Source: Streptomyces spiramenti (lineage in GTDB: Bacteria > Actinomycetota > Actinomycetes > Streptomycetales > Streptomycetaceae). Taken from it: a stretch of DNA of 38,219 bases. The DNA is taken from NCBI RefSeq assembly GCF_012034385.1, contig NZ_JAAVJB010000024.1, positions 1 through 38,219 of the forward strand, read 5' to 3'. How positions within the stretch are numbered: the first letter of the stretch is position 1; every line of letters starts with the position of its first letter. Of this stretch, positions 1 to 38,219 are shown one piece after another. Below the pieces are notes generated by a model. It was not told the origin of the DNA, did not search any database, and saw only the letters and a list, made by a program, of their open reading frames with translations. The position numbers and the translations under genes are program-made.

Positions 1-2
1 CG

Positions 3-77
3 CCCGCCCCGCCGGGCCGCAACCGGGCCGCCGTCGCGGCCCGCACCGGCCCGCCCACGACCCACCGGAGCCGCTAG
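3..77 (+). CDS. possible C-terminal end of an upstream gene (partial)
   Basis: A frame open from the left edge ends in TAG at 75-77, directly abutting the ATG of eccB at 78. The 24 visible residues are rich in Pro, Arg and Ala and carry no recognisable motif. In ESX loci the neighbour of eccB is usually another secretion gene such as a mycosin or eccD, and the stop/start abutment suggests an operon. With so few residues this could be a chance open frame in GC-rich DNA. Confidence 0.3.
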   Translation, partial: PAPPGRNRAAVAARTGPPTTHRSR

Positions 78-1559
78 ATGGCCACCACCCGAGAACAGGC
101 CGAGGCCTACGGCTACGACAACCGGCGTCGCGTCACCGGTCTGCTGCGCGGCGCCGACGAGGCGCAGCACGACCCCCGACGCCGGCTCAACCGCGCGCTC
201 GGGGGCGGGTTCGCCTTCGGCGTGCTCATCATGGCGGGGTTCGGGATCGCCGGCTTCCTCGGCGGCGGCAAGGGGCCGGCGCTGCCGTCCGCCGGAGCGG
301 TGGTCGTCGGTGACGACGGGGACCGGTACGTCGTCGCGGACAAGGTGGTGCACCCGGCGTTGAACCTGGCGTCAGCCCTCCTGGTCGGCGGCGGGGAGGT
401 CACCGAGGTCCGGCAGTCGGTGCTCGACACCGCCGCGCGGGGACTCCCCGTGGGGATCCCTGGCGCGCCCGACGCGCTGCCCGGCAGGGACGCGCTGGTG
501 GACGACGTGTGGACCCTGTGCGCCGTGCCCAGCGAGAGCGGCGGCGCGCCGGCCGACACCGCCCTCTACGTCTCGGTCCCCGGGGTGGCGCCGCCGGCCG
601 GGGACGGCGCGGGCGCCACCGTCCTGGTGCGGGCCGAGGACGACACGCTGTGGCTGCTGACCGAGGGGCGGCGCCACGCCCTGTCCGAGAACGTCCGCGA
701 CATCCTGGAGCTGCGCCGGACGCAGCCGGTGGAGCTGCCCACGGAGGTCATCGCGACGCTGCCGGAGGGCCCGGCGCTGACCGTGCCCGAGTCCGGAGCC
801 GGCACGGGTGACCCGCCGGCGGTGACGCTGCCGGTCGAGGCGCTGGTCGGGGACCTGGCCCACACCGAGTCCGGCGGTGCGCCGCAGTTCTACGTGGTAC
901 GTCCCGACGGGCTGGTCTCGGTCTCCGAACTGGTCCACACGCTGCTGCTGCCGGGCGCGGGCGCGGACCACACGCTGACGGCGGCCGACGCGGCGCGCGC
1001 ACCGCGCGGCGCGGACGCGGCGCCGGGCGATCGGTCCTGGCCGGACGCCCTGCCCCGGGCGGACGAGCCCTCCCGCAACCAGCCGGTCTGCGTGTCGACC
1101 CCGCCGGGCGGGGAGCCCGGCGACGCGCCCTGGCAGGCGACGGTCCACCTCCCGCGGGTCATGCCGGAGCCGGCGGGGATGCGCCCGGTGACGACGGGCT
1201 CGGGCGACCGGCTGGGGCTGCTGGACCGCGTCTACGTTCCCGCCGGGGCGGGCGCCGTGGTGCGGGCGACCACGTCGGCGGCGGCCGGCGGGACCTACAC
1301 GCTGGTCACCGACAGCGGCACCGCGTACCCGTTCGCCTCCCCGGACGCCGTGCAGCGGCTGCGCTACGACCCGGAGGCGGCGCCGTCGGTGCCCAAGAGC
1401 TTCGCCGGGCTGCTGCCGACCGGGCCGGTGCTGGACCCGGACGCGGCGGCGCGCGAGCACCGCGGCGGCGGGGACACGGGCGACAGCGGCGCGGGGACGG
1501 ACCCGTCCGACGGCGAGGAGGCGGCCGACACCGCCGGAACGGGAGACGGGGATGAGTGA
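78..1559 (+). CDS. eccB: type VII secretion protein EccB
   Basis: EccB is a membrane-anchored core component of the ESX/type VII secretion machine, with a short cytosolic N-terminus, one membrane helix and a large extracytoplasmic domain. The 493-residue protein fits: the N-terminus carries the family-typical Tyr-Gly-Tyr-Asp...Arg-Arg-Arg stretch at 11-18 and a hydrophobic helix at about 41-62. About 400 extracytoplasmic residues follow, including isolated Cys residues near 147 and 336 that could form a disulfide. The C-terminal 40 residues are Gly/Asp/Glu-rich and disordered-looking. The ATG at 78 has GGAG about 7 bases upstream. The gene overlaps eccE by 8 bases, so the two are probably translationally coupled. 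Other ESX components (EccC, EccD, mycosin, EsxA/B) are not visible and would lie to the left of the window. Confidence 0.93.
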   Translation: MATTREQAEAYGYDNRRRVTGLLRGADEAQHDPRRRLNRALGGGFAFGVLIMAGFGIAGFLGGGKGPALPSAGAVVVGDDGDRYVVADKVVHPALNLASALLVGGGEVTEVRQSVLDTAARGLPVGIPGAPDALPGRDALVDDVWTLCAVPSESGGAPADTALYVSVPGVAPPAGDGAGATVLVRAEDDTLWLLTEGRRHALSENVRDILELRRTQPVELPTEVIATLPEGPALTVPESGAGTGDPPAVTLPVEALVGDLAHTESGGAPQFYVVRPDGLVSVSELVHTLLLPGAGADHTLTAADAARAPRGADAAPGDRSWPDALPRADEPSRNQPVCVSTPPGGEPGDAPWQATVHLPRVMPEPAGMRPVTTGSGDRLGLLDRVYVPAGAGAVVRATTSAAAGGTYTLVTDSGTAYPFASPDAVQRLRYDPEAAPSVPKSFAGLLPTGPVLDPDAAAREHRGGGDTGDSGAGTDPSDGEEAADTAGTGDGDE

Positions 1560-2739
1560 GCGTCGCGACGCGGGGACGCAGGCCGGCTCGGTCGCGGGCG
1601 GTGGCCCCCGGGAACGGCCCGGGGTCGGACGCTGGGTGGCGGCGCAGAGCGCCGTCGGCGTTGTCGCCGCCGGGGTCGCGTCGGCGAATCCGGTCGGGTG
1701 GACGCTGGCCGGCGCCGGGGCACTGGCGCTGGTGCCGCTGCTGACGCGCCGCGACCGCCGCGCGCTGCACGAGCCCCTGACGCGACGGCTGCGGCGCGGG
1801 CCGGTGGTCGCCGGCGTGAGCGCGGTCGGCGGCACCGAGGGGGCGGAGCGGGAGGGGCTCGGCCTGGTGCACCGGCTGCTGCCGGCGCTGGACGTGGTGG
1901 CCGTGCCCGACCGCAACGGCACGGAGCTGGGAATGGTCGCCGACGGCCGGGGGTCGGCCGCGCTGCTGGAACTGCCGGGCGGCGCGCTGCCCTCGCTGCC
2001 GGTGGGGCTGCTCGCCGCATGGCTGCGGGAGGACCCGGCGCGTCCCACCGGTGCGCAACTCCTGGTGGAACAGTTCGGGTTGCCGCCCTGGGACCTGCTC
2101 TACCGGTACCGGCCCACCGTGGCATACCGGCAGTTGCCCGCCCAGGGCGTGCCGGCGGCGGTGCGTTCCTGGCTGGTGGTGCGCCACGAGCCGCTGGAGG
2201 CACCGGACTCCGTCGCCCGTCGTGGCGGCGGGGTGCGCGGCGCAGGTTCGGCGCTGGCCGCCGCCACCGCTCGGCTCCGCGCCCGGCTGGCGTCCGCCGG
2301 TGTGCCCTCGGAGGTCCTCGGGCCGGAGCAGGTGCGGGCGGCTCTCCGTCAGTCGGGGGACGCGACCGGTGGGGGAGGACCGCTGCCCGGCCGCTGGGCG
2401 GGGGAGGCGGCCACGCACTGCGCGGTCACGGCGGAGGTCGGCGCGCAGGCCGACTGGGCCCGGTTGCTGGACGGGCTCGGCCGCGCCTCGGCCGACCGGA
2501 TCCTCACCGGTGCCACGGTCGAACTGCGCGACGGCGTGCCGATGGTCAGGACGGTGGTCCGGCTGGTGGGCGCGGTGGGGGAGCAGGTGGTCGCCGAACG
2601 GGACCGGCTCGCCGCCGCCGCGCTGGTGGGCCCGCCCGCCGCCGACCAGGCCGCCGGGGTGCTGGCCACCCTGCCGTTGGCGGCGCCGTCCCGGTCGTCC
2701 GCCGCGGCTGCCGGCTGGGCGCTGACGGGGCGCCGGTGA
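1552..2739 (+). CDS. eccE: type VII secretion protein EccE
   Basis: EccE is a peripheral membrane component of the ESX secretion complex. The 395-residue product starts with a basic, Gly-rich cytosolic segment, followed by two closely spaced hydrophobic helices at about residues 28-46 and 48-66. It continues as a soluble domain with the EccE-like PWDLLYRYRP region near residue 180. The ATG at 1552 lies inside the end of eccB, an 8-base overlap that supports one operon. EccE is the least conserved ESX core protein; the call rests on the two-helix N-terminus, the length and the position after eccB. I see no frameshift or truncation. Confidence 0.85.
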   Translation: MSERRDAGTQAGSVAGGGPRERPGVGRWVAAQSAVGVVAAGVASANPVGWTLAGAGALALVPLLTRRDRRALHEPLTRRLRRGPVVAGVSAVGGTEGAEREGLGLVHRLLPALDVVAVPDRNGTELGMVADGRGSAALLELPGGALPSLPVGLLAAWLREDPARPTGAQLLVEQFGLPPWDLLYRYRPTVAYRQLPAQGVPAAVRSWLVVRHEPLEAPDSVARRGGGVRGAGSALAAATARLRARLASAGVPSEVLGPEQVRAALRQSGDATGGGGPLPGRWAGEAATHCAVTAEVGAQADWARLLDGLGRASADRILTGATVELRDGVPMVRTVVRLVGAVGEQVVAERDRLAAAALVGPPAADQAAGVLATLPLAAPSRSSAAAAGWALTGRR

Positions 2740-2851
2740 GCTACCCGCCCGTCCCGCCGCCCGGCCGCCGGGCGCACGCCGCGCGCGGGCGGACCGGGCG
2801 TCCCGTCAGCGTGAGCAACCTCCTCGCCCCCCTTCCCGGAACGGAGCACCC

Positions 2852-3562
2852 ATGATCGGCAGGACCGCGGACAGCGGCACGCACGGCGGCACGTACGGCG
2901 GGCCGCCGGACCTCGCCGGCCTGCCTGTGGTGGGCTGGCGGGAGGCGTCGCCGACACGGGGATGCTGGCTGACACCGGCCCGTGCGGGTCTGCACCTGGG
3001 GACCGACCGGGAGGGCAACGCCGTCTCCCTGTCGGCCCCCGGGCCGACCGGCACCCGCATCGGAGTGCTGGGCGAGTCGCTGTTCGGGCGGCTCTTCGCG
3101 CTGCGGCTGCTGGGCCTGGGCGCGCGGGTGACGGCGGTGACCCGGGTGCCGGACAAGTGGGCCCTGCTGAGGGAGGCCGCCGGGGACCGGCTGACGATGG
3201 CCGGGACCGCCGCGGGCTGGCCCGCGTACGAGCCCGAGCCGCCGACCGTCGGCGACGGTCCGCAGGTCCTCGTGACCGATCAGCGTCGTGCGCCGTCCGC
3301 CGCCGCTGCGGACGGACACTGGCGCACGGTCCTGCACGTCACGCGTTCCGCGCCCGCTCGCTCGGCCTTCTGGTCCGCCGCGGACGTGGTCCTGGCGCTC
3401 GGTGCCCCCTTCGCGGAGGCGGCCGGCCGGGTGCTCGGCGAGGACGCGCGACGGTTCGCCGAGGGGCTCGGCGGCGGCGAGATCGCGCTGTTCTGGCCGG
3501 ATGGCGCGCACGTCCTGCGGCCGGACATCGCGCCCGCAGAGACGGAGCTGTTGACACCCTGA
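2852..3562 (+). CDS. hypothetical protein downstream of the ESX genes
   Basis: A 236-residue soluble protein without signal peptide or membrane helix. I do not recognise a named family. Residues about 69-100 (GTRIGVLGESLFGRLFALRL followed by GARVTAVTRV) look like the glycine turn, helix and second strand of a Rossmann-like fold. No catalytic motif follows. The ATG at 2852 has a GGAG-type ribosome site about 7 bases upstream. It follows eccE by 112 bases on the same strand, so it may be co-transcribed with the ESX genes. A role in type VII secretion, for example as a cytosolic accessory factor, is inferred from position only. Confidence 0.72.
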   Translation: MIGRTADSGTHGGTYGGPPDLAGLPVVGWREASPTRGCWLTPARAGLHLGTDREGNAVSLSAPGPTGTRIGVLGESLFGRLFALRLLGLGARVTAVTRVPDKWALLREAAGDRLTMAGTAAGWPAYEPEPPTVGDGPQVLVTDQRRAPSAAAADGHWRTVLHVTRSAPARSAFWSAADVVLALGAPFAEAAGRVLGEDARRFAEGLGGGEIALFWPDGAHVLRPDIAPAETELLTP

Positions 3563-3704
3563 CTCCAGGGTCCCGCGTGAGATGCGACCGACCGGGCGCT
3601 GGGGGCCTGTGCCCGTTCGGGGCCGTTCGGTGACCGCTGTCGGGCCGTTCGGCCCCGGTGCCGCGGAGGCCCGGCGCACGCACTCGATTCGCGACACAAT
3701 TTGG

Positions 3705-3727
3705 CGCAGACTGGTTTGAGGTCTGCG
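3705..3727. promoter_or_regulatory. inverted repeat upstream of the SARP-type gene
   Basis: A perfect 7-bp inverted repeat, CGCAGAC and GTCTGCG, separated by 9 bases, lies 67 bases before the TTG start of the regulator. It sits in a locally less GC-rich patch. It could be an operator or autoregulatory site, or a weak terminator for the preceding gene; there is no T-run. No convincing -35/-10 pair was found around it. Confidence 0.35.
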
Positions 3728-3793
3728 AAAGGCCGTGCGAAGATCACCGATCCGGGCAACTGACGCCGTTGTCCCGTCGGTTGGGGAGTTCAC

Positions 3794-5854
3794 TTGGACA
3801 TCCGGCTGCTCGGCCCGCTGGAGGTGTCGGCGGACGACGGATCGCCGCTCGTGGTGAGGGGCCCGCTCCAGCGGTCGGTCCTCGCCGCTCTCGCGCTGCG
3901 TGCTGACCGGACCGTCCCCGAGGACGAGTTGATCCGCCAGGTGTGGGGCGCGGCGCCGCCCGCCGAGCCGGGTCACGCGCTGCGGCGCCACATCCGCGCA
4001 CTCCGCGAACTCCTTCCTCCCGGCCGCCTCCCGGAGGTTCCCGACGGTCATCTGCTGCGAATATCGCGCGAGGAGACCGACCTCGGCCGCTTCCGCGCCG
4101 CCCTGGTTCGCGCGCGTGAGGTCGCCGCCGCCTCGCCCGAGGAGGCGGTGCGGCGGCTCGACGAGGCGCTGGAGCTCTGGCGCGGCACCCCGCTCGGCCG
4201 GCTGGGCTCCACCGCGCTGCGCGACCACGAGCTGCCGCGCCTGGCCGACCTGCGGCTCACCGCGCTGGAGGAGCGCGCCGAACTGCGGCTCTCCCTCGGC
4301 CGCCACGAGGAGCTGCTGCCGGAGCTGATCACCCTGGTGCGCGACCACCCGCTGCGGGTGCGGCTGGCGGGCCAGTTGGTGCAGGCGCTGCACCGCGGCG
4401 GCCGTGTCTCCGACGCCGCCGCCGAACTGAGCCTCGCCCACCAGCGGCTGGGCGACGCAGCTGCCGAACTCCGACTGGTGGAGGCGGGGTTGCGGGCGGA
4501 GGACGCGATGCTCCCGACCGGCCTCGCGGAACGGCTCGACCGCCTCGCCACCTCCCCGGAGATGAGCGGCCGGCTGGCCGCCTCCGTCTTTCCGCTGCTC
4601 GGGATCGCCGACGTACGCCAGTACAGTTCGGGCGCCGTCTCCGCGCTGGCGGGTTGCACGCCCCGGGAGGCGTCGCAGGCACTGGAGCGGCTGACCGCCG
4701 CCGGTCTCGCCCGTGGCCCGGTCGCCGGGCTGTACGCGCTGGGCACCGAGGAGCGCGCGGTGGCCTCCCGGCAGGCGGCGGCGCTCCCCGAGGCGCGTCG
4801 GCGGGCTCACCTGGCGGGCCTCGCGCGCTGGTATCTCGGCTCCCTGTACCGGGTCAACTCCCCGCTCTCGCTCCAGGAGCGGCACCGGCGCCGCTACCAG
4901 GACGGCGCGGACCGGTTCCCGCACGGCCGGCTCTTCACCTCCGCAGAGGAGTCGCTGGGCTGGGCGGACCACGCCCGGCAGGAAGTGCTGGCACTGGCAC
5001 ACCAGTTGTCGGCGCCCGAGTACGACGACGGCGGGGACCCGCTCGCGGGGAGGCCGTTGAGCGACTTCGCGCTGGAAGTCCTGCACGCCATGGAGAGCTA
5101 CTTCCGCATCCGGCTCACCTGGCGGGTGCAGCGCCGCATGGCGGAGATCGCCCTCCGGGTGGCGCAGCGGCGGACGGACGTCCACGCGGAGGCGGTCGCG
5201 CTGGCCCAGTTGGGGCGGGTGCACAGCCAGCGCCGGGAGCCGGCCCGCGGCGTGGAGGTGCTGGAGCGCGCGGTGGAGCTCTTCCGGTCGGTGGGGGACG
5301 AGGAGGAGGCCCTCTACGCGCTGAGCGCGGTGGTGCCGTGCCTGGGGACGGCCGGGCGTCTGGACGAGGCGGTGAAGCTGTCGGAGGCCGCGCTGGAACA
5401 GGCCAGGGGGGCGGGGTTGGACGAGCTGTCCATAACGATCCGCCACAACCTGGGCCGCTGCCACCTGCTGCTCGGCAACCTCGCGCGGGCGCACCGGATG
5501 CTGACCGAGGGCTACGCGATGGCGGCCCGGGTGCCGTACTTCCGCGCGTACGGCGCGGGCGCCCTCGCCGAGTACCACCTGGCGACCGAGGACTGGGAGC
5601 AGGCGGTCCACTGGTCGGAACGGGCCCTCGGCCACGCCGCGGAACAGCCCTTCGACCCGTTCATGGTCGCCAAGCAGCGGACCCGCCGCGCCACCGCGCT
5701 GCGCGGACTCGGCCGCGAGCAGGAGGCGCGCGTGGAGGACATGCAGGCGCAGGCGTTGCTGGAGGACCTCAACCGCCGCGAGGAGAGCCTGCTGCGGGTG
5801 ACGCCGGTGGGCGAGGAGCCGTTCGACCCGGACGCCGCGTCGGTCCAGGTCTGA
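3794..5854 (+). CDS. SARP/AfsR-like regulator with BTAD and TPR domains, no NB-ARC domain
   Basis: A 686-residue transcriptional activator of the SARP/AfsR superfamily. Residues 1-93 form an OmpR-type winged-helix DNA-binding domain starting with the typical DIRLLGPLEV. Residues about 94-237 are the bacterial transcriptional activation domain (BTAD). Large SARPs such as AfsR then carry a P-loop NB-ARC ATPase, but no Walker A sequence is present here. Instead residues about 245-340 (ASVFPLLGIADV...ALERLTAAGL) resemble the winged-helix region that normally follows the NB-ARC domain, and residues about 400-670 are helical TPR-like repeats. The TTG start at 3794 is chosen because the domain begins there and GGGGAG precedes it. 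SARPs typically activate antibiotic clusters; no target is evident next door. Confidence 0.88.
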   Translation: MDIRLLGPLEVSADDGSPLVVRGPLQRSVLAALALRADRTVPEDELIRQVWGAAPPAEPGHALRRHIRALRELLPPGRLPEVPDGHLLRISREETDLGRFRAALVRAREVAAASPEEAVRRLDEALELWRGTPLGRLGSTALRDHELPRLADLRLTALEERAELRLSLGRHEELLPELITLVRDHPLRVRLAGQLVQALHRGGRVSDAAAELSLAHQRLGDAAAELRLVEAGLRAEDAMLPTGLAERLDRLATSPEMSGRLAASVFPLLGIADVRQYSSGAVSALAGCTPREASQALERLTAAGLARGPVAGLYALGTEERAVASRQAAALPEARRRAHLAGLARWYLGSLYRVNSPLSLQERHRRRYQDGADRFPHGRLFTSAEESLGWADHARQEVLALAHQLSAPEYDDGGDPLAGRPLSDFALEVLHAMESYFRIRLTWRVQRRMAEIALRVAQRRTDVHAEAVALAQLGRVHSQRREPARGVEVLERAVELFRSVGDEEEALYALSAVVPCLGTAGRLDEAVKLSEAALEQARGAGLDELSITIRHNLGRCHLLLGNLARAHRMLTEGYAMAARVPYFRAYGAGALAEYHLATEDWEQAVHWSERALGHAAEQPFDPFMVAKQRTRRATALRGLGREQEARVEDMQAQALLEDLNRREESLLRVTPVGEEPFDPDAASVQV

Positions 5855-5994
5855 CCCGTCCGGCGACACGCCGCCGGGAGGACGCGCCGCACGGCCGGGC
5901 GCCCCGGTGCGCGGACGCCGCTCCCGGTGCGTCGGCGCTGCCCGGGACCTCGGCGCCGCCCGCGCTGTCCGGGAGCCCGGGCGACAATGGCGGT

Positions 5995-6963
5995 ATGGAG
6001 GCGCTGCCCGACCCCCGGCACCCCGGTCCGCCCGTGGGCGACCGGTACCGGTCGCCGGCGTCCGCCTTGGCCGCCGGGGCGCTGCCCCTCGACGGCGGTC
6101 TCGCCGCGGAGCTCGCGGTGCGGGGGGCCGACCTCTCCGGGCCGCTGTGGACGGCCCGGCTGCTGCTGGAGGACCCGGCCGTGGTGACCGCCTGCCATGC
6201 CGCGTTCCTCGCGGCGGGCGCCCGGGTCCTGACCACGGCCGGCTACCAGCTCTCCCCGGCGGGCCTCACCCGCCGTGGCCTGTCCGCCGAGGAGGCCGCC
6301 GGGGTGGCGGCCGAGGCCACCGCGGTGGCCCGGGCGGTGGCGCGGCGGGCCACCGAACAGGTCTGGGTGGCGGCCTCCGTCGGGCCACTGGGCGCGGTGC
6401 GGGCCGACGGCGGCGAGTACCGGGGCGGGTACGGACTGAGCGAGGCGGAGCTGGTCCGCTTCCACCTGCCGCGCGTCGAGGCCGCTGCCGCGGGCGGTCC
6501 GGACGTGCTCGCCCTGGAGACCGTGCCCGACGCCCGGGAGGCGCGGGCGATGCTGACCGCGGCGGAGGCGGTCGGTGTGCCGGTGTGGCTGTCCTACACC
6601 GTCGCCGGCGGCCGGACGAGGGCGGGGCAGCCGCTGGCGGAGGCGTTCGCCGTGGCCGCCGGGCGGCCCGGGGTGGTGGCGGTGGGTGTCAACTGCTGCG
6701 ACCCGGCGGAGGTGACCCCGGCGCTGCGCATCGCGGCAGCCGTCACCGGCCTGCCGGGGGTGGCCTACCCCAACAGCGGGGAACGCTGGGACGCCGATCG
6801 CGGCTGGCACGGCCCGGTCACGCGGACCGCCGCGTCGGTGGCGGACTGGTACGCGTCCGGAGCCCGGCTCATCGGTGGCTGCTGTCGGGTGGGCGCCCGC
6901 GAGCTGGCCCCGGTCGCCGCCGCGGTCCGCCGCCTCCCGCCGCCCGGCCGTCGAGGCCGATGA
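5995..6963 (+). CDS. mmuM: homocysteine S-methyltransferase
   Basis: Zinc-dependent methyl transfer to homocysteine, usually from S-methylmethionine, giving methionine. The 322-residue protein has the family's opening LDGGLAAELAVRG near residue 30, LTTAGYQ near 80, and the three zinc-binding cysteines in GVNCCDP (about 234-235) and GGCC (296-297). Length is close to bacterial MmuM (about 310). The ATG at 5995 is the first start giving this N-terminus; the frame is open further upstream but that extension is a shadow of the regulator gene. It lies 140 bases after the regulator on the same strand and is convergent with ornithine carbamoyltransferase. No specific regulatory site was seen. Confidence 0.88.
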   Translation: MEALPDPRHPGPPVGDRYRSPASALAAGALPLDGGLAAELAVRGADLSGPLWTARLLLEDPAVVTACHAAFLAAGARVLTTAGYQLSPAGLTRRGLSAEEAAGVAAEATAVARAVARRATEQVWVAASVGPLGAVRADGGEYRGGYGLSEAELVRFHLPRVEAAAAGGPDVLALETVPDAREARAMLTAAEAVGVPVWLSYTVAGGRTRAGQPLAEAFAVAAGRPGVVAVGVNCCDPAEVTPALRIAAAVTGLPGVAYPNSGERWDADRGWHGPVTRTAASVADWYASGARLIGGCCRVGARELAPVAAAVRRLPPPGRRGR

Positions 6964-7058
6964 GTCCGGCGGACAGCCGGTCGAGCGGCGGCCGGGTCTC
7001 GGGCGCCGCCCCGGGCGCCGGAAGGACGGGCGGCCCTGTCGGTGCGGTGCGCCGGCGG

Positions 7059-8057
7059 TCAGGCGAGGGTGGCGACCAGCACGGCCTTGATGGTGTGCAG
7101 CCGGTTCTCCGCCTCGTCGAAGACCACGGAGTGCTCGGACTCGAACACCTCGTCGGTGACCTCCAGCGACTCCAGGCCGTAGCGCTCGTGGATCTCCCGG
7201 CCCAGCGCCGTGCCGAGGTCGTGGAAGGCCGGCAGGCAGTGGAGGAACTTCACGTCCGGGTTCCCCGTCGCGCGCAGCACGTCCATGGTGACCGCGTAGG
7301 GCGCGAGGTCCACGATGCGCTCCTCCCACACCTGCGCGGGCTCGCCCATCGACACCCACACGTCGGTGGCGACGAAGTCGGTGCCGGCGACTCCCTCGGT
7401 GACGTCCTCGGTGAGGGTGATCCGGGCACCGCTGGCGGCAGCCAGCCGCCGGGCCTCGGCGACGACCTCGGCCGCCGGCCAGTACCGCTCGGGCGCCACG
7501 ATCCGGACGTCCATGCCGAGCAGCGCCCCGGTCACCAGGTAGGAGTTGCCCATGTTGAACCGGGCGTCGCCCAGGTACGCGAAGGAGATCTCCTCCAGCG
7601 GGCCGGGGTGGTGCTCGGTCATGGTGAGCACGTCGGCGAGCATCTGCGTCGGGTGCCAGTCGTCGGTCAGCCCGTTGTAGACGGGGACCCCGGCGTGGTC
7701 GGCGAGTTCCTCCACCGTCCGCTGGGCGCTGCCCCGGTACTGCACGGCGTGGAACATCCGGCCCAGCACCCGGGCCGTGTCCTTCGCCGACTCCTTGTGC
7801 CCGATCTGCGAGCCGGCCGGGTCCAGGTAGGTGGTGGAGGCGCCCTGCTCCGACGCGGCCACCTCGAAGGCGCACCGGGTGCGGGTCGAGGTCTTCTCGA
7901 AGATCAGCGCGATGGAGCGGCCGGTCAGACGCCTGACCTCGGTGCCCGCGCGGCGGGCTGCCTTCAGCTCGGCCGCCAGCTCGATCAGCTGGCGGAACTC
8001 CGCGGCGGAGAGGTCCAGTTCCTTGAGGAAGTGGCGCCCGGTGAGGTCTGTCGCCAT
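7059..8057 (-). CDS. argF: ornithine carbamoyltransferase, probably catabolic
   Basis: Catalyses carbamoyl transfer between ornithine/carbamoyl phosphate and citrulline. In the arginine deiminase pathway it works in the phosphorolytic direction (ArcB) and yields carbamoyl phosphate for ATP synthesis. The 332-residue protein carries the carbamoyl-phosphate loop STRTR at 57-61, HPTQ at 135-138 and the catalytic HCLP at 273-276. The ATG at 8057 has AGGAG about 6 bases upstream; an earlier start would add 45 residues without family similarity. It lies downstream of arcA on the same strand, and that pairing is the reason for a catabolic reading. The 292-base gap with its own TATAAT box suggests separate promoter control. 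No carbamate kinase gene is in the window. Confidence 0.94.
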
Positions 8058-8103
8058 GGTGGCTCCTGGGTCGTTGCGTCGGCGCGGCGAATGCCGGAAG
8101 TTG

Positions 8104-8127
8104 GAATTATATGCATTGGCAAGTATC
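8104..8127 (-). promoter_or_regulatory. AT-rich promoter patch before ornithine carbamoyltransferase
   Basis: On the minus strand the patch reads ATACTTGCCAATGCATATAA and contains a perfect TATAAT (plus-strand 8106-8111), 49 bases upstream of the ATG, in otherwise very GC-rich DNA. No good -35 lies at the right distance, which would fit an activator-dependent promoter. The TGCAT core also resembles half-sites of the ARG boxes bound by ArgR in streptomycetes, but I cannot score this. Confidence 0.4.
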
Positions 8128-8349
8128 GCTATGCGGCTCGGGGTCGTGTCTGTCCCGCGCCTCGGCCCCGGGGCGTGGCGACCTCGGACCATGTTGGGGA
8201 CGCGCGTCGGATCGGCTCGCGGCGTCGGATGCGGTCAGCTGCACGGCGGAGGGGCCCCTCATGCCGTGCCGTATTCGGGTCTTCCCGACAACGCGGCAGG
8301 TGGCCGTGGCCGGCGTCGCGGGCCCGGCGGGGGGGTCTCCGACACGCTC

Positions 8350-9585
8350 TCAGCCCACCGCGTCCCGTTCCACCGGGCAGCTCATGCACCGCGGGCCGCC
8401 CCGGCCGCGCCCCAGTTCCCCACCGGGGATCTCCAGCACCTCGACCCCGCTGCGCCGCAGGTGGGCGTTGGTGGTGGTGTTCCGCTCGTAGGTGAGCACC
8501 ACCCCCGGCTCGACCGCCAGGACGTTGCAGCCGTCGTCCCACTGCTCGCGCTCCGCGGAGTGGGTGTCCTGCGTGGCGGTCAGCACGCGCACCGAGTCCA
8601 GGCCGAGCGCCGCCGCGATCGCCCGGTGCATGTGCTCCGGCGGGTGGTCGGTGACCTTCAGCTCGTTCTCGGCCGCGCCGGGTTCGATGGTGTACGACCG
8701 CAGCATCCCGAGCCCCGCGTACTGCACGAAGGTCTCCCCGTCGACCATGGTCAGCACGGTGTCCAGATGCATGAAGGCGCGGGCCTTCGGCATGTCCAGG
8801 GCCACGATGGTCCGGGCCGAGCCCGCGGCGAAGAGTCCGCGGGCGAGCATCTCCACCGCCTGCGGAGTGGTCCGCTCGCTCATCCCGATCAGCACCGCGC
8901 CCGAACCCAGCACCAGGACGTCCCCGCCCTCGATGGTCGACGGGTAGGCGGCCTGCCCCTCGGACCACAACCGGAAGGGGCGCGCCTCGGCGGAGGTGAA
9001 GAGGGGATGGTGGTGGTAGATCGCCTCGAAGTGGACCACCTCCCGCTGGCGTGCGGGCCACCGCATCGCGTTGATCGACACCCCGTCGTAGACCCACGCC
9101 GAGGTGTCGCGGGTGAAGAGGTGGTTGGGGAGCGGCTGGAGGACGAAGTCGTCCGGTTCCATCGCGTGGAACCGCACCGAGGTCGGTTCGGTGTGGCGTT
9201 CCAGGAACTCCCGCTTGGTCATGCCGCCGACCAGCGCGCCGGCCAGATCCGACTCCGGCAGCTCCTCGAACACCTCCCGCAGGTGGTCGGTGGCGAGCGG
9301 CCCGTACTCCTTCTCGTCGAAGACGCGGTCCAGGACGAGGGCGCGCGCGGCGGGGATGGCCAGGCTCTCGATGAGCAGGTCCTGGAAGAGGTGGACGGCG
9401 ACGCCCCGCTCGCGCAGCACCGCGGCGAAGGTGTCGTGCTCCTGCTGGGCCCGGCGGACCCACAGCACGTCGTCGAAGAGCAGGTCGTCCTTGTTGGACG
9501 GCGTCAGCCGCTTCAGTTCCAGGCCCGGACGGTGGAGCACGACACGGCGCAGTCGGCCGACCTCGGAGTCGACGTGGAATCCCAT
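8350..9585 (-). CDS. arcA: arginine deiminase
   Basis: Hydrolyses arginine to citrulline and ammonia, the first step of the arginine deiminase pathway. The 411-residue product begins [20 protein letters not shown], the canonical N-terminus. It has FTRDTSAW near residue 165, EGGDVLVLG near 215, the [10 protein letters not shown] segment, and the catalytic Cys of MSCP at 403 near the C-terminus. All expected guanidino-modifying-enzyme residues appear present. The ATG at 9585 matches the family start; an in-frame ATG three codons upstream (9594) sits right against the AGG and is less likely. It lies 68 bases downstream of tetR on the same strand and 292 bases upstream of the carbamoyltransferase gene. 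With that partner it forms a minimal ADI pathway without transporter or kinase here. Confidence 0.95.
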
Positions 9586-9653
9586 GTCCCTCATCCTGCC
9601 CGGCCGCGCCCGCTCACGCCCCCGATCCGGACGCGCGCCCGCCGTGCCGCCCG

Positions 9654-10571
9654 TCACTCCCGCGGTTCGCCCGTCCCGCGCCGTCCCTCGATCAGTACGG
9701 CCACCCCGTCGAGCAGCCGCTCCAGCCCGAAGGCGAAGGACTGCTCGGGTGGGATGCGGGCGCCGTGGAGTTCGCCCACGACCGGGCCGACGCGGTCGGC
9801 GACCGGGTAGCGGCCGTCCGGCCAGACCTGGCCCAGCAGCGGCTCCACCGCCTCCCACCACTGGTCGTCGGTCATGCCGGTGCGGTCGTCCACGTCGGCG
9901 GCGGCGATCGCGGAACGCGAGGCGCCGTGGACGTAGTTGGTGACCAGCTCCACCACGGTGTCCATCTCCACCTCCGACAGCCCCACCCGGTCCACGGCGT
10001 GCAGCGCCCGCTCGTACCAGTCCAGGACGTGCGGGCCCAGCGACGGGCGGGCGGTGGTCACCTGGAGCAGCCAGGGGTGGCGGAGATTCAGCTCCCACTC
10101 CAGGCGAGCCACTTCGGCCAGGCGCCCCCGCCAGCCGGACCCGGCGGCGTCCCCGGTCCCGGCTTCCCCGCCGTCGGCGTGCAGGGGGGTGGTGCGGGTG
10201 AGGTCGGCGCCGCCGGGCCCGGCGAGCACCCGGTCCAGCATGAGATCCACCAGCTCGGCCTTGCCGGGGACGTAGGTGTAGAGAGACATGACGGTGACGC
10301 CCAGCCGCGCCGCCAGGCGCCGCATGGAGAGCGCGGCCAGGCCCTCCTCGTCGGCGAGCGCGATCGCCTCGCGCGCGACCGCCTCCGCGTCGAGCCGGGG
10401 TCGCGGCCCGCGGGACGGTCGCGGCCGGGCGCCCCAGAGCAGCTCCATGGTGGCGCGCGGGTCGCCGGCGCCGATGCTGGCCGTGGCCTCCGGCTTCTCC
10501 TCCGGCTTCTCCTCCGGCTTCTCCTCCGGCTCGGCGGGGCTGTCGGTCGGTTCGGTTCCCTCGGTGTTCAT
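9654..10571 (-). CDS. TetR-family transcriptional regulator
   Basis: A 305-residue repressor-type protein. After a Pro/Glu-rich N-terminal arm that contains tandem EEKP repeats, a TetR helix-turn-helix runs at about 60-110, with the core [20 protein letters not shown]. The ligand-binding part resembles the TetR C-terminal domain class found with drug-resistance genes. The ATG at 10571 is preceded by AAGGAG at good spacing. It is divergent from the UvrA-like gene, with two operator-like repeats between the starts, so it very probably represses that gene and itself, relieved by a small molecule. The low-complexity arm is unusual for the family. arcA follows on the same strand but need not be a target. 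Confidence 0.92.
10489..10532. repeat. 12-bp tandem repeat within tetR
   Basis: Three perfect copies of TCCGGCTTCTCC (10489-10524) plus an 8-base partial copy. On the minus strand they encode the repeated Glu-Glu-Lys-Pro units in the N-terminal arm of the TetR protein. The repeat length is a multiple of three, so copy-number changes would keep the frame. Confidence 0.9.
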
Positions 10572-10647
10572 CGGTGCTCCTTCGACAGGGCGGGCGGTCG
10601 TCGTCCGGTCGGGACCGAAGCCGGCCGCGACGGACGGCTCGTGCGTA

Positions 10648-10686
10648 CTCCGTACAGTGTAGGGTGTCGATCTCCGTACGCTGTAG
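10648..10686. promoter_or_regulatory. duplicated operator-like site between tetR and the UvrA-like gene
   Basis: Two direct repeats, CTCCGTACAGTGTAG (10648-10662) and CTCCGTACGCTGTAG (10672-10686), are 24 bases apart. Each contains a short dyad: TACAGTGTA is a perfect palindrome around one base, and TACGCTGTA is nearly so. They lie 15-53 bases upstream of the UvrA-like start. Position, repetition and dyad symmetry fit binding sites for the divergently encoded TetR protein overlapping the promoter. Confidence 0.6.
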
Positions 10687-10700
10687 AGAGGTAGTGCCGC

Positions 10701-12947
10701 ATGTCGACCGACGGTGAGATCGCAGTGGTCAGAGCGAGGGAGAACAACCTCCGCGAGGTGTCACTGCGCATACCGAAGCGCGGCATCACCGTCTTCACGG
10801 GGGTGTCCGGGTCGGGCAAGTCGTCGCTGGTGTTCGACACCATCGCGGCCGAGGCGCAGCGCCAGCTCAACGAGACGTTCACCGCCTTCCAGCGCGGCTT
10901 CCTGCCGCAGTACGGCCGCCCGGACGCCGACGCGCTGGAGAACCTCTCCGCCGCGATCGTGGTGGACCAGAAGCGGCTGGGCGGCAACTCCCGCTCCACC
11001 GTCGGCACCATCACCGACATCGCGCCGCTGCTGCGGTTGCTGCTCTCCCGCGGCGGCGCGCCGCACCACGGAGCGGCCCACGCCTACTCCTTCAACGACC
11101 CGCTGGGCATGTGCCCGGCGTGCGAGGGCATCGGGCGCACCACCGAGATCGACCTCGACGCCCTCGTCGACCGGTCGCTCTCGCTGAACGGCGGCGCCAT
11201 CCAGCACCCCGACTTCGGGGTCGGCAAGTGGTTCTGGGACACGCTCGCCGGGTCCGGCCTCTTCGACAACGACAAGCCCCTGCGCGACTGGACCGACGTC
11301 GAGTGGCGGACCCTGCTGCGCGGCGGGGACGCGCTCGGCCCGACCCCCAAGGGGTACGAGGGGCTGCTGGACCGGTTCACGCGTGTCTACGTCCGCAAGG
11401 ACACCGCCGACATGGCGGAGCGCAACCGCAGGATCTTCCTCCGGTTCGTCACCGCCGCCACCTGCGGTCGGTGCGAGGGCAGCCGCTACAACGACGGTGT
11501 GCGCGCCAGCCGCGTCGGCGGACACTCCATAGCCGACCTCTCCGCCATGGAGGCCACCGAACTCCTCGCCCTGCTGCCGACCCTCGCCACCCCCGACACC
11601 GGACCCGTCGTCGCGAGCCTCGTGGACCGCGTCGGCGACCTCGTCGCCATCGGCCTCGGCTACCTCTCGCTGGACCGCGAGACGACCAGCCTCTCCGGCG
11701 GCGAGTCCCAGCGCATCAAGATGGTCCGCCACCTCAGCAGCAGCCTCACCGACATGCTGTACATCTTCGACGAACCCAGCATCGGCCTGCACGCGCGCGA
11801 CGTCCACCGCCTCAACGACCTGCTGCGCAAGCTCAGGGACAAGGGCAACACCGTGCTGGTCGTCGAACACGACCCGGACGTCGTCGCCGTCGCCGACCAC
11901 GTCGTGGACATGGGACCGGGCGCCGGTGAGCACGGTGGTCAGGTCGTCCACCAGGGCACGCCGCAGACCCTGGCGGCGGCCGACACCGTGACCGGCCGGG
12001 AGCTCCGCCGCCGCGCACCGGTCCGGCAGGAGTCCCGCACGCCCACCGGTCGGCTGGTCGTCCGGGACGCCGCCCGGCACAACCTCCGCGACGTGACCGT
12101 CTCCGTGCCCACCGGCGTCGTCACCGCCGTCACCGGGGTCGCCGGCTCCGGGAAGAGCACCCTGGTCGCCGCCTTCCTGGAGCAGTACCCGGAGGCGGTG
12201 GTCGTTGACCAGTCCGCCGTCGGTGCCAACCGGCGCTCCAGCCCCGTCACCTACACCGGGATGCTGGACGGCATCCGCAGACTCTTCGCGCGCGCCGGGG
12301 GCGTGAGCGCCTCGCTGTTCAGCTTCAACTCGGCCGGCGCCTGCCCGGGATGCCAGGGAATGGGGGTCGTCTGGACCGACCTGGCGTTCATGGACGGCGT
12401 CCGCACACCGTGCGAGGAGTGCGGCGGTCGGCGGTTCCGCGAGGAGGTGCGCCGGCACACGTTGCGCGGGCGTTCCATCGACCAGGTGCTCGGCATGACG
12501 GCCCGGGAGGCGGCCGACTTCTTCACCGAGCCCGCCCTGCACACCGCAGCCCGCGCGATGGTGGATGTCGGGCTGGACTACCTGCGGCTGGGCCAGCCGC
12601 TCTCCACGCTCTCCGGCGGCGAGTGCCAACGGCTCAAACTCGCCACCAACCTGCACCGCGAGGGCAGCGTCTACGTGCTGGACGAACCGACCACCGGGCT
12701 CCACATGGCCGACGTCGGCCGCCTGCTGGGAATCGTGGACCGGTTGGTCGCCGCGGGAAACACCGTGCTCCTGATCGAGCACAACCTGGAAGTGATCAAA
12801 CAGGCGGACTGGATCATCGACATGGGACCGGAGGGCGGCAGCCGCGGCGGCCGGGTGCTCTTCGAGGGCACCCCGAAACAGCTGCTCGCCAGCCCCGACT
12901 CGCACACCGCCGAGTTCCTCCGGCGCGGGGAGGCGGCCCCCCGCTGA
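10701..12947 (+). CDS. UvrA-like ABC ATPase, probable drug-resistance type
   Basis: A 748-residue protein with two ABC ATPase halves. The first has Walker [10 protein letters not shown] at 34-42, signature LSGGES and Walker [12 protein letters not shown]. The second has [15 protein letters not shown] and [12 protein letters not shown]. Zinc-binding Cys pairs occur in [22 protein letters not shown] and CEECGG. It is about 200 residues shorter than housekeeping UvrA (about 950), as in UvrA-like resistance proteins such as DrrC of daunorubicin producers, which act on drug-bound DNA without the full repair role. The ATG at 10701 has AGAGG upstream. Divergence from a TetR gene with operator-like repeats suggests ligand-induced expression. 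A role in self-resistance or defence is inferred. Confidence 0.92.
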
Positions 12948-12954
12948 GCGGGAG

Positions 12955-12997
12955 GCCGCCCGCCGGGCAGGCGCGACGCGGCTGCCCGGCGGGCGGC
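12955..12997. terminator. strong bidirectional hairpin terminator
   Basis: A perfect 16-bp inverted repeat, GCCGCCCGCCGGGCAG and its complement, with an 11-base loop, begins 8 bases after the stop of the UvrA-like gene and ends 8 bases before the stop of the convergent methyltransferase gene. There is no T-run, as is common in streptomycetes. Confidence 0.82.
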
Positions 12998-13004
12998 GCG
13001 GCGG

Positions 13005-13817
13005 TCAGGGCTTTCGCGCCACCAGCCCCCACTGGTCCATCTGGTCCGCGGGAGCGGGTGCCGCGGTGTCCGGGTGCCAGTCCGGGATCGGGCCGATGCC
13101 GGGCGGCAGGATCTCCAGCCCGGCCGCGGTCGCGGCCAGGTCCTCCCGGGAGCGCACGTAGTACGGCGCCGCGCCCGAGGCGGCGTAGTGCACGTTCAGC
13201 TCCACCATCGCGGGGGAGTCGATGCTGTCGCAGGTCACCAGGTAGGAGCCGGAGGGCAGCCGGCCCATGTACTCCTGCACCAGCTCCGCCGCCGGCCCCG
13301 GCTCGATGTGTCCCAGCATCGACAGCAGCATCAGCGCGATCGGCTGCTCGAAGTCCAGCGTCTCCCGGGCCGCCGCCAGAACGGTGTCCGGGTCCCGCAC
13401 GTCCCCCTCGATGTAGACCGTCGAACCCTCCGGTGTCGAGGTCAGCAGGGCCTCGGCGTGCAGCAGCACCAGCGGGTCGTTGTCCACGTAGACGATGCGC
13501 GCGTCCGGTGCGTGGCGCTGCGCCACCTGGTGCGTGTTGTCGCCGGTCGGCAGCCCGGTGCCGATGTCCAGGAACTGCCGCACCCCGGCCTCGCGCACCA
13601 GGTGCCGGACGGCCCGGCCGAGGAACTGCCGGGAGGCCACCGCCAGACCGGCGGCGCTGGGGTAGTCCGCGAGCAGCTGGTCCACCAGCTGCTTGTCCAC
13701 GTCGTACCAGTCGCTGCCGCCCGCGCAGTAGTTCCACACGCGGGCCGAGTGGGGGACGGAGGTGTCGATCCGGGAGATGATCTGGTCGCGGTCCCACTGG
13801 GACTCGTCTGCGCTCAC
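13005..13817 (-). CDS. SAM-dependent methyltransferase, actinobacterial Methyltransf_19 type
   Basis: A 270-residue protein of the S-adenosylmethionine methyltransferase family abundant in actinomycetes. The N-terminal half has the family-typical SVPHSARVWNYCAGGSDWY (residues about 20-38). The SAM-binding strand-loop FLDIGTGLPTGDNTHQVAQ is near 90-108, the acidic VYVDNDP near 118, and LMLLSMLGH follows around 165. The GTG at 13817 is chosen because GGAG lies 8 bases upstream; the frame is open further upstream without family similarity. The substrate is unknown for this family. It is convergent with the UvrA-like gene and is a single-gene unit. Confidence 0.86.
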   Translation of the reverse strand: MSADESQWDRDQIISRIDTSVPHSARVWNYCAGGSDWYDVDKQLVDQLLADYPSAAGLAVASRQFLGRAVRHLVREAGVRQFLDIGTGLPTGDNTHQVAQRHAPDARIVYVDNDPLVLLHAEALLTSTPEGSTVYIEGDVRDPDTVLAAARETLDFEQPIALMLLSMLGHIEPGPAAELVQEYMGRLPSGSYLVTCDSIDSPAMVELNVHYAASGAAPYYVRSREDLAATAAGLEILPPGIGPIPDWHPDTAAPAPADQMDQWGLVARKP

Positions 13818-14103
13818 GCGTTGCTCCGTTCGGGTCGGGTACGGCCCAGGCGGCCCGGCGCCGGCCGGCGGATGCGGACCGCGCCCGCGGAAAGGGGCGC
13901 GCCGGTCGTCGACGGGCGGGTGCCGAAGGCGACGCCAGGCACCCCGCACACGGATAGAGTGCGTGGCGTCACCATCAGTCAGGGTACTCCCGGGGCGCGT
14001 GGTTGCGCCGGGGAACGCTCCGGCGCGCGCCGCGCTCGGCGCCCCCCCCAGGCAGGCCGACCGGCCGCGGCGGTCGGCCCGGCGGAGCGGTGGACGCACG
14101 ACG
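13818..14103. other. intergenic region without a convincing gene
   Basis: GC-rich stretch between the methyltransferase start and the terminator at 14104. It should contain the methyltransferase promoter; I found no clear -35/-10 pair. No small ORF with a ribosome site and plausible composition was seen. Confidence 0.5.
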
Positions 14104-14147
14104 GGCGGGGCCCGGACCCCCTGGGGAGAGGGAGTCCGGGCCCCGCC
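14104..14147. terminator. terminator after the cupredoxin/DUF1080 gene
   Basis: A perfect 14-bp inverted repeat, GGCGGGGCCCGGAC (14104-14117) and its complement (14134-14147), with a 16-base loop. It lies 23 bases downstream of the stop of the minus-strand gene ending at 14170. Confidence 0.78.
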
Positions 14148-14169
14148 GTCGGTACCGTGTGTCTGCCGG

Positions 14170-16422
14170 TCAGAGCTCCTTGATGCGGATGTCCCGGTAG
14201 GAGACCACCTCGTTGGCGCTGTGGACCTGCAGGCCCAGGTAGCCGGAGGCGTTACGGCGACCGTTGCTGCCCGGGTCGCCGCCGCGCGGCGGCTCGAAGA
14301 GCTGCCCTCGCGAGTTCTCGAACTCGTTGATGAGGACACCGTTGCGGTAGACCTCGTAGGACTGCCCCATCACCCGGATCTCGTAGTCGTTCCAGGTGCC
14401 CTTGGGCGTGACCCCGGCGCCGCCGAGCCCGACGCGGTCGAATCCGTAGATCGAACCGGTCTTGTACATGTCGCCGTCGGGGCGGTCGTTGATCTGGATC
14501 TCGTGACCGTAGTTGATCGCCACCCACTCGGGCCGCGACTCCTCCGGGTGACCGTGCACGTCGGGGAAGCGCACGAAGACGCCGGCGTTGGTGAACAGGC
14601 CGTCAGTCGCGTCGTCCCGCCACTGGAGCTTCAGCGAGAAGTTCTCGTACTGCCGCTCCGGGAACCACAGCATGCCCATGCCGTTGACATCGCTGCTGCT
14701 GGTGATGGCGTCGTCCTCGGACAGCTCGAACGCACCGCCGCCGACCTGCTGCCAGCGCTCGAAGCTGCGCTCGCTGCCGTCGAAGAGGCTGCGGTAGCCC
14801 TCGGTGTTGCCGGGGGTGCCGATGTCGGAGTCGCGCGCCGCCTCACGGATGAGGCCGGCCTCGCGCTCGTCGATGACGCCCTCGTCGAGGAGCTGGTCCA
14901 CGACTCCGTCGACGTGCCGCAGGAACAGGGCGTGCGAGGACCAGTCCTTCTCGTCCTCGATCCGCTCGTTGATGCGGCAGCGGTTGTCGGTGATCCGGTT
15001 GGGCACACCGGTGTCCACGTCGCCGACGATCACCGTGCGGCGCTCGTCGAACTCTGCGCAGTTGGGGGCGGGGACCCCGCCGCCGCGCGCCACGCTGAAG
15101 ACGGCCTGCCCCGGCTCGGAGGTGTTGCCGGCGGCGTCCGTCGCGCGGTAGGAGACGGTGTGCCGCCCCACCCCGTCGACGATGACGGTGTCGGTGTACT
15201 CCAGGTACGGGCCGGCGTCGAGCGAGTACTCGATCCGCTCCACACCGGAGTCGTCGTCGGTGGCCTCCACCGTCACGCGGGCGTGGCCGATGTAGGCGCC
15301 GCTGGAGTTGGTGGTGCCGGCCACCGTCGCGGAGACGTCCGGAGGAGTGGTGTCCTCCTCGACGAGCTCCACCACGGTGAACTCGACGCTCGCCTCCTCG
15401 GAGGTGTTGCCCGCGCGGTCGGTCGCCCGGTAGCGCAGCGTATGCGTACCGATCTCGTGGACCGCGACGGGGCCCTCGTACTCCTGCCAGTCGCCGTCCG
15501 CGCCGAGCGCGTACTCGATGGTGTTGACGCCCGAACCCGCGTCGGAGGCCGTCACGGTGACGGTGGCCGAGCCGAGGAAGTTGCCGTCCTCGTCCTCCTC
15601 GCCGCTGACCGTCGCCGAGGTCTCCGGCGCCTCCTCGTCGTCACTGGGCTCGACGACGGTGAACTCCGCCGTGCCCGGCTCGGAGGTGTTGCCCGCCACG
15701 TCGGTGGCGCGGTACCGGATCAGGTGGTCGCCCACCTGGTCCACCACGACCGGGTCGGTGTAGGGCTGCCAGTCGCCGTCCGTGCCCTCGGCGAACTCGA
15801 CGCTCTCCACGCCGGAACCGCTGTCGGTCGCCTCCAGGGTGACCGTGGCCGAGCCGAAGAAGTTGCCGTCCTCGTCCTCGGCGCCGCTCACAGAGGCGGT
15901 GACCTCGGGCGCGGTGGTGTCCTCGCCGTCGTCCTCCGTCACCACCAGGGTGCCCTGCATGGCGCCGTGGCCGGGGATGGCGCAGTAGTACCGGTAGGTG
16001 CCCGGTGTCAGGTCGACCTCGACCTCGTACACCCCGCCGTTGTTGTCGGTCGGGTTGGCGAGGATGTTGATGTCGACGTCGTTGTTGTACTGCGGGTCGC
16101 CGGTGTCGAACGTCAGCGTGTGCGGCATGGCGATGTCGTTGCCGGCCTCCTCGCTGTTGTCGAACACGATGGTGGCCGGGCCGGCGACGGCGGTCTCCGG
16201 TGCGGAGGCGTAGGTGTCGACCCGGTCGTCGGCCGTCCAGGTCAGCACCTGCTGCTGTGCTGTCTCCGCGTCGCTCTTCGGCTCGGCCTCACCGGACCGG
16301 CTGTCGGCGCCGGCGAACGCCACCGCCGGGGTGAGCCCCAGCAGCAGCACCACCGAGGCCAGCAGCGCGGTCCACAGGCCGCCGCGGCGTACGCGGTGCG
16401 GCGCTACGGTCGTCGGTCTCAT
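14170..16422 (-). CDS. secreted cupredoxin / Ig-like / DUF1080 (3-keto-disaccharide hydrolase-like) protein
   Basis: A 750-residue secreted protein. Residues 1-38 are a signal peptide. About 55-165 form a plastocyanin-like cupredoxin with the type 1 copper ligands His101, Cys147, His152 and Met155 in MPHTL and CAIPGHGAMQG. Three Ig-like repeats of about 100 residues follow (165-465), each with a SGSGVESVEFA-like core and a YRATDVAGNTSEP-like end. The last 200 residues match the DUF1080 concanavalin-like fold (YRSLFDG...FVRFPDVHG...GLQVHSANEVVSYRDIRIKEL), a family associated with 3-keto-disaccharide hydrolysis. The ATG at 16422 overlaps the upstream stop by one base (TGATG) with AAGGG before it, so translation is coupled to the dehydrogenase. 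Predicted role: electron acceptor plus carbohydrate binding or cleavage outside the cell. Confidence 0.88.
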   Translation of the reverse strand: MRPTTVAPHRVRRGGLWTALLASVVLLLGLTPAVAFAGADSRSGEAEPKSDAETAQQQVLTWTADDRVDTYASAPETAVAGPATIVFDNSEEAGNDIAMPHTLTFDTGDPQYNNDVDINILANPTDNNGGVYEVEVDLTPGTYRYYCAIPGHGAMQGTLVVTEDDGEDTTAPEVTASVSGAEDEDGNFFGSATVTLEATDSGSGVESVEFAEGTDGDWQPYTDPVVVDQVGDHLIRYRATDVAGNTSEPGTAEFTVVEPSDDEEAPETSATVSGEEDEDGNFLGSATVTVTASDAGSGVNTIEYALGADGDWQEYEGPVAVHEIGTHTLRYRATDRAGNTSEEASVEFTVVELVEEDTTPPDVSATVAGTTNSSGAYIGHARVTVEATDDDSGVERIEYSLDAGPYLEYTDTVIVDGVGRHTVSYRATDAAGNTSEPGQAVFSVARGGGVPAPNCAEFDERRTVIVGDVDTGVPNRITDNRCRINERIEDEKDWSSHALFLRHVDGVVDQLLDEGVIDEREAGLIREAARDSDIGTPGNTEGYRSLFDGSERSFERWQQVGGGAFELSEDDAITSSSDVNGMGMLWFPERQYENFSLKLQWRDDATDGLFTNAGVFVRFPDVHGHPEESRPEWVAINYGHEIQINDRPDGDMYKTGSIYGFDRVGLGGAGVTPKGTWNDYEIRVMGQSYEVYRNGVLINEFENSRGQLFEPPRGGDPGSNGRRNASGYLGLQVHSANEVVSYRDIRIKEL

Positions 16423-18959
16423 CAGTCGCCCTTTCTGACCAGGTCGGCCGCGGCCGGGGTCGGCGCGCCACCGTCGTAGGTCACCCGCCACAGGGCGGAC
16501 TCGGAATGGGAGGTGAAGAACCCGCGGCCGTAGTCCAGCACGTACAGCGACCCGTCGGGTGCGAACTTCCAGTCCATCAGGTTGCGGATGCCGCCCTCAC
16601 CGACCGGGATGATGTCCTTCAGTGTCTCGGCGTGCGTGGGCAGCGCCCCGGACCCGAGGCTGTCGGGGTCGAGGATCACGGCGTGGCGCGGCTGCACCCC
16701 GTCGTAGAGGTCGCCGACGAACCACTTGCCGTCCCAGTAGGAGGGCCACTTGACGTCGCTGGCGCGGTTCTCGTCGTACCGGTAGACCGGTCCGGTCATC
16801 GCGGCCTGGCCGCCGCCGCGCGCCCAGGGCAGGAGCTGGAACTCCTCGTCCGCCTCGTAGGAGGGGATGCCGTCGGCGTTGCGCGGGTAGTCGGTGCCGC
16901 CACCGTTGGGGGCGTACCAGATCGACACCGGGGTGATCGGCGGGATCTTGACGAGGCCGTCGTTGTGCGGCGACTCGTTGCGCGGGGAGTCGCAGTCGTA
17001 CCAACCCAGCGGCTGGTCCGGGTCGGGCAGGTTGCGGTCCCGGTAGGGCTGGTTGTTGCCCATGCAGAACGGCCAACCGAAGTTGCCCGGCTCGGTGATC
17101 GCGGCGAACGACTCGTACTTCGCCGGGCCCCAGGTGGGGCTGGGGGCGGAGGCGTCCGGGCCGACCCAGCCGGCGTAGAGCACGTCGGTCTGCTTGTCCA
17201 CGAAGATCCGCGAGGGGTTGCGGACACCCATGGCGTAGATCTCGCCCTTGGTCTTGCCGCCGCCCTCGGCGGTCTCCCGTCCCGTGAACAGGTTGCCGGC
17301 GGGGAGGGTGTACGTGCCGTCCTGCTCGGGGTGGATCCGGAGGATCTTGCCGTTCAGGTTGTTGGTGTTGCCGGAGGTGCGGCGGGCGTCCGCGAAGGAG
17401 ATGCCCTGGTAGACGGGCTCCGGGTTGTTGCCGGAGTAACCGCCGGTGAAGCCGGAGGAGTTGGTGTCACCCGTGGCGATGTACAGGTTGTCGTCGCTGT
17501 CCCACGCCATGCCGCCGCCCGCGTGGCAGCAGCTGTGGATCTGCACCTCCCAGTCCAGCAGCACCTTCTCCGAGGACAGGTCCAGCCTGCCGGTGGAGCG
17601 GTTGACGGTGAAGCGGGAGACGCGGCGCTCGGCGACGCGCTTGTCGCGGTCGATCTCCGAGTGCGGTGTCCAGTGCAGGTAGATCCAGCCGTTGCTGGCG
17701 AACCGGGGGTCGAGCTCGATGCCGAGCAGGCCCTCCTCGGTCTTGATCAGCTCGCCGCCGCCGCCCTTGTTGCCGAAGATCGTGAGGGAGCCGACCAGGG
17801 AGACCTCTTCGGTCTTCGGGTCCCAGACGTGGATCTCGCCCTCGCCCTTGCCGACATCGGGGTTGTTCCAGTCGGTGACGACGGGGGCGTCGGAGGCGCG
17901 ACCGCCGCGGCCGATGTAGAAGATGCGGCCGTCGGGCGCCGCGACCAGGCCGTGCGGCTCGCCGATCTGGTCGTGCTCACCGGGCTGGTTGGGCGCGGTC
18001 AGCCGCTCGGCGACGTAGTTCCCGGTGACGGTGGCCTGGCAGTCCGCGCGGACGACGCGGTTGGTCCAGGTCAGGGCGCCGCGCAGGTGATCGCGGAAGT
18101 CCGCCTCGGCCCAGGACCCGACGGTGCCGCCCATGGCGGTGTAGAAGGACCGGCCGCCGGCGTAGTCCTGGCACCAGGAGATCGGGTGGTCCGGCCCGTT
18201 GGCCGACTCGCCCGGCTCGTAGTCGAGTTCGCGGACGCGGGCGACGGTGTGGACGTCCCCGGAGGGGTTGTCCTCCCAGTTCAGCCACCGGTCCAGCCGG
18301 TTCCACTCCAGGGGAAGTTCGGCGGTGGCCGGGTGCTCGCGGTCCCCGACCTCGACGGTGGCGCGCTGGGCGACGTCGCCGCTGTCCTCGGTGGCGCGGG
18401 CGCCGATCAGGTCGCGGTACCAGTCGGAGTAGGGCTCGGTGCGGGCCGCCTCGTGGACGCCGAGGAAGCCGCCGCCGGCGCCCAGGTACGCCTGGAGGCC
18501 CAACTCCTCCTCCGGGCCGAGGACGTCGCCCTCTCCGGTGAGGAAGACGACGGAGTTGAAGGTGCCGAGCTTGCGGCCGTCGGTGAAGACGGAGGCGTCG
18601 TCGGTGGCCTCGATGCGGAACCGCTGGGCGGCGGGTCCGGAGCGGCCGATGCTCTCCAGGGCTGCGATGCCCGCGTTGACGGTGGGCGATTCCTCGTTGG
18701 CCGAGCCGTGGAACACCAGGACGCGGACGTCGTCGCCGCCCGGTGGGGACGGCAGGTTGAGAGCCGAGGCAACGCTCTCGGCGGACGGCTGGGCGCTGGC
18801 GGGCGTCGCGTACAGCGCGCCGGTCGCCATCACGCCGGACAGCAGGGCCGCGGCCCAGGCGCGCGTGCGACGTGAGCGGCGCATTCGGCCGCCCCCGCCC
18901 GCGCCGGGTCTGTTCCCTGGCTCCGAACTCATGGGACTGTGATGCGGTGTTGGCCGCAT
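16422..18959 (-). CDS. secreted ThuA-domain / PQQ-type sugar dehydrogenase fusion
   Basis: An 845-residue secreted protein. A signal peptide with a long Arg-rich n-region covers about 1-57, ending in ATPASA. Residues about 75-290 are a ThuA-like domain (VLVFHGSANEESPTVNAG, GGGFLGVHEA). Residues about 310-840 are a glucose/sorbosone dehydrogenase-type beta-propeller (GEPHGLVAAPDGRIFYIGRGG, LLGIELDPRF, GNTNNLNGKILRI, DWKFAPDGSLYVLDYG), the family that usually binds PQQ and oxidises sugars. The HSCCHAGGG motif has two adjacent Cys. The ATG at 18959 is preferred because GAGGAG lies 10 bases upstream; ATGs at 18932 and 18884 are possible and the latter would give a conventional signal peptide. It is coupled to the cupredoxin gene and divergent from the laccase. 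The substrate is unknown. Confidence 0.9.
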   Translation of the reverse strand: MRPTPHHSPMSSEPGNRPGAGGGGRMRRSRRTRAWAAALLSGVMATGALYATPASAQPSAESVASALNLPSPPGGDDVRVLVFHGSANEESPTVNAGIAALESIGRSGPAAQRFRIEATDDASVFTDGRKLGTFNSVVFLTGEGDVLGPEEELGLQAYLGAGGGFLGVHEAARTEPYSDWYRDLIGARATEDSGDVAQRATVEVGDREHPATAELPLEWNRLDRWLNWEDNPSGDVHTVARVRELDYEPGESANGPDHPISWCQDYAGGRSFYTAMGGTVGSWAEADFRDHLRGALTWTNRVVRADCQATVTGNYVAERLTAPNQPGEHDQIGEPHGLVAAPDGRIFYIGRGGRASDAPVVTDWNNPDVGKGEGEIHVWDPKTEEVSLVGSLTIFGNKGGGGELIKTEEGLLGIELDPRFASNGWIYLHWTPHSEIDRDKRVAERRVSRFTVNRSTGRLDLSSEKVLLDWEVQIHSCCHAGGGMAWDSDDNLYIATGDTNSSGFTGGYSGNNPEPVYQGISFADARRTSGNTNNLNGKILRIHPEQDGTYTLPAGNLFTGRETAEGGGKTKGEIYAMGVRNPSRIFVDKQTDVLYAGWVGPDASAPSPTWGPAKYESFAAITEPGNFGWPFCMGNNQPYRDRNLPDPDQPLGWYDCDSPRNESPHNDGLVKIPPITPVSIWYAPNGGGTDYPRNADGIPSYEADEEFQLLPWARGGGQAAMTGPVYRYDENRASDVKWPSYWDGKWFVGDLYDGVQPRHAVILDPDSLGSGALPTHAETLKDIIPVGEGGIRNLMDWKFAPDGSLYVLDYGRGFFTSHSESALWRVTYDGGAPTPAAADLVRKGD

Positions 18960-18997
18960 GTGCCACCCACTCCTCACTGCTTACGGGGTCAGCGAGC

Positions 18998-19026
18998 AAG
19001 GTAGACCCCCGACAGGTGCACGCCAA
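18998..19026 (-). promoter_or_regulatory. predicted promoter of the sugar dehydrogenase operon
   Basis: On the minus strand TTGGCG (plus-strand 19021-19026) and TACCTT (18998-19003) are separated by exactly 17 bases, a sigma-70-like arrangement. It lies about 40 bases upstream of the ATG at 18959. Confidence 0.45.
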
Positions 19027-19033
19027 GGGGTTA

Positions 19034-19048
19034 TGCCGAAAAACGGCA
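19034..19048. promoter_or_regulatory. short palindrome in the divergent intergenic region
   Basis: TGCCG-AAAAA-CGGCA is a 5-bp perfect inverted repeat around an A-tract. It lies just upstream of the predicted dehydrogenase promoter and 117 bases before the laccase start, in an AT-richer patch. It is a candidate shared operator for the divergent genes. Confidence 0.35.
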
Positions 19049-19164
19049 AAAGTTTGTCCTGGGTCTGGAAAAAGTCGTCGCGGGTGGCTACGTTGTGCCG
19101 GTCCTGAGAGGTGGCGCTCCTCGCGTCGTCGCTCAACTGGCCGAAGTCAGAGGGAGTTCTGCTG

Positions 19165-20265
19165 ATGAATGCCGCGAACAGCGGCCACGGCGGTGGCAAC
19201 GGAACCGAGGGCGCATGGCGCGACGCGAGCACCACCACGGGGGACCGCGGACTCGGAAGGCGGTCGCTGTTCTGGGGCGCCGCCGCCATCGCGGGTGCCG
19301 CGTCCCTGACGGCGGTCAGCCCGCCGAGCCGCGCCGACGGAGCCTCGCCGATGTCGGTCCGCACCGCGAAGGCCCGCAACGAGACCCGTCGCATGAAGCT
19401 CTTCATCGAGCGCCTCGGTGACGGGCGCATGGGCTACGGGCTGGAGAAGGGCAAGGCCAGCATCCCCGGGCCGCTCATCGAGATGGTCGAGGGCGACACC
19501 CTCCACATCGAGGTCGAGAACACCATGGACGTGGACGCCAGCCTCCACGTCCACGGCGTCGACTACGAGATATCCAGCGACGGCACCCGGATGTCGAACA
19601 GCCACGTCCCGCCGGGCGGCAAGCGCACCTACACCTGGCGCTCCCACATCCCCGGGCGCCGCGCCGACGGCACCTGGCGCGAGGGCAGCGCCGGCTACTG
19701 GCAGTACCACGACCACGTCGTGGGAACCGACCACGGCACCGCCGGCGTGCGCAACGGCCTCTACGGCGCGCTGGTCGTCAGGCGGGACGGCGACATCCTC
19801 CCCGACCGCACGCTGACCATCGTCTTCAACGACATGCTCACCAACAACAACCGTGTGGGGCCCGACTTCGAGGTCACCATGGGCGACCGGGTCGAGATCA
19901 TCAACCTCACCCACGGCGAGCTCTACCACACCTTCCACATCCACGGGCACCGCTGGGCGGACAACCGCACCGGCCTGCTCAGCGGCCCCGACGACTCCAG
20001 CCGGGTCATCGACAACAAGATCACCGGCCCCGGCGACTCGTTCGGCTTCCAGATCGTGGCGGGGGAGGGCGCCGGACCGGGCGCCTGGATGTACCACTGC
20101 CACGTGCAGAGCCACTCCGACATGGGCATGGCCGGACTGCTGCTGGTCAAGCGGCCGGACGGCACCATCCCCGAGTACGAGCACCACCACGCGACCGGGG
20201 ACGGTGACGGCGGCGGCCATGAGGACCACGGCGGAGCCGACGAGGGCTCCGGCCACGACCACTGA
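19165..20265 (+). CDS. small two-domain laccase (multicopper oxidase)
   Basis: A 366-residue extracellular multicopper oxidase of the Streptomyces small-laccase type, oxidising phenols or metal ions with reduction of oxygen to water. A twin-arginine signal, [18 protein letters not shown], lies at 31-48. Copper ligands are His128/His130 (HVHG), His182/His184 (HDH), His255/258/260/262 (HTFHIHGH) and His311-Cys312-His313...His317...Met322. Two cupredoxin domains form the active trimer in this family. The C-terminal 30 residues are an unusual His/Asp/Gly-rich tail ending GHDH, probably metal-binding. The ATG at 19165 with GGGAG upstream fits; an upstream in-frame GTG at 19111 lacks support. It is divergent from the sugar dehydrogenase/cupredoxin pair, suggesting shared redox function or control. 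Confidence 0.95.
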
Positions 20266-20272
20266 CCTCGGC

Positions 20273-20309
20273 GGTGGGTCCCGGCGCCGACCGCGCGCCG
20301 GGACCCACC
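20273..20309. terminator. bidirectional terminator after the laccase gene
   Basis: A perfect 15-bp stem, GGTGGGTCCCGGCGC and its complement, with a 7-base loop, starts 7 bases after the laccase stop and lies 34 bases before the convergent gene's stop. Confidence 0.85.
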
Positions 20310-20343
20310 AGCGCGTCAGCGCACGCCGGCGGCACGGCTGTCG

Positions 20344-21099
20344 TCAGCGCGCCGTGCCGGTCCCGTCCGGTGCCGGGGCCGGGGCCGGGGCCGGGGTGTC
20401 GGAGGTTTCGTCCGAATCGGCCTCCGGCCTCGCGGGGTCGTCGGTCGGTGTTCCGGCCGCCGTTCCGGCCGTCGCGGCCGTCGTCGTGTCGGTGGCCGCG
20501 ACACCGGACGCCGCGTCGGACGAACCCGTTTCCACGGAGGTGGTGGCGGGGCGACGGGTGGTCAGGTCCGGCTCCACGGTGTCGACCAGGGAGGGGTGCG
20601 GCTCGCCGCCCGCCATCTTCAGCAGCCCGCGCAGGCAGCGGACGGTCAGCAGCCAGTTCTTCGGATTGCGCATGTTCAGCCCGCCGATCAGCTGACGGAG
20701 CATGCTGAGCGTGTCGAAGTAGACCCGCTCGCAGACGAGGTTCTCCGCCTCGTCGAAGATGAAGTACGCGGTCATCCGCACCCGGAACGTGCCGCCGGTC
20801 GCCGGGATCCGCCCCAGCGGGCCCAGGTGCGTGCCGATCAACCAGAACTCGACGATCACCGCGTCGTCGGCGTGCCGCAGGGCGATGATCTCGTGGCGCT
20901 GGTCGGGGAAGGCGACCCGCGTCTCGGCGTAGTAGCCGCGGACCTGCTCCCCGCCGTCGTGGACGGTCATCGTCGGTATCAGCTCGTAGTGCGGGTGGGG
21001 GAACGTCGAGAGCACGTCGTCCCACTCCTGTCTCACCTCGTCCTCGAAGTGGTCCAGGACGAGCTGCTGCCGTGCGGCGCGGATGTCTTCGGTGGTCAT
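20344..21099 (-). CDS. NTF2-like (SnoaL / ester-cyclase type) protein
   Basis: A 251-residue protein whose first 170 residues look like the NTF2/SnoaL fold: WDDVLSTFPHPHYELIPTMTVHDGGEQVRGYYAETRVAFPDQRHEIIALRH-type sequence, in which a small alpha+beta barrel forms a ligand cavity. The last 75 residues are low-complexity Thr/Ala/Pro/Asp and end in an Ala-Pro repeat encoded by GGGGCC-type tandem DNA at about 20373-20395. The tail resembles a disordered linker. Family members are polyketide cyclases, ester hydrolases or have no known reaction; the function here is not determined. The ATG at 21099 has GAGGAA at good spacing. It stands alone, convergent with the laccase. Confidence 0.78.
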   Translation of the reverse strand: MTTEDIRAARQQLVLDHFEDEVRQEWDDVLSTFPHPHYELIPTMTVHDGGEQVRGYYAETRVAFPDQRHEIIALRHADDAVIVEFWLIGTHLGPLGRIPATGGTFRVRMTAYFIFDEAENLVCERVYFDTLSMLRQLIGGLNMRNPKNWLLTVRCLRGLLKMAGGEPHPSLVDTVEPDLTTRRPATTSVETGSSDAASGVAATDTTTAATAGTAAGTPTDDPARPEADSDETSDTPAPAPAPAPDGTGTAR

Positions 21100-21289
21100 G
21101 TCGTTCCTCGGGTGGGGGCGGCCGGCTGCGACCGGGTTGCGCCGGGCGCGCGGGAGGCGCGTCCGGCCGGAGCGAGGTCACCGTAGGCGCGCCCGACCGG
21201 CGGCACGCACCGTGGAGTCGAACGGCCATGCGGTTCCAGCCACTTGGCCTCCCCGGGCCGGGCCCCGGTACGCGCTGTCAGCGTGTCCG

Positions 21290-22429
21290 TCACGCATCGA
21301 CGATCGTCTGCACCGTACGGCTGCCGCCGGCGTCGGTGGCCGTGACCCGCAACGAGACCGTGCCCCCGGCAGGTGGGTTGTCGATCCCGACGGAGTCGGC
21401 GTCCCCTGCCCCGTCGTGGACGGTCGTCCGGCTCGCGCCGCCGTCGACCGAGCTCTCCACCACCAGCGACACCGCGTCCACGCCCTGCGGTGCCGGCGGC
21501 AGCGGGAAGCCCCGCTCGTCCGCGGGTGCGGTGTTGTCCAGCGCCGGCTCGGGCCGGAACCGGACGATCGGCGGACCGTCGATCGGCTCGAACTCGTCCG
21601 CCGTCACCGAGGTGCAGCGAGGCGAGCGAGAGGAGGAAATCCGGGTCCGGAGCGGTGTCACCGATGGCCAAGGGAAGGGCCACCGCGCCGAAGCCGAGGG
21701 CGCCGGAGCCCGCGGTCACCTTCCGGTCCAGCGCACCCGCCACGTCCACCCGGCCGGTGCCTGCCGCGGCGTCCCCTCGACCTCGGCCGCGGAACCCACC
21801 AGGGCCGCCTTGAGCTGCTCGCCGCTCCACTCCGGGTTCTGCTGCACCATCAGCGCCGCAGCCCCGGCCACCACGGGCGTCGCCGTCGAGGTGCCGGACA
21901 TCCCCGTGTCCCCGTCGGCAACGGGCGTCGCGACCGTCTCCAGTGCGCTGCCGATGGCCGCCGCCGCGGCCATCTCCACGCCCGGCGCGGCGAAGTCGGG
22001 CTTCAGCCGGGCGTCGACCTCCGTCGGACCGACGAGGAGACCCGGCCGGCACGTCCTCGTGGTCGACGGCACCGACCGTCACCGCCGGCGCCGCGACACC
22101 CGGGGAGTCCACCGTCCCGCTGTCGGGGCCGGAGTTGGCCGCGGCCACCGCGTCCAGGTTGCCCGGACCTCGACGCCGTCCTCACCGCGCACCTCCCGCG
22201 CGACCGAGCGGGAACCGTCCTCGTGGCTGACGATCATCGGCAGGCCGGGGAAGGAGGAGCACGTCTTCCGCGAGAGCTCCGTGACGTCGAGGAGCGCGAG
22301 GTCTACCGCGCCGGCCGCAGTCCCCGGGGCGCGCCGACCGGCCTCCTTGACCGTGCCCCGGGGGCACGGTGTGGGCTGCTGGTGTGCGTCCGCCGTCCGC
22401 AACGCCACGAGGGCGGGACGGCGACGCAC
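21290..22429 (-). pseudogene. decayed subtilase (S8 serine protease) gene
   Basis: Similarity to subtilisin-like proteases runs on the minus strand through alternating frames, implying about four frameshifts. In order: a segment near 22370-22250 (DLALLDVTEL); NLDAVAAANSGPDSGTVDSP near 22165-22105; then in the other frame LKPDFAAPGVE and the catalytic-Ser motif GMSGTSTATPVVAGAAALM near 22010-21840; then TGRVDVAGALDRKV back in the second frame near 21750; and finally a C-terminal domain ending at 21290. The N-terminal part with the catalytic Asp and His is absent, since the DUF4177 gene begins at 22456. No single frame can make an active enzyme. Indel sequencing errors could explain frameshifts but not the missing N-terminus. 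Confidence 0.85.
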
Positions 22430-22455
22430 CTCGCGACCATGGAAGGGACTCGCTG

Positions 22456-22650
22456 ATGACGACCCGCTGGGAGCACAAGGTGCTCACCTACAAACTCGGC
22501 TGGAAGGCCTTCGACTACGCGCAGATCGAACGCGACCTGACCGTGCTCGGCGGCGAGGGCTGGGAGGCGGTCGGCACCCTCGCCCCGAGCTTCGGCGCGG
22601 GCCAGGCCATCGAGATCGCGGTCATCGCGAAGCGGCCGGTCGGCGACTGA
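22456..22650 (+). CDS. DUF4177-like small protein
   Basis: A 64-residue protein with the pattern WEHKVLTYK...LGGEGWEAVGTLAPS...IEIAVIAKRP, typical of small DUF4177 proteins whose function is not established. The ATG at 22456 is preceded by GGAAGGGA; an upstream GTG at 22369 would add residues overlapping the subtilase remnant and is rejected. It is a monocistronic unit between a pseudogene and a terminator. There is no signal peptide or membrane segment. Confidence 0.85.
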   Translation: MTTRWEHKVLTYKLGWKAFDYAQIERDLTVLGGEGWEAVGTLAPSFGAGQAIEIAVIAKRPVGD

Positions 22651-22655
22651 CGGCG

Positions 22656-22688
22656 AGGTCGGCCGGTGCGGGCCGCACCGGCCGACCT
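22656..22688. terminator. bidirectional hairpin terminator
   Basis: A perfect 14-bp stem, AGGTCGGCCGGTGC and its complement, with a 5-base loop, begins 5 bases after the DUF4177 stop and faces the convergent epimerase gene. Confidence 0.82.
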
Positions 22689-22746
22689 GCCTCGGCCGTC
22701 GGCCTGTCTCCCGAACGCCCGTCGAGCGCCGCCGCGCTGCCGGCGA

Positions 22747-23682
22747 CTACCGCCCGTCGCCGAGGAACCACCGGACGGTCCGCTCCAGTCCCTCGCGCAG
22801 CGGGACGGGCCCGACGTCGGGGAAGAGGGCGCGCAGTCGGGTGCCGTCGGCCTGGGAGTGCGGGACGTCCCCGGGCCGCACGGGATGGTGCTCGCGCGGC
22901 AGGGCCGTGCCCATGACCGACTCCAGTTCGGTGATCAGCTCGGTGAGCGGTGTCCGCCCGCCGTGCGCGAGGTTGACCGGTTCGGCCGAGGTCACCCCGC
23001 GCAGTGCGGCCTGCGCGAGGACCTGGCAGACGGTCCCGACGTAGGTGAAGTCGCGGGTCTGGCTGCCGTCCCCATGGACCGCGAGCGGCCTGCCGGTGAT
23101 GGCAGCCGCGATCCAGGCGGGTACGACGGCGGCGTAGGCGTGCCCGGCGGACTGCAGCGGCCCGTAGACGTTGAAGAAGCGGAACGGCAGCACCGGCAAC
23201 CCGTAGCAGTGGTGGTACGCCGCGAGGTAGGACTCGGCGGCCAGCTTGCCGACCGCGTACGGACTCATGGGGCGCGGACGCAGCTCCTCGTGTTTCGGGA
23301 GGTGGGGGTTGGCGCCGTAGACCGAGGAGGACGAGGCGGCGATCGTCTGCGTTCCCCCCGCGCGCCGCGCCGCCTCCAGCACGGCCAGCGTGCCCGTCGC
23401 GTTGGCGTGGTGACTGGCGACCGGGTCCGTCACCGAGCGCGAGACGGAGGGGAGCGCCGCCAGGTGGACGACCGAGTCGACACCGTCCAACGCGGTGTCG
23501 AGCAGCCCGGGGTCCAGGACGCTGCCCTCCAGGAAACGAACCGGCAGCCCGGATATGTTCTCCCGGGAGCCGGTCGAGAGGTCGTCCACGACCCGTATCT
23601 CGGAGACCGTCGCCATCCCCGACAGGTGCCGCACGAGGTTGCCGCCGATGAAACCGGCGCCGCCGGTGACCGTGATCTTCAC
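22747..23682 (-). CDS. NAD-dependent nucleotide-sugar epimerase/dehydratase
   Basis: A 311-residue extended short-chain dehydrogenase. The NAD-binding glycine motif TGGAGFIGG is at 6-14, SSSSVYG with the catalytic Ser near 118-123, and the catalytic Tyr142-x3-Lys146 in SPYAVGKLAAESY. RFFNVYGP follows. This pattern fits UDP-sugar C4-epimerases of the WbpP/TviC kind, although decarboxylases and dehydratases share the fold. The GTG start at 23682 has AAGGG upstream. It lies 15 bases downstream of the UDP-sugar 6-dehydrogenase gene, so the pair is an operon. Such pairs typically make a uronic-acid sugar nucleotide. The donor could serve the GT4-type enzyme at 31.5-32.7 kb or a surface polymer; only the former is in view. 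Confidence 0.9.
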   Translation of the reverse strand: MKITVTGGAGFIGGNLVRHLSGMATVSEIRVVDDLSTGSRENISGLPVRFLEGSVLDPGLLDTALDGVDSVVHLAALPSVSRSVTDPVASHHANATGTLAVLEAARRAGGTQTIAASSSSVYGANPHLPKHEELRPRPMSPYAVGKLAAESYLAAYHHCYGLPVLPFRFFNVYGPLQSAGHAYAAVVPAWIAAAITGRPLAVHGDGSQTRDFTYVGTVCQVLAQAALRGVTSAEPVNLAHGGRTPLTELITELESVMGTALPREHHPVRPGDVPHSQADGTRLRALFPDVGPVPLREGLERTVRWFLGDGR

Positions 23683-23697
23683 GCTGTGCCCTTCGGG

Positions 23698-25008
23698 TCA
23701 GAGGATGTCGATGTTGTCGCCGCCGAGCCGACGCCGGCAGTCCAGCACCCACGTCGAACAGGCCGCGACGGCCGCGTAGTCGAACGCGTCGTGGTCGGTG
23801 AGGAGCACCACCGCGTCGGCGCCGGACAGCTCCTCGGCGGTGGCCTCCACCCGGCGGACCTCCTGCAGGGCGTCCGCCTGCGCGGGCGCCGGGTGGAGAT
23901 GCGGGTCGGCGGCGCGGACGTCCGCGCCCATCGCCCGGAGGGACTGCGTCACCCGCGCCGCGGGCGTCTCCCGGGCGTCGCTGGTGTTGGGCTTGTACGC
24001 GAGCCCGAGCAGCAGGATGCGGGACCCCTTGACCGGCTTGCCCCGCTGGTTGAGCCCCTGGACGAGTCGCTGGACCACGTAATCCGGCATGTGGCTGTTG
24101 ATGTCGTTGGCGAGTTCCACGAACCGGAAGGGTCGGCCCGACGTCCGCTCCGCCCACCAGGACAGGTACGACGGGTCGATCGGCAGGCAGTGGCCGCCCA
24201 CACCGGGGCCCGGGTCGAACCGCAGGTATCCGAACGGCTTGGTGGCGGCAGCGTCGATCGCCTCCCACACGTCGATGCCCAGCTCGTGTGCGAACATCGC
24301 GAGCTCGTTGACCAGCGCGATGTTGACGTGCCGGAAGGTGTTCTCCAGCAGTTTCGTCAGTTCGGCGGCGCCGCAGCCGCTGACGGGCACCACCGTGTCG
24401 ACGATCGAGCCGTAGAACTCCTCGACCTGCTTCAGGGACCGCTCGTCCACCCCGGAGACCACCTTCGGCGTGTTCTCCAGCCGCCAGCGGGTGTTCCCGG
24501 GATCGATGCGTTCCGGGCTGTACCCCAGGTGGAAGTCCCTGCCGACCCGGAGACCGGACGCGGACTCCAGGATCGGGCCCACCAGCTCCTGCGTCGTCCC
24601 CGGGTAGGTCGTCGACTCCAGCACCACGGTCGCCCCCGGCCGGAGGAAGCCGCCGAGCATCCGCGCCGATCCCGCGACGTGCGACAGGTCGGGCCGCCGC
24701 TCCCGCAGCGGCGTGGGCACCGTGATCACCGCGATGTCGAAGCCGCCGCAGTCGACCGGATCGCTGCTCGCGCGGTACGCGCCGGAGGCGAGCTGCGCGC
24801 CCAGTCGCTCGGACGAGATGTCCTCCACGTACGAGCTGCCCAGGGCGAGTTGACCGACCCGCCCCTCGTCCACGTCGAAGCCCACCACGCGGTGGCCCGC
24901 CTCCGCGGCCCGCACCGCCAGTGACAGGCCCACATAGCCCTGGCCCGCCACCACCACCCGGCCACGGGCAGCGGACGAACCGGCGGTTCCGGGTGCGCCG
25001 GCGGTCAT
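23698..25008 (-). CDS. UDP-sugar 6-dehydrogenase (UDP-GlcNAc/ManNAc dehydrogenase type)
   Basis: Two-step NAD-dependent oxidation of a sugar nucleotide at C6 to the uronic acid. The 436-residue protein has the Rossmann motif AGQGYVGLSLA (21-31), SPERIDPG at 164-171, the ELTKLLENTFRHVNIALVNE helix at 216-235 with its conserved Lys and Asn, and the catalytic Cys274 in GPGVGGHCLPIDP. The C-terminal domain has LGLAYKPNTSDARETPA. These features fit the WbpA/WbpO/TviB branch more than UDP-glucose dehydrogenase, but substrate choice cannot be fixed by eye. The ATG at 25008 has GGAGG upstream. It is co-transcribed with the epimerase and lies downstream of the dimethylformamidase-like gene, about 240 bases away. 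Confidence 0.92.
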   Translation of the reverse strand: MTAGAPGTAGSSAARGRVVVAGQGYVGLSLAVRAAEAGHRVVGFDVDEGRVGQLALGSSYVEDISSERLGAQLASGAYRASSDPVDCGGFDIAVITVPTPLRERRPDLSHVAGSARMLGGFLRPGATVVLESTTYPGTTQELVGPILESASGLRVGRDFHLGYSPERIDPGNTRWRLENTPKVVSGVDERSLKQVEEFYGSIVDTVVPVSGCGAAELTKLLENTFRHVNIALVNELAMFAHELGIDVWEAIDAAATKPFGYLRFDPGPGVGGHCLPIDPSYLSWWAERTSGRPFRFVELANDINSHMPDYVVQRLVQGLNQRGKPVKGSRILLLGLAYKPNTSDARETPAARVTQSLRAMGADVRAADPHLHPAPAQADALQEVRRVEATAEELSGADAVVLLTDHDAFDYAAVAACSTWVLDCRRRLGGDNIDIL

Positions 25009-25119
25009 CCGACGCCTCCGGTGCCAGTACCTTCGCGGCAGGCCGCCGCGGCGTGGGCGGATGGCTCTGTGTCCGGCATACGCGTTCCCAACCGGGCGGA
25101 GCCGTCCGCCCACGTCGAT

Positions 25120-25165
25120 TGTCGGATGTAGGGGCCCGCGGCTGTCGGATGTAGGGGCCCGCGGC
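25120..25165. repeat. perfect 23-bp tandem duplication
   Basis: Two adjacent identical 23-bp units (25120-25142 and 25143-25165), each containing GTCGGATGTAGGGGCCCGC, lie in the 240-base gap between the dimethylformamidase-like gene and the dehydrogenase gene. They are 112-157 bases upstream of the dehydrogenase start. GGGCCC within each unit is palindromic. They may be regulatory half-sites or a recent slippage duplication. Confidence 0.85.
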
Positions 25166-25248
25166 AGCCCGGGGGTTTCGGGGATTTCGGACGGCGCACG
25201 CGGCGCCGGGTGCGTCCCCGCGCCGGTCCGCCCAGCAGCCCCGGCGGG

Positions 25249-26673
25249 TCAGGACAGCAGGTCGACCACGTTGCGGCTGATCGTCTCCACCGCCGGGTCC
25301 AGGCGCAGCAGCCGTGCCCAGTCCACCGTGGCGGCGTTGAAGACCGTGCCGCCCCGGGTGTAGAGGCCGAAGGTCGCCGCCCGGCCCGGGTCCGGATCCT
25401 CCCGGGCGGCGAAGTGCCAGCCGGACGCGGCAGGCAGGTCGGCGAGGCCCAGGATCGTGAAGTCGTCGGGCGTCCCGTCCGCGCCCGTCGCGACGGCCCG
25501 CCCCCGCCGGTCGCGGCGGTGAGCGGCGCCGTCGCACTCGTAGCCCACGAGGGCGTGCGCGGCGCCCAGCAGGTCGCCGTCGCGCAGCCCTGTGCCCTCG
25601 AACAGCTCGTGGTCGCAGTGCTGCACGGTGTACCCGGTGGGGGCGCGGAGCCCCTCCCAGTGGCCACCCCCGTTGCGGTAGCTGACACCGGTCACCGCGT
25701 TCTCCGGTTCCGTCTCCCACCAGTGGTCGGGCGCGCCTCTGAGGGTGTCCACGTCGACACCCCTGGGCGCACCCGGCGGGTACTTCGCGCACCGGACCGT
25801 CGAGCCGTCGTCCGCCACCTCCACCCGCCACCAGCAGGTGTTCCCACCGAAGACGCCGATGTTCCCGCCCTGGTCGCGGAAGGCGGTGACATGCCGTCTG
25901 CTGCGCGCGGTCCAGTACTCGTCGTGGCCGGCGGACAGCAGCAGCCGGTATCCGTCCGTGAGGTCCGCCCTCTCGTGGAGATCCAGGTCGGTGCAGTAGT
26001 CCACGGTCCGACCGGACGACTCCAGCCACGCGATGAACGGGGCGTCCCAGTGGGCGAAGGTCTGACGCGGTGTCCGGAGGTCGTGGGCGTCGGGGAACCC
26101 CTTCACCGGCCCGCCGATGCCACCCCCGGGCCGACGCAGGGTCACCACCGCCTCCCGCGGTGGCCTTCCGGCGGAGTGCGCGGAGCCGTAGAGGCTGCCG
26201 CCGCCGCTGCGGTTGTACGCGTGGTAGGTGAGGACCGGCACCTTGTACAGGATCCGGGCCCGCCGCGCCGGCTCACGCGCCCTCACCACGAACAGCAGTC
26301 GCGAGCGACGGGCGTCGAGCTGCGCCGCGTCCGCCGGAGCCGTTCCGGGACATCCCGCGCGGGATGCGCCGGTCGCCGCCGGGCTCAGCACTGCGACGTA
26401 CACACCCGACGGCCAGTCCCCGGGAACGGCCACGTCGTGACCGGGCCAGCACCAGTCCTCGTCGTGACGGCCCGGAGGAACGTAGCGTCCCGCTCCGTAC
26501 ACGCTGCCCATGTGGCGGGGGCGGACACCGCAGCGGAAGAAGTCGGCGCGGAACGCCGGCGCGCCGGTCGACACGTGCAGCCGCAGCGTCTCACCCGCGC
26601 GAACACTCGGCCGCCCGGGATACCCGTCGACCTGCTCTGCGGCGCGGGGGGCGTCGCTCGTCGCGTCGGGCAC
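25249..26673 (-). CDS. N,N-dimethylformamidase large-subunit-like protein
   Basis: A 474-residue protein resembling the C-terminal region of the N,N-dimethylformamidase beta (large) subunit. Visible family features are VLTYHAYNRSGGGSLY near residue 170, LHERADLTDGYRLLLSAGHDEYWT near 255, GGNIGVFGGNTCWWRVEV near 290 and WETEPENAVTGVSYRNGGGHW near 345. The family is a metal-dependent amidohydrolase fold, but many actinobacterial members have no assigned substrate. The GTG at 26673 is preceded by GGAGG at good spacing. No signal peptide is visible. It is divergent from the peptide operon and heads a minus-strand run with the UDP-sugar genes. It might hydrolyse an amide in the pathway product; that is speculation. 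Confidence 0.82.
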   Translation of the reverse strand: MPDATSDAPRAAEQVDGYPGRPSVRAGETLRLHVSTGAPAFRADFFRCGVRPRHMGSVYGAGRYVPPGRHDEDWCWPGHDVAVPGDWPSGVYVAVLSPAATGASRAGCPGTAPADAAQLDARRSRLLFVVRAREPARRARILYKVPVLTYHAYNRSGGGSLYGSAHSAGRPPREAVVTLRRPGGGIGGPVKGFPDAHDLRTPRQTFAHWDAPFIAWLESSGRTVDYCTDLDLHERADLTDGYRLLLSAGHDEYWTARSRRHVTAFRDQGGNIGVFGGNTCWWRVEVADDGSTVRCAKYPPGAPRGVDVDTLRGAPDHWWETEPENAVTGVSYRNGGGHWEGLRAPTGYTVQHCDHELFEGTGLRDGDLLGAAHALVGYECDGAAHRRDRRGRAVATGADGTPDDFTILGLADLPAASGWHFAAREDPDPGRAATFGLYTRGGTVFNAATVDWARLLRLDPAVETISRNVVDLLS

Positions 26674-27061
26674 CGGGCCCTCCAGGGGAAGTGGCGGAGG
26701 AGGACCCTCCGGGCGAACAACGAAGACCGCGCCAAAGTATGGCGAGTGGTGATCTTCGACGGAACACGGCTATCCGGACGTATTGCGCGTTCCGTGACGG
26801 CGCCGGGGATCGGCGCGAAAGCGCCGCGGGCCCGCTGACCCCGCCGCGTACCGACCCCCGACGCTGCTCACTGTCGGTGGCCACCACATAACCCCGGGAC
26901 GGCAGAATGTCGCGGAACGGGCGCGCGCCGGTGGCCAGTTCCGGGACGGCGGCTCGCCCGTCTCGTTGGAAGACGCCCACGCGGCCGTGATGATGAGCCC
27001 TGCCGCACGTCGAGTGACCGCCGTGAGGGCGGGATCCGGCGTTCAGGAGAGGAGTTTGGCG
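26674..27061. promoter_or_regulatory. 388-base divergent intergenic region before the peptide operon
   Basis: The region separates the divergent dimethylformamidase-like gene and the short peptide gene and should hold both promoters. It contains a hairpin with a GAAA tetraloop and 6-bp stem (26811-26826), followed by the palindrome GCGGGCCCGC (26826-26835). An AT-richer patch around 26715-26790 may hold the minus-strand promoter. No consensus -35/-10 pair is convincing. A 27-codon frame at 26893 onward lacks a ribosome site and is not called. Confidence 0.5.
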
Positions 27062-27142
27062 ATGAGCGAAGACATCGAGCAGGTCACGCCCGACGAACTG
27101 CCGGAGCTTCCGCTGCTGGTCGACCTCCCGGCCTGCGAGTGA
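27062..27142 (+). CDS. 26-residue peptide, candidate RiPP precursor
   Basis: A very short ORF with a strong ribosome site (GGAGAGGAG, about 8 bases before the ATG), immediately upstream of five modification-type genes. The first 12 residues are acidic and polar (four Asp/Glu) and look like a leader or recognition stretch. The last 14 residues are LPELPLLVDLPACE, with three Leu-Pro pairs and a single Cys as the second-last residue. No known RiPP core motif (FxSxx, lanthionine Ser/Thr/Cys runs, thiopeptide) is present. The Cys or the amide backbone could be the YcaO target, and Pro, Leu, Val or Asp the hydroxylation targets. It was too short for standard gene callers. The role is inferred from its position, strong ribosome site and neighbours. 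Confidence 0.75.
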   Translation: MSEDIEQVTPDELPELPLLVDLPACE

Positions 27143-27157
27143 ACGTCCCGGTGTGAC

Positions 27158-27203
27158 GCGCGCGGTGGCCGACCGGGTCACCGCGCGCCACTTCTGGCGC
27201 GCG
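27158..27203 (+). promoter_or_regulatory. two overlapping, mutually exclusive hairpins (candidate attenuator)
   Basis: Hairpin 1: GCGCGCGGTG (27158-27167) pairs perfectly with CACCGCGCGC (27179-27188), extendable inward by one wobble and two GC pairs. Hairpin 2: CGCGCGCCA (27182-27190) pairs perfectly with TGGCGCGCG (27195-27203) around a CTTC loop. They share bases 27182-27188, so only one can form at a time. They lie between the peptide stop (27142) and the ribosome site of the HExxH gene, the place where RiPP operons often attenuate transcription to keep precursor above enzymes. Confidence 0.65.
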
Positions 27204-27236
27204 CCGGGATCACGCCGGCGGAAGGGGAACGGTCGC

Positions 27237-28298
27237 ATGCACATCGGTCCGGACGCGGCGGGTGCCGCACTCGATCAAGCGGCGCTTGGCCGCCGCACGC
27301 TCGCCGCGCTGCGCCGCGCCGGCCTGGTGGACGCGATGCCGGCGCCACGGGACGCGACGTCGGACACCGGCGGCGGCACGGCCACCCGGACCCGCGAGGC
27401 CCTCACGGCGTCCGGTCTCGAACTCACGGGGTCCGACGTCTCCCACCCGGCGGTGATCGACGTCGCGCACACCGCCCAGCGCGCACTGCGGGCCGACACC
27501 CTCACCGCCCCGCGGCGCGCCGAACTCGCGACAGCGCTCGCCCGTGCCGTCGCACTGGCCCGCTCCGCCACGCCGACCGATCACCACGGCTGGTCGGTGG
27601 AAGCGGCCGGACCCCAGTCACACCTCGACCGTGCCGTCGTCCGCGCCCTGGCAGGCGTGCCCCCGGACTCACCCGGCGGAGCCCAGGACTGTGCCGTCAC
27701 CCCCTGGCAGGACGCGCACCTCCGGGTGCTGACCGACGCCGCCGGACTGCTGCGCGCCGCGTGGCCGGAGATGCTCGACGAACTGACCCGCACGGTCCGC
27801 CAGGTCGTGCTGCTCCGGGGAACGGCCATCGAGGGCTTCACCGACTTCACCGTCCACGGCGCGCTGTTCCTCCACCGCGACCGCCTCGCGCCGGGGGCCG
27901 ACGCGCCACCCGGCGCCGACGGGGGCCTCGGTCTCGCGGAGGCCCTGGTGCACGAGGGCACCCACGTGCGGTGCAACGCCGCTCTGGCGTCGACACCCTT
28001 CTGGGAGCGGGCCGCCGACCGGGTCGCTCCCGTCCCCACGCCGCTGCGCGCCGACCCCCGGCCGCTGGGGGGTCTCTTCCACCAGATGGTGGTCCTCTCC
28101 CGCAGCGCGACCTTCCTCGGGCGGCTCCTCGACTCCGGCTCCCGGCCCGGCATCGACCCGGGGCCGCTGCGCGAGCGTCACCGGCACCATCGGGACGCCG
28201 CGGCGCGGGCCGCCGCCACCCTCCACGCCCACCGGTCCTCCCTCACCGACACCGGGCGCGGACTCCTGGCGCAGGTCGCGGCCGAGGGCACCGGATGA
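27237..28298 (+). CDS. HExxH-motif protein, probable 2-oxoglutarate-dependent peptide beta-hydroxylase
   Basis: A 353-residue protein with the motif ALVHEGTHVRCNA, where His239-Glu240-x-x-His243 is a metal-binding HExxH. The surroundings, FTDFTVHGALFLHRDRL before it and GGLFHQMVVLSRSATFLGRLL after it, fit the 'HEXXH motif' family found in actinobacterial peptide-modification clusters, members of which are annotated as alpha-ketoglutarate-HExxH peptide beta-hydroxylases rather than proteases. No signal peptide. The ATG at 27237 has GGAAGGGG upstream; an earlier GTG at 27153 overlaps the hairpins. The stop overlaps the YcaO start (ATGA), so the two are translationally coupled. A protease role, cutting leader from core, is the main alternative. 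Confidence 0.82.
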   Translation: MHIGPDAAGAALDQAALGRRTLAALRRAGLVDAMPAPRDATSDTGGGTATRTREALTASGLELTGSDVSHPAVIDVAHTAQRALRADTLTAPRRAELATALARAVALARSATPTDHHGWSVEAAGPQSHLDRAVVRALAGVPPDSPGGAQDCAVTPWQDAHLRVLTDAAGLLRAAWPEMLDELTRTVRQVVLLRGTAIEGFTDFTVHGALFLHRDRLAPGADAPPGADGGLGLAEALVHEGTHVRCNAALASTPFWERAADRVAPVPTPLRADPRPLGGLFHQMVVLSRSATFLGRLLDSGSRPGIDPGPLRERHRHHRDAAARAAATLHAHRSSLTDTGRGLLAQVAAEGTG

Positions 28299-29563
28299 GC
28301 ACGCCCCGCTCACCCACCCGGCCCTGGGCGGCGGAGCTGTTCCACCCCTTCCCGCAGGCGCCGGACGTCGTCTTCGCCCGGGTCGCGGCCCGCTCCGCGC
28401 TCTTCACCGCCGGCACCACGACGAGCACCCGCGCGGACACCGGCACGGGCACCGGCGCGGGTACCGGCACCGCCGGTGCGGGCGGGCCGGGCAGGTCCGA
28501 CGGGTCGGACGTGGTCACCGGCAGCGCGGCCGGGCACGACCCGGACGACGTCTCGCCGCGGGCCACCGGCGAACTCGTCGAACGCATCGGGAACATCACC
28601 GCCGGACGGGCCGCCGAGGCAGAGCTACGCGTGACCGCCAGCTACCACGAACTGCGGCTGGCCGGACGGCCCGCGCTGGACCCCGCCCCGCTGGTGGGCC
28701 GGCCGGGCACCGCCGTCGACGCTCGGGAAACGCCCCGGCTGTGGGTCACCGGCCGGTCCCTGTCGACCGGGCGTGAACTGCTCGTCCCCGCCGGAGCGGT
28801 CTACCTGCGGCACCGGCCACCTGCGGAACCGGACATCGGGACGGGCTCCACCGGGCTGGCGGCTCACCCGGACCCGATCGCGGCCACTCACCACGCCGTA
28901 TGGGAGATCCTGGAACGCGACCTGATCCGCCGAAGCTGGTACGGGGAAGCCGGCGCACCGACCGTCGCGCCGCACCTGCGGCTGCGGCCGACACTGCGGG
29001 CGTCGCTGGCCGCGCTGGGGCTGACCGCGACGCTTCTGCTGGTCCCCGCGCCGGCGGGCGTCGGCTGCGTCGCGGCCTGCCTGCACGACGCCAACGGCGA
29101 GGGCCAGACGTTCGGCGCCGCCTGCGGCCCCGAAGGCCACGGGCCGACAGCCGAGCGGGCCGCCGAGAAGGCGGTGTACGAGGCCCTGATGGTGCGGTGG
29201 AGCATGGGCACGCGCGTCGCCCGTCGCACCTGGCAGTCCTGGGCGGGGACGACACCACCCCGTACCGCGCTCCACCACGCGCTGTGGACGTTCCACCGCC
29301 AGGACAGCCTGCGGCTGTGGCTCGCGGACGCACCCGCCGCCTCGTCGGGGACCCGGCGGCAGCGCGCCCTGCCCGCTCCCGCCGCCGTTCTCGCCGACCA
29401 CACCGGACAGGAGGTGGTGGCCGTCCCGACGCCGTCGCGACAGTCGCTGGAGACCGGGCTCCAGGTGATGCGCGTCGTGGCACCGGGAGCGCTCCCGCTC
29501 CCTGCCGGTCCCCGCGGGCCGGGCGGAGCGCTGCGCACCCACCGCCCGCACCCCTTCGGGTGA
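28295..29563 (+). CDS. YcaO-domain protein
   Basis: YcaO proteins use ATP to phosphorylate peptide amides, giving azolines, thioamides or amidines. The 422-residue protein has the three ATP/Mg-binding segments in diverged form: NITAGRAAEAELRVTASYHE (100-119), GSTGLAAHPDPIAATHHAVW then EILERD (184-209), and FGAACG...AAEKAVYEALMVRW (273-302). The C-terminus ends THRPHPFG, close to the Pro-rich PHPFP-type ends of azoline-forming members. Residues about 41-70 are a Gly/Thr-rich insertion. No E1-like, ocin-ThiF, dehydrogenase or TfuA partner is encoded in the window, so the reaction type is open. It is coupled to the HExxH gene by ATGA overlap, 73 bases upstream of the methyltransferase gene. Confidence 0.85.
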   Translation: MSTPRSPTRPWAAELFHPFPQAPDVVFARVAARSALFTAGTTTSTRADTGTGTGAGTGTAGAGGPGRSDGSDVVTGSAAGHDPDDVSPRATGELVERIGNITAGRAAEAELRVTASYHELRLAGRPALDPAPLVGRPGTAVDARETPRLWVTGRSLSTGRELLVPAGAVYLRHRPPAEPDIGTGSTGLAAHPDPIAATHHAVWEILERDLIRRSWYGEAGAPTVAPHLRLRPTLRASLAALGLTATLLLVPAPAGVGCVAACLHDANGEGQTFGAACGPEGHGPTAERAAEKAVYEALMVRWSMGTRVARRTWQSWAGTTPPRTALHHALWTFHRQDSLRLWLADAPAASSGTRRQRALPAPAAVLADHTGQEVVAVPTPSRQSLETGLQVMRVVAPGALPLPAGPRGPGGALRTHRPHPFG

Positions 29564-29636
29564 CCCGCCGCCCTCGACCGACCGGGCCGACCGGCCCCAC
29601 CGACCCCGCAGCCACCCACCAGGAGGACCGTCCCCG

Positions 29637-30377
29637 ATGCCCGGTCAGGAATCGCCCCACTACGCGGCCACCTTCGCCGCCAGGTACGACGATTGGTTCC
29701 CCTCACCCGTCACGGACAGCACCGTCGAGCTGCTCGCCGCCCTCGCGAAGACCGCCGGCGACGGTCCCGTCCTCGAACTCGGCTCCGGCACCGGCCGGGT
29801 GGCCCTCCCGCTGGCAGCGCGAGGTCTCGACGTGCACGGCGTCGAGGGCGCGCCCGAGATGACCGAACGCCTGCGCGCCAAACCGGGCGGCCACGACATC
29901 ACGGTCACCGCGGGCGACTTCAGCAGCGTCCCGGTCGACGGCTCCTTCGCCATGGTCTACGTCGTCTCCGGCGGGTTCTTCGAACTCCCCACCCAGCAGT
30001 CCCAGGCCCGCTGCTTCGCCGCCGCGGCGGCGAGACTGCTGCCGGGCGGACTCTTCGTGCTCGACGCGCACGTCCCCGAGGCGCTTGCCGCACCGGAAGC
30101 CGCCCTCCACGTCGTCCCGATCGAAGGCGGCATGACGGTACGGATGCGCACCATCGACCGCGCCTCCCAGCGCTACTCATCGCACTACCTCGTCCTCGAC
30201 GGCAACGGCGTCCACCACGTGCCGGTGTCCTTCCGCTACGCGTCCGCGGGGGAACTCGACCTCATGGCCGCGATGGCGGGGCTGCGACTGCGGAACCGGT
30301 ACGGCGGTTGGTCGGGAGAGGCGTTCACGGCGGCCAGCGCCTACCACGTCTCCGTGTACGAACTGCCCGTCACCTGA
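29637..30377 (+). CDS. class I SAM-dependent methyltransferase
   Basis: A 246-residue methyltransferase with a Rossmann fold: motif I VLELGSGTGRVALPLAARG near residues 45-63, the acidic VHGVEGAPEM loop near 67-76, ITVTAGDFSSVPV near 90 and LLPGGLFVLDAHVPEAL near 138. Length and order suit small-molecule or peptide N/O-methyltransferases. The ATG at 29637 has AGGAGG about 10 bases upstream. It follows YcaO by 73 bases on the same strand. In this operon it could methylate the peptide terminus, a hydroxyl made by the oxygenases or the sugar; the sequence does not tell which. Confidence 0.88.
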   Translation: MPGQESPHYAATFAARYDDWFPSPVTDSTVELLAALAKTAGDGPVLELGSGTGRVALPLAARGLDVHGVEGAPEMTERLRAKPGGHDITVTAGDFSSVPVDGSFAMVYVVSGGFFELPTQQSQARCFAAAAARLLPGGLFVLDAHVPEALAAPEAALHVVPIEGGMTVRMRTIDRASQRYSSHYLVLDGNGVHHVPVSFRYASAGELDLMAAMAGLRLRNRYGGWSGEAFTAASAYHVSVYELPVT

Positions 30378-30510
30378 GCACCCCGTCCACCGCCGCCCCA
30401 CCCTCCACGGCCCCGGCCCGGCGCGGGAGAACCGGCGCCGCGGCGGTGGGGCCGCCGTCGTCCGGGCGCGGTGGCACCGGCACCGCCCCCATCCCGATGA
30501 GGAGGCACCG

Positions 30511-31494
30511 ATGTCCGAGCCCGCCCCGCACGCCGAGTCCCGCCCGACCGGGCGCCACGACCCCCTGGAGATCCACCCTGGCCGGGCGTCGCTCGACGTG
30601 CCCTTCCGACGTGTGGTGGACGACGGCCTGCTCGTCATCGTCAGAAACGGGTTGCAGCTGCTGGACGCACTCGAACCGCTGCGCCGCGCCACCCGGCTCG
30701 CCGCCGCCGAGACGCTGCCGCCCACTGCCGCCCGCGCCCTGGAACGCACCGGGATCGAGGGCCTTCACACGGTCGTGGGCATCGAGGAAGCCATGGCCCT
30801 GCGCACCCGCATGGAGACGGCACTCCGGCCGTCCGCCGCACAGGCGTGCCTGGCGTTCGCCGCCACGGCCGGCACCGGGGAACCGCGGGTCCACGTCAGC
30901 CGCCACTTCGGCGTCAGGACGATGCTGCCGCACCGGGTCGTCGCCGAACGGGACGACCTCGGCCCGCTCGCGGGCTTCGTCGTGCCGACCGCGCCCCACG
31001 TCGACTCGTGGTTCAACACCACCCTCAACTCCGTCAACCTGTGGATGGCACTGGGCCGCGTCCGTCCCGGAAACGGACTCCTCGTCTACCCCGACCTCTA
31101 CCGTGCGCCGATCCGCCGGGCCGGCTACGACGTGGCCCCCGGCCAGCAGCTCGGCACGCCCGTCAGCTTCGCCCTCGACCCCGGCGACATCCTGCTGTTC
31201 TCGGGCGACCACGTCCACGCGTCGGAGGCCAACACCACCGACGAGACGCGGGTCGTCCTCACCAAACGCATCAGCGTCGGCGCCCCCAGATACAACCCCG
31301 AGGGCAGCGGCTGGGTGCCCTACGACGACGCCCGCCTGCTGCGCGGCCCGCTGGCACCGTTGGCCTCCCTGCGCTCGCGCGCCACCGCGGCGTACGGGCG
31401 GCACCTCCTGCGCGCCGCGCTGCGCCGCCGCCCCGGGTACGAACGGGCGCGCGCACACCACCCGACCTCCGGACCGAACGGGCCCACAACCTGA
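30511..31494 (+). CDS. phytanoyl-CoA-dioxygenase-like Fe(II)/2-oxoglutarate oxygenase
   Basis: A 327-residue protein with the iron-binding pattern of PhyH-type oxygenases. His163-x-Asp165 lies in PHVDSWFN, a distal His (234 or 236) in FSGDHVHASEAN, and Arg247, expected to bind 2-oxoglutarate, in TTDETRVVLTKRI. The middle segment SVNLWMALGRVRPGNGLLVYP is typical. It would hydroxylate or otherwise oxidise an unactivated carbon. The ATG at 30511 has GAGGAGG upstream. Its stop overlaps the next start by one base (TGATG), so it is coupled to the glycosyltransferase. A hydroxyl placed by this enzyme could be the glycosylation site. The last 50 residues are Arg-rich. Confidence 0.85.
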   Translation: MSEPAPHAESRPTGRHDPLEIHPGRASLDVPFRRVVDDGLLVIVRNGLQLLDALEPLRRATRLAAAETLPPTAARALERTGIEGLHTVVGIEEAMALRTRMETALRPSAAQACLAFAATAGTGEPRVHVSRHFGVRTMLPHRVVAERDDLGPLAGFVVPTAPHVDSWFNTTLNSVNLWMALGRVRPGNGLLVYPDLYRAPIRRAGYDVAPGQQLGTPVSFALDPGDILLFSGDHVHASEANTTDETRVVLTKRISVGAPRYNPEGSGWVPYDDARLLRGPLAPLASLRSRATAAYGRHLLRAALRRRPGYERARAHHPTSGPNGPTT

Positions 31495-32684
31495 TGCGCA
31501 TCGCCTACCTGCACGCCGGGAGCATCCCGTCCGTCTACGCCAACGGCATTCACGTCATGCGCATGTGCGACGCGTTCACCGCCGCCGGACACGACGTCAC
31601 CCTCTACACGCTGCCCGGCACCCACCGGGCCGACGACCCGTACACCTACTACGGGGTCCGCCACCGCTTCCGCATCCGCCGAATCCCGCTGCCCGACGCC
31701 GATCCCGCCTCGCTCCGCGCCCGCGCGGCCCGGGTGCGCGCGCTGCTGGTGGCGGAGACGCCCGACCTCGCCTACGGACGCGACCCCTACGCCGTCCTCG
31801 CGGCGGCCGATGTCGCACCCGTCGTGTACGAGAGCCACCACGTGTGGGACGACCGGGACGCGCTGGCGACGGAGAGCCGGCTGTTCGCCCATCCGGCACT
31901 CCGTCGGGTGGTGGTCATCACCCACGCCCTCGCCGGTGATCTCCAGACCGCCCACGCCGGCACGGGCCTGCTGCCGCTCCGCGTAGCCCCCGACTGCGCC
32001 GACGTGCCCGCCGCGCACGGGGCTTCCCCCGCACCGGAGTTGCCGGGTCGGACCGGGGTGCCGCGCGTCGGCTATGTCGGGCACCTCTACGAGGGGCGCG
32101 GGATCGACCTCATCCTGGAACTGGCCGCCGTACTGCCCGGCTTCGACTTCCACCTCGTCGGCGGCACCCCCGGGGACCGGGCACACTGGGAAGCCCCTTG
32201 CCGACTGCCCAACGTGCACTTCCACGGCCACCGGCCACCGGGCGCCGTCCACGCCTACGTCTCCGCCTTCGACGTGGTGCTGGCCCCCTACCAGCAGCGG
32301 GTGTACACCGCCGGCCGCAGCGCCGAGACCGGCCGCTGGGCCTCGCCGATGAAGGTCTTCGAGTACATGGCCCACGGCAGGGCCATGATCGCCTCCGACC
32401 TGCCTGTGCTGCGCGAGGTGCTCCACGACCGGGTCAACTGCCTGCTGCGCCCGCCCGACGACACCCGGGCGTGGGCGGACGCCGTCAATGAGCTCGTGAC
32501 GGACGGGACGCTGCGACGGCAGCTCGGGCGGCAGGCACGGAGCGAGGTCCTCGACCGCTACACCTGGCGCCGCCGGGCCGACGACGTCCTCGCGGGAGTC
32601 TTCACGGGCTGGGGCGAGGCGCCCCCCACGGCGGGGCGGACGCCGACGCCCAAGCCGAAGCCGACGGCATCGGAGGCAGGGTGA
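31494..32684 (+). CDS. GT4-like glycosyltransferase
   Basis: A 396-residue retaining-type GT-B glycosyltransferase of the GT4 kind. The N-terminal domain starts RIAYLHAGSIPSVYANGIHV and contains YESHHVWDD. The C-terminal nucleotide-sugar domain has VGYVGHLYEGRGIDLILELA near 200, FHGHRPPGAVHAYVSAFDVVLAPY near 245 and the donor-binding E-x7-E region SPMKVFEYMAHGRAMIASDL near 285. The last 25 residues are a Pro/Lys-rich tail. The ATG at 31494 overlaps the oxygenase stop by one base, so it is coupled. It is the last gene of the peptide operon, before a hairpin. The donor sugar may come from the UDP-sugar genes at 22.7-25.0 kb; that link is inferred. Confidence 0.9.
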   Translation: MRIAYLHAGSIPSVYANGIHVMRMCDAFTAAGHDVTLYTLPGTHRADDPYTYYGVRHRFRIRRIPLPDADPASLRARAARVRALLVAETPDLAYGRDPYAVLAAADVAPVVYESHHVWDDRDALATESRLFAHPALRRVVVITHALAGDLQTAHAGTGLLPLRVAPDCADVPAAHGASPAPELPGRTGVPRVGYVGHLYEGRGIDLILELAAVLPGFDFHLVGGTPGDRAHWEAPCRLPNVHFHGHRPPGAVHAYVSAFDVVLAPYQQRVYTAGRSAETGRWASPMKVFEYMAHGRAMIASDLPVLREVLHDRVNCLLRPPDDTRAWADAVNELVTDGTLRRQLGRQARSEVLDRYTWRRRADDVLAGVFTGWGEAPPTAGRTPTPKPKPTASEAG

Positions 32685-32687
32685 CAC

Positions 32688-32704
32688 TCCGCCCGCCGGG
32701 CGGA
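32688..32704 (+). terminator. compact hairpin after the glycosyltransferase gene
   Basis: TCCGCCC-GCC-GGGCGGA is a perfect 7-bp stem with a 3-base loop, starting 3 bases after the glycosyltransferase stop. It probably ends the peptide operon. The following 270 bases hold no gene I can support. Confidence 0.55.
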
Positions 32705-32974
32705 CGATCACCCCTCCGCGGCCGTCCGACCGGCTCCGGGGTCCCCTCGGAAGCCCTCGTGGCGAGACGCCCCAGGTTCGGGGGCCGCGCGGCGGCGACT
32801 CCCCGCCCACGGCGCCGGGTTCAGGGCGCCCCGCACCGGACATGCTCGGAGCGTGCCGGTCGGGCCCACACGTGGCCCGGGGTGCCGCGGCTCCGCCACG
32901 CCGGCCGCTCTCGCGCCCCCCACCGCGGCCACCGTTCGATCGGCGCTGCGCGTGCAGCGAGCAGGGAGGCAGTC

Positions 32975-33613
32975 GTGCCGGATTCGTACCGTGGACTCCT
33001 TCTCGACTTCGGAGGTGTCCTCACCACCCGGATGCGCTCGAACGGTGAGGCGTTCGAGCGGGCCGAGGGGCTGGAACCGGGTACGTACTTCGCCGCGTTG
33101 GGCTCGCACCCGGACGGGATCGCGGTCTACGCCGCACTTGAGGTGGGAGAGGCCACCCAGGAGGAGTGGAACCGTGTCATCGGCGGCATCCTCGGCATCG
33201 ACCCGACCGATCTCATGCGCCGGGCACTCGCCAACCTCCACCCGGAGCCAGCGATCGTCGCAGCGGCGCGGCGCGCCCGCGCGTCCGGTGTGAAGGTCGC
33301 GATGCTCAGCAACTCGTTCGGGCTGGAGCCCTACAACCCGTACGAGGACAAGGGCCTGTGGACGGACTGTTTCGACACCGTCGTCCTCTCTGAGCGCGAA
33401 GGGGTGCGAAAGCCCGCTCCGGAGATCTACCGACGCACGCTGGACGCCCTTGGCCTGACCGGGCCGCAGTGCGTCTTCGTGGACGATCGCGCGGGGAACC
33501 TGCCACCGGCGGAGGCGCTGGGCATCCGCACGGTCCACCACACGACCGACCCCGTGGCCACGGCCGGCCTCCTCGACTCGTTCCTCGCGGACAGCGACCC
33601 CGCGCCCGCGTGA
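32975..33613 (+). CDS. HAD-family hydrolase
   Basis: A 212-residue haloacid-dehalogenase-type phosphatase. Motif I LLDFGGVLT is at about 9-17, motif II MLSNSFG near 110, the Lys motif RKPAPEIYRRTLDAL near 147, and motif IV CVFVDDRAGNLPPAEALG near 170. The nucleophile position is Asp11; the usual second Asp two residues on is replaced by Gly, which in HAD subgroups favours non-phosphatase chemistry or altered specificity. The GTG at 32975 has GGGAGG upstream and matches the family start; the frame stays open to 32681, but those 98 residues are Arg-rich and unlike any domain. It lies 290 bases after the peptide operon and may be independent of it. Confidence 0.86.
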   Translation: MPDSYRGLLLDFGGVLTTRMRSNGEAFERAEGLEPGTYFAALGSHPDGIAVYAALEVGEATQEEWNRVIGGILGIDPTDLMRRALANLHPEPAIVAAARRARASGVKVAMLSNSFGLEPYNPYEDKGLWTDCFDTVVLSEREGVRKPAPEIYRRTLDALGLTGPQCVFVDDRAGNLPPAEALGIRTVHHTTDPVATAGLLDSFLADSDPAPA

Positions 33614-33653
33614 ACACGCCGCGCACGGCTGAACACGTCGGCCGCGGGCGTGC

Positions 33654-34433
33654 TCAGAGGAAGTTGTTCGGCCAGATCATCGTGCGCCACATGTGGGCGA
33701 CCGCCGAGCCGTCGAAGCCCAGCCCCTGCGCCGGCTGCCGGAAGTGACGTCCGACCACGTCCTCGAACTCACCGAACTCCACCTCGACGTCCGGGTCGAA
33801 GGTGTACACGTCGTTGACCGTGACCATGCGGGCCGACATGTACCAGCGGTGACGCCGCGCCTCGCGATACGCCTCCCGCGTGTGGGCCGGTGGCCGGTAC
33901 TCCGCGCCGAAGAACCCTTCGTACGCCTGCGGGTAGCCGTACCCCACCGTGTCGTCGGGGAAGAACCGGAGCACCTCGTGCTGCCGGATCGCCCAGGCGA
34001 CCTCCTCGTCCACGTAGGGCTCCACGAGCTGCGCTCCCCAGTGCCCGTGCTGACTCCGCAGCAGGCCCGCGACGGAGATGTCGTGCAGGAGGCAGGCCAG
34101 CACGACCTTCTCACCCATACCCTGCTCACGTGCCCGCCGTGCGCTCTGGAACATGTGCCGCACCGTGAACGGGTCCAGCGCCAGGCGAAGACGGAAGTAG
34201 TCCGCCAGGGTGGGCTGCTCTGGCATCCGCGGAAGGTCGGCGTTGTCGCCCATCATGAAGACCTCGTCCGGTTTCAGCGAAGCCAGCAGCTGGTCGCCGG
34301 GGAGGTGCTCCTTGGTGCCGAGGGTCGCGGCAGCGGGAGCGCGGATGACGCGGGAGTAGTTGTTCTGTCCGTGCGGCACCGTGAAGGGCCCTTCTGAGTG
34401 GTGAGACGGCCGAGACCAGCGCTCGACCAGCAC
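33654..34433 (-). CDS. HD-domain protein
   Basis: A 259-residue protein with an HD-domain pattern. The spaced ligands are His in VRHMFQSARRA, His-Asp in VVLACLLHDIS, His in QHGHWGAQLVEPYV and His in AIRQHEVLRFF. The order resembles mixed-valent di-iron HD oxygenases such as PhnZ and myo-inositol oxygenase as well as ordinary HD phosphohydrolases; I cannot decide. The second half has Trp/Tyr-rich segments (RHRWYMSARMVTVNDVYTF). The GTG start at 34433 has AGGAG 10 bases upstream; an internal GTG at 34379 is an alternative. It is convergent with the HAD gene. The substrate is unknown. Confidence 0.78.
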   Translation of the reverse strand: MLVERWSRPSHHSEGPFTVPHGQNNYSRVIRAPAAATLGTKEHLPGDQLLASLKPDEVFMMGDNADLPRMPEQPTLADYFRLRLALDPFTVRHMFQSARRAREQGMGEKVVLACLLHDISVAGLLRSQHGHWGAQLVEPYVDEEVAWAIRQHEVLRFFPDDTVGYGYPQAYEGFFGAEYRPPAHTREAYREARRHRWYMSARMVTVNDVYTFDPDVEVEFGEFEDVVGRHFRQPAQGLGFDGSAVAHMWRTMIWPNNFL

Positions 34434-34694
34434 ATCAGAGCAGCTCCTACCACCACCGATGCGCCGCCTTCACTCGCGCGGGGGAGCGCACGCCGGGGGC
34501 GTTTAGAACCCTGAGCCAGGCTTTGCGCAGAGCCGGTGCCCCTCTGCCGCTCTGCGGATCGCCGGAACCGCGGCGCCGTCGGGCCGCGTCTCCACCGGAG
34601 CGTGCCCTGCCGGCCGCCTGCACCTCGGGGTGTCCGGGACATGACGTATCGTGACCCGCATTTCTCTGTTCGAATGCTTCCGAGGGGTTTTGAC

Positions 34695-35372
34695 ATGCGG
34701 CGCCGAATCTCTGCCTCTGTGATCGCTGCCGTGCTGGCGACCGGCCTGCTCGCCACCGCCTGCGGCGGGAGCGACGACTCCACTGACGACGCACTGCCCG
34801 GTGTCGACACGACCTCCTCGGCGTCGCCGGAGCCCACGGACGAAGAGAGCGAAGAGGGGGAGGACGGGTCAGGCGAGGACGAACTGCCCGACGACGGCAT
34901 CGACCGCCCGGAGATCACCCTGCCGGACGACGTGAACAACGTCTTCGAGAAGGTCGACACCGACGACCCGGTCGAGCTCGCCGTCCTCGCCGACCAGGAG
35001 CACGGAATCAACGCCGTGGACGAGGCCATCACCAGCGGCGACACAAAGGTGCCTTCCCTGCCCTTCTATCAGGCCGATATGGCTCTGCTGGAGAGCGTCG
35101 AAGTCATTGCCAGCATGCATGACGACAAGCTCTCCTTCGGGGGGACGACGCGCTACTACAACCGTTCCCTGGAGATGCAGTCGGAGACTGCTGCGGTCAG
35201 CAGCTACTGCCGGGACACCTCGGAGTCCTATCTGATCGATCTGGAGACCGGCGAGCAGGAGCCGGACGGCGGCACGACTCACTTCACCTCCCGGCAGCAG
35301 GTGAACGACGCGGGAGTCTGGCAGACCGTGACCCTGGAGGCCAGGGATGGGGAGGGACGATGCGAGCAGTGA
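34695..35372 (+). CDS. lipoprotein of unknown function
   Basis: A 225-residue lipoprotein. The signal sequence RRRISASVIAAVLATGLLATACGG ends in the lipobox LLATAC, so Cys20 or so would be lipidated after export. A strongly acidic Asp/Glu/Ser linker follows at about 25-75. The folded part has DEAITSGDTKVPSLPFYQADMAL-type helices and two Cys (near 180 and 224). I recognise no family. The ATG at 34695 is chosen because it gives a perfect lipoprotein signal and follows CGAGGGG; the frame is open further upstream. It overlaps the next gene by 13 bases. Codon use is somewhat less GC-biased towards the end. Confidence 0.82.
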   Translation: MRRRISASVIAAVLATGLLATACGGSDDSTDDALPGVDTTSSASPEPTDEESEEGEDGSGEDELPDDGIDRPEITLPDDVNNVFEKVDTDDPVELAVLADQEHGINAVDEAITSGDTKVPSLPFYQADMALLESVEVIASMHDDKLSFGGTTRYYNRSLEMQSETAAVSSYCRDTSESYLIDLETGEQEPDGGTTHFTSRQQVNDAGVWQTVTLEARDGEGRCEQ

Positions 35373-36397
35373 CTGCGTTGCTGGTTACGTCTTTTGTGCT
35401 GGTGGTTTCTGTGTCGCCCGCAGCTGCCAGCGGCAAGGGGCGAGATAGTCGAGACACCGAGTTTCGCGGTGGCAGAGATGGTGCGACGCTGAGGGCGGAG
35501 GCCGGTTCTGATAGCGGCGTCGGCGGTATCGTCTTCGATCCGCCGCATTCGGGTGCCGGTGGGTCGTTGTCCGGGCGGCAGGCGAATTGGTCGCCGCCGC
35601 CGTGCTATTACGCGCCTCGGTGGTCGGCGTCGGAGTTCAAGGTGTGGTGGGACGGCTACGCCAAGGACCAGGCGTACAAGACCGACCCCGACAACGCTCA
35701 GGAGATCGTCGACACACACGATGAGACCTACGGCGAGAAGAGTGAGTACGAGGACCACAACATCGGGCGGGAGGGCGAGGGTGCCTGGTGGACGGTGCAC
35801 TCGAACCCGAACCATCCTGATGGCTCGATCGCGAGTTGTGAGTCCCGGATCTTCTGGGTGGACCATGATGACACCCCGCCGCCGTACCCGGGCTCACCCA
35901 CACCCGAGATGCTCGCGGAGCTCGCCTATGCCGAGGTCGAGATTCCTCAGGTGCGGGCGGAGTTGAGTCCGGCGGCGGATGCGCAGAAGGTGAACCTGGC
36001 GACCTGGGTGTGGATGGACGCGTCCGATCTGGCGCCGGTGTCGGTGACCGCGTCGATCAGTGGCTACTCGCAGTTGTCGGCAACGGTCACCGCCACCCCG
36101 TCTCGGGTGGAGCTGGATCCGGGGACGGGTGACGCGACGGTACACGACGGCTGCGCGGTCGGAGCGGACGGCGGTGTGGGTCGGCCCTACACGACTGGCG
36201 ACTCGGAAACTGCGCCGGCCTGCGGCGTCACCTACCACCGCGCGACCCACGACCGCGGCCCGTACCCGTTCAGCGCGACCGTCGTGTGGGAGGTCAGTTG
36301 GGAGGGCTCGGACGGTAGCGGCACGACCCTGCCCGACGGGGAGTTCGGCACCACCCAGGAAGTCACCGTCCAGGAGATCCAGACCATTGTCCGCTGA
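35360..36397 (+). CDS. secreted protein of unknown function
   Basis: A 345-residue protein with a signal peptide (RAVTALLVTSFVLVVSVSPAAAS) ending near residue 24. The mature part is rich in Gly, Trp and acidic residues (APRWSASEFKVWWDGYAKDQ; DHNIGREGEGAWWTVHSN) and holds several Cys that may form disulfides. The second half looks beta-rich (ATWVWMDASDLAPVSVTASI...). No catalytic motif recognised. The ATG at 35360 lies within the lipoprotein gene with GGGAGGG upstream, so the two are coupled and probably act together at the cell surface. Its first 300 bases use more T and A at third positions than the rest of the window, suggesting recent acquisition. Confidence 0.8.
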   Translation: MRAVTALLVTSFVLVVSVSPAAASGKGRDSRDTEFRGGRDGATLRAEAGSDSGVGGIVFDPPHSGAGGSLSGRQANWSPPPCYYAPRWSASEFKVWWDGYAKDQAYKTDPDNAQEIVDTHDETYGEKSEYEDHNIGREGEGAWWTVHSNPNHPDGSIASCESRIFWVDHDDTPPPYPGSPTPEMLAELAYAEVEIPQVRAELSPAADAQKVNLATWVWMDASDLAPVSVTASISGYSQLSATVTATPSRVELDPGTGDATVHDGCAVGADGGVGRPYTTGDSETAPACGVTYHRATHDRGPYPFSATVVWEVSWEGSDGSGTTLPDGEFGTTQEVTVQEIQTIVR

Positions 36398-36540
36398 CAT
36401 GAGTTTGAGGCAGTGGCCTGGTCGGCGGGGTGGGGCGCCGCGGTGCGAAGCGGCCAATGTCTGTCCACCGGTCGTGTCCCCGCCGTTTCGGTTTGCGGCT
36501 GTCAGCCACACCTGACCTGGGCCGGTGCGTTGGCGGCGGA

Positions 36541-36774
36541 GGTCAGCAAAGCTCTCTCCGCCAGCTGGACAGGCGTTCCGTCGAGAGCAGTGGTTTCACG
36601 AGCGATGCCCTGGCTGCGAAAAGCTACGCCACGCCGTTCATCACCCTGGACGGCGCTGACCTGATGTCGGTTCTGGGCGGTCGCGTGCGACTGCACATCC
36701 TCATCTCACACAAGCGGGCCCATGCGAGCCACACGGGGAGTTGCCACTTCCCCGTGGCAGTGCTGTCGCAGTGA
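36541..36774 (+). pseudogene. possible C-terminal remnant of a restriction-endonuclease-like gene
   Basis: In one frame the stretch reads SGFTSDALAAKSYATPFITL, then DGADLMSVLGGRVRLHILIS and HKRAHASHTGS before a TGA at 36772-36774. This resembles the C-terminal end of restriction-endonuclease-like proteins in which a phrase of the type 'GF..DAL.A.....I.LDG.DL..VL...L...L..K.RHA..TG' recurs. No start, ribosome site or N-terminal domain is present upstream. I read it as a gene fragment. The rest of the 36398-36853 gap holds nothing I can support. Confidence 0.4.
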
Positions 36775-36853
36775 GCCGCGGGGCCGGCAGGGTGCTCCTG
36801 CAGATGCCCGGCCGCGCCCAGGCCCTGAGGTTCCGTGCCTGCGCAGGGGCGTG

Positions 36854-37375
36854 TCAGTCGGCCGCCCAGAGCATGGTCAGTACGGCGCGCACGGTCTTGC
36901 CCTGGGGCTGGTGGGGGACGGTGTCCCAGCGGTCGGCGAGGGCGGTCACCAGCGCCAGGCCGCGGCCGGTCTCGAGAAGCGGCTCATGGCGGAGCTCGAC
37001 CTCATTGACGCCGTCCGGGCCCGCAGGCGGCGCTGGGCGGCTGCAGCGCTCGGGAGGCCGGATTGCGCCCGCTCCGGTGTCGGTGACCTCGATGCGCAGC
37101 AGTTCGGCCGCCGGGGCGTACCGGACACCAACTCGGAATCCGTCGCAGCGTGGATCGCTCGGCTCGCTGCCGTGGAGCACGGCGTTGGCGGCGAGTTCCG
37201 CAATCACCAGCTCGGCGCGCTCGCGGAGGCAGTGCGGCACATCCCAGGTGCGTAGCTCCATGACGCAGAGCAGCCTGGCGAGTCGTGCGCCGCGCCGCGT
37301 GGCCGAGAGCGACTGCGTGAACGACAACGGCCACGCGAGATCGGTCGCCGCGGTGGTGGGGGAGGGGTCGGTCAT
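36854..37375 (-). CDS. ATP-binding anti-sigma-factor-type kinase (HATPase_c)
   Basis: A 173-residue protein of the RsbW/SpoIIAB-like HATPase group common in streptomycetes. The N-box is in AELVIAELAANAVLHG (about 56-71), the G1 box in RIEVTDTGAG (about 94-103) and the G2 region in LETGRGLALVTALADRW (about 132-148). Such proteins bind ATP and regulate sigma factors or signalling partners. The ATG at 37375 starts the conserved part; the ribosome site GAGGAG is about 15 bases upstream, so an upstream start remains possible. No partner anti-anti-sigma gene is adjacent. The gene is divergent from the partial gene at the right edge. Confidence 0.85.
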   Translation of the reverse strand: MTDPSPTTAATDLAWPLSFTQSLSATRRGARLARLLCVMELRTWDVPHCLRERAELVIAELAANAVLHGSEPSDPRCDGFRVGVRYAPAAELLRIEVTDTGAGAIRPPERCSRPAPPAGPDGVNEVELRHEPLLETGRGLALVTALADRWDTVPHQPQGKTVRAVLTMLWAAD

Positions 37376-37541
37376 GCGGACATGCTGGCCTCTCCTCGCC
37401 CGCGGCACACCGACGCAGCCACGTACCCGGTAACGCCGTACGACGGCCCTTGGCATCACGCAGCACCGCACGATCCCGGCGCTCACTCGCCGCCGTGGCG
37501 CAGCTGCGTGGCACAACACTGTGACATCCGTCGGTCACCCG

Positions 37542-37571
37542 TTGCACCCGCGTTGTCGGCGCTGCTACAGA
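37542..37571 (+). promoter_or_regulatory. predicted promoter of the right-edge gene
   Basis: TTGCAC (37542-37547) and TACAGA (37566-37571) are separated by 18 bases, a sigma-70-like pair, about 100 bases before the GTG at 37670. The only other content of the 294-base gap should be the divergent promoter of the HATPase gene. Confidence 0.45.
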
Positions 37572-37669
37572 TGAGATCACCGCGGGGCAGAGCCCCGTCG
37601 GCAGGGGTGGGGAGGCCGTGTCCGGGACGGGCGCGGTCCGCAGACAGCAGGGAGAAGGGGGTTACTGGT

Positions 37670-38219
37670 GTGAGCGGGTCGTTGATCGGTGTGGGGGACA
37701 TACCGTCGTACTCGGGGGATCTGGCGGAGTTGGAGCGGTTGATCGGGACGTTGAGCCGGTCGGCCGCGGAGGTGGAGGCCGACAGCTCCGACACGCACCA
37801 CACCTTCCAAGGGTTCGGCGGTAGCTATGCCACCGATCACACCGAGGAGTTGCTGGCCACGACGCGCAGTGTGAGGCGGGGCGGTGAGGACCTGGGCGAG
37901 CACGGCCGTGGTCTGGTGCGGTTGCTGACGCGGTACGTGCAGGAGATGCAGGCGATCGACCAGCGGATGCGCGGCCTGCGGGGCGATGTCGCGGCCCTGT
38001 GGCAGCGCGTGGGGATCCACGACCCCGAGCCGGAACACCTCACGCTGGGCGAGGACTACGCCGCAGAGCTGCGCCGGCTGCTGGAGCAGGCGGAGCGGAC
38101 CGAGGGCGAGGTGGCCGTCGCGGTCAACGCGCTGCTGCCGGAGCCGGGCGGCACGCCGCCGCCGGTCGGCGACCGCGGCGCGGCGGCGCTGGCGCGTCAG
38201 GTCGCGGAGGCGTCCGGTC
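37670..38219 (+). CDS. partial gene, helical WXG100/ESX-like N-terminal region
   Basis: A frame open from GTG at 37670 to the right edge (183 codons seen, 3' end missing). GGAG and AAGGGGG precede the start. The first 100 residues are amphipathic helices, with DLAELERLIGTLSRSAAEVE at about 15-34 and further Leu-rich helices (LLATTRSVRRGGEDL; GLVRLLTRYVQEMQAIDQRM), the architecture of WXG100-like domains that target proteins to type VII secretion. A Pro-rich linker appears near residue 165 (PEPGGTPPPVGD). It may be the N-terminus of a larger secreted or toxin-type protein. The family cannot be fixed from the visible part. The ESX genes at the left edge are 35 kb away. Confidence 0.6.
   Translation, partial: MSGSLIGVGDIPSYSGDLAELERLIGTLSRSAAEVEADSSDTHHTFQGFGGSYATDHTEELLATTRSVRRGGEDLGEHGRGLVRLLTRYVQEMQAIDQRMRGLRGDVAALWQRVGIHDPEPEHLTLGEDYAAELRRLLEQAERTEGEVAVAVNALLPEPGGTPPPVGDRGAAALARQVAEASG

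What the first reader, a model, noticed from the sequence alone, without database searches (positions are those of the whole stretch)
27062..32684. Candidate new RiPP gene cluster: peptide, HExxH, YcaO, methyltransferase, PhyH oxygenase, glycosyltransferase
Six same-strand genes, with ATGA and TGATG overlaps at two junctions, encode a 26-residue peptide followed by two different oxygenase-type enzymes, a YcaO, a methyltransferase and a GT4-like glycosyltransferase. YcaO and HExxH families are established in peptide modification. I know of no described RiPP class with this exact set, nor a characterised core like LPELPLLVDLPACE. The cluster logic and product are inference.
Basis: partly seen in the sequence, partly recalled or inferred. 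Interest (0 to 1): 0.93.

Follow-up and report, generated by a model that had tools for sequence, protein, structure and literature searches.

The report
Undescribed hydroxylase–YcaO RiPP peptide family
A 26-residue peptide gene, whose core recurs in 41 of 44 actinomycete gene clusters compared here (this one included), sits beside genes for enzymes predicted to hydroxylate, activate, methylate and glycosylate it, so the bacterium likely makes a modified peptide of a kind that our literature searches did not find described.

Summary
In detail: six same-strand genes at 27062-32684 encode a 26-residue peptide, an HExxH protein, a YcaO, a methyltransferase, a PhyH-type oxygenase and a GT4. Of 44 non-redundant loci of this YcaO family, 41 carry an intact peptide with the core [ED]LP[ED]xxLxxDxP. 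A DNA pattern for the core matched 12 of 295 genomes of the genus, all among the 14 with the YcaO and none of the 281 without. The frame is under purifying selection.

The HExxH protein has the fold of the alpha-ketoglutarate hydroxylase ChlB, not of a protease. No core holds Cys, Ser or Thr, and 11 of 41 whole peptides have none, so azoline formation on encoded residues cannot be the shared chemistry.

Best reading: an undescribed RiPP family in which the HExxH enzyme likely beta-hydroxylates a core residue, most likely the invariant Asp, and YcaO then acts there. Confidence that the peptide is a RiPP substrate is about 0.85; for the chemistry, about 0.3. The cluster also reaches upstream (22747-26673, minus strand) into sugar-nucleotide genes. 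Ten literature searches found no description; the supplement of one published YcaO survey could not be opened.

The parts
27062..27142 (+). 26-residue precursor peptide MSEDIEQVTPDELPELPLLVDLPACE; core ELPELPLLVDLP, tail ACE
   Evidence: ribosome-binding site, same place and core in 41 of 44 loci; purifying selection in frame
27237..28298 (+). alpha-ketoglutarate HExxH-type peptide hydroxylase (353 aa from ATG 27237; an upstream GTG at 27153 also opens the frame)
   Evidence: TIGR04267 above cut-off; profile match to ChlB HExxH domain 8s5f E 2.4e-8; Foldseek E 3.3e-10; HExxH in 33 of 33 relatives
28295..29563 (+). YcaO protein, ATP-dependent amide activation, not fused to a partner domain; C-terminus PHPFG
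   Evidence: PF02624 E 3.1e-34; SagD-type TIGR03604 93.6 bits, below its cut-off of 219; ExxER-type motifs invariant in 14 of 14; YcaO fold
29637..30377 (+). class I SAM methyltransferase
   Evidence: PF13649 E 1.8e-12; match in 40 of 44 loci
30511..31494 (+). PhyH-type Fe/2-oxoglutarate oxygenase; takes the place of a P450 found in sister clusters
   Evidence: PF05721 E 3.5e-7; H163, D165, H236, R247 invariant in 11 of 11 aligned
31494..32684 (+). GT4-type glycosyltransferase
   Evidence: PF13692 E 2.1e-19; match in 30 of 44 loci
25249..26673 (-). N,N-dimethylformamidase beta-subunit-like C-terminal domain protein, role unknown, likely part of the cluster
   Evidence: PF20254 E 1.6e-72; match in 12 of 44 loci
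23698..25113 (-). nucleotide sugar dehydrogenase, likely sugar-donor supply (start codon uncertain; the domain begins near residue 50)
   Evidence: TIGR03026 398 bits, above its cut-off; match in 7 of 44 loci
22747..23682 (-). NAD-dependent epimerase/dehydratase of a sugar nucleotide, likely sugar-donor supply
   Evidence: PF01370 E 9.9e-53; match in 26 of 44 loci

Best explanation
The locus encodes a 26-residue peptide with a conserved core next to an HExxH protein, a YcaO, a methyltransferase, a PhyH-type oxygenase and a glycosyltransferase, and it is likely a RiPP biosynthetic cluster in which those enzymes would modify this peptide. Proposed order, all inferred: (1) the acidic N-terminal part (IEQV..EELPE) is the likely docking sequence. 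(2) The HExxH enzyme, predicted to use Fe and alpha-ketoglutarate, likely beta-hydroxylates a core residue, most likely the invariant Asp of [VI]D[VIL]P. (3) YcaO, with ATP, would activate the neighbouring backbone amide and close it onto the new hydroxyl, giving a carboxylated oxazoline; an amidine is the main alternative. (4) The methyltransferase would cap a carboxylate, amine or hydroxyl. (5) PhyH (a P450 in sister clusters) would oxidise further and the GT4 would add a sugar whose donor the upstream dehydrogenase and epimerase likely supply. (6) Trimming would use a protease encoded elsewhere, or oxidative cleavage by the HExxH enzyme. Shown: genes, conservation, folds. Not shown: any reaction, its site, or the product. 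Odds: about 0.85 that the peptide is the substrate of a RiPP pathway, about 0.3 for hydroxylate-then-cyclise at Asp; the value below is for the whole statement as hedged.
For: Peptide with intact core in 41 of 44 non-redundant YcaO loci, several genera; 0 of 281 YcaO-negative genomes match the core pattern. Frame-specific purifying selection. With the peptide, HExxH is in cis in 39 of 41 loci and on another contig of the same genome in the other two, L044 and L057; the methyltransferase is in 40 of 41. L051's genome lacks both peptide in the held DNA and HExxH anywhere. A database protein of Streptomyces lasalocidi fuses the C-terminal half of the HExxH protein, motif included, to the YcaO. 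The peptide lies before HExxH in most loci but directly before YcaO in L044 and L057, and moves with HExxH behind a second methyltransferase in L043, L049 and L076, which speaks against a fixed leader or attenuator. HExxH fold is that of ChlB, whose relatives hydroxylate Asp, His, Phe, Gln or Pro. No Cys, Ser or Thr in any of 41 cores, none in 11 of 41 whole peptides. No TfuA gene in the whole genome, against thioamidation.
Against: No product, mass or reaction is known. The motif used for counting fixes some of the positions reported as invariant, though the three loci without it were also read with looser patterns. No protease and no dedicated transporter recurs as part of the core gene set. 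YcaO fold matches all YcaO chemistries alike. The genome does encode cyclodehydratase partner-type proteins on other contigs (C451, C204), so a partner in trans is not excluded. L057 has the peptide and YcaO with HExxH far away, so tight coupling of the two enzymes is not universal. Hydroxylation before YcaO cyclisation in this enzyme pair has no precedent in the papers seen here.
Confidence: 0.75

Rival explanations
1. YcaO makes an amidine (streptamidine- or bottromycin-like) with a nitrogen nucleophile, and the HExxH enzyme only decorates the peptide, or frees an end by oxidative backbone cleavage at the conserved small residue before LM[VI]D.
For: The streptamidine precursors also lack Ser/Thr/Cys-rich regions and are served by a stand-alone YcaO (PMC8442711, passages). 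Position 6 of the core is Ala or Gly in 39 of 41, and PflC/PosC cleave at Ala, Gly also allowing it (PMC12636437, passages).
Against: This window and its Embleya relative have Pro at that position, which does not fit the Ala/Gly cleavage. The ami genes (hydrolase, flavin dehydrogenase, Fec-type transporters) are not among the annotated genes of this cluster.
Confidence: 0.3
2. A classical azole-type pathway: YcaO cyclises encoded Cys, Ser or Thr, here the Cys of the tail ACE or the Thr of the leader.
For: The YcaO's only profile match among solved structures at E <= 0.001 is the heterocyclase TruD, and 19 of 41 peptides have a Cys, Ser or Thr in the tail. Partner-type proteins exist on other contigs.
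Against: 11 of 41 whole peptides have none of the three residues and no core has any; no partner protein is among the cluster genes scanned.
Confidence: 0.08
3. The small peptide is not a substrate but a small partner or regulator of the enzymes, which act on something else.
For: The whole peptide is conserved, including its acidic N-terminal half, with no hypervariable core as many RiPP classes show.
Against: YcaO and alpha-ketoglutarate HExxH families act on peptides in the characterised RiPP cases read here; the peptide's short length, start site and position are those of a precursor; no other conserved small peptide was seen upstream of HExxH in the 13 loci listed.
Confidence: 0.08
4. The family is already held, unnamed, in the 2021 RiPPER survey of stand-alone actinobacterial YcaOs, so it is not new as a sequence family.
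For: That survey collected short peptides within 8 kb of 1514 YcaOs (PMC8442711, passages).
Against: No held paper text contains any of six core strings; the supplements could not be opened, and the network it describes has peptides of 31-89 residues, longer than most here (24-32).
Confidence: 0.35

Closest known systems
alpha-ketoglutarate HExxH hydroxylases ChlB, PflC/PosC, PesO, BpmH
   Same: HExxH motif, TIGR04267, fold match to the ChlB domain; RiPP setting
   Different: Those seen here are fused to or paired with radical SAM, MNIO or nitrile-forming enzymes, not with YcaO; their peptides differ
Streptamidine (ami) family, stand-alone YcaO amidine RiPP
   Same: Unfused YcaO, short precursor, no Ser/Thr/Cys-rich core
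   Different: Precursors of 31-89 residues with other motifs; ami genes differ; no HExxH term in that paper's text
Azol(in)e peptides with TruD/LynD/McbD-type YcaO
   Same: YcaO family; TruD is the only solved sequence match
   Different: No Cys/Ser/Thr in the core; no partner protein among the cluster genes scanned
Bottromycins
   Same: Stand-alone YcaO, methyltransferases, Asp in the core (Asp O-methylation as told there)
   Different: One YcaO here instead of two; no radical SAM gene among the cluster genes scanned; other precursor
YM-216391-type phenyloxazole peptides (recalled, no call; one search found no paper)
   Same: Recalled precedent for beta-hydroxylating a residue before cyclodehydration
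   Different: Other hydroxylase and a macrocyclic Cys/Ser-rich core (recalled)

Membership tests
RiPP pathway (general) | Conserved genetically encoded precursor next to modifying enzymes | tested here: met
   41 of 44 loci; 0 of 281 YcaO-negative genomes match the pattern
RiPP pathway (general) | Modified product derived from the precursor | not testable with these tools
   No mass data
alpha-ketoglutarate HExxH hydroxylase | HExxH motif and ChlB-type fold | tested here: met
   33 of 33; profile E 2.4e-8; Foldseek E 3.3e-10, TM 0.62/0.69
alpha-ketoglutarate HExxH hydroxylase | Fe- and alpha-ketoglutarate-dependent hydroxylation | not testable with these tools
   Needs an assay
YcaO family | YcaO domain with conserved ATP-site acidic motifs | tested here: met
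   PF02624; ExxER-type motifs invariant in 14 of 14; fold
Azol(in)e-containing peptides | Cys/Ser/Thr in the core as cyclised residues | tested here: not met
   0 of 41 cores; 11 of 41 whole peptides have none
Azol(in)e-containing peptides | E1/ocin-ThiF-type cyclodehydratase partner | tested here: inconclusive
   None among the 9 cluster proteins scanned and none on this contig, but matches over the cut-off on contigs C451 and C204
Thioamitides | TfuA partner | tested here: not met
   PF07812: 0 matches in the whole genome
Bottromycins | Two YcaOs and radical SAM methyltransferases | tested here: not met
   One YcaO on this contig; no radical SAM match in the 9 cluster proteins
Streptamidine family | AmiA-type precursor with ami gene set | tested here: inconclusive
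   Gene set differs but no direct comparison with AmiD was made
Daptides | Daptide methyltransferase NF041820 | tested here: not met
   64.6 bits against curated cut-off 175

The most novel reading that the evidence does not exclude
A RiPP class in which the HExxH hydroxylase manufactures the nucleophile and a stand-alone YcaO then cyclises it: beta-hydroxylation of the invariant Asp, closure to a 5-carboxy-oxazoline, methyl capping, and glycosylation with a cluster-encoded sugar. This would let YcaO write backbone heterocycles at residues that carry no Cys, Ser or Thr.
Probability: 0.3. Interest if true: 0.86.

Novelty: new variant of a known kind. Interest (0 to 1): 0.68.

Why it matters
It gives a compact, testable RiPP system: three near-constant enzymes and a 24-32 residue peptide that lacks the residues YcaO usually cyclises, with 41 natural loci to compare. 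If the hydroxylase supplies the hydroxyl that YcaO closes, backbone heterocycles need not be limited to encoded Cys, Ser and Thr. Gene tables can miss the peptide: that of the Streptomyces microflavus plasmid (PLSDB's own table, which is incomplete) lists no gene where it lies.

Tried and rejected
A strict DNA pattern for the core matched 0 of 391 genomes because it fixed third bases; only 3 of the precursors in hand match it, so a looser one was used on the 295-genome set; the looser one was not rerun on the 391. YcaO alone as query in genome contigs found no relative; the 14-row alignment found 28 loci. The link between oxidase type (P450 or PhyH) and tail length looked strong (Fisher P 2.7e-5; 14 of 14 PhyH loci have 3-residue tails, 4 of 21 P450 loci have 3 or more) but the oxidase changes only once on the YcaO tree, so it is one event and I do not use it. 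Fold comparison cannot separate YcaO chemistries. A protease role for the HExxH protein was rejected on fold. Oxidative cleavage at Ala as the universal step was set aside because this window and L082 have Pro there. Rfam has no match at 22000-34000, so no known riboswitch or attenuator. Ten literature searches listed no paper on this gene set.
Full report
Observation. The HExxH gene most likely starts at the ATG 27237; the database copy of the protein has 353 residues (P0007), which fits that start. Families: HExxH TIGR04267, YcaO PF02624, class I methyltransferase, PhyH PF05721 and GT4. The window is the whole contig C166 of a 5.7 Mb, 474-contig assembly, so the cluster does not touch a contig edge. 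Genomes that the tool counts as the same genus have contigs whose lengths equal those of named Streptomyces records, so the source is a Streptomyces by that reckoning.

Chance. A search of 295 genomes of the genus with the YcaO found 14, this one included. Thirteen stretches of 19 kb (one of 14 kb) were fetched. Twelve of the 13 carry a short ORF with the core ELPE[LFY][AG]LM[VI]D[VIL]P upstream of the HExxH gene. A DNA pattern for that core, run over the same 295 genomes, matched 12, all inside the 14; the reversed control pattern matched none. The pattern was written from these loci, so the informative figure is 0 of 281 YcaO-negative genomes. The two YcaO-positive genomes without a match are this window, whose Pro/Leu variant the pattern excludes, and G225, where only a remnant (AAELPERALMTLYP) is left and no methyltransferase matches.

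Wider family. An alignment of 14 YcaOs brought 28 named loci: 19 Streptomyces, two Kitasatospora, two Actinoalloteichus, one each of Embleya, Streptosporangium, Actinomadura and Nocardiopsis, and one actinobacterial metagenome assembly. A sample of 391 genomes of the order held 11 with the YcaO, six of them not in the first sample; all six have the peptide, one being the same contig as a named locus. Two plasmid records add an Embleya and a Streptomyces microflavus cluster. After removing six duplicates of 50 loci (equal contig lengths), 44 remain; 41 have the intact core. The exceptions are L021 (decayed) and the Actinoalloteichus loci L050 and L051, which sit together on a long branch of the YcaO tree; L051's genome has no HExxH gene of this family. 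L020 and L036 are nearly identical and both were kept.

Peptide. In the 41 peptides (24-32 residues) core positions 2 L, 3 P, 7 L, 10 D and 12 P do not vary; position 6 is Ala in 37, Gly in 2, Pro in 2. The search motif fixes those five positions, but the only loci left out by it are the three above, which were also read with looser patterns. In-frame pN/pS over 32 distinct core sequences is 0.19, one base off 1.03, two bases off 6.6. The window's variant is real: Embleya sp. NBC_00896 has ELPELPLLIDLP, with 9 synonymous and 8 non-synonymous differences in 27 codons, the stop included. None of the 41 cores holds Cys, Ser or Thr; 19 have one in the tail, Ser directly after the last Pro in 18; 11 of 41 whole peptides have none at all.

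Constant enzymes. Among the 41 loci with the peptide, HExxH is in cis in 39; for L044 and L057 a gene of the same family lies on another contig of the genome, with no peptide or YcaO beside it. The methyltransferase is in 40 of 41; L044 lies near a contig end. Over all 44 loci, within about 9.5 kb of YcaO by tblastn: P450 21, PhyH 14, never both, neither 9; GT4 30; epimerase 26; sugar dehydrogenase 7; DMFA2_C 12; sulfotransferases (three queries pooled) 17; second methyltransferase 12. Some contigs end inside the cluster, so these are lower bounds. A database protein of Streptomyces lasalocidi joins the C-terminal half of the HExxH protein, motif included, to the YcaO (P0089, 569 aa), which suggests one pathway; whether that record is free of assembly error was not checked.

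HExxH enzyme. A 29-row alignment profile matches the solved ChlB HExxH domain (8s5f, E 2.4e-8) and, more weakly, 22nu (E 0.0038). The AlphaFold2 model (mean pLDDT 83) has five Foldseek matches below E 0.001: four chains of 8s5f and SjiH, 22ob; best E 3.3e-10, TM 0.62/0.69, rmsd 10.5. HExxH is kept in 33 of 33 proteins. Relatives hydroxylate Asp, His, Phe, Gln or Pro, and PflC/PosC also cleave the backbone at Ala (PMC12636437: abstract, sections 4 and 6, passages; PMC13060819: abstract and passages).

YcaO. ATP-site motifs and the C-terminus PHPFG are invariant in 14 of 14; the fused P0089 ends PHPLG. The profile's only solved match at E <= 0.001 is the heterocyclase TruD, E 1.3e-4. All 41 Foldseek matches of the model below E 0.001 are YcaO entries of several chemistries, so fold does not decide the reaction. 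The likeness of PHPFG to the PxPxP end of azoline-type YcaOs is recalled. TfuA is absent from the whole genome. Cyclodehydratase partner-type proteins are absent from this contig but present on contigs C451, beside the genome's other YcaO-like stretches, and C204.

PhyH. H163, D165, H236 and R247 are invariant in 11 of 11 aligned; reading them as the iron triad and the 2-oxoglutarate Arg is family knowledge, recalled.

Reading. A peptide this conserved, tied to HExxH and YcaO across genera, is best explained as the RiPP precursor. Because no Cys, Ser or Thr is shared, YcaO must use something else: a hydroxyl that the HExxH enzyme has made, or an amine. I favour the first, at the invariant Asp, but this is inference (about 0.3). 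Methyltransferase, PhyH/P450 and GT4 are tailoring steps by family knowledge, with the sugar genes at 22747-25113 as likely donor supply.

Novelty. Membership of azole peptides, thioamitides, bottromycins and daptides fails on a tested feature each; streptamidine is nearest in spirit (PMC8442711, passages) but was not compared by sequence. Other papers were seen only as passages: PMC4603692, PMC13174530, PMC7794033, PMC12257519. Searches of the open literature listed no paper with these core letters or this gene set. The RiPPER survey in PMC8442711 may hold the family as an unnamed network; its supplements could not be opened here. Hence 'new variant of a known kind'.

Noticed in passing
P0089 (Streptomyces lasalocidi, 569 aa): Database protein that fuses the C-terminal half of the HExxH hydroxylase, motif included, to the YcaO; its N-terminal half is missing in the record.
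   Followed up: partly
L021 (G225) 7019-7090: Decayed peptide remnant (AAELPERALMTLYP) before HExxH and YcaO, with no methyltransferase match: a cluster apparently in decay.
   Followed up: partly
L040 9017-9986: The HExxH gene matches in two frames, possibly a frameshift in gene or assembly.
   Followed up: no
L050, L051 (Actinoalloteichus): YcaO relatives with neither peptide nor HExxH in the held DNA; L051's genome has no HExxH of this family. An outgroup with some other role.
   Followed up: partly
L083 (Streptomyces microflavus NA06532 plasmid): The cluster lies on a 608-kb linear plasmid typed as mobilizable; the peptide is not in the (incomplete) gene table.
   Followed up: partly
L043, L049, L076: Peptide and HExxH have moved behind the second methyltransferase, so gene order in the family is not fixed.
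   Followed up: no
window 21290-22429 (-): Three short ORFs next to the epimerase gene; the middle one matches the C-terminal part of a subtilase. Perhaps a broken or frameshifted protease gene; not mended.
   Followed up: no
G000:C451 (L084): A 20-kb contig of the same genome with two weak YcaO-like stretches and three cyclodehydratase partner-type matches: probably a separate azoline-type cluster.
   Followed up: no
window 78-2739 (+): EccB and EccE genes of a type VII secretion system at the contig start.
   Followed up: no
window 7059-10098 (-): Ornithine carbamoyltransferase next to arginine deiminase, an arginine deiminase pathway.
   Followed up: no
window 25249-26673 (-): A DMFA2_C protein of unknown role recurs in 12 of 44 clusters.
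   Followed up: no
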